From: Desulfomonile tiedjei DSM 6799
GTDB taxonomy: Bacteria > Desulfobacterota > Desulfomonilia > Desulfomonilales > Desulfomonilaceae
DNA length: 64,000 bases
Assembly (NCBI RefSeq): GCF_000266945.1
Contig: NC_018025.1
Coordinates: 4,034,001-4,098,000, forward strand
Reading direction: 5' to 3'
Below, piece by piece: positions 1 through 64,000 of the stretch (positions are counted from its first letter, which is position 1; each line of letters starts with the position of its first letter). Below the pieces are notes generated by a model. It saw nothing but the letters and a program-made list of their open reading frames with translations. It made no database searches and was not told where the DNA came from. Made by a program: the position numbers and the translations under genes.

Positions 1-297
1 ACCAGTTCACGCAAGCCTAATGGTGATCTCAATCCCATGCAGCTTGTAGCCTACAGCATGGGGGCGTCAGTCCTGGGATACGAGCCGAATCAGCTTGATT
101 ACAGGTTTGAGTACCTGATCAAAACTGCAAAGCCCGATTTCGTCCTGTGTCCTGTGAAAATCCGTGATCATGACCGTGAACGATTCCTGAAGATTGTGGC
201 CAGGATATGGAAGGCGATCCGCTCGTCGATCTTCTATCCGAACCCAGGCTATCTGTGTAGTTCTTGCGGGTACCAAATATGGTGCAAGGAATGGTGA
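1..297 (+). CDS. RecB/Cas4-like PD-(D/E)XK nuclease, C-terminal part (5' end outside window)
   Basis: The reading frame is open from base 1 and ends at a stop at 295-297; the gene starts upstream of the window. The visible part matches residue for residue the end of the complete nuclease at 20565-21344: a stretch equivalent to its DLKT-ASKK loop, a Q-x3-Y-like helix (MQLVAYSM) and a C-terminal cysteine cluster C-x2-C-x5-C (LCSSCGYQIWC). In the Cas4/AddB class these cysteines, with one near the N-terminus, hold a 4Fe-4S cluster. The likely role is 5'-3' single-strand exonuclease processing in phage-like recombination. The next gene starts 11 bases after the stop, the same order and spacing as in the second copy, so this is a duplicated two-gene module in a related element. 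The catalytic half cannot be judged because it is outside the window. Confidence 0.8.
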   Translation, partial: TSSRKPNGDLNPMQLVAYSMGASVLGYEPNQLDYRFEYLIKTAKPDFVLCPVKIRDHDRERFLKIVARIWKAIRSSIFYPNPGYLCSSCGYQIWCKEW

Positions 298-308
298 AGG
301 AGGACAAC

Positions 309-617
309 ATGGCCAAGAAAGACAGTCGCAGCGTCACCGACATCGTTGCGTTTCAACCCACAGCCAATGTCACCGTGCTTCCTCCTGACTCAGGAGTGGT
401 AGGACAGTTCCTCGATGATACCCGCAACATGCTCAAGGCCCGAGCTATGAGGATGAGCGGCTTGCTCAAGCGCATCAATGAGTCAGGCCAAAGGACTGAG
501 CAATTGTTACGGCAGGCTGCGGAAAGAATGGAGTCCGCAGAAGCTGCGCTTGGTGCTCAGTTCAGGAGTGAGGGACTGTTGCCTGGGAACGATGAAGACC
601 AGGAGGCGGAAGGCTGA
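309..617 (+). CDS. Small helical protein partnered with the nuclease (copy 1)
   Basis: The 102-residue product starts at the ATG preceded by an AAGGAGGA ribosome site; an in-frame upstream ATG at 264 lies inside the nuclease gene and is less likely. It is a clear paralogue of the gene at 20244-20555: both begin MAK and share VTDIVA-QPTA-VTVLPPDSGVVG and the helix around MLKARAMRM-GLL-RI-E-GQRTE-LLR-AAERME-AE-AL. A short conserved N-terminal segment is followed by one long amphipathic, probably coiled-coil helix. I do not recognise the family. Conservation of the pair nuclease plus this protein in two elements suggests they work together, perhaps in recombination or DNA packaging, but no function is shown by the sequence. 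Confidence 0.8.
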   Translation: MAKKDSRSVTDIVAFQPTANVTVLPPDSGVVGQFLDDTRNMLKARAMRMSGLLKRINESGQRTEQLLRQAAERMESAEAALGAQFRSEGLLPGNDEDQEAEG

Positions 618-662
618 AACAGCCATAACCAGATATTCTGCATTTCAATCATGTCAAATTCT

Positions 663-683
663 ATAGAGACCGAAGGTCTCTAT
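663..683 (+). terminator. Hairpin terminator after nuclease module, copy 1
   Basis: ATAGAGACC and GGTCTCTAT form a perfect 9-bp stem around a 3-base loop, followed by TT. A nearly identical hairpin (20192-20213) lies after the paralogous module in the other element, so this terminator travelled with the gene pair. Confidence 0.65.
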
Positions 684-984
684 TTCCCCGCCCAGACACG
701 AATGTCTTGCTATTCTTACACATCCCGAACGTATGCAGATGGGAGATTTTGCAGGCAGGGACTGCAAGAACGACCCCCACCCCCTTTACTGTTTTCCAAA
801 ATCCTGGATGGGACCCAAAAAAACAGCTCCTGGCCTTCTTAAATTCCTCACCGATCCAAATCACTAAGGACTTCATACAGTCCCCGCCTAGCAAATCTCA
901 GCAGAGCCTATCCGTTTCCGCTAAGGCGAAAAGACCATTTTATTAGGTCCTACGAAATCTTTTGGAGTTTTGCAGGACGTCGAA
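684..984. other. Intergenic stretch without recognised gene
   Basis: Between the end of the nuclease module and the convergent lipoprotein gene I see no reading frame with a ribosome site and no clear repeat; only the hairpin at 663-683 borders it. Confidence 0.5.
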
Positions 985-1194
985 TTACTGACATTTTTTT
1001 ATACATTCGTTATATTGACCCTCAAGGAAATACCCAAAAAAAGGTGTTCCTGATTTTCCCATTGCCTGATCTTTGCACCGCTCTTTGCAATCAATATAAC
1101 CTTCTACTCTGGCAGATCCGCCCGATGATTTTTTGTCACATCCACAGACGAGAATAGCCATTAACAACGCTAAGATCATCAACAGTCCTTTCAT
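985..1194 (-). CDS. Small putative lipoprotein
   Basis: The product is 69 residues when started at the ATG that follows a GGGAGGGA ribosome site by 8 bases. Residues 1-17 form a signal peptide (MKGLLMILALLMAILV) ending in a V-C-G-C stretch that can serve as a lipobox, followed by a polar K/S/G linker. The mature part is short and contains C-x3-C and a terminal C-x3-C (IDCKERC, YNECIKKC), suggesting disulphides in the periplasm. Family not recognised. It is the last of three small exported-protein genes on this strand (985-2255). Confidence 0.6.
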   Translation of the reverse strand: MKGLLMILALLMAILVCGCDKKSSGGSARVEGYIDCKERCKDQAMGKSGTPFFGYFLEGQYNECIKKCQ

Positions 1195-1286
1195 GTCTCG
1201 ATTCCCTCCCTTCCATTGCATAACGATTCAAAGCGATTGTCTACGCTGTCGCACTCATTGTTGTCTCGTCACCCCCGAACTTTGAC

Positions 1287-1691
1287 TCAGGGGAAGCATT
1301 TGGCATAGCCTTCACAATATCCACGCTGTGATCTGCAAAAACCTGCTTCCAGGACGCCGTGGTAGAATCTGGTGCCATCTGATTTGGTGCTGTAGCAGTG
1401 GCAACAGACCATTTCGACAGTCTGCCAAGGGGAAGCAGAATCCTGTGCATTGGTGCAGGTGCTAACCGAGGGCTCAAGTCCGTCATGGTTATGGGCCTGA
1501 ACCATGCCAGTAGAATATGCAGCGAAGGCTAAGAGGATGGCTAAGAGGTATCCGATCTTCAATCTGGCGTATTCTCGTGTGATAGTTGTTTTTGCTTCGG
1601 CACTGGAGACGGTTAGGAGCAGCCCCAACCATACCAGAATGCACCATGCTGTGATGCGCCGTTTGCCGTCACTATCTCGAAATCTTCTCAT
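1287..1691 (-). CDS. Small exported cysteine-rich protein, hypothetical
   Basis: The 134-residue product begins at an ATG with a GAGG ribosome site 7 bases upstream. Residues about 11-33 look like a signal peptide (ITAWCILVWLGLLLTVSSAEA). A second hydrophobic stretch follows near residues 45-63. The C-terminal third has several cysteines, including the pair in MVCCHCYS and C-x7-C near the end. I do not know the family. Its neighbours on both sides are also predicted exported proteins, which supports it being real. The double hydrophobic segment may instead mean a start at the second one. Confidence 0.45.
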   Translation of the reverse strand: MRRFRDSDGKRRITAWCILVWLGLLLTVSSAEAKTTITREYARLKIGYLLAILLAFAAYSTGMVQAHNHDGLEPSVSTCTNAQDSASPWQTVEMVCCHCYSTKSDGTRFYHGVLEAGFCRSQRGYCEGYAKCFP

Positions 1692-1754
1692 TCTTGAACC
1701 TCGTTATGCTTCATTTTGAGCACACAGGTTATTTGGCTGGGAAATCGTGTTCCG

Positions 1755-2255
1755 TTACGGGCATCCACCATTGCAGATTTCTTTGGCATTACAGACCCAA
1801 ATAGTCTCACCGACTTCCAGGTTGTAGGGCGGATTTGGCTTGACTTGAAATATCTTGAATCCCATTAATTCGTATGACAGGGTGGTCGTTCCCGTTATAT
1901 CTTGCTTTTGCAGCTGCAGGATTTCTCCTGATGGTGCAGCGTAAACGAGTTTACCCCAGTCCTTCCCTCTTGCGATTGCCTTCGCTATGACGCGGCAGAA
2001 TTCTTCCCGCCTAAATATGAGGGTCCCTTCTCCGAAAAGGCATCCACGGAACTGTGTTGAAGAATTCGGACGAGGATCATCTGTTGGTGACGCAATACCA
2101 AGCTTTTTGTTCACCAATGGTTTGCTCTCCCAAGCATACGGGGCATTTTTACCCTTATTTTCCGTGCTTGTCGCTTTCTGAGCTTCCTTTTCGCCTCTTC
2201 CGCACATTACCAACGCTCCCAAGAAAAGAACGACGATCAGGATAACCTTTCTCAT
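1755..2255 (-). CDS. Putative exported protein, hypothetical
   Basis: The product has 166 residues. It starts with a hydrophobic signal segment (MRKVILIVVLFLGALVMC); the cysteine at 18 resembles a lipobox but with Met at -1, which is atypical. A charged, low-complexity linker with K/E/T/S precedes a compact domain (about residues 65-166) rich in aromatic and small residues, with cysteines near the end (VCNAKEICNGGC). No known domain recognised. It is the first gene of the 985-2255 group of small exported proteins; the group has no obvious tie to the recombination or restriction genes and probably represents cargo of element L. Confidence 0.6.
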   Translation of the reverse strand: MRKVILIVVLFLGALVMCGRGEKEAQKATSTENKGKNAPYAWESKPLVNKKLGIASPTDDPRPNSSTQFRGCLFGEGTLIFRREEFCRVIAKAIARGKDWGKLVYAAPSGEILQLQKQDITGTTTLSYELMGFKIFQVKPNPPYNLEVGETIWVCNAKEICNGGCP

Positions 2256-2384
2256 CTAAACCCCCATTTGTTTTCTTGTTAGTGCTCAATGTCCTGCACA
2301 GAGGGAATTTGAGCAATCACTTCCCAGAACTTAGGTGCGAGTCGTTATACAGCGCCACATGAGAATGGCTCGGTGATTTGGTGA

Positions 2385-2735
2385 TCATCTCTTCGGCCCC
2401 GTTTCCACCACATCAGGTGGACACCCAAGGTACTTCCAAAGCAGCAGCTCTATCAAAGAACTGAGGCTCCCCCCCGTTCCATCAGGGTCACTTTTTGCTT
2501 TCGCCAATGCCCGCCTTCGGATCTCGGCATTACACGTCATGCCGCTATTCACACGGGGATATTTGAATCTGGGGCGATGGGGGAGGATGGAGAAATCGAT
2601 CCGTTGACCCTTGTACTCTCGGACGATCTTTTTCAGGATTTCGATATCTTCTGGTTCAGGCCAAGTCGAGGGGGGAGCAGAGCAAGATTTGGCGGCTGAC
2701 TCGTCATTGCTTGGAAATCGTCTTTTTGCAGACAT
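2385..2735 (-). CDS. Small DNA-binding-like protein, paralogue 1
   Basis: Started at the ATG at 2735 (GAGGG about 10 bases upstream), the product has 116 residues; a GTG at 2783 would add 16. The C-terminal half (RVNSG..., then R-x3-A-x-AK, a TGGSLSSLIELLLWKYLG segment and PPDVVE) is shared with the neighbour at 2838-3188, so the two are tandem paralogues. The conserved part suggests a short helix-helix fold like ribbon-helix-helix or Arc-type regulators, but the match is weak and the function open. A perfect inverted repeat (2809-2824) lies just upstream and may be its operator. Confidence 0.55.
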   Translation of the reverse strand: MSAKRRFPSNDESAAKSCSAPPSTWPEPEDIEILKKIVREYKGQRIDFSILPHRPRFKYPRVNSGMTCNAEIRRRALAKAKSDPDGTGGSLSSLIELLLWKYLGCPPDVVETGPKR

Positions 2736-2808
2736 CTGAACCCGCACCCTCGATGAAACTGATGTGGTAACATTAGACCACACCCATGTTCAGATGTCAA
2801 GCGCTATG

Positions 2809-2824
2809 TGGTATCAGGATACCA
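2809..2824. promoter_or_regulatory. Perfect inverted repeat, candidate operator
   Basis: TGGTATC and GATACCA flank two bases (7+2+7). The site sits in the 102-base gap between the two paralogous small genes, upstream of 2385-2735 on the minus strand, where an operator for an autoregulated small DNA-binding protein would be expected. Confidence 0.4.
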
Positions 2825-2837
2825 ATTTAATAATTCT

Positions 2838-3188
2838 TCAATCGCTTCGCTTCAATTGCTCCACTACATCGTCAGGGCTTCCGATATAGATCCACAGGAG
2901 CCATTCCACTAGCTGGGAAAGATTTCCTCCTGTGCGCAACCGTTCCTGCCTTGCCTTATTCATGGCTCGGTCCAGGATGATTTCATTCACTCTGATTCCC
3001 GAGTTCTTCGTTTTTCCGAGGAACACGGGCCTGCGCTCAATTGCGTTCAGCGTAGTCGCTTCCCTGGCCTTCCACCATTCAATGATCTCTTTCAGCGTTG
3101 CGGTTTCGTCCAGTAACCACTCTGGTAATGGCGGTTCATCAAGGGGTTTTCTCGACTTTCCAGATTGGGCTGATTTCTTTTCCTTCAT
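2838..3188 (-). CDS. Small DNA-binding-like protein, paralogue 2
   Basis: The 116-residue product starts MKEKKS after an AGGGAGGAGA-type ribosome site. The N-terminal third is lysine- and proline-rich. Residues about 66-112 carry the segment shared with 2385-2735: GIRVNE-IL-RA-NKAR, then TGGNLSQLVEWLLWIYIG and SPDDVVE. The shared motif in tandem genes points to duplication, and the small basic format is compatible with a ribbon-helix-helix-like regulator. No family could be assigned with certainty. Confidence 0.55.
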   Translation of the reverse strand: MKEKKSAQSGKSRKPLDEPPLPEWLLDETATLKEIIEWWKAREATTLNAIERRPVFLGKTKNSGIRVNEIILDRAMNKARQERLRTGGNLSQLVEWLLWIYIGSPDDVVEQLKRSD

Positions 3189-3545
3189 TCATCTCCTCCC
3201 TATGGCTTTGATCGAGTGCGGTGCCTCTTTCAATAGCCCACCAAAAGCTTGGGGATATCCAAATTACTGCTGTGGTAGGAGATTACCAGGTAAGATGCCA
3301 ATTGGTCAAGAATTTAGTAGAATAGAGCTACCATGAGAATAGTGAGAGGGATTGCCACGGGAAAGAATGAAGAGGAATCTGTACGAGAAACGAGGGACAG
3401 GCATAAGCCAGACAAACCCTGGCGTGCGCACAAGGGTAATTGTCGCTGCCGCTCAAGTCCAATTGTCGTCGATCATACGGAAACAGTGATGACTTCAATA
3501 AGGTGTTTAGCAGTGATCATGGGGCCGTATCGAGACCAATTCTCG

Positions 3546-3569
3546 AACATGCTAGACGTCTGGCATGTT
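3546..3569. promoter_or_regulatory. 24-bp palindrome, copy 1
   Basis: The 24 bases read AACATGC, one mismatch, AGACGTCT, one mismatch, GCATGTT, so all but one base pair of the palindrome is intact. A second copy lies at 3755-3778 with 21 of 24 bases the same. Both are in the 660-base gap beside the ParB-like gene; they may be its binding (parS-like) sites or operators. Confidence 0.55.
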
Positions 3570-3754
3570 GGACAAGGCTATAAAGGCGCTTATTTACTGG
3601 TAAAACTGTGGAACGGATATCGACGGGAGCACAAAATTCGGTTGGTCCCGAACTCATTGCAGTCGCAAGAAGTTTGGATGCATGGGCACAATGGCAGACG
3701 ATTTCAGGGCCTTATTTAGAACTTATCATGAGGTTGTTCTGAGCCTGATTTTTG

Positions 3755-3778
3755 AACATGCCCGACGTCTGGCATGCT
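3755..3778. promoter_or_regulatory. 24-bp palindrome, copy 2
   Basis: This copy shares the central GACGTCTGGCATG with copy 1 and is itself a palindrome with few mismatches (CATGCC-GACGTC-GGCATG). The 209-base spacing between copies equals close to 20 helical turns. Apart from these sites the gap 3189-3851 has no supported gene. Confidence 0.55.
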
Positions 3779-3805
3779 ACTCCGAGGTTCTGGAGGGCTT
3801 TTGGG

Positions 3806-3840
3806 GATAAAAACGTGCCCCAAGGAGGCTTTGGGGCACG
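3806..3840 (-). terminator. Rho-independent terminator of the ParB-like gene
   Basis: On the minus strand, a 10-bp GC-rich stem (CGTGCCCCAA with its complement, positions 3814-3840) is followed directly by a run of five T. It lies 12 bases after the stop of 3852-4577. Confidence 0.75.
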
Positions 3841-3851
3841 GGTCGGAAACC

Positions 3852-4577
3852 TTACGCCATTTCGGGCTCGGGTTCACTCAATTCAATACGTACAAGGCGC
3901 TTCTTGGCTGCATCGAGGAGGTCAAGCTGCTCCATGAGCCTCGGCCTCGTCTTGTCGATGGTTTTGATGAGCCTTATCCGATCCTCGGATTCCAGTTCTT
4001 CCTGAAGGAGGATGGAATCCATCAGCATCTTTTTGGCTTCCTCATCACCATAGTAAGCCAAGGGATTCTCCAACATTTTCCTCAAGTCTTTCATTCTTCC
4101 GCCATACACCTTGGCCTTCTTCGTCTCATAGACTTTTTCGGTAAGTCTCCTTACCGACCAGGCCCCCTTGCTGGCCTTTTCCGCAAGATCGTTGCGGGTC
4201 TTTTCATCGGTCACCCGCAACAACAGTGCGTAATGAGAAAGAGTGAGGTTGGAGCAATCCGCCTTGAGATCAGTGAGGGTTCGCTTGAGATCCGCAGCTC
4301 TCACCCACCCGCCGAGAGTCCTCCTATCGACCATCAGGTCGGGATGCTTACTGACATCCACCAGCGACTGACTCTTGTACGGATTTCGAGAAACCGCATC
4401 ACCCAATCTACCCTGAAAAAGCTCATCGAGTATGTACTCGCCGATTTCCATCTTTCCGACTTCAACGGTATTGACTGCCCGAAGGTTTATTCCTTTGACA
4501 ATCCCGTCGATGTCGATCAACACAGAAGAATCGGATTGCGGATTCTCAGGGTTACCCTCAGTGGTTGTATTTTTCAT
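3852..4577 (-). CDS. ParB-like HTH DNA-binding protein
   Basis: Started at the ATG with a TTGGAG site 9 bases upstream, the product has 241 residues. The central part (about residues 115-155) reads LTLSHYALLLRV-D---R--LAEKA--GAWSVRRLTEKV, which fits the helix-turn-helix end of ParB/Spo0J-type proteins (LS--HARALL-L-D----LA------LSVR--E--V). The N-terminal ParB catalytic/clamp box (GERR) is not present, so it is not a canonical ParB. A charged helical C-terminus may dimerise. Two 24-bp palindromes lie 74 and 280 bases downstream. Binding of those sites, in segregation or gene control of element L, is an inference. Confidence 0.5.
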   Translation of the reverse strand: MKNTTTEGNPENPQSDSSVLIDIDGIVKGINLRAVNTVEVGKMEIGEYILDELFQGRLGDAVSRNPYKSQSLVDVSKHPDLMVDRRTLGGWVRAADLKRTLTDLKADCSNLTLSHYALLLRVTDEKTRNDLAEKASKGAWSVRRLTEKVYETKKAKVYGGRMKDLRKMLENPLAYYGDEEAKKMLMDSILLQEELESEDRIRLIKTIDKTRPRLMEQLDLLDAAKKRLVRIELSEPEPEMA

Positions 4578-4593
4578 TGCAAAACTCCAATAA

Positions 4594-4788
4594 TTACATA
4601 TAAAACTCCTTTGTTGAATGTCCGAAGCTGACACGGATCAAGCCGTTATCAGCCCAGACGCTAGTTGTGACGTCCTCCACCGCATCCTCGGAGCCATCTT
4701 CGTAATCCCTTCGGGTCACTCTGACAGCCGTGGGGATGCAAGCCTCCGTGTGGAGGTTGACAAATTGTTCGCCGCCTTTCGGTGACAT
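4594..4788 (-). CDS. Small hypothetical protein upstream of ParB-like gene
   Basis: A 64-residue frame (MSPKGGEQ... to FGHSTKEFYM) ends 16 bases before the ParB-like gene on the same strand. Its composition (TAVRVTRRDYEDGSEDAVEDV) is protein-like. No good ribosome site precedes the ATG, although a TTGACA lies about 35 bases upstream. It may be a real small gene or the end of a decayed longer one. Function unknown. Confidence 0.35.
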   Translation of the reverse strand: MSPKGGEQFVNLHTEACIPTAVRVTRRDYEDGSEDAVEDVTTSVWADNGLIRVSFGHSTKEFYM

Positions 4789-5365
4789 GGTGATCAAGGT
4801 ATGCACGTCTCCACCAGTGTCAAGTGGGCATGACAAAAAGAAATCTTCACAAAACATTGCACGTAATGATCTTTTTGATATGAATGCCGAAATCCTCCAC
4901 AGCAAAGAAGCATGTAAAGAAATAATTCGCAGAGCTGCTTCTTTTGGACTGCCCTGCAATCAAAAACCCGAGTCACCTCCTCTCCCGCTATGTTGACAAT
5001 GGTGATGGTCAATGAGTCAATCACGGCGATTGCCATCTTGATGAGGTTACTGGACATTTCGGGACCACCGTTGGAACATACGCATGTACGGAATGTTAAA
5101 ATGCAACCGATCGGGGTCTTGGCATAATCCTTGCATGGAACCCCTGAGCACGAAGTGGAACCACGGCCACGAAGAAGAAACGGGCCAGGAATTTCTGTGG
5201 ACAGAGTTCCATGGTGGGCATCAGCGGGTTTGTTCTCTGCGTCGGCTCCGAATCAGGGGTCGATCAATCTAGGAGCCAACGGAACGAACAAATAGCTTGT
5301 TATTTCCAGCCAATGGACGTATTCTCCGTTCCTGAGATGCAGAAATTAAGGGAGACTGCCTGTCT
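4789..5365. other. Intergenic region ahead of restriction-modification gene
   Basis: The divergent gap between the minus-strand small gene and the restriction-modification gene has no convincing gene. It contains a sigma-54-like site at 5119-5136. A weak minus-strand frame at 4794-5057 was considered and not accepted. Confidence 0.45.
5119..5136 (+). promoter_or_regulatory. Candidate sigma-54 (-24/-12) promoter
   Basis: TTGGCATAATCCTTGCAT has the GG-N10-GC spacing and most of the TGGCA...TTGCA consensus of RpoN promoters. It is oriented toward the restriction-modification gene that begins 230 bases downstream. A second such site with the same CCTTGCATGG end occurs at 20125-20141. Confidence 0.4.
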
Positions 5366-8300
5366 ATGCCGACGCTCGATCTCAAAACGAACCACAAAGC
5401 CGTGAAGGAATACTACGCAGGGCTCGAAGAATTTCACCGCCTCGGGGTTATCCATGAAACGGCTGTCCGTGCTGCGTTCCAAAGGCTCTTGGAGCATTGT
5501 TGCAAACAAACCAAGTGGACTTTCGTCGGCGAGTACAAATACCTCAGGAAGGGCCAGAGACCGCTCAGCGTTGACGGGGCGGCAGTTGACGGCTTCAAAA
5601 TCCCGCAGGCTTATTGGGAGGCCAAGGATACGCAGGATGACCTCCCGAAAGAGGTGCAGAAGAAATTCGAGAAAGGCTATCCCAGGAACAACATCGTTTT
5701 CCAGAGTCCCGACAGGGCCATCCTTTGGCAAGATTCCCGTCAAATACTTGATGGAGACATCACCAAACCTGATACCCTGGTCTATGTCGTAAAGGAACTG
5801 TTTGCTTACCAGCCCCAGAGCCAAAGGGATTGGGAAGCAGCTGTTGAGGAGTTCAAGCAAGACATACCCGCAAGTGCGGCCAAGCTGGTCGAACTCATCG
5901 AGACCGAACGCAAAGACAACAAAAGCTTTGTGAAAGCTTTCAACAGCTTTTCTGAAGTGTGCCGCTCGTCCATCAATCCCAACCTGTCAGATGCCGCCGT
6001 AGAAGAAATGCTTGTTCAACACCTGTTGACGGAAAGAATCTTCCGCAAGGTTTTTCACAACTCCGAATTCACGGACCGCAACATCATTGCTCGGGAAATT
6101 GAACGGGTCATCCATGCTCTCACATCAAGAAAATTTAGTCGAGAAGAGTTCCTGAGGCCGCTGGATCGTTTCTATGGGGCGCTTGAACGCAGGGCCGAGA
6201 CCCTTGATGACTACAGCCAACAGCAGACCTTCTTGAACACAGTGTATGAGAAGTTCTTCCAGGGTTTTGCTGTCAAGCAGGCAGACACTCACGGTATCGT
6301 GTACACCCCGCAGCCCATTGTAGATTTCATGGTTCGCTCTGTGGAGGAAATCCTGAAAAGAGAGTTCGGGAAGAGTCTGAGCGACGAAGGGGTGCACATA
6401 ATCGATCCCTTCGTGGGCACAGGGAATTTCGTTACACGGATCATGCGGGAGATGAAGAAGACTTCCCTGCCTCAGAAATACTCCCAGGAATTGCACTGCA
6501 ACGAGGTGATGCTGCTCCCATATTACGTGGCATCCATGAACATTGAACACGAGTATTATGAACGGACGGGAGAATACAAGCCTTTCGAGGGTATCTGCCT
6601 TGTGGACACCTTTGAGCTAGCGGAAAGCAAGCAACTATCCTTCATGTTCACACAGGAGAATACCGAGCGGGTAGAAAAGCTCAGAAAAACCAAGCTATTT
6701 GTTATTATTGGGAACCCTCCGTACAATGCCCATCAATTAGACGAAAACGACAAGAATAAGAATCGTAAGTACAAGACCATGGACAAAAGGGTCGCAGAGA
6801 CATATTCGAAAGATAGCTTGGCAACCAACAAGAACGCCTTGTCCGATCCATACGTGAAAGCTATACGTTGGGCGTCAGATAAAATCCTTGAGAGTAGAGA
6901 GGGAGTCGTAGCCTTTGTCTCGAACAGCAACTTCGTGTCGGATTTCGGCTTCGATGGAATGCGTAAGCACCTGCTCGAAGACTTCGATCTTATCTATGTT
7001 CTTGACCTTGGCGGGAACGTCCGAAAGAACCCTAAGATTTCTGGAACGACGCATAACGTTTTTGGAATACAGGTTGGTGTTAGTATTAACCTTTTTGTTC
7101 GTTTGCAGAATCACGGCAGCGGAAGATTCTTCTATTCTCGTGTAGATGATTTCTGGAAAAAGGAGCAGAAATTTTCCCTCCTGGAATCCTGTGGAGCATT
7201 TTCAGCTGTGAAGTGGGAAGAGATGTCTCCTGACGGCAGACACTCTTGGCTCACGAGCGGAATGCAGCCTGACTTCCCTGATTTGTTACCCATGGGAACA
7301 AAAGAGACGAAAGCAGGAATGGGAAATTCCCTCTTCAAGCTGTTCAGTTCTGGCATAAAGACAAATCGGGACTCGTGGGTCTACAATTTCGACGAAACAC
7401 GGCTTTCTGCAAACATTCGCAGGATTATAGAGACTTACAATGACCACGTAATTCGATGGAGCAGCAGTTTTCCCAGGCCAGACGTGGACAGCTTCGTCGA
7501 GGAGGACGTGTCCAAAATCAGTTGGTCCGAGGGTCTCAAGACCTCCTTGCAGAGGGGAAAGGTTGTTCAGTTCCGTGATACGTCCATTCGTAAGGCTCAT
7601 TATCGCCCGTTCACCTCGATGAGATTGTACCTCGATCCTATTCTCGCAGAACGATGCTATCGAATGCCTATAGTCTTTCCATCATCTCATACGGAAACTG
7701 AGAACCTTGCTATTTGCGTCGGCGCTTATGGACGTAAGGCATTTTCTGTGCTGATGGTCGATGGCTTCCCAGACGTGAATTTCTTTGGAGATCCTCATCA
7801 GGTCTTCCCGTTGTTCACTTACTCGGAAGATGGGTCGGATCGACGTGAGAACATCACAGATTGGGCAACAGAACAGTTCTCATCATCTGTAAAAGGCAAA
7901 GTTAATAAGAGGCAAATCTTCCATTACATTTACGCTGCTCTTCACTCTCCAGAATATCGGGAAAAATACCAAGCCAATCTCAAAAGAGAGCTTCCACGGA
8001 TACCTGCGCCGAAAACCATTGACCAGTTCTGTGCGTTCGTGTCGGCAGGCGAACGACTGGCAGATTTGCACATCAATTACGAGTCCCAGCCCGAACACCC
8101 TCTTGAGAAAATAGAGAATCCCGACAAGACCCTTAACTGGCGGGTGGAAAAGATGAAACTGACGAAGGACAAAACAGCCATTGTCTATAACGACTTTCTT
8201 ACCCTTGCAGGCATTCCTCCAGAAGCCTTTGAATACAGGCTTGGCAATCGTTCTGCATTGGAATGGATCATTGACAGGTACCAGGTACACACGGACAAGA

Positions 8301-8425
8301 GGAGCGGCATTGTCAACGATCCGAACCGAGCAGATGACCCGCAGTACATTGTGAAGCTGATTGGGAAGATTATTACAGTGAGCCTGGAAACGATGAAGAC
8401 CGTGAAATCTCTGCCCCAACTGTGA
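5366..8425 (+). CDS. Single-chain type IIG / ISP-like restriction-modification enzyme
   Basis: The 1019-residue product combines endonuclease, N6-adenine methyltransferase and target recognition in one chain. Near the N-terminus a PD-(D/E)XK-type nuclease site is seen: D75 and E85-A-K87 (DGFKIPQAYWEAKD). The AdoMet motif I (DPFVGTGNF) is at about residues 346-354 and the catalytic NPPY at about 450-453, the order of gamma-class MTases. The last 400 residues have the aromatic-rich character of the LlaBIII/LlaGI specificity domain. Classical type ISP enzymes are near 1500 residues with a central helicase; no Walker or DEAD box is present between nuclease and MTase here, so it is shorter and helicase-free, as in MmeI-type IIG enzymes. 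The next gene follows within 15 bases. Confidence 0.85.
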   Translation: MPTLDLKTNHKAVKEYYAGLEEFHRLGVIHETAVRAAFQRLLEHCCKQTKWTFVGEYKYLRKGQRPLSVDGAAVDGFKIPQAYWEAKDTQDDLPKEVQKKFEKGYPRNNIVFQSPDRAILWQDSRQILDGDITKPDTLVYVVKELFAYQPQSQRDWEAAVEEFKQDIPASAAKLVELIETERKDNKSFVKAFNSFSEVCRSSINPNLSDAAVEEMLVQHLLTERIFRKVFHNSEFTDRNIIAREIERVIHALTSRKFSREEFLRPLDRFYGALERRAETLDDYSQQQTFLNTVYEKFFQGFAVKQADTHGIVYTPQPIVDFMVRSVEEILKREFGKSLSDEGVHIIDPFVGTGNFVTRIMREMKKTSLPQKYSQELHCNEVMLLPYYVASMNIEHEYYERTGEYKPFEGICLVDTFELAESKQLSFMFTQENTERVEKLRKTKLFVIIGNPPYNAHQLDENDKNKNRKYKTMDKRVAETYSKDSLATNKNALSDPYVKAIRWASDKILESREGVVAFVSNSNFVSDFGFDGMRKHLLEDFDLIYVLDLGGNVRKNPKISGTTHNVFGIQVGVSINLFVRLQNHGSGRFFYSRVDDFWKKEQKFSLLESCGAFSAVKWEEMSPDGRHSWLTSGMQPDFPDLLPMGTKETKAGMGNSLFKLFSSGIKTNRDSWVYNFDETRLSANIRRIIETYNDHVIRWSSSFPRPDVDSFVEEDVSKISWSEGLKTSLQRGKVVQFRDTSIRKAHYRPFTSMRLYLDPILAERCYRMPIVFPSSHTETENLAICVGAYGRKAFSVLMVDGFPDVNFFGDPHQVFPLFTYSEDGSDRRENITDWATEQFSSSVKGKVNKRQIFHYIYAALHSPEYREKYQANLKRELPRIPAPKTIDQFCAFVSAGERLADLHINYESQPEHPLEKIENPDKTLNWRVEKMKLTKDKTAIVYNDFLTLAGIPPEAFEYRLGNRSALEWIIDRYQVHTDKRSGIVNDPNRADDPQYIVKLIGKIITVSLETMKTVKSLPQL

Positions 8426-8438
8426 GGCTGTGGACACA

Positions 8439-9578
8439 ATGTGCGAATCAAGAATGAGACTGTTTGACGGGGTTGAATCTCTTGGCGACAGAACCATTTT
8501 GTACAATGAGTCGGGTTTCGATTATCTTCAAGGTTCTGGTCGTCCAGAAATGATTCGAGTCAAAGATCTTCTTGAGTCTTGGTTCTCGGATTACCCTGAC
8601 GAAAACAAGGAAGCACTGCGCAAACGCTTGCGTGGAGAAAAGCAGAACGGTCAGAAGCACAAACTTAGTCTGCGGCGTTCGAGCTTTCAGCAGGCCTTTT
8701 TCGAGCTGTACGTCTACACTTTGCTCCGAAGACTTGGCTGCAACGTGGTGGTTGAGCCAAACATAGGCCATATTCAAGGCAAAGACACGTCTCCCGACTT
8801 CTTGGCGACGAACGACTCCACAGGTTATTCATTCTATGTCGAGGCCACTGTTCAGACGGATGGCCGAGCTCAACAGTATGATGAGTTCGAGAGAGAAATC
8901 AAAGCCACGCTGGATCAGCTCAGATGCCCCGATTTTATAGTATGCATAGATCAATTTCGGATTACATCAAAACAGTGGACGCCTTCAACGAAACGACTTG
9001 CTCGGTATGTTGAGAAACGGCTATTAGAACTTAGGGCGGAGCCTTCTGCACGAGCTTTTGGCCCATTGACCTTTCAAGGTCATGGTTGGCGGCTGACCTT
9101 CCATTTTGAATCGAGGTCCGAACAAGAACTTTGGGTAAAGCCCACTCGTTCATTGAAAGAAACTGGTTCTACGAGAGCCGTATATGATACGGAAAACATA
9201 CGAAAGGCCATCAAAGATAAGGCTTCTCATTACGGATACTTGAACCACCCATTCATAATAGCCATAAATGTAAGAGAACACTTAGTCACGCCAGAAACGG
9301 TTTTCGAAGCCCTGTACGGCTCCGTGAAACATGTTTTCAATGTCGTGCCACACGAAGGTAGAGTCATTGGTGATCTGGAATTCAGCCATTTCCAGCCCAA
9401 ATACAACGGTGCTTTTCGTGCTCGTGGCAGGCAGCATACAAGGGTCAGTGCGGTATGGGTTGCGAGCAGTCTATTCGGTCCATCCGCAATTGGTTCAGCA
9501 GATATGTACCAGTTCGAGAATCATTTTGCAGAGGACCGATTCCAGCCTAATTTCCCGTGTCTTCCCTCATGTCTATAG
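8439..9578 (+). pseudogene. PD-(D/E)XK-like accessory gene, 5' part, interrupted by IS701-type element
   Basis: This frame starts 13 bases after the restriction-modification gene (ATG 8439, with GAGG upstream; a GTG at 8430 and ATG at 8454 are alternatives). About residues 110-160 carry SPDF...FYVEAT, which resembles a PD-x(n)-E-x-K nuclease site with T in place of K. The frame runs into the insertion sequence at 9573 and stops at once on its CTATAG end. Removing the element and one 7-base target copy joins it to 11059-11190 and restores a frame of about 421 residues in total. In the present state the product lacks its last 43 residues and has two residues (one being Leu from the IS) at the join. 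Its close link to the restriction-modification gene suggests an accessory role. Confidence 0.7.
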
Positions 9579-10934
9579 TTTCGCGATTCTTGCATGGTCG
9601 AGTCCGCGCGTGGAGCGCGGGCCGTTGAGTTTTTCGAACTTATTGATTCGGCTGGCTTTCGAATAAATTCTCAGCGAGAAATGACTCCTTCGAGCTGCTG
9701 CCAGCATGTCTGAAAAGGTGAACGACTTTTTCCGGCAGTACCAGGGAGCCGGGTCGGCAACGAGGTTCTTTGCAGTGACGAATTGCCCAACGAACCAAAG
9801 CACTACAAAGCAGTAGGCCCAGTAAGCAAACATAGGGGCACGGGTTACCGAGGTCTCTTTCCGACACTGAGGTTCAGCCGCACCCAGGAGGTTCTTGGTC
9901 TCTCGATTGGTCATCTCAATGCTAAAGCGTGCAGCGTAGCGCTCGATAATCTGCTGTGGTGCAGCCTGAGGGTCCGTATCGAAAAACACCATATTGGCAT
10001 GGTGGCCGGCCGGGTCATGGCACAACACGATCGAAAGAGGCTGTTGCCCTGCGCTATGATACCATAGCGCCGTGAACTGATGTATCAGGAGCTTAGTTTG
10101 TTTTCCATAGCAGAAGACCCTAATCTCATTCCACCCCAGATTGGGGTCCTGGAACATCGTTTCCAGGGAGGGCAGTCGAGCGCCTCTCTTGCGAGGTCTG
10201 CCCATCACTGTAAATGGAGCAGGTTCCAGCACAGCGAACAAAGCTGCATCCTTTCTCAGCCTCCCTGTAATGTGCACATTCTTGGGTCGTGCTTTGAGGA
10301 TGGTATCGCAGCAGTATCCCAGGTCGAACACAATTCTCAGTCTTTCTCCCTCTTGGAGCCATGAATGAGTCAGATTTATAAGATCCAATCCAAGTTCGGG
10401 TTTTGTCTTGTAGGGCAGGCTCTTGGGATTAAACTTGGCCTTTGGCGGCCACCAAAGGCGGGCAGCGTATGGCAGACAAAACATGCGATCGCTGATGCCG
10501 GGAAGGCGAATCGCCAGTCCTATGATGACAAAGCACACTCCATACCCCTTTTGCTTAGTATGCTTTGGGAGTGAACCATCATGCTGCCAGCCCGCGCCAC
10601 AGATCTTCTTGCCAGTGTGCTTGTTCAAGGTGTCGTCAATCACCACAAGGATCTCGATCCCTTCTGCAATCAGCGTTTCTACCAACATTCTGAAGACGAA
10701 ATAGGAGACAAAGTCAGTCTCCCATCGTCCCTTGCCGAGGAATCGGTAGATGCTGGCGAAGTGCTTGGATTCATGGAGTCTCATGGTCAGAATCACCTGG
10801 CTGATAGTGTGCTTGCCCATAGTGAGCACCCAACCGACCACCAGCGCAACGAAGATACGGAAACTCGGTGCGCTGAAACACGCTCTGAAATGAATCTCGT
10901 CAATCCCGAACGGATCTGGTATAGATCTCTTCAA
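9573..10934 (-). CDS. IS701-like DDE transposase (DDE_5)
   Basis: The product has 453 residues when started at the TTG behind an AAGGAGG site; a GTG 30 bases earlier is the alternative. Catalytic acidic residues of the DDE fold are visible: D in LVVIDDTLNKH, D in RIVFDLGY and E in SIEMTNRETKN. The N-terminal part (FRACFSAPSFRIFVALVVGWVL) and length agree with IS701 transposases. The stop codon lies within the terminal inverted repeat. The frame is intact, so the element may still be active. Confidence 0.85.
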   Translation of the reverse strand: MKRSIPDPFGIDEIHFRACFSAPSFRIFVALVVGWVLTMGKHTISQVILTMRLHESKHFASIYRFLGKGRWETDFVSYFVFRMLVETLIAEGIEILVVIDDTLNKHTGKKICGAGWQHDGSLPKHTKQKGYGVCFVIIGLAIRLPGISDRMFCLPYAARLWWPPKAKFNPKSLPYKTKPELGLDLINLTHSWLQEGERLRIVFDLGYCCDTILKARPKNVHITGRLRKDAALFAVLEPAPFTVMGRPRKRGARLPSLETMFQDPNLGWNEIRVFCYGKQTKLLIHQFTALWYHSAGQQPLSIVLCHDPAGHHANMVFFDTDPQAAPQQIIERYAARFSIEMTNRETKNLLGAAEPQCRKETSVTRAPMFAYWAYCFVVLWFVGQFVTAKNLVADPAPWYCRKKSFTFSDMLAAARRSHFSLRIYSKASRINKFEKLNGPRSTRGLDHARIAKL

Positions 10935-11051
10935 CTGGCGTTCCTCCTTCCCAGAATCTTTCACAAAACCGGGTATGTGCGGAACGCCTTATTTTTTCAA
11001 GGATTATCTCACCATCTAACCGTCCAGAATACAAAAAGGGCGAAACTATAG
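9573..11051. mobile_element. IS701-family insertion sequence (1479 bp)
   Basis: The element has 12-bp perfect terminal inverted repeats CTATAGTTTCGC / GCGAAACTATAG and is flanked by a 7-base direct repeat CTCATGT (9566-9572 and 11052-11058). It carries one transposase gene. Because CTATAG is itself palindromic, the exact ends could shift by a few bases; IS701 elements usually duplicate about 4 bases, so the 7-base repeat is slightly unusual. It interrupts the gene at 8439. Confidence 0.85.
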
Positions 11052-11058
11052 CTCATGT

Positions 11059-11190
11059 TATATCGATGATAAAGGAGAACTGGCAGTACGCCCTGGGTTG
11101 ACTCCGCAACAGATACTCGGGATTGAATCTTATTGGCCCGAAGATAAGCCACGTCCCAAGATCGATTTTTCAAAATGGTTCTGCAAGTAG
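11059..11190 (+). pseudogene. 3' part of the gene interrupted by the IS701-type element
   Basis: After removal of the insertion and one target copy, codons continue in frame from TGT at 9570-9572 into TAT-ATC-GAT at 11059 and run 43 codons to a TAG at 11188-11190. The segment is protein-like (YIDDKGELAVRPG... and ...PKIDFSKWFCK). This reconstruction shows that the upstream gene is disrupted and its authentic C-terminus lies here. Confidence 0.75.
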
Positions 11191-11316
11191 AATGCCCGTA
11201 GAAACTGGTGTCCGTCGTCGCCAGTTGGTTTCAATTGGGGAGACCGAATTCCGAGTGGGGCATATATGGCCCAGTGGATGACCACAAATCCTGTGCCCTC
11301 TTCAGAGGTTCTCACC

Positions 11317-12336
11317 CTAATTACCCGATCTTGAAACTACTCCTTGCAAGGGAGTCGCCAAACACTTACCTGTCTTTGCGTCTATATCGACTCGGCGTGG
11401 AATAAAGACCTGATAAGCAGAACGGTTGTGAGTTAGCGTTATGCAGGCCTCAATCACATTAAAGATCTTTATTACGCAAACCAAATCATTTCCTGAATAG
11501 CAGATACGGGCCATGTGAGAGGATCCCAGAGCGCTAAGCGGCCCGTCAAAGACGGGTATGTGCCTCAAAGAGATTATGCTGTTGACAGCATCTTCGCATG
11601 CCGACGAAGGCTCGATGACGAAACGTCGGAGTGTTTCACCACACGGGTCCTCCATGTAGTCTCGTCCAAGCCATTCACACGCTAACTCATAAGCAATCTT
11701 GGCCACAGCACGCTTGCAATGCACGGCATCGATGTCTTCCGAAAGTGCAACCAGATTCGGTTCGGCCTTCACCATTCTGCCCCGAAACCCGATTTTTCGA
11801 TCGCTCGTTAACAGGCATTCAACCCCATCTGGGTGTTCCCTGAGGTATTCGCATAAATGCGAGATGTCTTCAGGGGGCGGGGCGGGGAGACCTTCCTTCT
11901 CGTAAAACGATCGGATTCGGGACTCGATACTGCCCACATCTTCAGGATCGTAGATAAATGTCCGCCATTCGGCACCGTCATTTGTTGTTGGAGGGGCACA
12001 TTCTTTGGGAACAACTCGTGGATGCAAGCCGCCTTCTCTTTTGTCATATGTCAGTTTAACCTTAATGTCTTCTTTGTTGTCGGTTGAGCTTTCCACCAGC
12101 TCTCCAATGAAGGGTCTTATGTTGCCTTTTTGTCCCACCAAGCCTAAGTGGGATCTGATCAATCGTATCAGAGGATGATCAGTTATTGCGGGATCGATCC
12201 TCTGTCCTAGTTCTGAGTTGCAATCCCTGCAGACACTTTTTTCAATCTTAAAGGAGCCGCCGATGGCCATAGGAAACACGTGCTCAGTAGAGAACTGGTC
12301 TTCTGGTTTTTCGATATTGCAGAAAATGCACTTCAT
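11317..12336 (-). CDS. HNH endonuclease-like protein
   Basis: The 339-residue product starts at an ATG with AGGAGG six bases upstream. The first 45 residues hold an HNH_5-type zinc finger: C3-x2-C6, E18-H19 (STEHVFP) and C-x2-C-N (VCRDCNSELG). The remaining 290 residues form an unrecognised domain. Such proteins are common in defence islands, where they are thought to cut foreign DNA, but here the function is inferred only from the motif and the neighbouring restriction genes. It is transcribed toward the disrupted nuclease gene. Confidence 0.7.
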   Translation of the reverse strand: MKCIFCNIEKPEDQFSTEHVFPMAIGGSFKIEKSVCRDCNSELGQRIDPAITDHPLIRLIRSHLGLVGQKGNIRPFIGELVESSTDNKEDIKVKLTYDKREGGLHPRVVPKECAPPTTNDGAEWRTFIYDPEDVGSIESRIRSFYEKEGLPAPPPEDISHLCEYLREHPDGVECLLTSDRKIGFRGRMVKAEPNLVALSEDIDAVHCKRAVAKIAYELACEWLGRDYMEDPCGETLRRFVIEPSSACEDAVNSIISLRHIPVFDGPLSALGSSHMARICYSGNDLVCVIKIFNVIEACITLTHNRSAYQVFIPRRVDIDAKTGKCLATPLQGVVSRSGN

Positions 12337-12497
12337 CCATGCCTCCTGAAGAAAGATAGGTCATGAGGCCAGTTTCTTTGAAGGGGTGCCGTAGGAAGAC
12401 TATCCGAATGTGATCTGGAACAAGGAGAAGGTCAAGAAAATTGTGCAGAAGAGAACAGACAGATCTCGTCGAGGAAGGGCAGTCTACGACCAAAATC

Positions 12498-12528
12498 TTT
12501 TGGCACTTTTTTGGCCCCTTTTGGCCCC
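12498..12528. repeat. Tandem short repeats at the right end of element L, candidate integrase arm sites
   Basis: Three near-tandem units (TTTTGGCAC, then TTTTGGCCCC twice) lie about 95 bases before the tRNA fragment. Their position mirrors the repeat pairs of elements A and B, so they are probably arm-type sites for the integrase of element L, which is outside the window. Confidence 0.5.
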
Positions 12529-12620
12529 TCGATGGTCAGTGACGGACCTTGATGGATTTTGATAGATGTTGATTTTACAAGGGAATCTCGGCAAGACGGC
12601 TCTGGGATTAGCTGGTTGTA

Positions 12621-12671
12621 AGCCTTCACACGGCAGGGGTCGGAGGTTCAAATCCTCTCCCGCCTACCAGT
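12621..12671 (+). other. Attachment site 1: 3' fragment of a tRNA gene (probably tRNA-Val, CAC)
   Basis: The 51 bases are identical to 36292-36342. They read as the 3' half of a tRNA: anticodon loop TTCACAC (anticodon CAC), GGCAG, variable loop, T arm GGAGG-TTCAAAT-CCTCT, acceptor strand CCCGCCT, A, CCA. No complementary 5' acceptor AGGCGGG lies upstream, so this is the fragment left by integration and not a functional tRNA. It separates element L from element A. Confidence 0.85.
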
Positions 12672-12703
12672 TAACTAGTTGTAATCATTGAGATGAGGTC
12701 GTG

Positions 12704-13957
12704 TCACCCCACGGCCTTTTTTCTTTCCTCCGAGTTTTCCCGTGACTTTCCCGTGACTTTTTTCGGGAGACTATCGGGATGGGCCTTTTCGGCAATGTCC
12801 AGTTCGGTCCATCCGTGGTCGAAAGTCATGGAGTCCACAGCATCCAAGAGCACTTGGTCAGACACCCTGATGTACCGATCTTGAACGGAGCGTTCCCCAG
12901 AGTGGCCGACGATAAGATTTCTCACCGCCGGGTCCATCCCCGAGCGTTGGGCGTTGGTCTTCCATGTATGCCTGAGATCACGTCTCTGAAGGCCCTTGAG
13001 ACCAGTAGCCTTAATCGCATTGTCCCAAGCCTTTCGCACCATGAAACGATCAATGGGATCACTTTGCGGACCACGGTGCTTCTTGTATCGTCCACCATAG
13101 GCAAAGATCAGTCCTATTGCTCGGACCACTTTTCCGTCATCGCCACGTCTGAGAGTTTCGAGAAGCTCAAGCGGTTCCTTCCGCAACGGTACTCTCTTAG
13201 GCCGTAACCTGACTTTTCTTTCGCTCTTGCCCTCTTTGGTCACGTCTGGGGGCAGTACCAACATTCGACGTTCAGGTTTGTACATTTCCCATCTCAGGTT
13301 TACGACCTCTCCGAATCTCATGCCCGTGTAGTACATCATCTCAAGAACGTCCCGAATCCACCCAGAGTGCTCCAGCAGGCGACTAAAGTCCTTCCAAGAC
13401 AAATAGGTATCTCGCTGGTTTTCGGGCAGTCGCTTGATCATCGTACAAGGGTTGAAGTCCAGATTCTCCAGTTCCACTTGCAACCGCATTACCCCAGACA
13501 AGACGGAAAGTTCCCTGTTGACGGTTCCATTCTCAACTTTTTCCTGCCTAGCTCTTCGATATTCCCTCACCTGGGGGACTCGTATGTCTTTCAACCGAGG
13601 ATTGTCCGTGAAGTGCTCGACCAAACGATCAATCGCTGATAGGTTCCGCTCCGAGCGATGCCGTGTGTCGGCTTCCAGATAAGCCGTAATTGCTTGCATA
13701 AGCGTGAGATCTTCTCCAGGCAGAGGCCGAGCCAATTCTGATGGCAAAGCCCAGCCCTTGTTCTCATGGGTGCGGATGACCCAAGCTTTTGCGGCTTCAT
13801 CTAAGCTATCAAAACGATAGACTCTGAAAGCGCTTTTCACGTCTTTTTCAATCCTCTTGGCTTCGGCCAGGTTTTTCGCCTCGGATACCGTCTCCAAGCG
13901 CTCCTTTTTCCACTGAAAGTAAATCACGAAGCGTCCATTCTCGTTTTTTATTGCCAC
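12704..13957 (-). CDS. int: Tyrosine recombinase / integrase of element A
   Basis: Started at the GTG behind an AAGGAGG site, the product has 417 residues and overlaps the excisionase-like gene by 10 bases; a GTG at 13987 would add 10 residues. The C-terminal catalytic domain shows the arginine in TGMRFGE, the box R-D-L-R-H-T, GH in VGHSG and the nucleophile Y in QDRYIR. The first position of the usual H-x-x-R box is Arg (RDLRHT), unlike the element B enzyme (HDLRHT). The N-terminal half has the core-binding SAM-like region. The stop lies 33 bases from the attachment site, as expected for an integrase that recombines the tRNA fragment. Confidence 0.9.
   Translation of the reverse strand: MAIKNENGRFVIYFQWKKERLETVSEAKNLAEAKRIEKDVKSAFRVYRFDSLDEAAKAWVIRTHENKGWALPSELARPLPGEDLTLMQAITAYLEADTRHRSERNLSAIDRLVEHFTDNPRLKDIRVPQVREYRRARQEKVENGTVNRELSVLSGVMRLQVELENLDFNPCTMIKRLPENQRDTYLSWKDFSRLLEHSGWIRDVLEMMYYTGMRFGEVVNLRWEMYKPERRMLVLPPDVTKEGKSERKVRLRPKRVPLRKEPLELLETLRRGDDGKVVRAIGLIFAYGGRYKKHRGPQSDPIDRFMVRKAWDNAIKATGLKGLQRRDLRHTWKTNAQRSGMDPAVRNLIVGHSGERSVQDRYIRVSDQVLLDAVDSMTFDHGWTELDIAEKAHPDSLPKKVTGKSRENSEERKKAVG
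12739..12761. repeat. Left-end tandem arm-type repeats of element A
   Basis: Two tandem copies of CCCGTGACTTT, 11-bp period, lie within the 3' end of the integrase gene. The same 23 bases recur at 36171-36193 near the other end and nowhere else that I see. This is the layout of integrase arm-binding sites. Confidence 0.6.
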
Positions 13958-14262
13958 TGTTTGACCTCCTTGCGAAGGTCTTTCCACAATTCCCCTAAAC
14001 TCTTTTTATCGCCTCCCTTCTTTTTCGGGATCGGGCTGGCTGTCCTTCTGCCAGCCTCTTGATGATTCACGGGGATGGGCTCGATCTTTTTCGACTTGCC
14101 CTCCACGAAATCATCCACGGCGTCGGCGGTGAATAATACCACCTTTCTCGACAATTTCACGCTTTCAATCTTATTCTCTCTCGCCCATTTCAACAACGTC
14201 CTCTTCTCAATTCTGAGCCTCTCGGCTGCCTCGGCAGCGGTTAGTAGTTCCTTTCCTGACAA
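13948..14262 (-). CDS. Excisionase-like HTH protein of element A
   Basis: The 104-residue product starts at a TTG with GGAGGT eight bases upstream. Residues 6-60 form a MerR/excisionase-type winged helix (LLTAAEAAERLRIEKRTLLKWARENKIESVKLSRKVVLF, then DAVDDFVEG). The tail is basic and rich in proline. It overlaps the integrase start by 10 bases, so the two are translationally coupled; the same pair occurs in element B. A hairpin (14287-14303) precedes it. Role in directing excision or controlling int is inferred. Confidence 0.75.
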   Translation of the reverse strand: MSGKELLTAAEAAERLRIEKRTLLKWARENKIESVKLSRKVVLFTADAVDDFVEGKSKKIEPIPVNHQEAGRRTASPIPKKKGGDKKSLGELWKDLRKEVKQWQ

Positions 14263-14286
14263 CTATCAGGACCTCCATGTGTACCC

Positions 14287-14303
14287 GCAGGAGTTTCTCC
14301 TGC
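14287..14303. promoter_or_regulatory. Stem-loop upstream of the excisionase-integrase operon
   Basis: GCAGGAG-TTT-CTCCTGC forms a perfect 7-bp stem between the gene at 14414 and the excisionase start. There is no T tract on the minus strand, so it is more likely a processing or regulatory hairpin than a terminator. Confidence 0.35.
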
Positions 14304-14413
14304 TTTGGTGCGGATCATAAGACCCACCTTGTGCTCCGCTTCCTGTCGGAGGCAGTAGGAAGCGAAGCGGCGGCCTCAAATAATCAATGGCCGCTCAGAA
14401 GTCCACCGTTGCA

Positions 14414-14944
14414 TCAGTTCACGCTGAACTTTGTTTTCCCGCCTACGATATTCTTCAGAAACTTATCGAGGCTGAGGCCCGCTTTCCTCAACTGATTGTA
14501 AAAGAATGAGGAAACAACGTAGCCTTTTGCAGGGACGTACATCAAAAAGCCTCTGAGATCGGGATTTTGGACATAGGCCGAATGTAGGAGATTCTCCAGC
14601 TCACTCTTGTTCATATTCAATTCGGAGCCAAGTTTTCCCGTGGGACAAAACGAGGCGCAAAGCTGGCTATCATCCAATACCCGAACATCTTCTCTAGGGG
14701 CGATATCTAATCCGATGCGATCGCATGCATATTGTATTGAATTACCAAATATTTCCATCCAATCTTCGCCCAATTCTTTCTTCGGGAAATGCTCCATAAA
14801 TGATGCGATGAAATAGTCAACCGTTATTCCCGTGTTAGGATGAAATTCCACGAATTCCGTTGGAATAGCTCCCATAACTATCAGCAAGTTCACATCCGTT
14901 ATCCGGTAATCGGTGCGTCCAAATAATTTGTCTTTCTTCTTCAT
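14414..14944 (-). CDS. Hypothetical protein
   Basis: The product has 176 residues from the ATG at 14944 (AAGGAAAA upstream); a TTG at 14995 would extend it. It starts MKKKDKLFGRTDYRITDVNLL and is mixed alpha/beta in appearance, with an invariant-looking segment FPKKELGEDWMEIFGNSIQYAC in the middle. No signal peptide, membrane segment or known motif is visible. It is the last gene of the element's left minus-strand group, ahead of the excisionase. Family unknown. Confidence 0.55.
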   Translation of the reverse strand: MKKKDKLFGRTDYRITDVNLLIVMGAIPTEFVEFHPNTGITVDYFIASFMEHFPKKELGEDWMEIFGNSIQYACDRIGLDIAPREDVRVLDDSQLCASFCPTGKLGSELNMNKSELENLLHSAYVQNPDLRGFLMYVPAKGYVVSSFFYNQLRKAGLSLDKFLKNIVGGKTKFSVN

Positions 14945-14995
14945 TACTGTCGTTTTCCTTCTGAGTGCCGTCCGATGTCTTGAGAAAGAGCCCAA

Positions 14996-15842
14996 GCAGC
15001 ACTCGTTTTTGATTAATGCCGTTGCACGTCAAAATTGTGAAATTATTTTGAGCTTGAGTTGATGTGAAGTGAAGCGGCCTTCAAGGACATGTCACCTGAA
15101 GGCCCGATCAGGAACGATTTAAAACGAAGAATCTGAATGCGCTAATGAAAGGAATTCTGCGGATTATGAAGTCTATCGGTATACTTTTGGTCGTATTTAG
15201 TTGTCGTATAACGTGCCAGCGTCGTTATGTGTGTTATGTATCCTGAGTTGCGAAAAGGTTCCTCATTTTTTTGTGCATAATGTCAGTTTTTGTATTCGCT
15301 AAAATATATGTTATACATAATAAATGAACATTTATTAAACATACTCACCTTTCCGTGAGCATCGGGCGGCTTCATTACCGTCACTTGAATTCTCAGTTTT
15401 TCATGAGCAAGAGGTCGGTCGTCGGTCGGACCTTGTTGAAAACCCGCATCTGGACTCATCAACCCCCTGACCAACTCCCTGCGACCAACCTTTATTTGAA
15501 GAAGGCGGTGGTCACGAGATTACTTCTGCAATATCCCAAAATCGCTCAAATCGCCTCCCAGGTGCCTTCCCGTCCATTTTCTTTTGCGGACACTCCTGAA
15601 GTGGGAAGAATCCGAACGGCAATGTTCATAAGTCCTTGACAATGTGAATACATTCGGCAACTTCTACTTATTATTTAATAATCTCACGAAACGGGTATGC
15701 TCGACTATTGCCGCTTCAAGAAAATCGCTCAGAATTGTTCTCAGGGCGTCTTAAGAACCAGCCTCAAGCATATCGGAATCCCGTTTCACTGGTCGGCCCG
15801 AAGTGGTAAGATTGTCCATGATCGATCCTATGGAGTCACCGC
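14996..15842. other. AT-rich intergenic region, candidate control or origin region
   Basis: No gene is supported here. An AT-rich stretch near 15290-15345 contains a perfect 20-bp palindrome TAATAAATG-AA-CATTTATTA (15318-15337) and a TATGTTATACATA sequence beside it. Further on, two GGTCGGTC-type units (15413-15429) resemble the CCGACCGACC motif found elsewhere in the element. Divergent promoters for the flanking genes, or a replication origin next to the initiator-like gene, are both plausible. Confidence 0.4.
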
Positions 15843-16889
15843 ATGGAAGATTTTAAAGATTCGGCTCTCGATCCCGATGAATTCATACGAGCTTGGCACG
15901 AGTACGGCCTACGCTTTTCCGTTTTCGTTCCCGACCAGCAGCCCAAGCCTGACACGTGGGAACCCGACGTGCAGAAGTTCGATGAGAAGGGCCTCACGAA
16001 TCCCCATTACTTGAAGCATTGGAAGTTCTTCGCCAGCACCAAGGACTTTCTCCGAGAGCGATACGCCGAACATAAGATTCTTCAAGGCCCCACGCTGTTC
16101 TTCGATTGTCTGGTGCCCGAATTCCAAGATCCGATGCGGTACGGGCGTGTAGAAGCCGAATCGGGGCCAGACTTTTATGAGGTCAAGGACACTTCAAAAT
16201 GGTACGAGCGGGCCATCCGCATGGGAATCTTTGATTGGCAGATCGGATTTTCCTGTAGATCCGTGCTTTGTCAGCGGACTTGGTGTGACATGCACCGGGG
16301 GAACCCACATCGTATAAACCACGTAGACATCTACGGTCTTATGACCGTCTTTGAAAAGATTCCCGCCGTCACGGGTAAGTCTCAAGTTGCGAAATGGTTC
16401 GAGGTGAAGCTCGGTGATTTGAAGAGCACGGGAAAAAGGGTTAGCTCACGATGGCGGAGAAAGGTGGCCAAAGACGGATTTTACGCTTTAATAAAGAATT
16501 ACGAGAACATGCGGACTCATCAGGTAAAAGAGATGATCAGCCGCCTTCATTCTCTCATCACGGGAAGCCCAGTGGTAGAATGGCACCGCAGGCTGTTTGA
16601 CGGCGATCACGCTTTCATTGCCGACAAGGCCGCATCCCATCTACACAAGATCAAAGGCCCAGCCGCAAAGGCATATGTATGGCTGTTGATCCGCCAAGAA
16701 GAATTGGCTCAGGACACTCGTGGACCGAAGCTGAACGTAAGCGATGCAGAGCTTGGGCAGGCCATTGGGGTCACGAAGACGACTGCGCAGAATTACCGTC
16801 AAATTCTCATGAAACTGAAGCTCATAGAGACTTCACGAAAAACAGTGGCTAAAATCAAACAGATAACTATCACGAAAGTGAAATACTAA
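15843..16889 (+). CDS. Replication-initiator-like winged-helix protein
   Basis: The 348-residue product starts behind GGAG at 8-base spacing. The C-terminal 80 residues look like a winged helix (AKAYVWLLIRQEEL..., then SDAELGQAIGVTKTTAQNYRQILMKLKLIE), a layout seen in plasmid and phage replication initiators and regulators. The N-terminal 240 residues are unrecognised, with many W, H and C residues (SCRSVLCQRTWCDMHRG). It is followed 230 bases later by a DNA polymerase gene on the same strand, and both lie between repeat-rich regions. An initiator or regulator role is an inference from this placing. Confidence 0.45.
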   Translation: MEDFKDSALDPDEFIRAWHEYGLRFSVFVPDQQPKPDTWEPDVQKFDEKGLTNPHYLKHWKFFASTKDFLRERYAEHKILQGPTLFFDCLVPEFQDPMRYGRVEAESGPDFYEVKDTSKWYERAIRMGIFDWQIGFSCRSVLCQRTWCDMHRGNPHRINHVDIYGLMTVFEKIPAVTGKSQVAKWFEVKLGDLKSTGKRVSSRWRRKVAKDGFYALIKNYENMRTHQVKEMISRLHSLITGSPVVEWHRRLFDGDHAFIADKAASHLHKIKGPAAKAYVWLLIRQEELAQDTRGPKLNVSDAELGQAIGVTKTTAQNYRQILMKLKLIETSRKTVAKIKQITITKVKY

Positions 16890-17118
16890 GCGGATACTGC
16901 AACTTGTCACCCTTGACCATTTTATGATAGTATTTCGGTGGGTTGGGGATTTACATACCTATTAATAACTATAGCTATATTCTCTACTCCCTCTCTGCTC
17001 CCCTGCGCTACTCCTCACTACCCTCACGAACTTTATATTATTATTCAAGAGAATTCCTGTATAATTATTCCCCTGTTTAAGCACAGGGTTATGAATCCCC
17101 GATTATGAGAACGGTTTT
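16890..17118 (+). promoter_or_regulatory. Leader of polymerase gene with hairpin and pyrimidine tract
   Basis: The gap contains a pyrimidine-rich stretch on the plus strand at about 16982-17028 and a stem-loop CCCTGT-TTAAGC-ACAGGG at 17071-17088, 30 bases ahead of the polymerase start. It may regulate polymerase expression. No gene is present. Confidence 0.35.
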
Positions 17119-18858
17119 ATGACTAGGTTTACGGCTCCCGAACATCTTATCTCGAATTTAGAGTCCAGCAGTACCGTGGCTCTGACGGCTCCCGTATTCA
17201 TGAAGGACCGAGTACTGATCGGCTTTGCTCTATCGGATACTGAAGCCCATTGTTTGGAGCTGGGGATTAATGAATTCAAGTCCTTGTGTACATCAATGTA
17301 CCGTGTCGATGGGCACAGTCGTTTCGATATCGAAACAACTGCCTTTCACGGGCTCAAGAGGATTTGGGAGTTCCTTGACGAAATGGGCTTAAACTCGGTC
17401 GAAGAAGCTCCCAACGCTTTGAACCTCAAAGGAATACAAGACACTCGCTTGATGGCGTACCTGCTTGATCCCGACTCATCGCAGGAAGTTAAGTTCGGGG
17501 ACAATCAGGTACAGGAAAAGTTGACCTTTGCCCATGTAGCGCATCGGTATCTTGGCCGTGATTATCCTTACAGGATTACGGACATTTATGATAAGGCTTC
17601 ATGGGATCTCGCCGCCGAGATGCTTGCCTATGATGCGGGCCTGATCTTCGAATTGGCCGAGAAACTGCCTACCCTTATGTCTCATGATCTCCAAAAGCTC
17701 TATAATCAGATAGAGTTGCCGCTCATGCCGCTATTGGACAACATGCGACGGGTCGGGATCGGATTCGACGGCGAAAAATGCGGGGAACTGATAATAGAGA
17801 CGGAACGTGGAATGGCTGCTCTGGCCGCCGACATCACTGGCGGTGAATCTGTAGATCTGTCTTCGAATGAGTCTGTTTACGACTTCTTAACCGCCAAAGG
17901 CGTGCCGGTCCGATTGGCTCCCGCTCAAGTCAAGCGTGGGTTGAAGAAGCCTCTGGGGCAGATCGCCCATAGTGACCCGCTCATAAGGAAGATGCTGAGC
18001 TGGTGGAACAGGGGTGAGGATTTGGGGTTCCTCCGTCGATGGGCGGGCCATAGCCGCATACATCCCACATGGGGCCAAACACGTTCGGCTACTTCCCGCA
18101 TTTATGCTCGCAGCCCAGCCGTACAAAACGTGAGCCGCAGATTGAGGGGACTCTTTGTCCCAAAATCAGGCCACGCTCTGATCAAAGCCGACTATTCGCA
18201 GGCTCAAATGAGGATCATCGCTCACCTTTCCGAAGATCCTGAGCTGATGCGTATATTTCGAGATCCGAACGGAGATGTACATATGGAAACATCCGAGCGC
18301 CTGGGCCTCAATGATCGTTCCGTAGCAAAGGAGATCAACTTTGCAATCTGTTTCGGGATGGGAGCGCCGGGGCTTTGCACGAAGATAAACGAGCTGAGAC
18401 AGGATCAGGGTAGTACGGATTTCATTAATGGGGACACGGCCCGATCTTATATTAAGGGCTTCTACAGAAGGTTTCCCAAAGTGAAAGAATTCTTTGATCG
18501 GGAGTGGAAGAAGATGAAGAAACTCCCCTCAGACCAAAGGATCGTGCGGAGCCTTGCGGGCAGAGAACGTCATTTCCCAAGGTGGCCCACATTTGAGGTG
18601 GAACGGCAGTTTAGGGTTACATGGCCCCAGCAGATCGAAGCAGACTTGATTAAGACGGCAATGTTGCGACTGGACCGAATATTCCGACGACGCAGTATGG
18701 ACGCCCGCATTGTCATGATGATCCACGACGCCTTGTGGGTTGAGTGCCCCGAAAAAGAAGCGGAGCAGGTCAAGCATTTGACGCAAAGGATGATGATCAC
18801 CTCGGGGAAACTAAGGGTTCCGTTGGACGTGGATATACAAATATGCAAGATTGTCTAA
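17119..18858 (+). CDS. Family A DNA polymerase (PolA-like), exonuclease-degenerate
   Basis: The 579-residue product matches the Klenow part of DNA polymerase I without the N-terminal 5' nuclease. Motif A (ADYSQAQMRIIAHL, catalytic D near 358), motif B (RSVAKEINFAICFGMG) and motif C (MMIHDALWVE, H-D near 536) are intact. In motif B the usual YG is FG. The 3'-5' exonuclease region is present as a fold, but the D-x-E of motif I is replaced (TVALTAPV) and the N-x3-F/Y-D of motif II is missing, so proofreading is probably lost. A phage- or plasmid-type replicative or repair polymerase for the element is likely. It stands alone, followed by the palindrome region. Confidence 0.85.
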   Translation: MTRFTAPEHLISNLESSSTVALTAPVFMKDRVLIGFALSDTEAHCLELGINEFKSLCTSMYRVDGHSRFDIETTAFHGLKRIWEFLDEMGLNSVEEAPNALNLKGIQDTRLMAYLLDPDSSQEVKFGDNQVQEKLTFAHVAHRYLGRDYPYRITDIYDKASWDLAAEMLAYDAGLIFELAEKLPTLMSHDLQKLYNQIELPLMPLLDNMRRVGIGFDGEKCGELIIETERGMAALAADITGGESVDLSSNESVYDFLTAKGVPVRLAPAQVKRGLKKPLGQIAHSDPLIRKMLSWWNRGEDLGFLRRWAGHSRIHPTWGQTRSATSRIYARSPAVQNVSRRLRGLFVPKSGHALIKADYSQAQMRIIAHLSEDPELMRIFRDPNGDVHMETSERLGLNDRSVAKEINFAICFGMGAPGLCTKINELRQDQGSTDFINGDTARSYIKGFYRRFPKVKEFFDREWKKMKKLPSDQRIVRSLAGRERHFPRWPTFEVERQFRVTWPQQIEADLIKTAMLRLDRIFRRRSMDARIVMMIHDALWVECPEKEAEQVKHLTQRMMITSGKLRVPLDVDIQICKIV

Positions 18859-18871
18859 TAATATTGCCTGT

Positions 18872-19191
18872 GTATTCGATTCGAGTACGCCGAAACCGTA
18901 TTGAATTTGTGAAAAGCAACCATCCTCAATCTGAGGCCAGGTGACCAGTCAACCGTATTCAATTTGAATACAGATGAAGACCAGAGCAGCCTCGGTGCGT
19001 CGATAGGTCGGAACAAAAAGTTCCCCCCTTGTTTTGGCCATCGCCGCTAATACCTGATATCCACTGCATTCCAACTTTGCCTGAAGCCGAAGGGGTCCTC
19101 AATTTGAGGACGGTTGAGCAACATAAGGCACGATCTCCAGATTACCGAGTGTGGAGGGGGCGTCAATTTGACGACCCCTTGAATTGAGGAC
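18872..19191. repeat. Family of 13-17-bp palindromes with one-base centre
   Basis: Five palindromes occur within 300 bases after the polymerase gene: GTATTCGA-T-TCGAGTAC (18872, one G:T mismatch), CCTCA-ATC-TGAGG (18924), GTATTCAA-T-TTGAATAC (18955), GTCCTCAA-T-TTGAGGAC (19095) and CGTCAA-T-TTGACG (19161). A half site TTGAGGAC follows at 19184. Most share the core TCAATTTGA, but the outer bases differ between copies and change together on both arms, so pairing is kept. Candidate iterons, operators or RNA hairpins; no gene is present. Confidence 0.65.
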
Positions 19192-19276
19192 AAAATGCCG
19201 TTCGGCCCAAGGTAGTTGGATATCCCCCCACCTCTTTCTGAAGGAGAAATAGTCGGGGCCGACCATCCCCCACGAG

Positions 19277-19620
19277 CCGACCGACCAAGCCAAGTCGGGT
19301 TTTATTGATAATATTGATCAGATGACCAACCGACCGACCTTTCCCGTAGATAAAGCAAGCATAAAAGAATGCGAGCGAATACTTACTCCATTTATTCTTC
19401 GGCTTTGACGTGTCGCTCGGTCAGTTCTTTTGCAACCTGTTGGCATTCCAAGAAGAAGTGTGCGACCGACCCGCCTATTTGTTTGGTCCCATGCGGAAAA
19501 TCCCTTGGTCGGGACCGTGACCTCTCGGACAATACCCAATGCCGAGGAGACCAAGTGGAATGACCGAAACTATTAGGAAGTACATCAATGATTTCGAACT
19601 AATGACCAACCGACCGACCT
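19277..19620. repeat. CCGACCGACC repeats in non-coding region
   Basis: Exact CCGACCGACC occurs at 19277, 19330 and 19610. The last two are part of identical 19-base units (19322-19340 and 19602-19620), 280 bases apart. Further copies are at 25542-25559 (one mismatch), 25689-25698 (inverted) and 27515-27524, all between genes of element A. The whole stretch 18859-20190 has no supported gene. Confidence 0.6.
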
Positions 19621-20124
19621 CTTTGGTAATAGAAGATAAAGCTGAGCCGAAATGTCGCTCCATGGACTCAATCATACTTTCTATGCAAAGGTCAGGTTGG
19701 TCGTAAAGTTCACAACTTGCCGAAAATAAGATGGAAAAGGCATGACCGACCTCAGTCAGATGGACGGTCATCACGGGATTTTTATCCTATCCTTTGCCTA
19801 ATGAAGACTGAAGGATCAGCCAGCCGTCCTTGGGTTGAGTTCAGGAGATCGCTTTCCCTGAAAGGAAGCCGATGTGCCGATTGGTGGCTGCGGGTTTCTC
19901 TCGATTTCATATCGACTCTTTCCGAATGTTCCCACCGCACGTATCCGATAATTTCAAAATGATCGTTCAGAAGGTTAAGGATAGGATTTGGAATAAGTGG
20001 CTGATTTTGTGAATACTTGACGGGCTGGAACGCAATTGCGGCAAAAGCGTTTCGGTGCATGATTACGGCAGAAAGGCCAAAAATTGCAAGTACCGAACGG
20101 TGAAAAACAAATGATGAATTTACA

Positions 20125-20141
20125 TGGCACCGTCCTTGCAT
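20125..20141 (+). promoter_or_regulatory. Candidate sigma-54 promoter
   Basis: TGGCACCGTCCTTGCAT fits the RpoN consensus TGGCAC-N5-TTGCA with GG-N10-GC spacing almost perfectly. It points at the hairpin 20192-20213, about 50 bases downstream, and no plus-strand gene follows. It could make a very short RNA or be a chance match. Confidence 0.4.
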
Positions 20142-20191
20142 GGGAATTTCATGTCTTCCGATGCTACCGTCAAACCGAACTGCACGGAGAA

Positions 20192-20213
20192 ATAGAGACC
20201 TTGGAGTCTCTAT
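20192..20213 (-). terminator. Hairpin terminator after nuclease module, copy 2
   Basis: ATAGAGAC and GTCTCTAT form an 8-bp stem followed on the minus strand by TTTCT. It is 30 bases after the stop of 20244-20555 and closely resembles the hairpin at 663-683. Confidence 0.65.
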
Positions 20214-20243
20214 ATGATTTCATATGATACGCACCCAGCGTTA

Positions 20244-20555
20244 TCAGACGCCGTTTTCCGACTCCGTGTCGTTCGGCTGAACCAAACCTTCCCTGTTGAA
20301 CTGCTCCTGCAGGGCGACTTCTGCGGCCTCCATACGTTCCGCCGCAGTTCGCAAAAGCGATTCAGTCCGTTGTCCCGCTTCGTCTATCCTTCTGAGAAGG
20401 CCGTTCATCCGCATAGCTCTGGCCTTGAACATATTGGCGGTTTGTTCCAGAAATGAGCCCACCACACCTGAGTCGGGCGGTAATACGGTTACGGCGGCCG
20501 TCGGTTGATAAGCCACTATGTCGGTCACATTACGAGGTTCCTTTATCTTCGCCAT
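20244..20555 (-). CDS. Small helical protein partnered with the nuclease (copy 2)
   Basis: The 103-residue product starts at an ATG with GGAGGG five bases upstream, inside the end of the nuclease gene region. It is the paralogue of 309-617 (shared VTDIVAYQPTAAVTVLPP and the ARAMRMNGLLRRIDEAGQRTE helix). The N-terminal conserved segment plus a long amphipathic helix suggests a protein-protein adaptor. The family was not recognised. It is the last gene of the recombination operon before the terminator hairpin. Confidence 0.8.
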   Translation of the reverse strand: MAKIKEPRNVTDIVAYQPTAAVTVLPPDSGVVGSFLEQTANMFKARAMRMNGLLRRIDEAGQRTESLLRTAAERMEAAEVALQEQFNREGLVQPNDTESENGV

Positions 20556-20564
20556 TTTACCCTC

Positions 20565-21344
20565 CTACCAATCCCGGCAATTCTTGGCCCAGGCGCATTG
20601 AATACAGCCCCAATCCTGCCTTGGAAAGAAAACTTCCTGTTGGATACCGTTCCAAACGCTGTAGAGCAGCCTCATGAATCGATGACGGTCATCCGCTGTG
20701 CGCCTGGTCTCATATCTCACCATCCCCGCCTCTTTGGTTTTAAGCAGCACGTCCAGCCGAAACGTCAGATCGTCAGGATTGAATCCCATGGATTCTGTAG
20801 CCAAAGCGTAGGCGGTCAGTTGCAGATTTGTATCAACATTGCTCTGAGAGAGCTTCTTTGAAGCCGTCTTCAAGTCAACCAGGGTGACGCAGCCATCATG
20901 CGATTCCTCAATCAGGTCGATGTACCCTTGAAAAGGAGGAAGGCCGCCCAGTGGTATCTCAAAGAACTCCTCCACTCCGATGACCTGAGAACCCGAATCA
21001 ACGGAGTCATGAAAAACGGAGAGCATATTTCGGGCTTTCTCCATTAACGTGTTTTCGTTGTCGCCATTAAGGAATTTTACCCGTTCCGCCCGTCGCCACT
21101 CATCCCGATAGACATCAAGCAATTGATCTACCCTTAAGGGCTCCGCCTCAAGACGACCCTGATGGAATGCGGCTGCGGCTTCATGGATTGCCGAGCCAAA
21201 GACCAAGGCCGCCGTCGTGAAAGCGGGAGGGATGTCATCGACATATTTGAACCGATATTGGAGCGGGCAGCCCAGATAACAGTAAATTTGAGAATACGAT
21301 AAGTGGTCGTGAGTCGTTTGAACTACTGCCTTTGCCAGTTCCAT
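20565..21344 (-). CDS. RecB/Cas4-like PD-(D/E)XK exonuclease
   Basis: The 259-residue product starts behind GGAGGT at 7-base spacing. Motifs in order: a cysteine in YCYLGCPLQYRFKY, the RecB-type FGSAIHEA helix, the catalytic D of GYIDLIEE, V-D-L-K-T, the N-LQLTAYA helix (Q-x3-Y class) and the final C-x2-C-x5-C (WGCIQCAWAKNC). Together these are the four cysteines of a 4Fe-4S cluster and the active site of the Cas4/AddB-like PDDEXK_1 family. It sits after a probable annealing protein gene and before a small partner gene, so it is probably the 5'-3' exonuclease of a phage-type recombination system. No cas genes are nearby. Confidence 0.85.
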   Translation of the reverse strand: MELAKAVVQTTHDHLSYSQIYCYLGCPLQYRFKYVDDIPPAFTTAALVFGSAIHEAAAAFHQGRLEAEPLRVDQLLDVYRDEWRRAERVKFLNGDNENTLMEKARNMLSVFHDSVDSGSQVIGVEEFFEIPLGGLPPFQGYIDLIEESHDGCVTLVDLKTASKKLSQSNVDTNLQLTAYALATESMGFNPDDLTFRLDVLLKTKEAGMVRYETRRTADDRHRFMRLLYSVWNGIQQEVFFPRQDWGCIQCAWAKNCRDW

Positions 21345-21370
21345 CGCAGCACCTCCATGTGCTTGGCAGG

Positions 21371-21388
21371 ACGCACGTATAGCGTCCC
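21371..21388 (-). promoter_or_regulatory. Paired intergenic motif, copy 1
   Basis: GGGACGCTATA followed by CGTGCGT (minus strand) lies ahead of the nuclease gene. The same motif with two changed bases lies at 21591-21608 ahead of the preceding small gene. The arms ACGC and GCGT can pair. It may be an operator or RNA-processing site within the operon. Confidence 0.35.
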
Positions 21389-21429
21389 GCCCGTGATGTG
21401 ATTTCGTTTCTCGTTAAGTACTTTGGTGG

Positions 21430-21561
21430 TTACCGTGTCCTGCGCCTCAATTCACGAGTGCGGTTCTTCCAATAGTTCCTTTGATGAATCAGGCGTCTCA
21501 GCTCTCGGATAAGCTTCTTCTTGCGTGGCTTGGGCTTAGTGAACAATGTGAATCTGAACAT
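21430..21561 (-). CDS. Very basic 43-residue protein
   Basis: The frame starts at an ATG with a strong AAAGGAG site seven bases upstream. The product begins MFRFTLFTKPKPRKKK and contains about one third Lys and Arg (RELRRLIHQRNYWKNRTRELRRRTR). It resembles small nucleic-acid-binding proteins of phages, but no family is known. It lies between the annealing protein and nuclease genes on the same strand. An upstream in-frame ATG at 21627 has no ribosome site. Confidence 0.6.
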   Translation of the reverse strand: MFRFTLFTKPKPRKKKLIRELRRLIHQRNYWKNRTRELRRRTR

Positions 21562-21590
21562 AGTGGCTCCTTTCATGGGCGGAGGTGTGT

Positions 21591-21608
21591 ACGCAGCTAT
21601 AGCGTCCC
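21591..21608 (-). promoter_or_regulatory. Paired intergenic motif, copy 2
   Basis: This is the second copy of the motif at 21371-21388 (16 of 18 bases equal), 30 bases upstream of the start of the basic 43-residue gene. Confidence 0.35.
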
Positions 21609-21640
21609 CTCCCACTTTTGTTGGCATTTGTATTTTGGAT

Positions 21641-22321
21641 TTAGGCGGCTACTTCTTGCTGCAAATAGCCAATCAACTGACTTGCGGCTTCACGGGGCAG
21701 GTCTTCAAAGCGGGATACGTTGAACGGATTAATGAGGGATTGAATGTCTTCGTCCGTATAATTCGCTTTGCGGCTTAGGGCGAACAAGGCTCTCACCTGC
21801 GCTGTCGTCGCTTTTCCATTGCCGCAACTTTGCATTTTGGGTCGGTGGGCCGCTGCTGACGCTTGTGGATTTGTTTCGGGTTTGTCACCATTGTTCTCTG
21901 AGATCAGTCCCCTGGGCTGTTTGTCAACGCCCTGTTCGTCGTTTCCCTCTGCGGCGGCTGTGACGTGTGAAACCTCTTCAGCACCCGTATATTCAACCCC
22001 AATCCCACCGAACCGCAGGGCTCTTGCTATGGCCCGAGTTTCAGCCAGTTCAACCAAAGAGTCGGCAAGCCTTGCGTCTCTCTGGCCTGACGCCGTTCCC
22101 GTGCCGTTGAACTTTCCCTTTTGGCTCTCCACGATTGCCTTCACGACAACAAAGTCAACGTCGAGCTTGACGATCTCGGTTTGAATGCTCAGGCGGTCGT
22201 TACCTTCGTGAAGAATCCGCAGTCTACCGCCTACGACGGGAAATACACGGGTTTGCCATTCATTGCCGACCTTCATTCGTCGGGTAACAAGCTCTTCGTC
22301 TCTGAATCCATTCGTGCTCAT
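21641..22321 (-). CDS. Phage-type single-strand annealing protein (Rad52/Erf-like), probable
   Basis: The 226-residue product starts behind AAGGAAC. The N-terminal domain contains the segment LADSLVELAETRAIARALRFGGIGVEYTGAEEV (about residues 83-118), typical of phage recombination proteins with an E-T-R-A-x-x-R-A-L-R helix. A linker rich in E, N and A follows. The C-terminal 50 residues (TTAQVRALFALSRKANYTDEDIQSLI... and LIGYLQQ) form a small helical domain also found at the end of such proteins. With the exonuclease gene downstream this makes a two-component recombination module. The exact annealing-protein subfamily is uncertain. Confidence 0.6.
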   Translation of the reverse strand: MSTNGFRDEELVTRRMKVGNEWQTRVFPVVGGRLRILHEGNDRLSIQTEIVKLDVDFVVVKAIVESQKGKFNGTGTASGQRDARLADSLVELAETRAIARALRFGGIGVEYTGAEEVSHVTAAAEGNDEQGVDKQPRGLISENNGDKPETNPQASAAAHRPKMQSCGNGKATTAQVRALFALSRKANYTDEDIQSLINPFNVSRFEDLPREAASQLIGYLQQEVAA

Positions 22322-22354
22322 GTGATTGTTCCTTTCGTATGTGCTCGGGGATGG

Positions 22355-22498
22355 TTATAGCATCCAGACGAAAACCGTGAGGACCAAGGCCCACTCAGCG
22401 ACAGTCTTAACGATCCGCCAAACGGCGGCGGGGCCAATCAGGTAGATTATGGCCGTTGTGCCCGCAGTAACGACGATCAGTTTATCAAGTTCATTCAT
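22355..22498 (-). CDS. Small single-span membrane protein (47 residues)
   Basis: The product starts MNELDKLIVV and is largely hydrophobic (TAIIYLIGPAAVW near residues 15-27 and WALVLTVFVWML at the end), giving one or two membrane segments. The ATG overlaps the stop of the preceding gene as ATGA, showing translational coupling. A holin-like or regulatory role is possible but cannot be shown. Confidence 0.55.
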   Translation of the reverse strand: MNELDKLIVVTAGTTAIIYLIGPAAVWRIVKTVAEWALVLTVFVWML

Positions 22499-22602
22499 GA
22501 CGGTGCCTTACCTTTCTTCTTGAGATGTTTCAAGATTTCCATGATGGCCTCTGTGGCCGCAACGAGAACGACGACCAGCACATCACTCCACGTCTTTTTC
22601 AT
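22495..22602 (-). CDS. Small membrane-associated protein (35 residues)
   Basis: The frame starts behind a strong AAAGGAG site. The product begins MKKTWSDVLVVVLVAATEAI, with a short hydrophobic helix, and ends in a basic tail (LKHLKKKGKAPS). It overlaps the next gene by 4 bases. It is the first gene of the small membrane pair that leads into the recombination operon. Confidence 0.55.
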   Translation of the reverse strand: MKKTWSDVLVVVLVAATEAIMEILKHLKKKGKAPS

Positions 22603-23410
22603 TGTGGTCTCCTTTCCAGTGTTCTGTTCGGTACGTACGCATGTTTATTCATTTCCATTCTAATAAGACCCACTATACCCTTAAATATAAATTAGAATTC
22701 TTGAAGGGGTAATTTGAAGAAAAGAGGGCGGGCATGCAAATGAAAGCGCACGGACACTGTAGGAAAGTTCAGTGATTAGCTTGCAGGAACGTCAACTTGT
22801 GGGCGAAAACATGAAAAAGAGACCAAGTATTGAGGAAAGATGATCTGACGGTGCAAAAAGGCCGCTTCTTAAGCATGATTCTCTGAAAAAGACTCATATC
22901 TCAGTTGATCCGAATGCCCCCGAGAAGTGGATTTGGCTGATGATGACGGGAGGAACGATAAATAATTGTCGTTCTCTGCCTTGTATTTCCCAGAACGTAC
23001 CGCCGTGGGATTTCGGTTGATTGTAGGCTCCATTCCTGAAGAAAGCCTCAAAAATCAGTCGTGGTCGTTGAATCAAGAAATAGGAAGTTCTCCCGCTTGT
23101 CGCCTGCAACATCAATCACTTTCTCTACTGGTTCGGTTGACCCAAATATGCGAAGTGCCCCATGGATACTGAAAACGAAGACCGCCCCTATACTAAAATC
23201 CAAAAAGTGATAGGAGTCCCATGGAAGAGGTCCTGGGGGAGGCGAAATTCCAGAATTGCTGGAGATCTAAGGATATGATGCATGGTTACTGAAAGTTCTT
23301 GTCTTACGATTCTGATTCCGCATGCACTGATCTGCTCAAGTTTCTGTTCGCCTCATCAATGCACGGCCTCCTTTTGGGCCAAAACAAAGGACGAGACCGC
23401 CCTTATGATC
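22603..23410. other. Intergenic region without recognised gene
   Basis: The first 100 bases (22630-22725) are AT-rich and probably hold the promoter of the minus-strand recombination operon (a TATAGT-like box near 22670). The rest, to the end of the convergent ATPase-nuclease gene, contains no frame with a ribosome site and no repeat that I could support. Confidence 0.4.
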
Positions 23411-25402
23411 TCATACCCCAAGCTTGTGAAAAAATATCATATTTCTCATATTGGCATCTTTCAGAACCTTATCCCAACTGATCACTTCGACGTACAGATT
23501 AATGTTGTTATACCACTGAAACCATCCAAGATGGTCAGGCATAGGCTTGAAGTCCTTCTCCCGTTGTAGCCATTTCACTACTTTCTGCGTTAAATCACAA
23601 ACGACATATCCGTAAAACGGTGTGTTATCGGAAATGAGAATAGCACGGCCTTCAGGCGTCTTGAAATCCCCGTCCTTTATTTGGATCACATACCTTACGA
23701 TCTGCTCAACGGGGTCTTCCTTTGACGAAGGATTCACAAAATCATCACGCTGTGGCTTCTTGAATTCAAAGATGGTGACTGGATTCCCAGGTTCATTGTC
23801 GCCTCTGAATAAGACACGCTGATCGTAAGCCAGTAAGTCGGGTCTGGCCGAATTAGGTCCGTTCAAAGGCAAATCAGAAGAAATATATCTGGTAAAATTC
23901 AGGCGCTCATCCACCAGCCAGAGATTGTGTTCTTTGAACGGGGTTGTCTCGCTATCTTGTTTTCTTGGAAAAATAATATCGTGGACTAGTCCCTCGGACG
24001 AATAGCTTCCGTCCTGATTCAATTCCAAGCTTCTCTTGAACAACTCCAAAACATGTTTTCTGGATGCAATGTAATGGATAAGATCGTTCTTGCTGGTCCC
24101 AGAGATTCTTTCTACAATTTTCGTCACATCAGCCTTGTGGTCTTCGATGCTACTTTTCGACAACAGTTCATCGACTTCTCGTTTAATTGAAACTTCACTA
24201 TTGAATTTGGCCGTCTGTAATGTGATTTCAATTTCTTCGCTTGAGGCCTTGAAAGGCAGGTCTGATAAATCTAGTTCTTTGAACGTTTCTCGATGCCAAG
24301 GAGCTTGTTCCTCAACATAGGACTCGACCCTCGCTCTCTTCTTTTCTTGCCTACCCTTAATGTCGTCGCCCATGGCTTTCTTGGCAATGTCTGATGCAGC
24401 TTTCTCTATTTCGTTTTGAGAAATTGCATACAGGAGATCTTGATCTCTATGGAAATCAAAACCGCCTCGTTCCAAGGAGACGTGGATGTCCAGGTATTGA
24501 CCAAAAACGTAGGCTTTGATGATGTAATTTCTATTAGTAACACTATCGTCATTGTGTATTTCATCATAGAATTCATCGATGAATTCTGGAACATAATTAT
24601 GTATCGGCGTATCTGTGACCTCTCGTTTATGGGCAACTAAGCTAATCTTGCTTTTGCGATTCCCTGGATTATAAAACTTGAATACTCTGGAAGAAAAATC
24701 ATGACCTGAAATGTGAAATACTGACTCTGGAACCTTTATTTCCTTTATGAGGCTCGACAACCCGTTGTTGACATAATTATTCAAGGTGATCGAGTTGGAG
24801 CCGTCTTCCTCGGCTATCTCAATCTTAGGGCAGACATAATCTTGGGTTATAAAATAAGGCAACAGTCGTTCAACCAAATGTGTAGCAATGGTGTCGAGTT
24901 TTCTGTCAGGGAAATTACCATGTTTGATCGTGCGTAATCGTATTTTGCTGCCAGACGCTTTCGCATCTGATAGACTCACTCGTTCATCAATGATGATATC
25001 ATGCTCCTTCCCCATGCGAAAAGTTCGTCTTTTGAACTTCTTGCTGTCCTTATAGTCACTTTCCACACTCAGGTCTTCAAAATATTTCAGACAGACAAAC
25101 CTTCCGAAACCTTTTCCGCCTTCTGTCATTTTTTGAACTGAATAGAGCGTGTCGAACGATTCTCTGTTCTCGTCCGTGAATCCTATACCGTTGTCGACAA
25201 TTGCAAACCCTTCAACCAATGGCGTGCTTCCGTCAGTTTCAAGCTGTTTCGAGCGTTCAACCAAGACGGTGATCTTGCCGTCTTTTTCTTTTTTGGATTC
25301 AATGGCCTGGATAGCATTCACAATCATATCAACTACAGGGGTGTAAATGGTCGTTCCCGATTTTATGTTTTCAACGGCACGCCTTATATTGATCTTACTC
25401 AT
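23411..25402 (-). CDS. GHKL ATPase fused to PD-(D/E)XK nuclease, putative defence protein
   Basis: Started at the ATG behind GGGGAGAG, the product has 663 residues; an upstream in-frame ATG at 25447 lacks a site. Residues 1-110 hold a GHKL (Hsp90/MutL/histidine kinase) ATP-binding fold: motif N (DMIVNAIQAI, N29), G1 (VDNGIGF, D70) and G2 (GGKGFGR, 95-101). The middle 400 residues are unassigned. Residues 519-550 show P521-D522 and F-E546-F-K548 (ARPDLLAYDQ ... TIFEFKKP), the core of a PD-(D/E)XK nuclease with an E-x-K-P end as in Shedu-type DUF4263 nucleases. A sensor or ATP-switch controlling a nuclease is the simplest reading. It stands alone beside type III restriction and CBASS genes, so antiviral function is inferred. 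Confidence 0.7.
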   Translation of the reverse strand: MSKINIRRAVENIKSGTTIYTPVVDMIVNAIQAIESKKEKDGKITVLVERSKQLETDGSTPLVEGFAIVDNGIGFTDENRESFDTLYSVQKMTEGGKGFGRFVCLKYFEDLSVESDYKDSKKFKRRTFRMGKEHDIIIDERVSLSDAKASGSKIRLRTIKHGNFPDRKLDTIATHLVERLLPYFITQDYVCPKIEIAEEDGSNSITLNNYVNNGLSSLIKEIKVPESVFHISGHDFSSRVFKFYNPGNRKSKISLVAHKREVTDTPIHNYVPEFIDEFYDEIHNDDSVTNRNYIIKAYVFGQYLDIHVSLERGGFDFHRDQDLLYAISQNEIEKAASDIAKKAMGDDIKGRQEKKRARVESYVEEQAPWHRETFKELDLSDLPFKASSEEIEITLQTAKFNSEVSIKREVDELLSKSSIEDHKADVTKIVERISGTSKNDLIHYIASRKHVLELFKRSLELNQDGSYSSEGLVHDIIFPRKQDSETTPFKEHNLWLVDERLNFTRYISSDLPLNGPNSARPDLLAYDQRVLFRGDNEPGNPVTIFEFKKPQRDDFVNPSSKEDPVEQIVRYVIQIKDGDFKTPEGRAILISDNTPFYGYVVCDLTQKVVKWLQREKDFKPMPDHLGWFQWYNNINLYVEVISWDKVLKDANMRNMIFFHKLGV

Positions 25403-25541
25403 GGCTCTCCCCGTCTTGAAGGCCGCAGCAGGCTTTTCCCAGTCCAACCCTTGTCCGACTCGAAGACAGTTTCCACGGTCTTTCTCTCCACGGTCCGTCG
25501 AACATAATATCTGACCTGCCTTTCAAGGACCAGAAAAAATT

Positions 25542-25559
25542 ATGACCAAGCGACCGACC
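25542..25559. repeat. CCGACC-type repeat, one mismatch
   Basis: This repeats the 19-base unit found at 19322 and 19602 with one changed base in the shared 18. It lies in the gap 25403-25758, which holds no gene. An inverted copy of CCGACCGACC follows at 25689-25698. Confidence 0.5.
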
Positions 25560-25654
25560 AACACGGAAATAATTGTGCATCCAGGCAAGAACGTTGCGAA
25601 CATCGTTACATGACCTTGAAAGAACCGATTTAGAGCCCGGCATAAAAACGAAAA

Positions 25655-25679
25655 GAGGGCAGCCAGTTTGGCTACCCTC
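25655..25679. terminator. Hairpin terminator after the AAA+ ATPase gene
   Basis: GAGGG-C-AGCCA and TGGCT-A-CCCTC form an 11-bp stem with one mismatch around a 3-base loop; CTTTTCG follows on the minus strand. It lies 80 bases beyond the stop of 25759-27273 and could end transcription of that gene. Confidence 0.5.
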
Positions 25680-25758
25680 CCTCTGACGGGTCGGTCGGTC
25701 AGTCAGTCATCTCTAAGAGTCACGAGATTCGCCGCTATTTAGCTGGAGAAAGGAAAAA

Positions 25759-27273
25759 CTACTTACTTATATTGACGTGATACGCACGAGCTACGCTGAT
25801 GATTTTCTCTCTGGTGAAAGAATACAGCCTCGCCTTACGATCCGCCGTTCGTTTCTTTTTTGTGCGATCCGCCAAGCCCAGATGAGCTAACAGCTCGCCT
25901 TGGGACTTTGGAGTTAAACTCTTCGGCAGCTCGATATCGTGATCGGAGACATATTCATTGAATTGAGTCAACAAAACGTCTCCACGATACTCGCCGTCGT
26001 CGCTTATCGCCTCCGAAAGAAACGACAAGTAAGCGTGTTCAGGTGACGATTCGCTGAAATCCGCCAATTGGCCTTTGTGAAAGTCAATGGCAAACTCCGT
26101 AACCGCAGCCACGACCGAAGGATCTTCAGTTGCGGTTGCGATAGCGAATATGGGGCGGAATAACTCGTATTCCCTCCCCGCAAACGGGACGATACCTGAA
26201 GGATCTCCCATCTGCATATACACGTCCCGAATCATCGGGGCGTAAGTCAATGCCGACAAGAAGCACGAATCACGAACCGCTTGCGCTTCCGTTTGGTCTA
26301 TGGGAATCAGAATCCGTGTCGTGCGAGACATCAGAATCTTAACAGTTCGGGACGCCATCACGTCCTCAAAGCCTGCTTGTGATGCGAAAGCCCGAGGAGC
26401 GTACACTTCAAAGTGCTTGTGACGCCATCTGCCGCCCCTATTGACCGAACGCAATACTTTTCCGCCCTTCTTGTACGCCGATAAGAGTATCGCTCTCTCA
26501 CCTGCGAGACTTCTCCGTTGGAATTTCTCGCTTTCGTCAACGCAGAGCGTTCCACTATTGGACTGGACCAAACGGACATGCGCCGCCGGGCTTATATCGG
26601 GAGTCAACTCGCCATTGAAACAGATCTGCGCCAGTGTCTCCAGAGCCGTCGTTTTTCCCACAGCCTTCGGCCCATTAAAATGGACATAGGGATATGAGTG
26701 AAAGCCCTCAAACATGTACGTCCCCACGACCCATGCGGTCAGGAAATCGTACTGGCGATGATCCCTCAAATCAATATGCGATTTGAGAGTCTCTCTGACG
26801 ATGTGGAAGGTTTCCAGCAGGTCGCCCTTCCACGATCCGTCCAAAAAGCCTTTCACTGCTTCTCCGCTGTACCTCGGGTCAACTAAAACATCCTCAAAGG
26901 GAATCCTTGAATAGATTCCCCGTTCCGTCAGTTCCTTCGGGCTAAGCGGAAACAGTTCACGGTCGCTTGTTATGACCCATGGAGCCGGGACCATAAGACC
27001 ACTTTCGGGATCAAAGCCCATCCGAGGGATGGTCATCACCAGTCTATTACCTACGAAATCAAGCGGTGGCCTAATTCTCCCTCGATGAGTGAAATCGGCC
27101 AGAAACGCATCTTCCGAGGCCTCAACCTGATGCAGGAGCACATTACCCTCTTCGCCGTCAGGAAGTCGGACTATACCGTAAGCATCCGTCTGGCTCTCCA
27201 CATGCCCATACTCAAGAACCTCTATGTCGGCAGAAGTAGTGGACACTGGTCTTAATTCATACTTTGAAATCAT
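25759..27273 (-). CDS. AAA+/helicase-like P-loop ATPase of element A
   Basis: The 504-residue product has a Walker A GPKAVGKTTAL at 201-211 and a Walker B TLCVDESEKF at 242-251, followed by conserved features (SAYKKGGKVLR, SRTVKILM) like those in DUF927/DUF3987-type helicase domains of integrated elements. The first 190 residues have no zinc or Toprim motif, so it is not a full primase. A short C-terminal winged-helix-like tail (PKSQGELLAHLGLADRTKKKRT) follows. The element B primase-helicase has a similarly placed ATPase, so a replicative helicase or loader role is likely. The ribosome site is enclosed in an inverted repeat (27280-27300). Confidence 0.6.
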   Translation of the reverse strand: MISKYELRPVSTTSADIEVLEYGHVESQTDAYGIVRLPDGEEGNVLLHQVEASEDAFLADFTHRGRIRPPLDFVGNRLVMTIPRMGFDPESGLMVPAPWVITSDRELFPLSPKELTERGIYSRIPFEDVLVDPRYSGEAVKGFLDGSWKGDLLETFHIVRETLKSHIDLRDHRQYDFLTAWVVGTYMFEGFHSYPYVHFNGPKAVGKTTALETLAQICFNGELTPDISPAAHVRLVQSNSGTLCVDESEKFQRRSLAGERAILLSAYKKGGKVLRSVNRGGRWRHKHFEVYAPRAFASQAGFEDVMASRTVKILMSRTTRILIPIDQTEAQAVRDSCFLSALTYAPMIRDVYMQMGDPSGIVPFAGREYELFRPIFAIATATEDPSVVAAVTEFAIDFHKGQLADFSESSPEHAYLSFLSEAISDDGEYRGDVLLTQFNEYVSDHDIELPKSLTPKSQGELLAHLGLADRTKKKRTADRKARLYSFTREKIISVARAYHVNISK

Positions 27274-27279
27274 GGTATT

Positions 27280-27300
27280 TGTTACCTTTCTCGGGTAACA
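27280..27300 (-). promoter_or_regulatory. Inverted repeat covering the ribosome site of the ATPase gene
   Basis: TGTTACC and GGTAACA (7 bp, 7-base loop) flank GAGAAA; on the mRNA the hairpin encloses or covers the AGAAAGG ribosome site about 8-13 bases before the start codon at 27273. It may be an autoregulatory hairpin or an operator. Confidence 0.45.
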
Positions 27301-27878
27301 ACCTAAGACTTCTGAATTAAGTATCCATTCACAAAAGTAAACTCCGAAAATTAAACAAAACTCCTATGATCTATTGTAGAAACTCGCTTTCATAGGCTGT
27401 TCAACCCACTTTGTGTTACTTTTGATGATCCGCCCTACAGCGGATCGAGAGAAATACTCCTTTCCCAGACTCGTTCACGGATCTTCTGCGGCTCCGTCGA
27501 GCGACTGACTTATTCCGACCGACCACGCCCCATGCGAAGCACGGGACTCATCAGAACACTACAAAATACATGTCTAGGTACGGAAGTCAAGCAAAAAATT
27601 AAAAACAGCACACAATGCGGATTGGCGGGCGGTGCGCCTTGAGACCTAGAGACAGACGCAGCTCACCTAATCTCCTAATTAGTGGGCTAATTGGGGGGCA
27701 CGCCCCCCGCATAGGTTAAAATTGGCTCAAGAGCCTGAAAATACTTGCGGGTTGCGCCAAAAAGAGCGATAGTTCTCGGTTGATGGAGCGACGGGAGTCG
27801 GGATCAGCCTGATTCACGGTGTCGCCCACGGGCCAAGATCTGGGTTCATCTCAGTATCGTCTACCTGAGAGGATGTGC
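27301..27878. other. Divergent intergenic region
   Basis: No gene is seen. It contains CCGACCGACC at 27515-27524, a GGGGGG-CACG-CCCCCC hairpin at 27693-27708 next to TAATT repeats, and presumably the promoters of the ATPase gene (minus) and the type III restriction-modification operon (plus). Confidence 0.45.
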
Positions 27879-30167
27879 ATGCCACGACTGACTGATCAAG
27901 AAAAGCAGGAAATCATTCGGTTCATAGACGCCGATAAGCCTTTGCCAGACAAATACCGCTTCCTCCTGTTCGATGAGAAGCGGGAGGTGGAATTGGTATG
28001 GAACGGAAAGACGGGCGAGGTCTGCAACATCGTCCTGCCTTTCCAAGTCATCGAGCAGGTAGACGAGCCCCGTGCGGAAAAGCCAGACGACACAAAGATA
28101 CAGTTCGATCTCTTTGACCTGGACAACCGTGGCCGACAGCTCAAGGGATGGACCAACAAGCTGATCTGGGGGGACAACAAGCTCATTCTTTCGTCGCTGA
28201 AGAACGGGCCGCTCCGTGAGGAAGTGGAAAATCAGGGCGGCATCAAACTCATTTATATCGATCCCCCGTTTGACGTGGGTGCAGACTTCAGCATGGATAT
28301 CGAGATTGGGGGCGATACCTTTACCAAGAAGCCGAGCATTCTGGAAGAGATTGCCTACCGAGACACATGGGGGAAAGGCGCTGATTCATTCATCGCCATG
28401 ATTTATGAGCGACTGGCGTTGATGAGAGATTTGCTGGCTCAAGACGGAAGTATTTATGTACACTGCGATTTTCGTGTGAACAGCTTTCTGCGTGGAATCT
28501 TGGACGAAGTGTTCGGAAACGACAACTTCAGAAACGAAATAACCTGGAAGCGTCGGGTAGGAATGAGTAGTGCAGTGCATGAATCCAACCGATTCGGGGT
28601 TTGCACAGACGTAATCCTATTCTACGTCAAATCGAACAAAGCAACGTTTACACCCCAGTACAACGCAGATTCACCAGAGTATCAGGAATATATTAGAACC
28701 CGTTTCACATATGTGGATGAGACAGGGAGGCGCTATCAGCCGACTAGCCTCGTGAATCCAGGTTATCGGCCCAACCTCATATATGACTACAAGGGTTACA
28801 AGTCCCCACCAAACGGCTGGATGATCACGAAAGAAAAAATGGAAGAGTGGGATAGAGAGGGACGCCTCTACTTTCCTAAAGATCCTTCGGGACGGATTCG
28901 CCGAAAAAGTTTCGCCGATGAATTGAAGGGAATGCCTGTTCAAAACCTCTGGTCCGACATCTACGAAATTAACTCACAGGCGACGGAGCGGGTCGATTAC
29001 CCCACGCAGAAGCCTGAAGCCTTGTTGGAACGCATATTCGATGCCTCATCAGCCGAAGGCGACCTCGTAGCCGACTTCTTTTGCGGTTCAGGTACCACCG
29101 CTGCCGTGGCCGAGAGACTCGGGCGCAAATGGATCGTTAGCGATTTGGGCAAATTCGCCATTCACACCACTCGTAAGCGCATGATCGGCGTGCAGCGGCA
29201 ACTCAAGGCCACAGGAAAGAACTACCGTGCCTTTGAAATCCTCAACTTGGGCAAGTACGAGCGCCAGCACTATATCGGCATCAACCCTAACCTGCGTGAA
29301 GAAGAACAGCGAAAGCAACTGGAAGCAAAGGAAGCAGCTTTTGTCGATCTGATCCTACGTGCCTACCGGGCCGAAAAGACAGACGGCTTTGCTACCTTCC
29401 ACGGCAAAAAGGGCGGGCGGCTCGTGGCCGTTGGGCCTGTGAACCTCCCTGTAACTCGCTTGTTCGTGGAAGAGGTCATTCTCGAATGTCGGAAGAAGCA
29501 CATTACCCGAGTGGACATTTTGGGCTTTGAGTTCGAGATGGGGCTCTTTCCAAATGTGCTGGACGAAGCCCGAGCCAAAGGAATTGACATTGCTCCCAAG
29601 TATATCCCTGCGGAGGTCTTTGACAAACGGGCCGTAGAAAAGAATCAGGTGGTGTTTCACGACGTAGCGGCTATCGAGGTAAAACCACTTTTTCAGAAGA
29701 ACAGTATTGCAGTGGAGTTGACCGATTTCTCGGTCTTCTATTCACAGGATTCCGTAGCAGCCGCCGAAGCGACTCTCAAAGACAAGTCCAGTAAAGTAGT
29801 TGTCGAACGGGGGCAGATCGTCAAAGTGAGCAAGGATAAGAACGGAATCATCACTCGTGAACGTCTCACTCAGCACTGGACTGACTGGATCGATTATTGG
29901 GCGGTGGATTTCAACTTTGAAAACAAGCGTGAAATAGTCCGTGTCAAGAACGAAGAGAGTGGCGAATGGGAAGAGCGCTGGACTGGGGATTTCATCTTTG
30001 AAAACGAGTGGCAGTCGTTCCGCACGAAGAAGGACCGCAAGTTGGAACTCAAAAGCGTACTTCACGAATGTACTCCAGGACGACGGAAACTGGCTGTAAA
30101 GGTCGTGGATATCTTTGGTAACGATACAATGACGATTATCGAGGTCAACGTGGGAGGTAAGAAATAA
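27879..30167 (+). CDS. Type III restriction-modification methyltransferase (Mod)
   Basis: Started at the ATG 27879 (GAGAGG six bases before), the product has 762 residues; a GTG at 27819 gives 20 more. It is a beta-class N6-adenine/N4-cytosine MTase: catalytic DPPF at 128-131 ([11 protein letters not shown]) precedes the AdoMet motif [11 protein letters not shown] at about 402-412. The long region between, and the C-terminal 280 residues, would hold the target recognition and Res-binding parts. Its stop overlaps the Res start by one base (TAATG), so both are made together. Methylation protects the host and Mod is needed for recognition by Res. Confidence 0.9.
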
Positions 30168-32857
30168 TGGCGCTGCACAAAGACTTCCCCGAATCCCCCC
30201 ACGCTATACTCGATCCAGCGATACGCTGGTTCCCTGCGGATGAAGCCTTACGAGAGTCGAGTGCGGAAAAACTGATGCCCCCTTTGGTTCCACAGCTTCG
30301 CCGCAAAGTGAAAGAATGGAGAGACAGCGGTTATGTGGGGGCAACTGATGCCAGCAAAGCCCTGCTCAATTGGTGGTTCAACACTCCGCATCTCCTCCCC
30401 AAGGCCGATGGGACAATGGCCGAATTTCAGTATTATTTTGCACAACGGGAAGCACTGGAAACCATCATCTATTTGTACGATGTAGTGGCCGTGCGGGACA
30501 AGTTCGACCTCATGCGGTTCGACGGTTCTGGAGCTGTCTCGGCGGGTATGTTTGATGAGACTTGGCGGCGTTTTGTCGTAAAGATGGCCACAGGGGCGGG
30601 CAAGACAAAGGTCATGAGCTTGGTGCTGGCCTGGAGCTTCTACCACAAACTGTATGAGCCTGAGTCAGAGTTGGCACGCAATTTTCTGGTTATCGCACCG
30701 AACATAATCGTGTTGGATCGCATCTACAAAGATTTTCAAGGACTACGAATTTTCTTTGAAGATCCCGTCATCCCAGACAATGGCGTGAACGGACGCAACT
30801 GGAGAGATGATTTTCAGCTTACGGTGCATCGCCAAGACGAGGTACGTATCACCCGACCCACGGGTAACATCTTCCTGACCAACGTTCATCGTGTCTATGC
30901 TGGTAACGATATTCCACCATCGCCTGACGATGACGACACAATGGATTATTTCCTGGGTAAGCGCCCAAGTGGCGCAACTACAGACTCCAAAGTGGATTTG
31001 GGCATGATCGTCCGTGACATTGACGAACTCACGGTCCTTAATGACGAGGCGCACCACATCCACGATCCACGCATGGCTTGGTTTAAGTCCATCGAAGATA
31101 TTCACAACCGATTGAAGCAAAAAGGCGCTGCTCTTTCTCTGCAAGTGGACGTGACGGCGACACCCAAGCACAACAACGGGGCCATATTCGTGCAGACCGT
31201 TTCGGATTATCCGCTTGTCGAAGCCATTTCTCAAAACGTGGTCAAGCACCCTGTCCTGCCTGACGCCGCCAGTCGTGCAAAACTCGTTGAACGCAAGAGC
31301 GCCAAATTTACGGAGAAATACGCTGATTACCTCAACCTCGGCGTGATAGAGTGGCGCAAAGCTTATTCAGAGCATGAAAAGATGGATAAGAAGGCCATCC
31401 TGTTTGTAATGACCGACGACACCCGAAATTGCGACGATGTGAAGACGTATCTGGAGGGCAACTATCCTGATTTGAAAGACGCTGTATTGGTCATCCACAC
31501 CAAGGCCAACGGTGAAATTTCCGAATCCACTTCAGGCAAGAGCAAAGAAGAATTGGACAAGCTGCGTGAGCAGGCCAACACTATTGACGGGTTCGACAGC
31601 CCCTACAAAGCCATCATCTCGGTCATGGTGCTCAAGGAGGGCTGGGACGTGAAGAACGTCACAACCATTGTCGGACTCCGTGCTTATTCCGCCAAGAGCA
31701 ACATCCTGCCTGAACAGACCTTGGGACGAGGCCTTCGCAAGATGTACCCTGGCGGCATAGAGGAATATGTCAGCGTCGTCGGTACGAACGCCTTTATGGA
31801 TTTCGTGGAATCAATTCAAGCTGAAGGTGTCGTGCTGGAGCGTAAACCGATGGGAGAGGGAACCGAGGCAAAGACCCCGCTCGTCGTAGAGATTGACAAA
31901 GAAAACTCGAAGAAAGACCTCGATGCTTTGGATATAGAGATACCAGTGCTGACTCCACGTATCTACCGAGAGTACAAGAATCTGAGCGACCTGGATGTGA
32001 GCGCACTGGGTCATCAGCGTGTGCTCTATCTACAGTTCAGTGAGGAAGAACAACGGGAAATCGTATTTAAGGACATCACAACGGGCGAAGTCACGCATAC
32101 GACATTCCTGGATACGGCAGGTATTGCCGATTACCGAAGTGTCCTTGGCTACTTCACGCAAACCATAATGAAGGACCTGCGGCTGGTGAGCGGATACGAC
32201 GTGCTCTACGCTAAGGTGAAAGCCTTTGTCCAAGATGAGTTGTTTGGCCGTCCCGTTGACCTGGAGAGTCCCAATACCCTACGCAACTTGTCTGAGCTTA
32301 CGGCCACCAAAACGCTGCTGGATACGTTCAAGAGAGCTATTAATGCTTTGACCGTGCAGGACAAAGGCGACGCCGAAATTCGGGACAGAATTAAGTTGAG
32401 GGATACACGTCCCTTCGTGGCAAAGGATCAGGGCTATCTTATGCCCAAGAAGAGCGTCTTTAATCGCATAATCGGGGACAGCCACTTTGAACTTGTATTT
32501 GCAAGTTTCTTGGAAAATTGCGACGACGTGCTTTCCTATGCCAAGAATTATCTGGCGGTCCATTTCAAGCTGGACTACGTGAACAGGGACGGGGACATCT
32601 CCAACTATTACCCTGATTTCTTTGTTAAGCTCTCGGCCAAGCGCATTGCCGTTGTGGAAACAAAGGGCCAGGCGGACTTGGATGTACCGCTCAAGATGCA
32701 ACGCTTGCGGCAGTGGTGCGAGGACATCAACCGAGTCCAGACCGACATACAATACGACTTTGTTTATGTTGACCAGGAAAGCTTTGAGAAGTACAGACCT
32801 GCCTCATTTCGACAGTTAATCGATTGTTTCAAGGAATATAGAGAAGCAACTCAATAA
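30167..32857 (+). CDS. Type III restriction-modification helicase-endonuclease (Res)
   Basis: The 896-residue product begins in the last base of the mod stop. It has an SF2 helicase core: Walker A MATGAGKTKV at 140-149 and DEAH in VLNDEAHHIHD near 294. Motif VI-like residues lie in EQTLGRGLRKM. The C-terminal nuclease domain shows Y-Y-P-D-F and V-V-E-T-K (PD-x(n)-E-x-K) at about residues 815-835. Domain order and length fit type III Res subunits. With Mod it forms an ATP-dependent restriction complex. All key motifs are intact, so the system looks active. Confidence 0.9.
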   Translation: MALHKDFPESPHAILDPAIRWFPADEALRESSAEKLMPPLVPQLRRKVKEWRDSGYVGATDASKALLNWWFNTPHLLPKADGTMAEFQYYFAQREALETIIYLYDVVAVRDKFDLMRFDGSGAVSAGMFDETWRRFVVKMATGAGKTKVMSLVLAWSFYHKLYEPESELARNFLVIAPNIIVLDRIYKDFQGLRIFFEDPVIPDNGVNGRNWRDDFQLTVHRQDEVRITRPTGNIFLTNVHRVYAGNDIPPSPDDDDTMDYFLGKRPSGATTDSKVDLGMIVRDIDELTVLNDEAHHIHDPRMAWFKSIEDIHNRLKQKGAALSLQVDVTATPKHNNGAIFVQTVSDYPLVEAISQNVVKHPVLPDAASRAKLVERKSAKFTEKYADYLNLGVIEWRKAYSEHEKMDKKAILFVMTDDTRNCDDVKTYLEGNYPDLKDAVLVIHTKANGEISESTSGKSKEELDKLREQANTIDGFDSPYKAIISVMVLKEGWDVKNVTTIVGLRAYSAKSNILPEQTLGRGLRKMYPGGIEEYVSVVGTNAFMDFVESIQAEGVVLERKPMGEGTEAKTPLVVEIDKENSKKDLDALDIEIPVLTPRIYREYKNLSDLDVSALGHQRVLYLQFSEEEQREIVFKDITTGEVTHTTFLDTAGIADYRSVLGYFTQTIMKDLRLVSGYDVLYAKVKAFVQDELFGRPVDLESPNTLRNLSELTATKTLLDTFKRAINALTVQDKGDAEIRDRIKLRDTRPFVAKDQGYLMPKKSVFNRIIGDSHFELVFASFLENCDDVLSYAKNYLAVHFKLDYVNRDGDISNYYPDFFVKLSAKRIAVVETKGQADLDVPLKMQRLRQWCEDINRVQTDIQYDFVYVDQESFEKYRPASFRQLIDCFKEYREATQ

Positions 32858-32860
32858 AGG

Positions 32861-32892
32861 GTCTGGCTGCATGTATTGGATAGAGGCCAGAC
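32861..32892. terminator. Stem-loop between convergent genes
   Basis: GTCTGGC and GCCAGAC form a 7-bp stem with an 18-base loop in the 47-base gap between res and the convergent nucleotidyltransferase gene. It probably ends transcription on one or both strands, though there is no clear T tract. Confidence 0.45.
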
Positions 32893-32904
32893 TACCGCAG
32901 TGTA

Positions 32905-33909
32905 CTACCCGTAGTCGGGAAAGGAACTTCCAAAGATTTCGCCCCATTTAGCGATTGAGGCGTGTTGATTACCTTGGTCTTCTAACTGCCTTGCCTCCAA
33001 TGCTCTCTGGTGATCATAATTTGCCCTGCTCCAAATCTTCTGTCGATCCTGATGGGAAAGCGTGTTGATGTCACCTTGCACCCCCGTTGGATCATTGACA
33101 GAAGAAAAGAGGGAGTTCGCTATGTGGGCCAATACTTTGGGGATTTCCAGATCAACGTAAGAGCTGGCCTCGGAACACCAGACATTATCGTAGTGATCCA
33201 CAATCATTGTCTCAAGAAGGTAAGATGCCATACTCGGCATCGTGGGACGCCTGTTCCAGTACTTCATAATACGAATCACATTCAAAATGTTGCCCTTGTG
33301 AGTTTGGTTCACCCTCGTCACTCTATCCCGATCATTTCTTGGGTCACTCTTCTTCCAAGCCCCGTTCCCATCAGGAATCAGATAGTAGGTTCGGCCCCAG
33401 GCATCAGGTTCCGTAAAGAAACAGGGGACAATATCGAAACTCCACATATATGACGTAAGATTCAGTACAGCAGCCTCCAAGTTTCTCTTTATGGCAGCAT
33501 TCTTATATTGGGGAACTGAGGACAGGTGAGAGACAAACTTGTTTATAACCTTCCTTGAATTGAGTGTGAATGTCCCATCATTGCATAAAGGGCCTAAGTT
33601 GCTACCAGCACTACGTATGGTTATGTCGCAGTGACCCCAAGACTCTGCATAAACTGAGCCCTGGGCATGCAAACAAATCATCATATCTATATCGTCCAGA
33701 GGTCGTATCTTTGTCATTCTGGCAAAGGAACCAAAGAAAATGTCCTTCTCTGAGTATAACCGGGGAAAACTCCCTTCAGCTTCAGGAAAAGACCGTATCT
33801 GCTTTACTAGCCAATCTCTGCTCTTTCGTGCGCTTTTAGTCTCTTCAGGATCTAAGTTCACGACATTCTGCATGAATTGATTGAAGGCAGATGTTACCGA
33901 AGTAGCCAT
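32905..33909 (-). CDS. CD-NTase-like nucleotidyltransferase 2 (CBASS cyclase)
   Basis: The 334-residue product has the CD-NTase active site: G60-S61 (FFGSFARMTKIRPL), D73 and D75 (DDIDMMICL) and D159 in MWSFDIVPCF. The C-terminal half is helical, as in cGAS/OAS-like enzymes that make cyclic oligonucleotide signals. It starts 4 bases after the stop of the S-4TM effector gene on the same strand, so it is translated with it. All three acidic ligands are present. It is clearly different in sequence from the second cyclase gene at 35123-35914. The nucleotide produced is unknown. Confidence 0.8.
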   Translation of the reverse strand: MATSVTSAFNQFMQNVVNLDPEETKSARKSRDWLVKQIRSFPEAEGSFPRLYSEKDIFFGSFARMTKIRPLDDIDMMICLHAQGSVYAESWGHCDITIRSAGSNLGPLCNDGTFTLNSRKVINKFVSHLSSVPQYKNAAIKRNLEAAVLNLTSYMWSFDIVPCFFTEPDAWGRTYYLIPDGNGAWKKSDPRNDRDRVTRVNQTHKGNILNVIRIMKYWNRRPTMPSMASYLLETMIVDHYDNVWCSEASSYVDLEIPKVLAHIANSLFSSVNDPTGVQGDINTLSHQDRQKIWSRANYDHQRALEARQLEDQGNQHASIAKWGEIFGSSFPDYG

Positions 33910-33913
33910 GAGG

Positions 33914-34855
33914 TTACTTCTCCGTTTCGTCTTTCTTTGTCACTTGCGCTTCACGGACCAATTCCTGCACCCCCCGCCTCATTTGTTCCTCCTGTTCATC
34001 CTTCAACCAATCGTGAATCCTGTCGAAAATCAAAGGGCAACTACGACGATGATCATAGATTTCATCCTGAAGAAATCTGGCCTCAGTTGTGATTTTTTCT
34101 GGAGAAGACGCTGGGTCTTTTGCCTTCGTCCAGAGTGAATCGGCGTGTTTTATAAGCTTATCTAATGTGTCACAGGTATCTACTTGCCGCCTATATTCCC
34201 GAATGGCCCAAAGAATCGCAGGGGAGATTGGAGCAAAGACAGAGAGGACAAGATCAGATACCGACAATTGTTTTCCGATACCAATTACGATTGTCAAGAT
34301 GATTGCCAGCGTCAGTATTAATCTTATCCATTTGTTGTATCTACGTCTTAAATTAGCATCCCACATTACGTTTGATCGTTGGCAAGCCACAATTCCCTGA
34401 TACAATGGCAAATCGCCAACTTCAGGAGCATACCATGTTTTGTCTATCTCGTTTTTGGCCGTCTTCTTGTATGCCTTTGCCGCAGCGACAATGCTCTCAG
34501 CACTTGGTTTACTCCCGATCTTGAAAGTCCGCCATTCCATGTCAAACAGTTCGCAATCAAAAATCTCCTGTATCTTAGCGGCCTCCAGTTTCAGGCGTTT
34601 TTGCTCGGAATCGAGAAAGAGGACATCTAGGATCGATAAAGCGACTCCGTATGCCACAGCCCATACCTTCAAGTGCTTCCAGTCCTGTGAGTCCCCCACA
34701 AGAACTGTGATTATCGAAAATAATATAGGGATCAAGACAGTGAAAAGAATTTGGCATCCTAGTCGGACCTTTGCTCGTCCGTAGAGATAGCTGGAGGCAG
34801 CAAGGTATTCAAGTAATCGGTCAGAGCTTTGCTTCTCGGGAATATCGTTTTGCAA
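33914..34855 (-). CDS. S-4TM family putative pore-forming effector (CBASS)
   Basis: The start is taken as the TTG behind GGAGGT (five-base gap), giving 313 residues that begin with the family signature IPEKQSS-R-LEYLAAS-YLYGRAK. A further upstream TTG is less likely. Two hydrophobic pairs make four membrane segments: about residues 37-55 and 60-78 (ILFTVLIPILFSIITVL, WAVAYGVALSILDVLF) and about 190-240 (LILTLAIILTIVIGIG, LVLSVFAPISPAILWAI). This is the S-4TM arrangement found beside CD-NTases, where the effector is thought to perforate the inner membrane after binding the cyclic nucleotide, killing the infected cell. The downstream cyclase is 4 bases away. Confidence 0.75.
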   Translation of the reverse strand: MQNDIPEKQSSDRLLEYLAASSYLYGRAKVRLGCQILFTVLIPILFSIITVLVGDSQDWKHLKVWAVAYGVALSILDVLFLDSEQKRLKLEAAKIQEIFDCELFDMEWRTFKIGSKPSAESIVAAAKAYKKTAKNEIDKTWYAPEVGDLPLYQGIVACQRSNVMWDANLRRRYNKWIRLILTLAIILTIVIGIGKQLSVSDLVLSVFAPISPAILWAIREYRRQVDTCDTLDKLIKHADSLWTKAKDPASSPEKITTEARFLQDEIYDHRRSCPLIFDRIHDWLKDEQEEQMRRGVQELVREAQVTKKDETEK

Positions 34856-35122
34856 TCCAGACCTCCACCAAACAATGAATACACCGCCAAGCAACAACAC
34901 TCGGCAGGTGCAGCATCTCGTAACTTTTAATATCAGATATACAGCCTAGCTGGTTTGTCAAGTGCTCGTTTCCCGTGTGGGGCTTGGCCATTCGTGCGAA
35001 GTTGTCCCAAGGGTAAGAAGCATCTCCTCATTCCCAGACAAGGTTATGGTGGGCAAACCCGATTGTTCTAACGGGTTCGTAATAGTTGTTAACCCCATCA
35101 ACTCGTCGTGTTGCCGTGTTAC
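34856..35122 (-). promoter_or_regulatory. Gap between cyclase 1 and effector, candidate promoter
   Basis: The 267-base gap holds no gene. A consensus -35 TTGACA (minus strand, 34956-34961) followed by AT-rich TATATC / TGATAT boxes could drive the effector-cyclase 2 pair separately from cyclase 1. Spacing to the -10 is not ideal. A 6-bp AACCCG/CGGGTT inverted repeat lies near 35055-35080. Confidence 0.35.
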
Positions 35123-35914
35123 TCATAACTCTGGCACGATTTTCTTTATTTCTAATTCCGCCGAAATAGCCAAGCCGATGTCCTCATACTCCTTCGCTTT
35201 TTGGGCATGCTTCTTGGCGCTATCAACCTTGTCTTTGATATACTGGGCTGTGTCCACGGAGTAGCTTGCGGTTGACCAGAAATGATAGAAATAATCCTTC
35301 AAGGATGAACACGAGTAGAAAAGTGTATCTATTATAGCTTTTTCGATTGAGAAGGAGTTGAATGGGTGAGCATTTTTTGCGTTCCAGTATTTTACGAGGC
35401 GGACTAGCGGTTTTATTTGGGAATTATTATTTATGTTCTTGTCTTGAAGATCTTTGTTAGTCCGAGATGGGTCCGTCGACATCCACTCGGTCCATGAAGA
35501 CGCAGGCGACGGAATTTGATAGCCAAAGAGATTTGAAAGTGCAGGAACTAGTTCAAAACTGATGTGATTGAGAGATAACACAATAGTCGGGTGGGATTGG
35601 GCTCTTTCCGATGTTGAGTACTTTGCCTCCACGAATGTTTTCAAGTTAGTCAGGTAGGTTTGTGGCTTTTTAGCCGACCCTGGAGATGAAGCGAACACCA
35701 CCATGTAGTCGATATCAGAATTGTTATCGGCTTTGCGAGGGAGAATCGTGCCTCTAGTACTCGAACCAAACTGAAAATGGCCAGTCACTTGAGAGCCGAA
35801 ATGAGAATCGAGTCTGGTCTTCAATGTGGCGATGGACGTGGCGATGCTTGCTTTTTCCGCCGCCGAGAGCACAAGGTCGCTCGCCAGATCAGTGAGATAC
35901 GAATTAACGGACAT
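35123..35914 (-). CDS. SMODS-type nucleotidyltransferase 1 (CBASS-like)
   Basis: The start is the ATG behind a perfect AGGAGGT site, giving 263 residues; the frame is open 30 codons farther. The active-site motif is G50-S51 (FQFGSSTRGTILPRK) with D67 and D69 (SDIDYMVVF). At the third acidic position the sequence is SFELVPAL, with Glu (E121) where most enzymes have Asp. The helical C-terminal part is shorter than in cyclase 2. It lies 267 bases upstream of the effector gene on the same strand. Family assignment is firm; whether it makes a signal of its own or acts in another way is unknown. Confidence 0.75.
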   Translation of the reverse strand: MSVNSYLTDLASDLVLSAAEKASIATSIATLKTRLDSHFGSQVTGHFQFGSSTRGTILPRKADNNSDIDYMVVFASSPGSAKKPQTYLTNLKTFVEAKYSTSERAQSHPTIVLSLNHISFELVPALSNLFGYQIPSPASSWTEWMSTDPSRTNKDLQDKNINNNSQIKPLVRLVKYWNAKNAHPFNSFSIEKAIIDTLFYSCSSLKDYFYHFWSTASYSVDTAQYIKDKVDSAKKHAQKAKEYEDIGLAISAELEIKKIVPEL

Positions 35915-36170
35915 CCATGTACCTCCTGTTGATCCCGGTATCCATGATTCCCAGGATGGGAGGGAGTGTAGCATACCTATATGGCGGATCGCAACACGCT
36001 CCAACGTGTCCTACTCGATGAAACGTGCTCGGCCAGCGTTGGCGCATGGCAGGAAAGGGCGTGAGCTATGGTATGGCCGTAGCGCCCGCCTCTACAAAAG
36101 GTTCAGGTCAATGCTGTGTAATTTGAAATTTGTAGGCAATGAGATTACAGGGGGGTGATGAAAAAATCAT

Positions 36171-36193
36171 CCCGTGACTTTCCCGTGACTTTT
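36171..36193. repeat. Right-end tandem arm-type repeats of element A
   Basis: Two tandem CCCGTGACTTT units, identical to 12739-12761, lie about 100 bases before the right tRNA fragment. Confidence 0.6.
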
Positions 36194-36291
36194 GATAAAC
36201 TCATGTCCACCAACATGTACTGACGGTGTTCTTCGATGATTGATTTTATTGGGGAATTGCAGAAAGACGGCTTCGGTTCTAAGGGCTTCTC

Positions 36292-36342
36292 AGCCTTCAC
36301 ACGGCAGGGGTCGGAGGTTCAAATCCTCTCCCGCCTACCAGT
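36292..36342 (+). other. Attachment site 2: 3' fragment of the tRNA gene
   Basis: These 51 bases equal 12621-12671 exactly and again carry only the anticodon-loop to CCA part of the tRNA. They end element A and begin element B. Confidence 0.85.
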
Positions 36343-36396
36343 AATGTTAAGAACTTAGGCCGAAGCATTTCGGTCTTTTTTCTTTCGAAGGCATCG

Positions 36397-36416
36397 TTTG
36401 CTACGTTTTTGCTACG
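36397..36416. repeat. Arm-type repeats of element B
   Basis: Two direct copies of TTTGCTACG (36397-36405 and 36408-36416) lie between the tRNA fragment and the integrase stop, in the same relative place as the arm repeats of element A but with a different sequence. Confidence 0.5.
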
Positions 36417-36428
36417 GTCCATTCCAAA

Positions 36429-37589
36429 TCACCGTGCAGTCAGGATCTTGGTTTCACCTTGATCGAAGGACATCTTGTCAATTGCGGCAAGGAATTCTTC
36501 ATCCGATATCCATCCGTATCGATCATTGACCTTCTTTCCCCTCCACCAGTGCCCGAGTATAGTTTCAGCGATCTGAGGATCCACTCCGGATCTTCGAGCA
36601 TTGGTGCGCCACGTATGGCGAAGGTCATGGAATCTCGGCCGCGGCTCAGACCAGCCCAATGCCTCCAAAGCTCGAGGCCATGGATTCTTGGCCCCTTCTA
36701 TGGAGGGAGGCCGAATACCTTTGGAATCCCTCATGAGAAACACAAGATCACTGTTCAGAATCCGCACCTTCAATGCTGCCTCAAAAATAGGAACCAGATT
36801 CACATGTATTGGGACTCGCTTCCAGTTACCTTCCTTCGTATCCTTGGGTCCCAAATAAATCATCCGCTTCGCTACATTGACCTTCGACCAAGTAAGTCCG
36901 AGGATTTCGCCTCGTCTCATACCGGTATAATAGCCGGTCCATATGACAGGTTGATACCAATCAGGACATCGAGTTGCGATTCGCTTGACGTCGGCTAGAG
37001 CCAAATATACTTGTCGCATGCCCTCTTTGTTGCTCAGCCGTTTCACCAATCTGCATGGATTTGACATGACACATTCGGATTCGATCAGCACTCCGAATAG
37101 TTTAGAAAATGTGGAAAATTCGCGATTAACCGTATCAGCAGCTGCTCGGTCTTTAAGGCGCTTAATCTGATATTGTCGCAACTGTGGAATGGAAATATTC
37201 TTCATGATTGCTTCTTTCCCGAAATAGGCCACGATGTGGTTCAGAGCGAACATATATCTCTCCAATGCCTTGCATTCGGCAATTCCGGGATAGTTAACGA
37301 ATATCTCAACGGATTTCCACAATGTCAGTTCCTGCCTGGGGGCCCTCGTCAATTGATCGATTACCAATGACTCGGGAAATTCCCAGTGCTGATTTCGAAA
37401 CATTCTGATGCAGGTCTCTCGTGAAAGTGGATCCAGTGTCCGGTAATCGCCGGATCGGCATGCAACCCTCAAATTCTCCTCGATCTCTTTCACCATAGCT
37501 TTGCTTTTCCCTTCGGTTCTGATCCACACCTCCTTTCCGAAGGGAGCGAATTTTATATAGTAATGTTTGCCTCGTTTAATCACCGACAT
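36429..37589 (-). CDS. int: Tyrosine recombinase / integrase of element B
   Basis: The 386-residue product has all tyrosine-recombinase residues: R in GYYTGMRRGE, H-D-L-R-H in RFHDLRHTW, GH in ILGHWW and Y in NDRYGW. Its stop is 86 bases from the tRNA fragment. It is related to the element A enzyme but clearly diverged, and its arm repeats differ too. The start overlaps the excisionase-like gene by 10 bases, the same coupling as in element A. Confidence 0.9.
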   Translation of the reverse strand: MSVIKRGKHYYIKFAPFGKEVWIRTEGKSKAMVKEIEENLRVACRSGDYRTLDPLSRETCIRMFRNQHWEFPESLVIDQLTRAPRQELTLWKSVEIFVNYPGIAECKALERYMFALNHIVAYFGKEAIMKNISIPQLRQYQIKRLKDRAAADTVNREFSTFSKLFGVLIESECVMSNPCRLVKRLSNKEGMRQVYLALADVKRIATRCPDWYQPVIWTGYYTGMRRGEILGLTWSKVNVAKRMIYLGPKDTKEGNWKRVPIHVNLVPIFEAALKVRILNSDLVFLMRDSKGIRPPSIEGAKNPWPRALEALGWSEPRPRFHDLRHTWRTNARRSGVDPQIAETILGHWWRGKKVNDRYGWISDEEFLAAIDKMSFDQGETKILTAR

Positions 37590-37903
37590 AACGATCTGAT
37601 CTCCTTTCCAATCTTCTTGGGATCAGATTCATCAGCCCCCGGTGATTCGCTCGATTCACCCCGCTTTTCAGGGGTAAAGGGTAACATGCCTGCCGGTCTT
37701 CTGACAACGGCACCTCTCGGGGTATTCAGAAATTCGACTGTTTGACTCTGTATGAAATCCTCTACTTGTTTTTCCGTAAAGCGTCTCACCCGAGCATTCA
37801 CTTGAACGCAACTCAGTTTTCGTTGACGGCACAAATCGTGCACCTTGCCAACTGAGATTTTCAGCCTGTCAGCCACTTCTTTAGGCGTTAAGAGATCGCT
37901 CAT
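37580..37903 (-). CDS. Excisionase-like HTH protein of element B
   Basis: The 107-residue product opens with a MerR/excisionase-type winged helix (LLTPKEVADRLKISVGKVHDLCRQRKLSCVQVNARVRRFTEKQVEDFI). A basic, proline-containing tail follows. It overlaps the integrase by 10 bases and the upstream small gene by 4, in one operon. It probably directs excision or controls int. Confidence 0.75.
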   Translation of the reverse strand: MSDLLTPKEVADRLKISVGKVHDLCRQRKLSCVQVNARVRRFTEKQVEDFIQSQTVEFLNTPRGAVVRRPAGMLPFTPEKRGESSESPGADESDPKKIGKEIRSLCR

Positions 37904-38019
37904 CGGCTGCTCTCCAAAAATTCGATGCTCGCAAAAGTCACCAAGGTCACCAAGAAGACTGCAATTGATTCATAGAAGCATGCCATTACAGGACGGGTTG
38001 CCCGCGATCCAGGTTTCAT
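37900..38019 (-). CDS. Small membrane protein (39 residues)
   Basis: The ATG lies one base after the primase-helicase stop and right behind AGTAGG. The product begins with a basic segment (MKPGSRATRPV) and then one hydrophobic helix (ACFYESIAVFLVTLVTFASI). Its stop overlaps the excisionase start as ATGA. Tight packing on both sides supports a real gene. Function unknown; tiny membrane proteins also precede the recombination operon of element A. Confidence 0.5.
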   Translation of the reverse strand: MKPGSRATRPVMACFYESIAVFLVTLVTFASIEFLESSR

Positions 38020-38020
38020 C

Positions 38021-40480
38021 CTACTGGCCCTCGTGGTCGCTCTTTGGTGACAATGGTGAGATTTCGTGGATACCATATGCCCGAGCAAGCCGGGCTATTT
38101 GATCCTCGTCACAGATGATCGCCGAGCAACCTCCGTGCAAAGTTCCACGCTCGAATCCGAGTTCTTTGCAGATCTTTCCCACACGATGGGGAGTCATCCA
38201 ATAGTTTTCGGAAGCCCCTTCATTGATCTTTTCAGTAATCGCCTTTACGGGCAGGAGCCGATTCTTGATGATGGGATTCTGAGAAGTCTCCTGAGTTGCT
38301 TGAATGAGAAAAATTGCTCGTATGATCTTTCCCTGGACAGAATCTGATTTATCCGACTGCCGTTCGCGGGCGATCTTCTTCACAAATTCAATGAACAGGG
38401 ATTCCCGGTTCGGCTTCACGCATCGGATGATCTGATGGAGAGGCCTCACTATGTCTCCCAGGCGTCCTGCAGTTATTTTGGCAATGCGCTCTGGTTTATC
38501 GTTCATGTGGCGGGCACGAAAAACAAGACAACGCTCCTTCAATTCCAATGCAGTTTCCGGCGTAACATCCTCATTGAAGATTCGATCAGACAGTTTCATG
38601 TTGATCTCGATACATCGGGATCCGAGGATTCGATCTACCGATTCGTTGCTTGCGATGATAGTAGGCCCGAATACCTCAAAGTATTGCGTGTCTCCAAAAG
38701 GTCCGTTCTCCGGATGGGTGACGCGAGGAACCCGAATCCCCTTCTCAAACCTTCCAAGAAGTATGTCTTCTTTGCCGGTCTTTCTCGCGACTCCCGAGAT
38801 ATCCCGCATATCGAAAAATATTGTTCCCCTGAGATGTTTTGCGTGTCTCAGGAGATATGCATCTTGGAGGCTGATGGTGTGGAGGGCTCGATAGCAGACG
38901 TAACACAGAGCCTTGCCGGTCCTGCTCTTTCCACGTTCAGCGTCTGCAACGAAACAAATTACAGGTGAGTAGTTGGCTAGTTCGAGCAAGTACGTGTGTA
39001 GTACGAAAGCTGCCAATAGATCGTAGTGAGCCTCTAATGGTAAGTCGCTGGTCGCATGAAAATATTCTTTCAGGTCATCGTATAGAGCAGCGTCTTCAAT
39101 CGATGGGTTTTGTTGGCCTCCTCTCCATATTCTCAAGACTGATGTGGCTGATGGGATCGGTTGCGGTAAGTATTCCACTGGAGGTGGAACATACAGTAGA
39201 CCGTCGAGATTGAGTTCAGCGCAGATCGCAAGCTCTTTCCCTCTGAGCAACAGAAAGACGGTCTTAGTCTCCCGGACTGCAACATCAACCAGATTCGGCG
39301 CCAAAGCGATGCACCGCGCCCCTTCCCCGTCCTGCTCCGACAATTCCGATTTGATCTTCGCTTTTTGACTTATTTGCTTCCGGTATGCAGATACTTCATC
39401 GCTGCTCAAATGGAACTTGGTTTTGATGAGACCACCGAGAATCGCTTCAATCTGCGGCGAAGGCATTCGTGACAGTGAGGTCAAAATAGGCTCCAAATCG
39501 CGGGCAAGATCGAGATGGTCGATGTCGCTGGGAAGTGATTCTATAAATGACTTGATCGAGTCGATGGAATGGCTTTCGCCGACATTCCCGGTCGGAGAAT
39601 TATCCACAAGAGCGATGGGGCTGTTCAATTCAGGCGTATCTTTGGCTAATGCCAAGAGGGACTCTTTTGCCTTGTCCGGCCCTAGAAATTCAATCACATC
39701 TGAAATGTCTCCCTTTTCGGGCAGATCCGGCCAGATCTTCTTGAGATCAACCTTTTTTACGGAAGCAGCAAAACCGATTACACTATTTGCCACTTCAGTC
39801 GCATGTTGTTTTCCGGGCCGATCGTTATCCGATAGAACGATGACGTGTTTATTTTTCAGTGGTTCATGTATGCGGTGCTCGCTTACCAATTTGGACCACT
39901 TGCCTGCCCCCATAGGGTTGGTGGTAGCTGTCAGTCCGAGCTGCTGTGTAACGGAATCACAGTCTCGCTCTCCTTCGCACATGATAATCGTATTCGCGTC
40001 GATGATTTCAGGTAGGTTGTATAATACGAGCTGAGTGTCTTTCAAACCTGGCAGCCAGCCATCTTTTGAGTCAGTCCGGAATTGCCTGAATTTCTTTCCG
40101 CTATACCGGAAAGTAGCATGGAGCGGATTTCCTGCGGCATCTCGATATATGTACCGTGTCTCCTGTTTCTCCGGCGGCTTCTTCCGGTTTTTCCCCGGCA
40201 AGCGAATTCCAATCTCTGCCTTCCCTGCGAGCTGCCGAATTGCGGTACGAAAATCGACTGAATATCGTATCATCCAGATGTCGAAGATCGAGAACTGTCT
40301 CTTTTCTGCGTGACAGTATCCGTAATCGTCATTGAGCTGGAATGAGGGATTCGTGTCTTCATGAAAGGGACAAAGCGAATTTTTGCCCTCCCGGTAATGA
40401 TTGGGGTAAAGCCTTCGGAAGAGTTCCCTGAAGGGAATTTCTCGCTTGACATCTTCGGGAGAATACTCTAAATCGGCCAT
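38021..40480 (-). CDS. Primase-helicase of element B
   Basis: The 819-residue product combines an N-terminal CHC2-type zinc finger (C37-P-F-H40 ... YGYC56), a Toprim catalytic core (IIMCEGERDCDSV and VIVLSDNDRPG) and a C-terminal P-loop ATPase (ADAERGKSRTGK Walker A, TIFFDMRD Walker B). This is the usual DUF927/DUF3987-like primase-helicase of integrated elements and phages. The fourth zinc ligand of the finger is not obvious (CHAE instead of C-x2-C). It synthesises primers and unwinds DNA for element replication. It is the first gene of the operon that leads to the integrase. Confidence 0.8.
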   Translation of the reverse strand: MADLEYSPEDVKREIPFRELFRRLYPNHYREGKNSLCPFHEDTNPSFQLNDDYGYCHAEKRQFSIFDIWMIRYSVDFRTAIRQLAGKAEIGIRLPGKNRKKPPEKQETRYIYRDAAGNPLHATFRYSGKKFRQFRTDSKDGWLPGLKDTQLVLYNLPEIIDANTIIMCEGERDCDSVTQQLGLTATTNPMGAGKWSKLVSEHRIHEPLKNKHVIVLSDNDRPGKQHATEVANSVIGFAASVKKVDLKKIWPDLPEKGDISDVIEFLGPDKAKESLLALAKDTPELNSPIALVDNSPTGNVGESHSIDSIKSFIESLPSDIDHLDLARDLEPILTSLSRMPSPQIEAILGGLIKTKFHLSSDEVSAYRKQISQKAKIKSELSEQDGEGARCIALAPNLVDVAVRETKTVFLLLRGKELAICAELNLDGLLYVPPPVEYLPQPIPSATSVLRIWRGGQQNPSIEDAALYDDLKEYFHATSDLPLEAHYDLLAAFVLHTYLLELANYSPVICFVADAERGKSRTGKALCYVCYRALHTISLQDAYLLRHAKHLRGTIFFDMRDISGVARKTGKEDILLGRFEKGIRVPRVTHPENGPFGDTQYFEVFGPTIIASNESVDRILGSRCIEINMKLSDRIFNEDVTPETALELKERCLVFRARHMNDKPERIAKITAGRLGDIVRPLHQIIRCVKPNRESLFIEFVKKIARERQSDKSDSVQGKIIRAIFLIQATQETSQNPIIKNRLLPVKAITEKINEGASENYWMTPHRVGKICKELGFERGTLHGGCSAIICDEDQIARLARAYGIHEISPLSPKSDHEGQ

Positions 40481-40778
40481 GGTACACCTGTAGCAAGGTA
40501 TTTCCGCATAAGCTCAACCCGCATGCCCCGCGGGTTTTGCTTTCAATGCGGGCCGTATTACCGGCCGTTCCGGGAATAAAAAACCGGATGAGACCAGACG
40601 TACGGTATCCGACGCAAGGGATGCTTGCGAGGGGTGAATGCACATATGGCCTCAATCCGGTGAGGAGTGCCGTCGGACGCTTCTCGGAGGCTCAAAGGCT
40701 GTAGGCGGTCCGAGTACCTGCCCTTATGATGACCTGTGAAGACGGGCAACCTTCCAGGGCTTTAGTTATTACTTTGAA

Positions 40779-41240
40779 TCACATTTCGTCCTCGGTAATG
40801 CTCGGAAGCAGCATGGATCTACGAGAAGATTTCAAGTAGTCTCGTACAAAAGAACGGAATTTTTGCCGGATCACTTCCTTCCTCCGCTCCCAGGTTCTTT
40901 CTTTCTGCGGGATGTCCGGCAACCATATGTCGTCGATAGGATCGTAATCTCTGAGAATTTCTCCAACTTCCGCCAGATCGTCGCAGTCGAACGTATGGTG
41001 CAAGTCCATTCCATCACAAAGGGAGTCAATCTCGAGCCTGAGGGTATCCCCTTCCACTTTGGTAAGTTTGATGGTCCAGTTTCTGGGCCAGGCTCCACGT
41101 TTACAGTTCATATAGAGCGAATCATAATTGACAAGTTCCTCATATGCTCGCGACGTCGATTCGTGCTCCTGCACGTAACGCTTCCATTTCTCATCGGATG
41201 TGAGAATTACCTCGAGCTTTGCCAACCTATCTTTGTCCAT
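40779..41240 (-). CDS. Hypothetical protein
   Basis: The start is the ATG behind GGGAG (7-base gap), giving 153 residues; the frame is open 25 codons more. The product is charged, with W and D rich segments (DSLYMNCKRGAWPRNWTIKLTKVEGDTLRLEID, DDIWLPDIPQKERTWERRK) and a basic helical end. No known domain. It lies 300 bases upstream of the primase-helicase on the same strand; the gap 40481-40778 has no gene. Confidence 0.55.
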   Translation of the reverse strand: MDKDRLAKLEVILTSDEKWKRYVQEHESTSRAYEELVNYDSLYMNCKRGAWPRNWTIKLTKVEGDTLRLEIDSLCDGMDLHHTFDCDDLAEVGEILRDYDPIDDIWLPDIPQKERTWERRKEVIRQKFRSFVRDYLKSSRRSMLLPSITEDEM

Positions 41241-41440
41241 TCCAATCTCCCGACTCTTCTTCCCCAACGAGGAGATATTCTGAAAACTCCATGCAGCGAG
41301 ACTCAGCAACCTCATTCCTTATTCGGCTGTTCATCTTTGTCGGATGGGGCATGCGCTTCTTACCCACCATCATGATGCGCGTCAAGAAAAATTTGTAAAA
41401 TATGATTTCGTGACGTGTTCAGTGGTTTTGCGAGTGTCAG

Positions 41441-42207
41441 TGCAAAACCGGACACGCTTCATTTTGGTCGTTCAGGAGCCGATTTCGCGAGAATTCGGCA
41501 CTCGCGCATTCTGAAATCCCAAATACTCATGGGAAAAACTGGCTCTAGTAGCGGAATATGAACTACTTGGACATGGTCCCCCCTCGCTATCGCGACCATC
41601 ATCTTTCGCGGAAAGAAGAAAAGGCATGCAAGGGTGATCTTGCAAACGATTCTTCAAGTATCGCCTGGCGGAAATACAGGTCTGAGGGGATTACTATTAA
41701 GAATTAAAGCCTCCATAAACAGGTTCAAGACCAAAGGAAGAAGGCTGCACGAAGGCTCGGATTTAGCGCGCCTCAATCAGGTGTCCCCTCTCAGAGCGAC
41801 GAGTCGATAGATTACTTGAGGAAATAATTGCTCTGAAAAATTGAGTAGAAGGTCAGGTCCGAATTGGAAAGGTAAAGCCAATTGAGTATGGTGTACCCGG
41901 AATCTACACGGAATCTACAAAATCTCGGAATCTACCCGGAATCTGTGGTGTACCCGGAATCTGGAATCTATACGGAATCTATATCCGGAGTCTCGGAATC
42001 TGCGACGATCGGAGCTTCGAACAAATGTCGATGCATTCAAAGCTTTCCGATACTTATTGACGAGACTTGCCGAGCTTCAGGATTCTGTGGCAAATGAGAT
42101 TTTGCGGCAAGTCGCCATGGCAGGAGGAAATTAATCTTCGCACGAATGAGCGCCAGTGAACCCCTTTTACGGAAGAAAAAAGTCACTGCAAAACCGGACA
42201 CGCTTCA
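41441..42207. repeat. Segment bounded by 21-base direct repeats
   Basis: TGCAAAACCGGACACGCTTC plus A occurs at 41441-41461 and 42187-42207, 746 bases apart, and continues with similar ATTTTG. The segment between contains repeat copy 3 and the GGAATCT array. It may be a decayed insertion sequence or MITE. No gene is supported in 41316-42727. Confidence 0.4.
41690..42005 (+). repeat. Long repeat copy 3 (partial) with GGAATCT array
   Basis: Bases 41690-41900 match the second half of the long repeat found before both ankyrin genes (shared GAATTAAAGCCTC, CTCAGAGC-ACGAGT, GATTACT-GAG, AGGTCCGAATTGGAAAGG and TATGGTGTACCCGGAATC). It then runs into an array of about eight GGAATCT units (41898-42003). 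No ankyrin gene follows this copy, so it is an orphan. Confidence 0.55.
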
Positions 42208-42727
42208 ATTTTGCCCTGAAGCCAATTGTGTGGAGTGATTCCGTCCCGGCCTGATGCCCCCTCAGGAGCAGGATTTTGTCCCGCGCCCTCAGGACGGAAT
42301 CCGACTTGCGACTCTGGACGTGTCTGGCAGTCGTAAGCCAGCGCGCTTGCGGATTATTACTCGTGTTCATCAGGATTATCAAAGTGATATGCGAGTGGCG
42401 AGAGCCCACGTCCGGGATGTCTTTGTTGCCGGACGGAATCGCCATTAACCTTGTTGCTCTTAAAAGGCTTAAATCCAAGGAGTTTGGATTGCCCATATCC
42501 TCCTTGATCATACAGCCCTGGGGGCCTGTGGGGGACGTTCGTTCGACCTCCTCAATCCTGCAGCTAAAAGCTTCACCATTTTTCTTGAGTCCCAGCTTTT
42601 GTAACCTATTGTCGTCAATAGAAAATTGGAAAATTACTTATGCTCTGTTTGCACAACGGGCTATCATTTCAACCAGATACGGATTGGCGGCTCTCAAACT
42701 TACTGAACAAACTTTTTTCAAGCAAAT

Positions 42728-44273
42728 GTAAAGCTTCAGTTTCGAGCGGTAGTTTGAGAAGAATTTTATTTTTGGGGTTAAATGGTTCTCGCGTTCGGGT
42801 TTGAGATGGGGTATAGGCTTGGTGGGTGAAACGCTTGTTCAGGTGATGATGGGATGGGCATAAACGGTTGTCCGGTTTGTTTGGAAAAACAGCGTTGCAT
42901 TGACGAGTTAAAAGAAAAGATCCAGAGCCTGGAGGCTAAACTGCGCTATCAAGAGCGCAAGGCTCAAGAAGGATACTTCGGCTCTTCCACTCCCTCATCC
43001 AAAATACCAATCAAGAGGAACAGTGAACAGAAGGAGAAAAAGCCCAAAGGTGCGCGGCAGGGACACAAAGGTTCCGGTCGCAAGAGCCACGAGTGCGAGT
43101 TTGATTATGCGGTAGAAGTGGAGGCTCCAGATATCTGTCCCGAATGCGGGGGTATTCTTGAAAAGAAAGGGGTGGAAGAGAGGAGTGTCCTGGATACGCC
43201 TTCTCAAAAACCCGAACGAATAGTATTTCGCTTACCCAAAAGGTATTGTTATCGTTGTGAACGCACGTTTACTCCCCAGACTCCCGGGGTGCTTCCCAAG
43301 AGTCTTTACGGAAATCAACTCATTGCCAATGCCATGACGATGTATTACTTCTATGGTCTTCCCATGGGACGAATCTGTGAACAGACTGGAGTAAGCGAAG
43401 GAAGCCTGATGGAGGTATATCATCGAATGGGGCGACTTTTTGAAAGAGTTCCCCAGAAGCTCATTGAAGAATATCGACAAGCTCCTGTGAAACACGCAGA
43501 TGAGACGAGCTGGCGCACTGACGGCAAGAACGGATACGTTTGGCTCTTCGCCACTCCCGATTTGAGCATTTTCCAATTTGGCAAGAGTCGCTCGTCCCAA
43601 GTAGCTCATGCAGTCCTCGGCAAAGATCGGCTACCGGGCGTTTTGGTTGTGGATCGTTACCGCGGCTACAAGAAAGCTCCATGTGAGATTCAATATTGTT
43701 ACGCTCACCTTCTGCGAGATGTCCAGGATTTGGAAAAAGAGTTTCCCGAAGAAGCAGAGGTCTCAACTTTTGTGGCTGTTGTGGCTCCTTTACTTGCACT
43801 CGCTCAGGGACTTCGCAGCCAACCGATTACGGATAAGCAATTCTATCGTCGAGCGGCTAAGCTTCGGACTGAAATTAAGGCCGCAATGGAACGACCGGCC
43901 CGCCATATGGGCATTCGCCGGATCCAAGGTATCTTCCGTGAAAATGAAGAGAGGCTCTATCACTGGGCTCGAGACCGAACGATTCCGGCAGAAAACAATT
44001 TAGCCGAAAGAGATCTGAGACCCACTGTTGTGGCAAGGAAGGTCAGCTATGGATCTATTTCTGATAACGGAGCCAAGACGCGCAGTATTCTCACAACCGT
44101 CCTCACCACCCTCAAGAAACGAGGTAACGACCCTGCAGAACAGATGAAGAAAACTCTCGATCAATTAGCAACGAATCTTAAGCTGGACCCCTATGAACTC
44201 CTCTTTCAAAGAAACGGCCCTCAAGAATAGCTATATCCATCACAATTGCTCCCGCGAATAACTGAAGCTTTAC
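42728..44273 (+). mobile_element. IS66-family element copy 1 (ISBst12-like), 1546 bp
   Basis: The ends carry 14-bp inverted repeats GTAAAGCTTCAGTT and an 8-base target duplication AAGCAAAT (42720-42727 and 44274-44281), the usual size for IS66. Only the large transposase gene is present; the small tnpA and tnpB genes of classical IS66 are absent, as in the ISBst12 subgroup. Confidence 0.9.
42854..44230 (+). CDS. tnpC: IS66 family transposase (TnpC), copy 1
   Basis: The 458-residue product has the IS66 order: N-terminal coiled helix, zinc finger (CPECGGILEKKG... YCYRCERTF) and DDE domain (VKHADETSWRTDGKNGYVWLF, LVVDRYRGY and AENNLAERDLRP). It differs from copy 2 in only about seven residues (for example YYFYGLP against YYLYGLP, IQGIF against IQDIF), so the two copies spread recently. 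The frame is complete and probably active. Confidence 0.95.
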   Translation: MGINGCPVCLEKQRCIDELKEKIQSLEAKLRYQERKAQEGYFGSSTPSSKIPIKRNSEQKEKKPKGARQGHKGSGRKSHECEFDYAVEVEAPDICPECGGILEKKGVEERSVLDTPSQKPERIVFRLPKRYCYRCERTFTPQTPGVLPKSLYGNQLIANAMTMYYFYGLPMGRICEQTGVSEGSLMEVYHRMGRLFERVPQKLIEEYRQAPVKHADETSWRTDGKNGYVWLFATPDLSIFQFGKSRSSQVAHAVLGKDRLPGVLVVDRYRGYKKAPCEIQYCYAHLLRDVQDLEKEFPEEAEVSTFVAVVAPLLALAQGLRSQPITDKQFYRRAAKLRTEIKAAMERPARHMGIRRIQGIFRENEERLYHWARDRTIPAENNLAERDLRPTVVARKVSYGSISDNGAKTRSILTTVLTTLKKRGNDPAEQMKKTLDQLATNLKLDPYELLFQRNGPQE

Positions 44274-45001
44274 AAGCAAATCGTTTTTTCACTTGACGTG
44301 TTCGGGGCGCTTTGTTTACGCTTGGATCATTGTATTTAAGTCTCATGATAAGAGAGACGTTGTTCGCGTAGGGTTATGTGAGGGGCTCCTCTGTTTTTCA
44401 TCTTGGGGGAAGCTATTGTCTATAATTGGTTGACAATTTTCAAAGTCGTAATGGGAGTCAAGAAGGGGATTACTTTATTCGAGAATTAAAGCCTCTATGA
44501 ACAGATGCAAGATAAAGAAAAGAGTGCTGTACGATGGGCTCGAATGAGACACCTCAGATCAGGTGTCTTCATCTCAGAGCCACGAGTTGACAGATTACTC
44601 GAGAAAGTGATTGCTCACGAAATTCGGAAACAGAAAGCCAGGTCCGAATTGGAAAGGCAACGTTAATCAAGCATGGTGTACCCGGAATCCGGAAATAAAT
44701 TCGTGGAGCAGTGCGGTTGCTCAAGTATGGCTCGAAGGCTGTCTTAGGTCTGAGAAGGGTGTTCTGAGATAAGTATGGTGTACCGAATTCAGCGGAATTC
44801 CCAAGGAAACAAAGCGATACCTTTTCGCACACCTGTTAATTTGATAAAGCAGAAAGGCGCGATCCCCAAGGCAATACAGGGGTAATAGCCAGGATTGCCC
44901 TTTCAATAAGACGTGTCGTACTGTATTAGGTCTGCTCCTATTGTTCAGACATCGGTGCTGAGTCGATTCGAGCATGTTAGCAGGATGAACCGGAGATCTT
45001 C

Positions 45002-46162
45002 ATGAAAATTCCACGCATTCGCTCGATCCTAAAGTGGGTGGCCGCTCTTGCGATAGTCCTAGTCTTGGGACTGGCCCTGCTGGTTTGGATCATGATACCC
45101 ACGCCTCCCGTTGACCGACAACTGGTATGGGCAGCAAGAGACGGAGATCTCCCACTCATCAAGAAACTTCTGGACAAAGGTGCTAACGTTGATTCTGCGT
45201 ATCGAGCCATCCCGTTAGCCTCAGGCAATGGACACTTGGAAATTGTCAAGCTTCTCCTCGATCATGTGTCTGAGATCGATCATCATTGGGTAAACAGATA
45301 CGGCGGACATGCCCTTACCGCGGCAGCTTGCAGAGGCCACACCGCTATAGTGGAATTGCTCATCGAAAAGGGCGCGCAAGTCGATGCAACATATCGAAGC
45401 GGCCTAACGGCATTGATGGAAGTTTCTGCGAGAGGTCACCTGGAAATGGTTAGGTTGCTGCTCTCCAAAGGTGCTGATGTGAATGCGCAGACGGCCTATG
45501 ATGCGACACCTCTGAAGAAGGCTGCGGAGTCTGGACACGCCGAAGTGGTGAGACTCCTTTTAGACAAAGGAGTCGATGTGAATGCGAAGCTCAAGGACGG
45601 GTCCACTGCGTTGATGTGGGCTGCCATTTCCGGCCACATCGATGTGGTGAATCTGCTCCTGGAAAAAGGAGCTGATGTGCATTCAAAGGCTGACGATGAG
45701 TCCACTGCGCTCATGTGGGCCGCAGTTACGAATCACTCCGATCTGGTGACACTCCTCAAGGGCTATGGAGCCGAACTTGCGCTGCCGACCGCCGCCATGC
45801 TGGGCGACCAGACGGAAGTGCAAAGGCTTGTCCAATCGGGAGTTGATGTGAATAAACAGGATAGTGATGGCTGGACACCTCTCATGTATGCTGCTCAAAA
45901 GGGGCACCTCGAAGTCGTAAAGCTGCTTTTGGAAAAAGGCGCTGATCCCAATATCAGACGCAAGGATGGTTCTACAGCGTTCATGGACGCTATCGGCAGT
46001 GCGCAGGTGGATACCATTCGACTCCTCCTGGACAAAGGTGCTGATGCAAGCGTAGATCGCAAAATGCCAAGAGGGGAGAAGATGACGCCACTCGCGCATG
46101 CCGCCATGTATGACCAACCAGAGATATTGAAACTGATCAAAACACACACGACTGAGGAATAG
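45002..46162 (+). CDS. Membrane-anchored ankyrin-repeat protein
   Basis: The 386-residue product starts behind GGAG. Residues 11-31 form one membrane segment (WVAALAIVLVLGLALLVWIM), followed by about ten ankyrin repeats to the end (typical units: GHLEIVKLLLDH, GHAEVVRLLLDKGVDVNAK, ALMWAAISGH). The repeats should lie in the periplasm, since only a short N-terminus precedes the anchor. Three bases after its stop begins a DUF4424-like gene, so they are co-transcribed. Ankyrin proteins often bind other proteins and are known as immunity proteins in polymorphic toxin systems; the amidase gene downstream makes this possible. A conserved long leader precedes the gene. Confidence 0.85.
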   Translation: MKIPRIRSILKWVAALAIVLVLGLALLVWIMIPTPPVDRQLVWAARDGDLPLIKKLLDKGANVDSAYRAIPLASGNGHLEIVKLLLDHVSEIDHHWVNRYGGHALTAAACRGHTAIVELLIEKGAQVDATYRSGLTALMEVSARGHLEMVRLLLSKGADVNAQTAYDATPLKKAAESGHAEVVRLLLDKGVDVNAKLKDGSTALMWAAISGHIDVVNLLLEKGADVHSKADDESTALMWAAVTNHSDLVTLLKGYGAELALPTAAMLGDQTEVQRLVQSGVDVNKQDSDGWTPLMYAAQKGHLEVVKLLLEKGADPNIRRKDGSTAFMDAIGSAQVDTIRLLLDKGADASVDRKMPRGEKMTPLAHAAMYDQPEILKLIKTHTTEE

Positions 46163-46165
46163 ATC

Positions 46166-46981
46166 ATGAAGAGGCGATTTATCGATTTCTCCAAGAAGAA
46201 GGCAAGAATGTGCCCAAGACGATTGCTTCTGTATTTGATCACTGGGGCTTTCCTCTGTTTTCCGAATCCAGGAATGACGAACCAGACTCCCCTTCACGTC
46301 GTGGGAGGAGGTGCTGCGCCAAAGTCCCAACACGAGACCGTTCGCATGGACTCGGAACAAGTAATGATCCGACTAGGACAGCGCTCTTACACGGTCGATG
46401 CCATATTTCATTTGTTCAACACAGGCGAAACAGTTACGGAATGGGTTGGTTTCCCGAAAAGAAGAGTTAAATTGACTGGGGGCTGGTTGCCACAACCAGA
46501 CTTCGTGCGGTTTGACACATGGGTGGATGGCCGACACGTGAATGCCACAGAGTTTCGTGACTCTCAAGCACATGTGAGTCTATGGGAAGATCTGGTTTCA
46601 CTGCGTTACCTCCTAGGCAAGTTGATTTACAGTTACGCGCGGCTGGGGCCCATGAGGAATGATTGGCTGGGGCAGCGTGTTACCTTCCCGCGGCATGCAA
46701 GAACAACCATTCGCACAATTTACGAAGCTGAATACTCCTATCCTGTCTGGCCCAGAGGAGCGTTTTACATCTTTGGAACCGGGCGATACTGGAAAGACGG
46801 TATCGGAAGAGCCACTTTTGTAATAGACTGCACGGACGTGGGCGGAACAAGCAAGGCCCACGTATACTTTCCGGTCGCGACTGGGCCGAAGATAATCTCA
46901 GAGAATGTGATAACTTTCGATGCAAGAAGGCTCAAACCTCCTCCTGATGTACAGCTCTATATTAATGTGCATGTCCCCTAG
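46166..46981 (+). CDS. DUF4424-like exported protein
   Basis: The 271-residue product begins with a basic stretch and a signal peptide (RRLLLYLITGAFLCFPNPGM). The mature protein reads MDSEQVMIRLGQRSYTVDAIFHLFNTGETVTEWVGFP, close to the start of DUF4424-type periplasmic proteins, and is mostly beta strand. It follows the ankyrin gene by three bases. The biochemical role of the family is unknown; here it may fold or hold the neighbouring effector or ankyrin protein. Confidence 0.55.
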   Translation: MKRRFIDFSKKKARMCPRRLLLYLITGAFLCFPNPGMTNQTPLHVVGGGAAPKSQHETVRMDSEQVMIRLGQRSYTVDAIFHLFNTGETVTEWVGFPKRRVKLTGGWLPQPDFVRFDTWVDGRHVNATEFRDSQAHVSLWEDLVSLRYLLGKLIYSYARLGPMRNDWLGQRVTFPRHARTTIRTIYEAEYSYPVWPRGAFYIFGTGRYWKDGIGRATFVIDCTDVGGTSKAHVYFPVATGPKIISENVITFDARRLKPPPDVQLYINVHVP

Positions 46982-47100
46982 TCTGCAAATGCGCTGGATG
47001 ACGCTCCTTGCCAGGTGTAAACAGTGTTTGCGGTTGATGAGATCCGAGAATGTTGAGGTGTGTGAAGCTTAACGCACCGTATAAGGAAAGGAATCCGGAT

Positions 47101-47652
47101 ATGGCCTCGTACAATAGGTGCTGGATATCGGAAAAGTGGGTCTGCAACGAAAACCCCATAGGAGAAATTTTTGAGGACGCATACTACAAGTTTTCTGATG
47201 GGTGGGAATACTGGAAGGATGGAACTGGAGGAAACGCCGACGGTGATGAACTTAAAGACACGGACTGCTGGTACCTGGTTACTGACACACTTAATGGGCT
47301 CGGTTACCATTCAGCGCCTCGCAACCGGTTGAGTCGTTGGAAAGAGTATTTTTGTGAGGTGCCCTTGAAGGACGCTGCTCAAGGTGACATCATGGCCTGG
47401 GACCTTTTTGGCGTCGTAGCAATTCATGTCGAAATCCTTGAGTCCAAAAACCCTATAACCGTTTATGATGAAAACTGCTGGCAAGTGAACGGGTGGGGGG
47501 CACAAGATTATCCTAAGTCTGTCGATCCGAACGGCGCGGGGCCTGATCCGGATGGCATCGGAGAGTCCAAGAACGTAGTTGGTGCTGACGGCAAAACTGG
47601 AATTCCGGGTACACCATACATAATTACTGAAGTTGGCATTCTGGACAGGTAA
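47101..47652 (+). CDS. CHAP/NlpC-like cysteine peptidase or amidase, putative
   Basis: The chosen ATG (AAGGAAAGGAA upstream) gives 183 residues; a start at 47050 adds 17. The product has C56 in KDTDCWYLVTDTLNGLG and H109 in GDIMAW...VVAIHVEIL, the spacing and surroundings of the catalytic Cys and His of CHAP/NlpC-P60 hydrolases. The D123/N125 segment may provide the third residue. No signal peptide is present. Peptidoglycan or peptide cleavage is therefore probable but not proven. It lies 119 bases after the DUF4424-like gene on the same strand. Confidence 0.5.
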   Translation: MASYNRCWISEKWVCNENPIGEIFEDAYYKFSDGWEYWKDGTGGNADGDELKDTDCWYLVTDTLNGLGYHSAPRNRLSRWKEYFCEVPLKDAAQGDIMAWDLFGVVAIHVEILESKNPITVYDENCWQVNGWGAQDYPKSVDPNGAGPDPDGIGESKNVVGADGKTGIPGTPYIITEVGILDR

Positions 47653-47849
47653 AGCGTGAAATATGGGACAAATCGTACGAGTGGTGGTTCCGGGCTATCC
47701 ATCACGTCACTCAGAAAGTTGCTTGAGCACGATCTGTTCGGAATCGTCTCAGAGTCGTTCAGGTTCCTTAGTTTTGTTCGGCGAGTTTCCGAAGTCGCAA
47801 CAACCAACCGACTTGAATTTTCAATGCCTTATGCTTTGCGGTACCGATT
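47653..47849. other. Gap after amidase gene
   Basis: No supported gene. A 93-residue plus frame here lacks a ribosome site, and the region runs into long repeat copy 2 at about 47850. Confidence 0.4.
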
Positions 47850-48055
47850 GGTCGGGGGGCGCTTCGTTCCACCTCCCCCATCTTCGTGCGAAAGCTTTAC
47901 GATCATTTTGGATGTCCAGATCGTCTGTAACGTATTGTTGCTAATAAGAAATTGGAAAAATTTACTTATGCATTAATCGCACAGCAGGACGTCATTTCAA
48001 GCAGATACGGATTGGCTGCTCTCAGACTTACTCAACCGACTTTTTTTGAACAAAT

Positions 48056-49601
48056 GTAAAGCTTCAGTTATTCGCGGGAGCAATTGTGATGGATATAGCT
48101 ATTCTTGAGGGCCGTTTCTTTGAAAGAGGAGTTCATAGGGGTCCAGCTTAAGATTCGTTGCTAATTGATCGAGAGTTTTCTTCATCTGTTCTGCAGGGTC
48201 GTTACCTCGTTTCTTGAGGGTGGTGAGGACGGTTGTGAGAATACTGCGCGTCTTGGCTCCGTTATCAGAAATAGATCCATAGCTGACCTTCCTTGCCACA
48301 ACAGAGGGTCTCAGATCTCTTTCGGCTAAATTGTTTTCTGCCGGAATCGTTCGGTCTCGAGCCCAGTGATAAAGCCTCTCTTCATTTTCACGGAAGATAT
48401 CTTGAATCCGGCGAATACCCATATGGCGGGCCGGTCGCTCCATAGCGGCCTTAATTTCAGTCCGAAGCTTAGCCGCTCGACGATAGAATTGCTTATCCGT
48501 AATCGGTTGGCTGCGAAGTCCCTGAGCGAGTGCAAGTAAAGGAGCCACAACAGCCACAAAAGTTGAGACCTCTGCTTCTTCGGGAAACTCTTTTTCCAAA
48601 TCCTGGACATCTCGCAGAAGGTGAGCGTAACAATATTGAATCTCACATGGAGCTTTCTTGTAGCCGCGGTAACGATCCACAACCAAAACGCCCGGTAGCC
48701 GATCTTTGCCGAGGACTGCATGAACTACTTGGGACGAGCGACTCTTGCCAAATTGGAAAATGCTCAAATCGGGAGTGGCGAAGAGCCAAACGTATCCGTT
48801 CTTGCCGTCAGTGCGCCAGCTCGTCTCATCTGCGTGCTTCACAGGAGCTTGTCGATATTCTTCAATGAGCTTTTGAGGAATTCTTTCAAAAAGTCGCCCC
48901 ATTCGATGGTATACCTCCATCAGGCTTCCTTCGCTTACTCCGGTCTGTTCACAGATCCGTCCCATGGGAAGACCATAGAGGTAATACATCGTCATGGCAT
49001 TGGCAATGAGTTGATTTCCGTAAAGACTCTTGGGAAGCACTCCGGGAGTCTGGGGGGTAAACGTGCGTTCACAACGATAACAATACCTTTTGGGTAAGCG
49101 AAATACTATTCGTTCGGGTTTTTGAGAAGGCGTATACAGGACACTCCTCTCTTCCACCCCTTTCTTTTCAAGAATACCCCCGCATTCGGGACAGATATCT
49201 GGAGCCTCCACTTCTACCGCATAATCAAACTCGCACTCGTGGCTCTTGCGACCGGAACCTTTGTGTCCCTGCCGCGCACCTTTGGGCTTTTTCTCCTTCT
49301 GTTCACTGTTCCTCTTGATTGGTATTTTGGATGAGGGAGTGGAAGAGCCGAAGTATCCTTCTTGAGCCTTGCGCTCTTGATAGCGCAGTTTAGCCTCCAG
49401 GCTCTGGATCTTTTCTTTTAACTCGTCAATGCAACGCTGTTTTTCCAAACAAACCGGACAACCGTTTATGCTCATCCCATCATCACCTGAACAAGCGTTT
49501 CACCCACCAAGCCTATACCCCATCTCAAACCCGAACGCGAGAACCATTTAACCCCAAAAATAAAATTCTTCTCAAACTACCGCTCGAAACTGAAGCTTTA
49601 C
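48056..49601 (-). mobile_element. IS66-family element copy 2 (ISBst12-like), 1546 bp
   Basis: Same ends and length as copy 1, opposite orientation, with its own 8-base duplication GAACAAAT (48048-48055 and 49602-49609). The two copies lie 3.8 kb apart, with the first ankyrin module between them. Confidence 0.9.
48099..49475 (-). CDS. tnpC: IS66 family transposase (TnpC), copy 2
   Basis: The 458-residue product is intact and nearly identical to copy 1, with the same zinc finger and DDE residues (KHADETSW, VVDRYRGY, NLAERDLRP). It begins MSING in place of MGING. Inverted identical copies can drive inversion of the 3.8 kb between them by homologous recombination. Confidence 0.95.
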   Translation of the reverse strand: MSINGCPVCLEKQRCIDELKEKIQSLEAKLRYQERKAQEGYFGSSTPSSKIPIKRNSEQKEKKPKGARQGHKGSGRKSHECEFDYAVEVEAPDICPECGGILEKKGVEERSVLYTPSQKPERIVFRLPKRYCYRCERTFTPQTPGVLPKSLYGNQLIANAMTMYYLYGLPMGRICEQTGVSEGSLMEVYHRMGRLFERIPQKLIEEYRQAPVKHADETSWRTDGKNGYVWLFATPDLSIFQFGKSRSSQVVHAVLGKDRLPGVLVVDRYRGYKKAPCEIQYCYAHLLRDVQDLEKEFPEEAEVSTFVAVVAPLLALAQGLRSQPITDKQFYRRAAKLRTEIKAAMERPARHMGIRRIQDIFRENEERLYHWARDRTIPAENNLAERDLRPSVVARKVSYGSISDNGAKTRSILTTVLTTLKKRGNDPAEQMKKTLDQLATNLKLDPYELLFQRNGPQE

Positions 49602-50071
49602 GAACAAATCCTTTTCTCACTTGACAAGTTCGGGGCGCTTTGTTTACGCTTCGACCATTGTATTTAAGTCTCATGGTAAGAGACGTTGTTCGCGTAAGGT
49701 TATTTGAGGGGCTCCTCTCTATTTCTTCTTTGGGGGAAGCTATTGTTTTCAATTGGTCGGCTGACAATTTCCAAACCGTCGTAAAGGGAGTCAAGAAGGG
49801 GATTACATTAATGCGAGATTAAATCCTGAAACAGATCCAAAATAGAGAAAAGAGCGTTGCACGAGGAGATGGGGCTGCTTTGTGCCTTTGATCCATCAGA
49901 GCGGCATCCTCTGAGAGCGACGACTTCATTAGTCACGAATGTTCAGAGAAGAAAGACTGGGCACCAAGAGGAAAGATGAAGTCTTATTAAGTATGGTGCA
50001 CCAGGAATCACAGGAATCAGTCGGAATCACTTATACCCGGAATCGCTTGCGGGTTGAAGCGGAGATTTCTC

Positions 50072-51766
50072 ATGATGACAAAACGCAATCCGCTCATGAT
50101 CAAGCTATGCTTCATAGTATTTCTTAGTCTATCACTTCTCTCGTGGACAGTGACGGCACAGCCAACGCCTCCTCTTGACCAACAGCTCGTGGAAGCAGCG
50201 ACGGTTGGAGATATTGCGAAAGTCAAAACTCTTATTGACAAAGGCGCTCCTGTTGACTCCAAGCGCTCTGACGGACGGACTGCCCTGATGCAGGCTGCCT
50301 CGGCCGGCCACGTTGAAATAGTGAAACTATTCGCTGCAAAGGGCGCTAATGTCAATGCAAGAGATAGTTCGGGCAATACGGCCTTGAGCTTAGCCGCCAG
50401 TTCAGGCCACGTTGAAATCGCACGACAACTCAAGAGGCATGGAGCCCAAGCGAGGCTAATTGATGCAGTCAGATTAGAAGATGTGAAGGATGTTCAACAT
50501 CTTATAAAAAGGGGCGTTGATATCAATGCCAAAGGCGCTCACGATAGAACGGCTCTCATGGAAGCCGCTCTGTCTGGCAACTTTCAAATTGTGAATCTTC
50601 TGATTCAAAGCGGTGCTCAAATCAACGTCAAGGATCTTTCGGGCAACACCGCGGTGAACCTGGCTATTCTTCGCGGCCACAAGGCAGTAGCAGAGTTGCT
50701 CAGAGAGAGGGGCGCCACATTGACCCTAGCCGATGCGGCTGAACTGGGGGATCTTCATGCGCTACAGGGCCTTATTAAGGAGGGCCTCGCTGTTGACACT
50801 CGCAGAGGTGTCTTGAGAGACATAACCCCACTCATGATTGGCGCAAAACACGGCAATTTGGAAATCGTGAAGGTACTCACGGAACAAGGCGCGGACGTGA
50901 ATGCCAGGTCTTCCAGCGGATTCACAGTGCTCATGTTTGCAGTCCGAGGTGGAAACGTCAGCATCGTGAAGCTGCTCCTGGAACAAGGGGCGGATGACAG
51001 CGCTCAGACGGACATGGGAGAGACAGCACTGGACTTGGCTGCCGAGACCGGCAATCTGAATATGTTGAGGCTGCTGCTCAAAAAAGACAGTCACTATTCG
51101 CGTGCGTTAAGCGCTGCTGCTCAAAAGGGCCACTTAGATGCCGTAAAGCTGCTCATCGATCAAGGCGCCGATGTTAACGCTGGTGACGAACTCGGCCAAA
51201 CTCCCCTGATGACAGCCGCTGGCTCAGGTCAGCTTGAAGCGGTAAAGCTTCTCATTGAAGAAGGTGCACTGGTCAATAACCGGAATGAAGATGGGAAAAC
51301 ACCCCTAATGTACGCCGCGGAACATGGCAATTTGAAGATTGTGAGATTCCTCATGGAGAAAGGAGCCGACTGCAGTGCTAAAACAGAAGATGCGCAGACG
51401 GTTCTGATGTTTGCTGCCAAAAGTGGCGATAGTGAAGTGATGAAGCTGGTTACAGGGAAGGACCTCAATGTGGATGCTAAAACCAGCTCTGGCCGCACAA
51501 TCATGATGTATGCTGCTGAAGGTGGGAATCTAGAAATTGTCAAGTTGTTAGTGGACAAGGGGATAGACATCAACGACAAGGACCAAGAAGGCTGGACTGC
51601 TCTCATGTCTGCGGCTCAAGGCGGCAATCTGGAAATCGTCGAATTACTCCTTGACAAAGGAGCCGATATTAATGCAAGCGCAGAGGGTTGGACAGCTTTG
51701 CGTGTCGCTCGGGCTGCTGATCGGGCCAACGTGGTCCAACTCTTGAAACAGCGCGGAGCAAATTGA
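50072..51766 (+). CDS. Periplasmic ankyrin-repeat protein
   Basis: The start is the ATG behind GGAG (a TTG six codons earlier is possible), giving 564 residues. Residues 9-30 form a signal peptide (LMIKLCFIVFLSLSLLSWTVTA) and the rest is about fifteen ankyrin repeats (units such as GHVEIVKLFAAKGANVNARD, GNLEIVKLLVDKGIDINDKD). Its first repeats are similar to the ankyrin protein at 45002, so the two are paralogues; the second is longer and has a cleavable signal in place of an anchor. The RTX protein gene with an M23 peptidase domain starts 57 bases downstream. Protection of the producing cell from that enzyme is a hypothesis. Confidence 0.85.
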   Translation: MMTKRNPLMIKLCFIVFLSLSLLSWTVTAQPTPPLDQQLVEAATVGDIAKVKTLIDKGAPVDSKRSDGRTALMQAASAGHVEIVKLFAAKGANVNARDSSGNTALSLAASSGHVEIARQLKRHGAQARLIDAVRLEDVKDVQHLIKRGVDINAKGAHDRTALMEAALSGNFQIVNLLIQSGAQINVKDLSGNTAVNLAILRGHKAVAELLRERGATLTLADAAELGDLHALQGLIKEGLAVDTRRGVLRDITPLMIGAKHGNLEIVKVLTEQGADVNARSSSGFTVLMFAVRGGNVSIVKLLLEQGADDSAQTDMGETALDLAAETGNLNMLRLLLKKDSHYSRALSAAAQKGHLDAVKLLIDQGADVNAGDELGQTPLMTAAGSGQLEAVKLLIEEGALVNNRNEDGKTPLMYAAEHGNLKIVRFLMEKGADCSAKTEDAQTVLMFAAKSGDSEVMKLVTGKDLNVDAKTSSGRTIMMYAAEGGNLEIVKLLVDKGIDINDKDQEGWTALMSAAQGGNLEIVELLLDKGADINASAEGWTALRVARAADRANVVQLLKQRGAN

Positions 51767-51823
51767 ACCGACTTCAATAAGAATTTGGGACAGAGGTCCT
51801 CATAATTTCAAGGAGACGTCAAG

Positions 51824-54800
51824 ATGGGTGTCCGAGTTACTCCCTTACCGACAAATTTGAGGGGCTTCGTGCATACGATGCTCCCAGAAATGGACATAGA
51901 TAAGCTTCAAGTTACAGGACGTTACGATCCAACGAGAAAAAGAGAGGGCCGAGTCCATTTGGGTATCGACGTCCAGGGCAAGGGCTACACTGGCAACGGC
52001 ACTCCGGTTTGTTCGCCATTCAATGGAACATTTTACATATTGGAAGGATGGGAAAAAACCAATGGAGTCGCGATTGTAGATGACAAAACTGGTCTCATGG
52101 TCGTCCTATGCCATATGAAATTGAACCCAAAAATAAAAGATGGAGATCCTGTTAGTATCGATACCCAAGTTGGGACCATGAGTGATGTTGGTTCCGAGGG
52201 GGCAGTTCACCTTCATTTCGAAATGCGAAATCGAAGCACGAATCCCTGTAATCCTCAATATAGCAGATGGATCGAAGTGTGGGCAGATGCGTATAACAAA
52301 GACCCTTACCTTTTTCCAATTGGTACTCCGGGGTGCAAAATTGGACCAGCCTTGGATTTGTTCGACAAGAAGCCAGTCCCAACACCTAGCAGAGACCCTT
52401 TGGTACTCGATCTTGATGGCGAAGGGATCAAGACCACCAATGTTAAAGACGGCAGATACTTTGACTACAACGGTGACGGTTTTGCCGAGGAAACCGGTTG
52501 GGTTGATCCGCATGATGGCATTCTGGTCATGGACAGAAATGGCAACGGTACTATTGATGATGGTCGAGAATTGTTCGGGGACCAGACGATTTTGCAGAGT
52601 GGCAGACGCGCAGCAAACGGTTTCGAGGCACTGGCCGAATTAGACACCAATGGGGATGGGAAGATTGACGCAAATGATGAGGCATTCTCACTACTGAGGG
52701 TCCTGACAGATGTGGACGGTGATGACTATGCATCAGAAAACGAGTTCCTTAGTCTTGCCGAACTTGGCATTAAGTCTATCGATCTTGACTCAAACCTAAC
52801 GAGTATCACTGACATGCAGGGCAACACACAGAACCGAGTGGGCAGTTTTGAGAAGGTTGATGGCACCACCGGCCAAATTGCTGAATATGGTTTTCAGCGA
52901 GATCCTGCTTTTAGCCTCGTCAACGAAGACATCGATGTTCCTCCAGATTTGGAGACTCTTCCCTTCCTTTCAGGGTATGGGAATGTATACAATCTTGATG
53001 AAGCAATGACCAAAGATAGCTCCGGTCAGTTGAAATCCCTTGTAGAGGAATTCATGAGCTCTGGGGATATCAAACAGCGTAACATTCTGATGAAAGAGAT
53101 CCTGTTTAAATGGGCTGGAACCGAGCGAATGCCCCAAGAAATGAGTGTGCCCGCTGAAATGAGAGCGAGCAGCGGGGAGGCGGGAGCAAGTTCGAGAAGC
53201 ACCGGAAATAGTGACATTGCGGTCGACATGGATTACATCGATCCTCGCAAGTTAGCTGTGCTTGAACATTTTTTTGGTCAACCTTGGTCAGGCGCAAACG
53301 GATCCAGACCCACATATGAAGAGTCATTAAATTTGAATGAGTCCTACCGCTTGCTGTATGAATTGATGTACGGCTGGCTGATGGCACAGACGCACCTCGA
53401 AGACCTGTACGACAAAATTGCTTATACGTGGGATGATGAGGCTCAGAAAACCAGAGTGGATCTCACCAGCGTAATCACAGACATTTGGCAAAGCCTGACC
53501 GACAATGCCGATCAAGGAAGGCAACTCCTTGCGGAATTCGCCCGCTCGCTTCGCGGTTTCCCATATTCATTGTCCCAAGACGACGATTTGCGGCAAGATG
53601 ATTACCTTTCTTTTCGCGAGACATTTATCCAGCAGGACCCCAGCCTGGGATGGGTATTCGATACCGGCGGCTTACCTGAGTCCCATATCGTGGGCATGCA
53701 CATTACCGGGACGGATGCCTCTGATGCTGTGAGAGGTAGTCTTACGGAAGGTGACGCAGTAATAAATGGCTATAATGGCAATGATGTCGTGTATGGAACG
53801 TCTCGTGATGAAGTCTTGTACAATGAAACCGGGAATGCGATCCTTGTTGGGGGCGGCGGAAACGACTGGATCTGGGCCGGGGCTGATAGTGACATTTTGG
53901 ATGGTGGTGAAGGCAACGATATGCTCTACGGCGAAGGAGGCGGAGACACTTACATCTTTAGAAGGGGCTCCGGGCATGACACCATAATTGAATCTGACCC
54001 TACCCCAGATATTATCGACAGTATTTTTCTCGGTAGCAATCTCACTCCAGATGACATTTTCATACGTCGGGCAGGAAACGATCTCGTGTTGCGGATCAGA
54101 GACACCTCAGATACTCTCGTGGTGAAGAACCATTTCAGGAATGATAGCACCCTCAATGGGATAGAACGTATCGTTTTCATGGACGGCACCATCTGGACGC
54201 AAGATGACATTCTTCAAGCATCTTATGCAGCCACAGATGGAGATGACGCTCTTTACGGCGGATTGGGAGCCGACGAAATAAGAGGAGGCGACGGTAACGA
54301 CTCCATTTATGGGCGACCAGGTGACGATACTCTGCACGGTGATGCAGGAAATGACAGGCTCTTCGGCGGCCCGGGTAATGACACTTTCGACGGTGGTAGC
54401 GGTAATGATATTCTCTGCTATGGAGACGAGATCAACTGGTATCCTTATTCAGTAACGAATGGTGATGACGTTTATCTTTTCAGCATTGGCGGAGGGCAAG
54501 ACGTCATTACCGATTATGATCCAACACCCGGCAACGTAGATACAATCCGCTTTGGTGAAGGCATCACTCTTGATGATATTCTCTTTCATCGAAATTACAA
54601 CAATCTCGAACTCTCAATTCGGGGCACCACTGACAAACTCACTATCACAAATTTCTTGGATGAATCCGGAGCACATCTGATAGAACGCATCGAATTTGCC
54701 GATTCCACAGTATTGCTGCCGGACGACATAAAGAACATTCTCGTTAAAGGAACCGATGATGGAGAGGTGATAAACGGTTTCTCCATCGCAGACGTGATGG

Positions 54801-57800
54801 AAGGTTTCGGTGGTTATGACAGCCTCTATGGCCGTGGAGGAGATGACACACTGGATGGCGGGTCAGGTACAGATTGGCTTTACGGTGAAGAAGGAAATGA
54901 CACTCTTTTAGGGGGATCCGATAATGATACGCTCGTAGGCGGTGTCGGTGACGATACCCTGGAAGGAGGAGCGGGGAACGATACCCTTTTAGGCGGAAAC
55001 TCCGGTGACTGGTGGCAACTGAGTGATGCGAATGGAAATGACACCTATCTTTTCGGCATCGGATCCGGCCAAGACACCGTGTTCGATCATGACCGATCAG
55101 CGGGTAATCTTGATACCATACTCGTGAAAGAAGGCGTGACGCCGGAATATGCTATGGTTCGGCGCGAACACGATGATCTCGTGCTGACCATTGCAGGCAC
55201 CACTGATAAACTCACGGTAAAGAATTGGTTTTGGAATGATTCCTCCGAATTTCGAGTTGAACAAATTCAGTTTGCCGATGGCACGATTTGGAATGCGGAT
55301 ATCATCAAACACATGCTATCCCAAGGATCGCCTGTTGATGATTTGCTTATTGGCTACTCCACTTCCGACATGATTCGCGGATTTGACGGCAATGATGAGA
55401 TTTTCGGTCGGGATAGTGACGACTCCTTGGACGGTGGATCGGGAAATGACAAGATTTTCGGTGAATATGGGGATGATTACCTCATAGGCGGGGCTGGAAA
55501 CGACACCATTTCAGGTGGTTCCGGAGAGGACCTCATTGATGGTGGAACGGGGAACGATGCTCTCCGCGGAGACGGTGAAGACGATATATATCTTTTCCGC
55601 CGTGGTTCAGGACAGGATACTGTTCTTGACTATGACAGGACCCCCGCTAACATCGATACTGTTTTCCTGGATGACGAACTTACGACTTCAGACATATCCC
55701 TGTCCCGAAAAGATGATGACCTGGAAATATGTATAAATGGCACCACAGATACCCTTACTATAGAAAGGTGGTTTGGGGAGCTTGGGGAATACCAGGTTGA
55801 GAACATAGAATTCATGGACGGTACCATCTGGGATGCAGACACCATCAAGCAGATGATGCTTCAAGGCACCCCTGAAGCTGATGTGCTCTATGGATACTAC
55901 TATTCTTCCGACCTCATAGATGGGTTTGAAGGAGCTGATGAACTTTACGGAAGCGGCGGAAACGACACTCTGAACGGCGGCGAAGGAGATGACAAGATTT
56001 TCGGCGGGTCGGGAGACGATGTTTTGCAAGGGGGATCAGGAAACGACTATATTGAAGACTTGTCCGGGTCGGATACGTACCTATTCGGCCGAGGTTCCGG
56101 GCAGGATAAAATCGTTGATAATGACACTGTCCAGGGAAATATCGACACCGTTTTACTCGACCCAAACGTGCAGGATTCCGATATTACGCTGAAAAGGGGT
56201 GGCAACGATCTTTATGTCTTGATCGATGGAACGTCAGACACTTTGCAGTTGACGAATTGGTTTTCCGATGACGCTCACAAAATAGAGCGACTGCAATTCA
56301 GTGACGGAACAGTTTGGGACAGCTCCTATATGGAATCAATCGCTTACACTCCTTCCGATACGGATGATTATATCGTTGGCACTCCGGAAAATGATGCTAT
56401 TGATGCCGGCGGCGGAGATGACCTGGTTTATGGTCAGAATGGTGATGACACTTTATATGGTGGCTCTGGTTCGGATACTTTGTATGGTCAAGACGATAAC
56501 GATGTCCTTTACGGTGGTTCAGGAAACGACTATTTGTATGGCAATTGGGGTAGTAACAGTCTGTACGGCGAAGCAGGCGACGACTATCTCTATACTGAAG
56601 GCAATGGAGATAACCTGCTTGATGGGGGAGCGGGTGAGGACCATCTTTTCGGTTCCGATCAAGATTGGGGCAACGCCACATTGAGCGGTGGTGTGGGAAA
56701 TGACATTATTCAGAGTGGCATCGGTCAAAATACAATTGAGGGTGGAGCAGGTCAAGATCAGATCCTTGCCGATCAAGGGGTTAACACCATCATCGTTAAT
56801 CGAGGTGATGGTTTCGATAAGATAACTTCACATCTTATTGAATACGGAGAAGAGACTGACACCATAGTTTTTGGTCCGGGCATCCGCCCTGAAGACCTTC
56901 AGGTTCAGGTGATAACGAATTCTACCCAGGTTCCTGCCGCAGTGGAAATCAAAGATTTTAAATACTCCTCAATTTCCGATTCGGTTACCATAAACGGCAC
57001 GTTATTTTTCAAAGCCTCGGACGGAGTCCACGGGATTGAGCTTTGGCGGAGCGATGGATCTGAGGCTGGCACAGAAATGGTACGCGACATAGGGACAAGT
57101 TCATCGGATGGATATATTGGCGCTATGACTGAGGCAAACGATACTTTATTTTTTGTAGCTTATGATGGGATCAATGGGTATGAGCTCTGGAAAACTGATG
57201 GCACTGATGTGGGCACAGTTGTCGTCAAAGATATACTACCAGGTTCCGGAAGCGGAGTAGTTGGAGATAGTCTTACAAGTGTAAATGGCACGATCTTTTT
57301 TCTAGGGTCTGACGGAATTCATGGAACTGAGCTGTGGAAATCCGATGGCACAGAGGCCGGAACTGTTATGGTGAAGGATATCGTTCCAGGCTCCGGCGGC
57401 ATTTCGTTTTATGAGGTGGCCAATGTAAATGGGACCTTCTATTTCACTACATCTGACGGCATTCATGGTGACGAGCTTTGGAAGAGTGATGGAACAGAAG
57501 CTGGCACCACTATGGTCAAAGACATTAATCCAGGTTCCATGGACAGTTGGGTTCATGACTTTGTTGATGTAAACGGCACGTTATTCTTCCGGGTAGACGA
57601 TGGTATCCATGGTGACGAGCTCTGGAAGAGCGACGGAACACAAGCCGGCACCGTCATGGTCAAGGACATTAATCCGGGATCTGCAGAGAGTAGAAGCGGT
57701 TATGATTCGAACAATATTGTTGTAAACGGTAATTTGTTTTTTGTAGCGAACGACGGAGTTCATGGAAACGAGCTTTGGCGATCTGATGGCACCGAAGACG

Positions 57801-60800
57801 GTACTGTTATGCTTAAAGACATTAACCCGGATTCCAGCAGTTGGAGTGATGAACCGTATGGGCTGACTGATGTAAACGGTACCTTGTTTTTCGTTGCAAA
57901 TGATGGAATTCACGGAAACAGTCTGTGGAAAAGCGATGGAACCGAAGTTGGCACACTCATGGTTAAAGACGTTTCCCCCTATTCCGGACTGATCAATGTG
58001 AATGGTACTTTGTATTTCACAGCACGTGATTCCGAAGACTATATTTCGTTGTGGCAGAGCGACGGTACAGAAGCCGGGACGGTGGCCATCACGAGACTTC
58101 TTCCTCCATGGACTGAGGGCAACGCGAGATCTTTGGTGCAAGCAAATGGAACTCTATTCTTAGCGATATCCAATGGCTATGGTCGTGTCGACCTTTGTAA
58201 ACTAGGGGCAGAAACGAGCTCATCGACTGAGCTCATGATTGGTATTGGCAATGGCGAAGGAGTGCTCATTAACATAGATGAGGACAGCGGCAGCAGCGGC
58301 GGAGATCCGTCTGCAGCTACCTTCGGCACGACGTCTGAGAATGGAACAGTTAGCGATCTATCAAACCTTGCCATCCAACGCTTCGTCTTTGCAGATGGAA
58401 CCGTGCTCACACTTGAAGAAATCTTGGCTCGCAACAATGTCATTACAGGTGACCAACAGGGCAATGGAAATAACGACATTCTTCAGGGCAGTGAGACTAA
58501 TGACAATATACTTGGGGCTGATGGTAGCGATACCATATATGCCGGTAGTGGAAATGACACTATTGATGGAGGCAATGACGCCGATTTCATTTATGCCGGT
58601 GATGGAGATGACATCATCGATGGTGGTTCGGGCACGGATTTCATATATGCGGGAGCAGGTGACGACGTCATCCGAGGTCTGCGGGGTGGTGACACTGCAC
58701 TCGGTGGCGCCGGAAATGATACCTACTACTTCAATTTAGGCGATGGGCAAGTAACTATTGAGGACGTAGCTGGTCCTGGAGAGGGAAACACCATAGTCTT
58801 CGGCGAAGGGATTAACTCTGGCAGCATTTCACTTATTTCCGAGTCTGAAAATCTGATCCTCAAAATTGGTGAGAACGGTGATGAGATTCATCTGACGCCG
58901 TTTGATGCGCAGGATGCTTTTGGCTCCTATGCAGTGGAAACATTTCGCTTTGCAGATGGAACAGTGCTCACATACTCCGAGCTGCTCCAGAGGGGCTTTG
59001 ACTTCTCGGGAACGGAAGGAGAAGATCTCTTAACAGGCACCTCAGTGTCGGATCGTATGACAGGATTCGGTGGGGATGATATCTTCAGGGCCGGGAGAGG
59101 AGACGACCTTCTGGAAGGCGGTAGCGGGAATGACACGTACGTGTTCAATCTCGGTGACGGTGTTGACACTATCAGGGATATGGCAGCGCCCGGTGCCGGC
59201 AATGTTGTGGAATTCGGGCTCGGCATTGTTTCCTATAATCTGACTCTTTCCGTGGATCAAAATACCTTGTCGATCAGAGTCGGTGACAGCGGCGATGCGC
59301 TGAGACTGGAAGGATTCGATCCGAACGATCCGTACGGCACTATCAGCGTAGAGACCTTCCGCTTCGCTGATGGAACGGTCCTGAGCTCTGCAGACCTGCT
59401 CGACCTGGGATTCACCTTTGAAGGCACTTCTGCGGATGATATTCTTTCCGGAACAGGTGTACGTGACATTCTGAGAGGAAATCAAGGGAACGATCGAATC
59501 TCGGGCGGAACAGGTGACGATACGTATATCTTCAATGTCGGTGATGGCATCGACACTATAACCGATGAATCGACACTCATGTCTCCGAATATGCTTGTTT
59601 TCGGAGCAGGTATTACACTCGACGATATCAAATTAAACCACGATGCAACAAACAATCTGCTTATCCTCAACATTGGCACCAATGGAGATACAATAGAATT
59701 CACAAACTTCGATTCAACAAATCCATATGGCAGCCATGCAATTGAGTATTTCCGCTTCGCAGACGGTCAAATAGTCACGTATAGCGAACTCATAAACAAG
59801 GGATTCGACATAGTCGGCACATCCGGAAATGATAACCTGATCGGAACCGGCGCAACAGATCGGATCATTGGTGGAGACGGAAACGATACGCTTGCAGGCG
59901 GTCAGGGAAATGACACCCTTATCGGCGGAGCAGGCGACGACACGTATACGTTCAATAAGGGCGACGGCATACTCCTGATCGATGATATTGCTACCGCAAG
60001 CGGAGGCAACACGCTTATTTTCGGAGAAGGCATTGCCGTTGCAGATCTGGAACGCAGCATTACGTTCAGTGACAATATGCTGATCGTTCGGATCGGGACT
60101 GACGGTGATGAAGTCCACCTGACCGGCTTCGATCCTGATGCAGCGGACTATGGAATCCATGCTGTCCAGAAATTCGAGTTTGCGGACGGCACCATTCTCA
60201 ATTACGAAGCGCTTGTGAGAAACACGTTCATCGTTCAAGGGGGTTACGGAGACGACGACCTGACCGGCACCAACATGACCGACCGTCTCTACGGGTATGA
60301 GGGATCGGACCGCTTGAACGGAGGTTTGGGAGACGACACCCTTACCGGCGGTGTCAACAATGATGAGTTGATTGGCGGAGCAGGTTCGGACATGTATGTC
60401 TTCCATGTCGGCGATGGAGTGGACACTATTATAGACACCGGTTTTCCGGCGGACGGTAATACCATTTACTTCGCTGATGCTGAAATCACGATTGATGACA
60501 TCACCACCCACATTGAAGTGACGACGCTCGTGATCGCATACGGTGATGGTGGCGATGCCATCAGGCTGCTCAATTTCGATTACAACGGCCAAAACGGCGG
60601 CTCGCACGTTGTTGAGACCATCGAATTTGCGGACGGCACCCAGGTTGCTCTTTCGAGTCTGGTCGATCCGGGCACCGAGGGTGATGATACCATCATCGGA
60701 AGCTACTTCGAAGATGTCATCAATGCCAGAGGCGGAAACGATACGGTTGCAACGTTTGAGAGCAATGACGTCATCGATGGAGGATCCGGAGCCGATCTCA

Positions 60801-63673
60801 TCGATGCAGGTTCCGGCGACGATTCCATCACGGGTGGCACCGGGAATGACACGTTATTCGGCGGAGCCGGGCAAGATACGTACTTTTTCAACCTTGGTGA
60901 TGGAATCGACACGCTTACCGACACGGCAGTGTTGGGTGAAGGCAATGTGATTCGCTTTGGGGAAGATATCACGCTGGAAGATATTTCCATCCACATGGAA
61001 GGAACAACACTTGTAATCGCATACGGAAACGCTGGAGATCAAATTCGGCTCCTCGATTTCGACTACAATACGCAGCATGTGGTGGAGACCTTCCAGTTTG
61101 CAGATGGTTCGTCGATGCGCATGCCGGGTCTCCTGGATCCGGGAACCGAGAGCGATGACATCATCCTTGGCAGCTACTTCGAGGATTCTATCAATGCCAA
61201 GGGTGGAAACGACACGGTCACGACATTCGAGAGCAATGACATCGTAGATGGTGGAAGCGGCAATGACACTATCGATGCCGGGGCTGGCTATGACCTGATT
61301 GTCGGTGGCACAGGAAACGACACGTTAACAGGCGGTCCCGGAAATGATAGGTACATTTTCAATCTCGGCGACGGGATTGATACCATTACCGATACAGCCA
61401 CCTCGTACGAAGGCAACGTAATTCAATTCGGGCCAGGAATAACCCTGGATGATCTGAAGCTCGGCTATGCTAACACCACTCTCATTATCAGCGTCGGGAC
61501 TGGCGGAGATCAACTAAGACTAAGTGGCTTCGACCGCGAAGACGCTCTGGGATCGTATGCGGTTGAAACATTCCAGTTTAGCGATGGCACTTCGGTTACC
61601 TATGCAGACCTGATCGCTCAAGGTTTTGATCTGACTGGATCGGAAGGTGACGATACGATCCTCGGCACGAATGTTACCGACCGGATATACGGTTTGCGAG
61701 GAAACGACGTATTAGATGGAGGCTTCGGAATTGACACTCTCATAGGAGGAGCCGGCAATGACACGTACAAAGTGGATGATGTGAATGACATCGTGGTAGA
61801 AAATGCGGATGAGGGTCACGACATTATTGAAAGCTCTGTTACGTATTCCCTGTCGGAGACCGTTGAGGATCTTACCTTAACAGGTACGGATTCAATCAAT
61901 GGCACCGGAAACACACTGAATAACGTTCTAACCGGCAATACCGGAGACAACCTGCTTGATGGAGGAGCTGGAGCTGACTCCCTTCTCGGCGGTGCAGGCA
62001 ATGACGTATACCTTGTGGATAATGCGGGTGATGTGGTCGTTGAGAATACAGATGAAGGAGTGGATACGGTCCACAGCTCTGTAAGCTTTGCACTGGGAGC
62101 TCATCTGGAGAATCTTACGCTTACCGGCTTCAATAGCATTTACGGCACAGGTAACGAGCTGGATAACATTCTGACAGGCAACAGCGGTGACAACATCCTT
62201 GATGGCGGAATCGGAGCGGACTCCCTCTTCGGTGGGACAGGCAATGACACGTACACCGTGGATATGAATGACAGCGTTACCGAGAATATCGATGAAGGCA
62301 TTGACACGATTCAAACTTCAACAGACTACACCTTGGGAGCGAACTTTGAGAATTTGATCCTGATCGGATTGGCAGCAATCAACGGAACAGGAAACGACTT
62401 GGACAACCTCCTGACCGGTAACAGCGTAGATAATGAGCTTACCGGCGGTCTGGGCGATGACACTTTGCAGGGTGGTGAAGGAAACGACACGTATGTCTTC
62501 AACCTTGGTGACGGCCTGGACATGATTACCGATACCTCCGGGACGGATGCGATTCGATTCGGTCAGGGAATTGCTCAGCAGAATATTTCAGTGAAATCGG
62601 ATTCTTCCGGTGTGCATGTCAGGTTACTTGACGCTCAAGGCAATGAAACAGGCGAAGGCCTTGACATCAATACATTGCAGGACGGAACCCCTTCAGTTGA
62701 GAATATACAATTTGCTGACGGCACCACAGCGAAAGTGACAGATTTTCTGAACGTCCGTAATGTCGTGTATGGAACAAACCGACTTGACATCATCATCACC
62801 GGAAATACTGCAGATGAAATCTATGCCAAGGATGGCGTCGACTTTGTCTATGCCGGCGGGAATAACGACATCATATATGGGGGTGACGATCTGGACTTAC
62901 TCTACGGGGAGGACGGAAACGACACCATTTACGGGGAAAAAGGTTCTGATGTATTGATGGGCGGGCAAGGAAACGACGTCTTGGACGGAGGATCCGGTGC
63001 CGATCTACTCATGGGAGGGAAAGGCGATGATACCTACAGAGTGGATAATTCCTGCGATATCGTGATAGAAGGCTATAATGAAGGAATTGACACTGTGGAG
63101 AGTTCAGTCAGGTATGATCTCGGTTACAGTGTCGAGAATCTCACTTTGACGGGAACTTCCTCGATCAATGGCTCTGGAAACACATCAAACAACATATTGA
63201 TCGGAAATTCTGCAGCAAATAAGCTTTTCGGCGATCTTGGCAATGACACTCTGGATGGCAGAGCCGGTAATGATACCCTGGAAGGGGGAAGAGGCAACGA
63301 CACGTATCTCTTCGGCAGAGGATACGGAACAGATCGCATCGAAGAGAATGACTCCACCCAGGGCAATCACGATGTCCTTGCATTCGGATCCGAAATATCA
63401 ACAGATCAGCTCTGGTTCCGACGCAGCGGAAAGGACCTGGAAATAAGCATCCTGGGAACGTCGGACAAAACGATTATCACTGACTGGTATAAAGGGACCA
63501 AGTATCAGGTAGAGGAATTTCAAACTGCTGACGGCAGAGCTCTTCTCAATAATCAGGTTGATGCATTGGTGACTGCAATGGCCGCTTTTGCTCCGCCTGG
63601 CGCGGGTCAGATGACGTTACCGGAAAGCTACCAGGCGGTGCTTAATCCTCTATTAGCTGCAAATTGGAGATAG
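51824..63673 (+). CDS. Giant RTX protein with N-terminal M23 peptidase domain
   Basis: The 3949-residue product starts behind AAGGAGA. Residues 40-140 form an M23/LytM metallopeptidase with H45-x3-D49 (VHLGIDV), H97 and H129-x-H131 (HLHFEM), the full zinc and catalytic set. At 190-320 is the acidic DPLVLDLDGEGI...DRNGNGTIDDG calcium block common in RTX toxins. RTX nonapeptides (GGxGxDxLx) and DUF-type RTX-related modules fill about 630-1700 and 2190-3310. Between, about 1705-2105 has eight copies of an ELWKSDGTEAGT-type repeat. About 3315-3540 and 3650-3750 contain NGTGN-type repeats. The end (QAVLNPLLAANWR) resembles a type I secretion signal. It has no N-terminal signal peptide. Calcium-dependent folding outside the cell is expected; the M23 domain implies cell-wall or peptide cleavage. 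Confidence 0.85.
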   Translation: MGVRVTPLPTNLRGFVHTMLPEMDIDKLQVTGRYDPTRKREGRVHLGIDVQGKGYTGNGTPVCSPFNGTFYILEGWEKTNGVAIVDDKTGLMVVLCHMKLNPKIKDGDPVSIDTQVGTMSDVGSEGAVHLHFEMRNRSTNPCNPQYSRWIEVWADAYNKDPYLFPIGTPGCKIGPALDLFDKKPVPTPSRDPLVLDLDGEGIKTTNVKDGRYFDYNGDGFAEETGWVDPHDGILVMDRNGNGTIDDGRELFGDQTILQSGRRAANGFEALAELDTNGDGKIDANDEAFSLLRVLTDVDGDDYASENEFLSLAELGIKSIDLDSNLTSITDMQGNTQNRVGSFEKVDGTTGQIAEYGFQRDPAFSLVNEDIDVPPDLETLPFLSGYGNVYNLDEAMTKDSSGQLKSLVEEFMSSGDIKQRNILMKEILFKWAGTERMPQEMSVPAEMRASSGEAGASSRSTGNSDIAVDMDYIDPRKLAVLEHFFGQPWSGANGSRPTYEESLNLNESYRLLYELMYGWLMAQTHLEDLYDKIAYTWDDEAQKTRVDLTSVITDIWQSLTDNADQGRQLLAEFARSLRGFPYSLSQDDDLRQDDYLSFRETFIQQDPSLGWVFDTGGLPESHIVGMHITGTDASDAVRGSLTEGDAVINGYNGNDVVYGTSRDEVLYNETGNAILVGGGGNDWIWAGADSDILDGGEGNDMLYGEGGGDTYIFRRGSGHDTIIESDPTPDIIDSIFLGSNLTPDDIFIRRAGNDLVLRIRDTSDTLVVKNHFRNDSTLNGIERIVFMDGTIWTQDDILQASYAATDGDDALYGGLGADEIRGGDGNDSIYGRPGDDTLHGDAGNDRLFGGPGNDTFDGGSGNDILCYGDEINWYPYSVTNGDDVYLFSIGGGQDVITDYDPTPGNVDTIRFGEGITLDDILFHRNYNNLELSIRGTTDKLTITNFLDESGAHLIERIEFADSTVLLPDDIKNILVKGTDDGEVINGFSIADVMEGFGGYDSLYGRGGDDTLDGGSGTDWLYGEEGNDTLLGGSDNDTLVGGVGDDTLEGGAGNDTLLGGNSGDWWQLSDANGNDTYLFGIGSGQDTVFDHDRSAGNLDTILVKEGVTPEYAMVRREHDDLVLTIAGTTDKLTVKNWFWNDSSEFRVEQIQFADGTIWNADIIKHMLSQGSPVDDLLIGYSTSDMIRGFDGNDEIFGRDSDDSLDGGSGNDKIFGEYGDDYLIGGAGNDTISGGSGEDLIDGGTGNDALRGDGEDDIYLFRRGSGQDTVLDYDRTPANIDTVFLDDELTTSDISLSRKDDDLEICINGTTDTLTIERWFGELGEYQVENIEFMDGTIWDADTIKQMMLQGTPEADVLYGYYYSSDLIDGFEGADELYGSGGNDTLNGGEGDDKIFGGSGDDVLQGGSGNDYIEDLSGSDTYLFGRGSGQDKIVDNDTVQGNIDTVLLDPNVQDSDITLKRGGNDLYVLIDGTSDTLQLTNWFSDDAHKIERLQFSDGTVWDSSYMESIAYTPSDTDDYIVGTPENDAIDAGGGDDLVYGQNGDDTLYGGSGSDTLYGQDDNDVLYGGSGNDYLYGNWGSNSLYGEAGDDYLYTEGNGDNLLDGGAGEDHLFGSDQDWGNATLSGGVGNDIIQSGIGQNTIEGGAGQDQILADQGVNTIIVNRGDGFDKITSHLIEYGEETDTIVFGPGIRPEDLQVQVITNSTQVPAAVEIKDFKYSSISDSVTINGTLFFKASDGVHGIELWRSDGSEAGTEMVRDIGTSSSDGYIGAMTEANDTLFFVAYDGINGYELWKTDGTDVGTVVVKDILPGSGSGVVGDSLTSVNGTIFFLGSDGIHGTELWKSDGTEAGTVMVKDIVPGSGGISFYEVANVNGTFYFTTSDGIHGDELWKSDGTEAGTTMVKDINPGSMDSWVHDFVDVNGTLFFRVDDGIHGDELWKSDGTQAGTVMVKDINPGSAESRSGYDSNNIVVNGNLFFVANDGVHGNELWRSDGTEDGTVMLKDINPDSSSWSDEPYGLTDVNGTLFFVANDGIHGNSLWKSDGTEVGTLMVKDVSPYSGLINVNGTLYFTARDSEDYISLWQSDGTEAGTVAITRLLPPWTEGNARSLVQANGTLFLAISNGYGRVDLCKLGAETSSSTELMIGIGNGEGVLINIDEDSGSSGGDPSAATFGTTSENGTVSDLSNLAIQRFVFADGTVLTLEEILARNNVITGDQQGNGNNDILQGSETNDNILGADGSDTIYAGSGNDTIDGGNDADFIYAGDGDDIIDGGSGTDFIYAGAGDDVIRGLRGGDTALGGAGNDTYYFNLGDGQVTIEDVAGPGEGNTIVFGEGINSGSISLISESENLILKIGENGDEIHLTPFDAQDAFGSYAVETFRFADGTVLTYSELLQRGFDFSGTEGEDLLTGTSVSDRMTGFGGDDIFRAGRGDDLLEGGSGNDTYVFNLGDGVDTIRDMAAPGAGNVVEFGLGIVSYNLTLSVDQNTLSIRVGDSGDALRLEGFDPNDPYGTISVETFRFADGTVLSSADLLDLGFTFEGTSADDILSGTGVRDILRGNQGNDRISGGTGDDTYIFNVGDGIDTITDESTLMSPNMLVFGAGITLDDIKLNHDATNNLLILNIGTNGDTIEFTNFDSTNPYGSHAIEYFRFADGQIVTYSELINKGFDIVGTSGNDNLIGTGATDRIIGGDGNDTLAGGQGNDTLIGGAGDDTYTFNKGDGILLIDDIATASGGNTLIFGEGIAVADLERSITFSDNMLIVRIGTDGDEVHLTGFDPDAADYGIHAVQKFEFADGTILNYEALVRNTFIVQGGYGDDDLTGTNMTDRLYGYEGSDRLNGGLGDDTLTGGVNNDELIGGAGSDMYVFHVGDGVDTIIDTGFPADGNTIYFADAEITIDDITTHIEVTTLVIAYGDGGDAIRLLNFDYNGQNGGSHVVETIEFADGTQVALSSLVDPGTEGDDTIIGSYFEDVINARGGNDTVATFESNDVIDGGSGADLIDAGSGDDSITGGTGNDTLFGGAGQDTYFFNLGDGIDTLTDTAVLGEGNVIRFGEDITLEDISIHMEGTTLVIAYGNAGDQIRLLDFDYNTQHVVETFQFADGSSMRMPGLLDPGTESDDIILGSYFEDSINAKGGNDTVTTFESNDIVDGGSGNDTIDAGAGYDLIVGGTGNDTLTGGPGNDRYIFNLGDGIDTITDTATSYEGNVIQFGPGITLDDLKLGYANTTLIISVGTGGDQLRLSGFDREDALGSYAVETFQFSDGTSVTYADLIAQGFDLTGSEGDDTILGTNVTDRIYGLRGNDVLDGGFGIDTLIGGAGNDTYKVDDVNDIVVENADEGHDIIESSVTYSLSETVEDLTLTGTDSINGTGNTLNNVLTGNTGDNLLDGGAGADSLLGGAGNDVYLVDNAGDVVVENTDEGVDTVHSSVSFALGAHLENLTLTGFNSIYGTGNELDNILTGNSGDNILDGGIGADSLFGGTGNDTYTVDMNDSVTENIDEGIDTIQTSTDYTLGANFENLILIGLAAINGTGNDLDNLLTGNSVDNELTGGLGDDTLQGGEGNDTYVFNLGDGLDMITDTSGTDAIRFGQGIAQQNISVKSDSSGVHVRLLDAQGNETGEGLDINTLQDGTPSVENIQFADGTTAKVTDFLNVRNVVYGTNRLDIIITGNTADEIYAKDGVDFVYAGGNNDIIYGGDDLDLLYGEDGNDTIYGEKGSDVLMGGQGNDVLDGGSGADLLMGGKGDDTYRVDNSCDIVIEGYNEGIDTVESSVRYDLGYSVENLTLTGTSSINGSGNTSNNILIGNSAANKLFGDLGNDTLDGRAGNDTLEGGRGNDTYLFGRGYGTDRIEENDSTQGNHDVLAFGSEISTDQLWFRRSGKDLEISILGTSDKTIITDWYKGTKYQVEEFQTADGRALLNNQVDALVTAMAAFAPPGAGQMTLPESYQAVLNPLLAANWR

Positions 63674-63741
63674 ATCTTTAGAAAGTTTTCCGGTTGGAAA
63701 CTTCTAGGATAAAGCGAATACTAAAAGTTCTTGGGAAGGGA

Positions 63742-63775
63742 CTGGGAAACACTTCTTACAAGAAGGGTTTCCCAG
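63742..63775 (+). terminator. Strong stem-loop between RTX gene and transporter gene, attenuator-like
   Basis: CTGGGAAAC pairs with GTTTCCCAG and, after one mismatch, CTTCT pairs with AGAAG, giving a 14-bp stem, followed by ATCTTCTTTCTTT. In haemolysin operons a terminator at this place limits expression of the transporter relative to the toxin. Confidence 0.6.
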
Positions 63776-63817
63776 ATCTTCTTTCTTTGAATCCAATTGA
63801 GAGAGGCGTGTTTGGTG

Positions 63818-64000
63818 ATGGAGGGAGGTAATCCGCCACAAATCGATCCAGGTTTAGCCTGTCTCGTTATTATCGCACGTTTCCATGCTATCGCAGCAGA
63901 TCCAGATCAACTTGCCCATCAATTCAAAGTGGATGGCAAGCCATTCTCCAAATCCGACATTCTCCTTGCGTCCAAACAACTCGGTCTGGAAGCCAAAGCT
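63818..64000 (+). CDS. Type I secretion ABC transporter, N-terminal part (3' end outside window)
   Basis: A frame begins at the ATG 63818, with GAGG-rich sequence upstream, and is open to the last base. The 61 visible residues are a C39-like peptidase domain of the HlyB/RtxB class: GLACLVIIARFHAIAADPDQLAHQF and the DILLASKQLGL segment. The position of the catalytic cysteine of true C39 peptidases is Pro (IDPGLACL), so the domain is a non-cleaving recognition module, as in transporters of RTX proteins with C-terminal signals. It is 144 bases after the RTX gene, so it is very probably its exporter. Confidence 0.75.
   Translation, partial: MEGGNPPQIDPGLACLVIIARFHAIAADPDQLAHQFKVDGKPFSKSDILLASKQLGLEAKA

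Follow-up and report, generated by a model that had tools for sequence, protein, structure and literature searches.

An array of palindromes with co-varying arms, candidate sites for an element-encoded DNA-binding protein, beside a polymerase gene of Desulfomonile tiedjei

Arrays of iterons or operators are bound on plasmids by replication initiators, and the rule in arrays of binding sites is a consensus from which each arm departs independently. Rickettsia palindromic elements and repeats of the REP or MITE type are small palindromic units, to which one copy described here, lying in frame inside a gene, is comparable. The attC sites of integrons are kept for their structure over their sequence (PMC2727003), and hairpins kept by template switching carry multi-base compensatory differences between their arms (PMC8794818).

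The locus that we describe lies in a 64,000-nucleotide stretch of the D. tiedjei DSM 6799 genome (the window). Like the plasmid arrays, it has many copies of one half-site near putative initiator and polymerase genes on mobile elements, but these form inverted pairs rather than direct repeats, with irregular spacing, two centre lengths and covarying arms. Palindromy and the keeping of structure over sequence are shared with attC sites, whereas the sites here are shorter, have a conserved AT-rich centre, and come with neither cassettes nor an adjacent integron integrase; the attC boxes RYYYAAC/GTTRRRY were not seen by eye in the one site inspected. Unlike Rickettsia palindromic elements or REP and MITE repeats, which are dispersed, the ~15–20 copies here occupy a few loci of one genome. 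The compensatory arm differences resemble those of template-switch hairpins, except that they are combined here with a conserved half-site.

Five odd-length palindromes, each with a central T, span 18872–19180, 3′ of a DNA polymerase gene (Table 1). The first-pass annotation had reported five such palindromes with a mostly common core, arms that differ yet stay paired (GTAT/ATAC, GTCC/GGAC, CG/CG and CC/GG) and one copy with a G:T pair, and we recovered every one of these features: three copies have the exact core TCAATTTGA, all four arm pairs are present, and the G:T pair is in w1. The feature is larger than first described, with two additional even-centred palindromes, one of them inside the polymerase gene, and an extra half-site overlapping w6; the even-centred copies are members of the same set as the odd ones. 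Between the polymerase stop codon and the next genes of the element lie ~1.4 kb without convincing genes, of which the first 370 bases hold the five odd palindromes and one of the even-centred ones. Further downstream, window 19258–19760 contains repeated CCGACC motifs, among them ACCAACCGACCGACC twice, 280 bp apart.

Table 1. Features of the palindrome array and its neighbouring genes, in window coordinates.
Feature	Position	Strand	Description
Palindrome w1	18872..18888	+	GTATTCGATTCGAGTAC, core TCGATTCGA, one G:T pair; 20.8 bits with covariance model R1
Palindrome w3	18917..18943	+	CAACCATCCTCAATCTGAGGCCAGGTG, core TCAATCTGA; R1 23.6 bits
Palindrome w4	18949..18977	+	TCAACCGTATTCAATTTGAATACAGATGA, exact core TCAATTTGA; R1 29.4 bits
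Palindrome w5	19090..19116	+	Exact core TCAATTTGA; R1 27.9 bits
Palindrome w6	19154..19180	+	Exact core TCAATTTGA; R1 31 bits
Extra half-site overlapping w6	about 19177..19191		Minus-strand reading GTCCTCAA
Even-centred palindrome	19209..19234	.	AAGGTAGTTGGATATCCCCCCACCTC; counterpart at C2 1436–1461
Even-centred palindrome inside polymerase gene	17316..17341	.	CAGTCGTTTCGATATCGAAACAACTG; 6-aa in-frame insertion
Family A DNA polymerase	17119..18858	+	PF00476, E 1e-53; phrog_17
348-aa initiator-like protein	15843..16889	+	Weak C-terminal wHTH, below Pfam cut-off
Initiator–polymerase spacer	16890..17118	.	First ~100 bp AT-rich, conserved in C2

Palindrome density by itself is modest, borderline evidence: when the window was shuffled with its dinucleotides kept, 1 of 40 shuffles was equally dense (at least four odd palindromes with scores of 5.5 or more within 330 bp). 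The array stands out beyond its density because of its shared core: all three exact copies of TCAATTTGA in the whole 64 kb lie inside the array, and elsewhere near matches are scattered.

Another contig, C2 (26,923 bases), has a second array of this kind and family at positions 102–1461. C2, probably a circular plasmid, encodes close relatives of the 348-amino-acid protein (68% identical) and of the polymerase (69%), and its polymerase gene stops 10 bases short of the contig end; on a circular molecule, its array would therefore directly follow the polymerase gene, as in the window. Palindromes of the two arrays align over 20–27 bp at 89–100% identity (w6 and the C2 site at 587–611 are identical at 25 of 27 positions), whereas the spacers between palindromes yielded no alignment between the arrays. 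Our search of the literature for papers on C2 found none. C2 also carries ORFs resembling secF and secD (18278–20866), which are unusual on a plasmid, as well as an AbiEi/AbiEii pair and BrxD/BrxHI-like genes recognized by PADLOC (5185–6953 and 11051–15641).

A single 13-bp half-site, roughly CA(RY)N-GT-NN-TCAW, underlies all sites. Two half-sites face each other in each site across a centre of 3 bp (ATT) in the odd sites or 2 bp (TA) in the even ones, the half-sites being the same in both. When aligned by distance from the centre, they have A at 12, G at 8, T at 7 and T/C/A at 4-3-2, with mostly C at 13 and R-Y at 11-10 in many. Information peaks at distances 12, 8, 7, 4, 3 and 2, is 0.43 bits at distance 6, and is at most 0.15 bits at each of distances 5, 9, 14 and 15. 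Such position-specific conservation of a shared half-site has the look of protein-bound sites, as in dimeric operators; the fixed distance between half-sites that goes with such operators was not found, given the 2- and 3-bp centres. Because all sites are built from one common half-site, part of what had appeared as compensating arms is already explained. In a half-by-half comparison covering both arrays, the best match of a half was often a half of another site: the right half of w6 equals the left half of C2 site 599, and w5 is chimeric, its right half being that of the left side of C2 site 457 and its left half resembling the right half of C2 site 599.

At weakly conserved positions, symmetry is kept beyond sequence, and this result holds up statistically. 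Taking as expectation the agreement obtained when halves were re-dealt among sites, the arms of core-selected copies agreed at distances 5–6 in 15 of 16 cells (7.5 expected, P = 0.001). With the addition of even sites picked by their outer motif only, agreement was 21 of 26 cells as against 8.8 expected, a value reached in 0 of 50,000 re-deals. P stayed at or below 0.01 when near-duplicate copies were dropped, and the window's four core-selected copies alone made a weak test (P = 0.03–0.05). Nine direct-repeat iterons on C2, used as a control, showed arm agreement beyond the core in 14 of 36 cells (14.2 expected). In the covariation test, 8 of 9 model pairs were changed on both sides, with 20 such cells versus 7.8 in shuffles (0 of 500), a count biased by symmetry-based choice, as 2 of the 10 rows were not core-selected and some rows came from a palindrome scan; for this reason, copies chosen by core or by motif were used in the arm-agreement tests. 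All of these counts come from a small sample, two arrays in one genome, whose sites share ancestry. The earlier impression that symmetry is kept more than sequence was thereby borne out.

Arms that agree at weakly conserved positions might also arise by mutation alone, if a palindromic unit spread and its arms were made and repaired by template switching, with no selection acting on binding or structure. Stems are known to be both created and mended by template switching (PMC8794818), w5 is chimeric, and the copy within the polymerase gene sits at a six-residue in-frame insertion that the nearest homologous polymerases lack, which implies that a whole site can originate or relocate as one piece. 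We nevertheless consider this explanation unlikely, in view of palindromes far better conserved than their spacers between two elements with genes ~68% identical, the conservation of specific half-site positions, and the restriction of copies to few loci. Very improbable, in our judgement, are RNA hairpins in a transcript that extends beyond the polymerase gene, whether as small RNAs, as the first-pass annotation had suggested, or as 3′-UTR structure. The covarying pairs (which are not specific to RNA), the one G:T pair and the location just 3′ of the polymerase gene would suit such hairpins, but the non-Watson–Crick cells on the polymerase-sense strand comprised 8 G-T and 13 A-C, and it is this lack of a wobble bias that disfavours them. 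In addition, the asymmetric centre occurs on either strand, an Rfam search returned no match to a known family, and the sites are near-perfect dyads with palindromic loops of 4–5 nt.

Across the whole 6.5-Mb genome, the covariance model of the odd sites recovered the two arrays, with no other match below E 0.4, and hence no third array. The even-centred model found the C2 sites, the copy in the polymerase gene and a pair at C1:5986430–5986508, together with a weak match at C1:5945218 (E 0.077) taken as chance. No initiator or polymerase homolog lies near the C1:5986430 pair, and an origin of this pair as transposon ends was rejected because the insertion sequence at L062 6580–8066 falls outside it. 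(A copy of that insertion sequence, 99.9% identical, occupies window 9566–11051.) We also rejected dispersal of the insertion-sequence or REP-like type, since genome-wide searches confine the copies to few loci and did not find the many copies across the genome that mark a REP or MITE repeat. Among 60 relatives, model R1 gave scattered single matches (best E 0.01 per genome), as chance predicts, and no such array was found downstream of more distant initiator–polymerase pairs (~34% identical).

Related elements bear their own families of 26-bp palindromes. One of them, L032 (C1:2612000–2626000), contains a palindrome of its own in four copies, with half-sites AACWTGCCGTAC, at 5174, 6521, 9704 and 11283, one of which lies within the HTH_17 gene preceding an integrase. 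Three palindromes with the half-site AACATGCYNGAC occur in a neighbouring element (window 3557 and 3766, and L035 1862), with AAC about as far from the centre as it is in the main array. An identical palindrome, CGCGCGACAGTCGCGCG, is found at L028 4903–4919 and L031 5922–5938, the ends of two divergent polymerase loci.

Sites for a tyrosine recombinase, perhaps folded single-stranded like attC, would be expected to favour symmetry over sequence and could yield chimeras such as w5, which joins halves of two C2 sites; an XerC-like recombinase, which with the integron integrase model scores 31 of 265 bits, far below the cut-off, is encoded on C2, and 4 kb away from the C1:5986430 pair there is a fragment of its homolog. 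Yet the window has no XerC-like homolog, the sites measure 26–29 bp, gene cassettes do not make up the spacers, and conservation falls on the AT-rich centre, all of which makes a recombination array improbable.

The 348-amino-acid protein and the polymerase are the only genes common to just the two array-bearing elements; the SSAP, exonuclease and 103-amino-acid genes are present also in elements that lack the array. No relatives of the 348-amino-acid protein were found in the IMG/VR, phage and plasmid collections, its structure predicted alone was unusable (pLDDT 37), and the exonuclease used as a query against a collection of genome contigs gave no match. Elsewhere in the window are two near-identical, transposase-like 458-amino-acid ORFs in opposite orientation (42854–44230 and 48099–49475) and a 3949-amino-acid ORF (51824–63673).

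The first-pass interpretation is supported in part, but its proposal of an origin is not supported. The palindromes have the common half-site of an iteron set, but direct repeats at a regular ~18–22 bp are replaced by irregularly spaced inverted pairs, no DnaA box (TTATNCACA) occurs in C2 or in window 15.3–23 kb, and no AT-rich unwinding stretch lies beside the array (AT 0.40–0.63). C2 moreover has a separate set of nine TGTATCTGATAC-type iterons, mostly spaced by 18 bp (8036–8563, L001), partly inside a 174-amino-acid HTH_36 gene and before a 415-amino-acid HTH_36 rep-like gene, which places iterons and rep-like genes at 7.9–10 kb, apart from the palindromes, and its GC skew minimum is near 10 kb. 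These observations weaken the origin reading; a better place to look for an origin may be the conserved AT-rich start of the initiator–polymerase spacer (16890 to ~16990).

The reading that we favour, with a confidence just short of even, is a cis-acting array of inverted-repeat candidate sites at which an element-encoded protein would bind DNA as a dimer. Initiator-binding sites, also proposed in the first-pass annotation, are the best candidate class, on account of the common half-site and of a wHTH protein and polymerase unique to the array elements; the likeliest binder would be that 348-amino-acid protein, and the array would probably function in the element's replication or in the control of its copy number. 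Support comes from the preservation of palindromes amid unalignable spacers, the position of the array 3′ of the polymerase gene in both elements (with C2 as a circle), the occurrence of odd sites in the two arrays alone and of even sites in no more than these elements and the C1:5986430 pair, the concentration of half-site information at six distances, and the separate palindrome families of related elements. Binding sites fit less well with the absence of arrays beside the more distant initiator–polymerase pairs and of initiator or polymerase beside the C1:5986430 pair, with centres that differ in length by 1 bp, as is unusual where a dimer is rigid, and with arm agreement at weakly read positions, which would not be expected of a simple binding site. 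The sub-threshold wHTH match and the poor structure model weaken the case for the 348-amino-acid protein as binder.

If the array is a set of binding sites, a dimer would bind two 13-bp half-sites facing across the TA or ATT centre, and the wHTH protein encoded at 15843 would read the array in controlling replication or copy number. Symmetry at weakly preferred positions could then result from template switching between arms at the replication fork, which would correct mismatches, or else from recognition of a folded form, hairpin or cruciform; one or the other would best explain the arm agreement. A broader proposal, which we think rather unlikely, is that these are DNA sites carried by elements and recognized in part by their sequence and in part by a folded shape (hairpin or cruciform), with exchangeable half-sites and co-evolving arms, that would serve replication or recombination in a Desulfomonile element family. 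The array adjoins a lineage-specific protein–polymerase pair that no family library explains. Its arms co-vary where sequence is hardly constrained, a behaviour that the iterons of the sister replicon lack, and it provides, on a small scale, a natural setting in which selection on shape could be told apart from template switching that repairs palindromes by mutation.

Follow-up and report, generated by a model that had tools for sequence, protein, structure and literature searches.

The paraMORC3 proteins described by Iyer et al. 2008 (PMC2292703) consist of GHKL and S5 domains and, at the C-terminus, an RE-fold domain with the residues E-D-ExK. In the account given there, nuclease-bearing paraMORC3 genes are laterally mobile and a subset stand alone. 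VcSduA, from the WASA lineage of Vibrio cholerae, comprises GHKL and DUF4263 domains (Adams et al. 2025, PMC12137116). As reported in that work, VcSduA defends against Drexlerviridae and vibriophage X29, with anti-phage activity seen at all tested MOIs. Either E27A or K557A abolished defence, so both active sites are needed. The same paper predicts a dimer with a clamp-like middle, links VcSduA to paraMORC3 and Shedu type I-D, and places homologues in about 1.2% of genomes. The Shedu assignment of VcSduA is repeated in PMC12409362.

A single gene encodes a GHKL ATPase fused to a nuclease

We analysed 64,000 nucleotides of Desulfomonile tiedjei DSM 6799 (contig NC_018025.1, positions 4,034,001 to 4,098,000), hereafter the window. 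A gene for a paraMORC3/VcSduA-type GHKL ATPase and PD-(D/E)XK nuclease occupies 23411..25402 on the minus strand, where the initial annotation had placed it. The reading frame opens with ATG at 25402, ends with a stop codon at 23413-23411 and encodes 663 aa. It is intact, without frameshift or truncation. Residues 1-354 (24341..25402) form the GHKL ATPase and then a transducer/S5-like domain, residues 355-463 (24014..24340) a long helical linker and residues 464-663 (23414..24013) the nuclease domain, all encoded on the minus strand.

This architecture matches both described systems. In common with paraMORC3, there is a GHKL domain (with an exception at D25, see below), an S5/transducer region and a C-terminal RE-fold nuclease with E-D-ExK; the genes are often stand-alone and laterally mobile. 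VcSduA shares the N-terminal GHKL domain, the clamp-like middle, the C-terminal PD-(D/E)XK domain, the single gene and the defence neighbourhood. Fusion of GHKL to a PD-(D/E)XK nuclease in a single protein is also the arrangement of Shedu type I-D. The shared architecture, the numbering of the catalytic residues and published work suggest homology to VcSduA. Family members from Salinivibrio, Vibrio fluvialis and Acinetobacter have E27 and K556 or K558, against E27 and K557 in VcSduA. The E27 position is D25 in the window copy, and K548 is equated with K557 by motif position. The initial annotation could not tell whether the architecture had been described. It had been, in 2008 as paraMORC3 and in 2025, with an anti-phage role, as VcSduA, and the idea of a new architecture was rejected. 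The window protein belongs to this already described bacterial anti-phage family. The fresh points are only the E25D substitution and the restriction-modification (RM) operon contexts, and neither implies a new kind of system.

A terminator-like hairpin (25651..25683, minus strand; a 15-pair stem, then CGTTTTT) ends the upstream gene. Because the hairpin separates the GHKL-nuclease gene from that same-strand gene, which encodes a 504-aa protein, we regard the former as a one-gene unit, as first annotated. A two-gene system was rejected since the hairpin intervenes; the 504-aa gene was also absent from all neighbour clusters spanning at least two loci. The 504-aa protein (25759-27273, minus strand) contains a Walker-A-like stretch, GPKAVGKTT, and had no match in Pfam, PADLOC, NCBIfam or PHROGs. 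For the GHKL-nuclease protein, nothing useful was returned by PADLOC and NCBIfam, or by phmmer and hmmsearch against PDB sequences. PADLOC gave no consistent family for 44 members.

The C-terminal domain is a PD-(D/E)XK nuclease

Conservation was assessed in an alignment of 67 rows, being the window copy and 66 relatives, including one identical pair (L038, L128). In the C-terminal domain, E470 (23993..23995), D522 of the PD motif (23837..23839) and both E546 and K548 of the ExK motif E546-F547-K548 (23759..23767; all on the minus strand) are invariant in 67/67 rows. The same is true of H474, which lies close to E470, and of W495, D498 and S509. Judged from the alignment, conservation of the GHKL and nuclease motif residues is far beyond chance. 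A chance motif match was ruled out, since the catalytic residues are kept in every row.

The initial annotation proposed a profile search of the C-terminus against DUF4263 and other nuclease families, and the search found nuclease similarity. With hhalign, the C-terminal profile scored 44.5 against SduA_C (probability 87.9%, 139 columns) and 41.4 against HSDR_N (79.4%, 73 columns). The null was 100 column shuffles per comparison, which reached at most 21.0 and 21.6, respectively. Middle and N-terminal parts gave probabilities of just 0.1-1.7% against either profile. The SduA_C profile was built from 11 of 13 loci, omitting L048 (frame unrecovered) and L051 (under the family cut-off). The HSDR_N profile was built from the 12 of 25 loci with a single clean frame >170 aa. 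By motif and profile, the C-terminal domain is a PD-(D/E)XK nuclease, as first annotated.

The lineage of this nuclease is less clear-cut. It may be of the HsdR type, or another RecB-like PD-(D/E)XK enzyme, with the Shedu label reflecting a shared fold only; we consider this somewhat unlikely. By direct HMM search, HSDR_N was the sole nuclease family matched by more than one member (5/44, best E 0.0068), and SduA_C matched 0/44 members, window copy included, at E <= 0.1. The HSDR_N profile score is also near that for SduA_C, and Iyer et al. 2008 (PMC2292703) report that the paraMORC3 C-terminal domain matched RecB-family nucleases. Against this, the SduA_C match spans 139 columns, last strand and helix included, against 73 for HSDR_N, and Adams et al. 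2025 (PMC12137116) assigned DUF4263 to VcSduA. In the profile alignment, Shedu SduA (SduA_C, PF14082, DUF4263) shares the nuclease order D, E-x-K, Q helix and terminal strand-helix. Its N-terminal domain, as presented in PMC12409362, differs from the GHKL domain of the window protein. HsdR proteins have HSDR_N followed by an SF2 helicase motor; the window protein matched HSDR_N weakly in a direct Pfam search (E = 0.03, residues 419-586), and no helicase domain was found in it. PF14082 had no match in the D. tiedjei genome. Lineage was compared by profile; no Shedu chain stood among the fold matches listed, which were filled by the N-terminal module and so carry no information on the nuclease. 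We tentatively favour a Shedu rather than an HsdR-like nuclease. Hence, the Shedu-like label given initially stands as a remote similarity, consistent with the published VcSduA/paraMORC3 family, since no member of the 44 matches SduA_C directly and HSDR_N is nearly as close.

The ATP site carries a unique aspartate

Pfam HATPase_c covers residues 24-116 of the window protein (E = 5.9e-5, under the curated, or gathering, cut-off). The same domain was matched by 30/44 family members at E <= 0.1 in a direct HMM search. N29, D70, G72, G74, G98, G100 and R101 are invariant in 67/67 rows. From knowledge of GHKL enzymes, we take N29 (25316..25318, minus strand) to be the motif-I Asn that serves Mg-ATP binding. 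The initial annotation called the ATP site complete. These seven residues bear that out but the motif-I catalytic acid does not. Codon 25 (25328..25330, minus strand) is GAT, encoding D, and the position is E in all 66 relatives. Hence, D25 is unique to the window copy. In GyrB, MutL and Hsp90, the motif-I glutamate activates the attacking water. Aspartate keeps the carboxylate on a shorter side chain. With this substitution, ATP turnover by the window copy is probably slow, and the protein may dwell longer in an ATP-closed state. A literature search for Asp substituting the gyrase catalytic Glu found no paper. The substitution, at an otherwise invariant catalytic acid, is a natural experiment: does defence need ATP hydrolysis, or binding alone?

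An AlphaFold2 model built from 44 sequences had a mean pLDDT of 85.8 and a pTM of 0.71; an earlier run on 5 sequences was poor (pLDDT 59.8) and was left unused. Residues 1-354 of the model aligned with Hsp90 (8eob_B; Z 19.4, rmsd 4.0, 289 aligned) and MORC2 (9cdj_B; Z 18.9, rmsd 3.8, 288 aligned). MORC3 was also among the aligned chains, and topoisomerase VI B ranked high in Foldseek. The aligned MORC2/3, Hsp90 and topoisomerase VI B chains include the S5/transducer domain that follows GHKL. The predicted fold is thus alike, yet identity to MORC2/MORC3 and Hsp90 is just 11-17% among the matches listed. To our knowledge, MORC2/MORC3 and Hsp90 carry no nuclease domain. DSSP assigned helices to residues 346-365, 368-376, 388-415 and 419-458 of the model. 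Because residues 1-354 align with Hsp90 and MORC2, much of the 400-residue middle, initially left unassigned, is transducer/S5 region followed by long helices. The term "unassigned" therefore no longer holds for most of it.

A proposed ATP-gated clamp

The explanation that we find probable is a single-protein anti-phage nuclease of the paraMORC3/VcSduA type, in which closure of an ATP-gated clamp would permit the cutting of phage DNA while the host survives. On ATP binding, the GHKL-transducer modules would most likely dimerise. The dimer would then close, as a MORC/Hsp90-like clamp, round DNA or a phage-made structure. Closure would align the two C-terminal PD-(D/E)XK domains in register, and the registered domains would cleave phage DNA while sparing the host. 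Control of cleavage by ATP-driven dimerisation, also suggested in the initial annotation, is a hypothesis already published for VcSduA, and may apply here. The present analysis establishes the architecture, the family membership, the conservation of the catalytic residues and the predicted fold. We infer that the window copy is active, acts on DNA and has its nuclease gated by ATP-driven dimerisation. Type III RM and CBASS defence genes nearby provide supporting context.

As a counterpoint, E25D, shared with none of the 66 relatives, might impair the window copy. This copy could be decaying or weakened, the substitution having cost ATP hydrolysis and left a protein that binds ATP but is slow or inactive. 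The uniqueness of D25 among 67 rows is what such decay would offer as evidence. We think it unlikely, however. The 663-aa frame is intact, all other invariant motif residues are retained and a Glu to Asp change keeps the carboxylate. The anti-phage clamp is preferred below.

Relatives are scattered and mobile

Colinear full-length relatives with 50-64% identity were found in Spirochaetota, Thermodesulfobacteriota and Gamma-, Alpha- and Betaproteobacteria. Four genome contigs hold full-length relatives. Among plasmid records, 55/72,556 had relatives, of which 43 cover >=80% of the query; for phage records the count was 1/50,697. Four scans of IMG/VR contigs gave 2, 29, 34 and 16 loci, overlapping between scans. 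A viral scan with the single window protein as query gave nothing useful. As a rule, relatives occur as single genes and are carried on plasmids and prophages. GHKL-nuclease defence proteins thus reach well beyond Vibrio and occur in several phyla, on chromosomes as well as on plasmids and prophages.

The gene is rare and patchy among genomes related to that of the window. Three of 60 related genomes matched, own genome included; one (G031) has a near full-length match and the other the GHKL part only. A sample of the phylum gave 9/297 matches, again including the own genome, apart from which only the match in G514 extends over much of the protein. Of 274 genomes from the class to which the Thiotrichaceae relative belongs, the single one that matched was the source of that relative.

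The first set of loci excluded matches to the GHKL part only (L018, L020, L022, L024), a copy of L012 truncated where its locus stops (L014), a protein with 22% identity over its length (L017) and duplicates of the window copy (L005) and of L003 (L016). From the larger set, L130, L133 and L140 (in-frame stop as built) and near-duplicates (>95%) were left out, and L150 was removed for low similarity ahead of the 67-row alignment. Two of the excluded sequences are more distant GHKL proteins of the same phylum. L018 has a divergent E...PD...ExK C-terminus; L017 has E in motif I and retains E, PD and ExK. Hence, the family extends beyond these 67 rows.

The tree places the window copy, with strong support (100/99), in a clade of 13 whose other members come from Thiotrichaceae, Spirochaetota, Fundidesulfovibrio, plasmids and viral contigs; L003 is the nearest row (65%). 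The Vibrionaceae and Acinetobacter plasmid members lie in a different clade. In phage vB_RanS_PJN03, a GHKL-nuclease relative (L038:2485-4509) adjoins an integrase gene. Its GenBank label, N-acetylmuramoyl-L-alanine amidase, is probably a misannotation of a phage-carried defence gene.

Restriction-modification genes precede some relatives

The initial annotation suggested a genome-neighbourhood survey. Upstream neighbours were surveyed in 22 of the 27 first-alignment relatives, leaving out L004, L006, L027, L030 and L032. RM genes precede the GHKL-nuclease gene on the same strand in 5/22. In L002, a fused type I M-S gene overlaps it; in L003, type III Mod, SoFic and Res come before it. In L008, it shares a 4 bp overlap with a type IIG gene, and a Fic-family gene lies upstream. 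Type I R-(AAA)-M-S genes come before it in L026; in L012, type I genes do so together with a Shedu gene, the latter overlapping it by 4 bp. Fic-family genes are near the close relatives L002, L003 and L008 (SoFic by PADLOC in L002 and L003; related by blastp). The remaining 17 have varied neighbours, such as integrases, an AbiE pair, RnlAB, IS elements, a SIR2-ATPase pair, PDC-S06 and a Lon-like protease. No neighbour family occurred in more than 4 loci (blastp E <= 1e-6, a search that remote kin would escape), and no conserved partner was found at that threshold. On the Vibrio fluvialis plasmid pIDH5335-1 (L012:5556-8950), a classical Shedu gene (SduA_C E 1.7e-27) lies at the end of the type I RM operon, where it overlaps the GHKL-nuclease gene by 4 bp. 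The related Salinivibrio plasmid has the same operon but lacks the Shedu gene.

These contexts raise the possibility that the protein is an RM accessory subunit, working with or backing up a neighbouring RM enzyme, in the window the divergent type III Mod-Res pair. The five same-strand arrangements (L002, L003, L008, L026, L012) point that way, and Iyer et al. 2008 (PMC2292703) place MORC/paraMORC genes mainly within RM systems. We consider the idea rather improbable. No RM gene lies directly upstream in 17/22 relatives, and the adjoining RM types differ (I, IIG, III), so there is no fixed RM partner. VcSduA functions alone, as reported in PMC12137116. In the window, type III RM and CBASS genes are present as first annotated, but the 504-aa gene and the terminator-like hairpin separate the GHKL-nuclease gene from the Mod-Res pair, which is encoded on the other strand; the CBASS genes follow. 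In Iyer et al. 2008, some of the nuclease-bearing paraMORC3 genes stand alone, whereas five of the relatives examined in this work belong to RM operons, of three types. With the single-protein clamp as the preferred reading, such occasional placement is a testable lead on how these clamps are triggered. It is very improbable that the window copy is a natural slow-hydrolysis clamp of the paraMORC3/VcSduA type (E25D), poised ATP-closed, from a clade whose members have been drawn time and again into type I, IIG and III restriction operons as the final gene, often accompanied by a Fic-family gene, to act as a second line of defence that is independent of modification and comes into play once the primary restriction enzyme has failed.

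Other features of the window

At 32905-36004 (minus strand), a 4TM (S_4TM) effector gene lies between two different CBASS cyclase genes. A type ISP restriction-modification enzyme is encoded at 5366-8425 (plus strand; Type_ISP_C E 2.6e-102) and a family A DNA polymerase, also matching the PADLOC RTasPolA profile, at 17119-18858 (plus strand). Two IS66-family copies lie in inverted orientation at 42728-44274 and 48055-49601, their 1547-nt arms being 99% complementary. Finally, a 3949-aa protein (51824-63673, plus strand) matches M23 peptidase at its N-terminus and contains RTX and HCBP_related repeats by the dozen.
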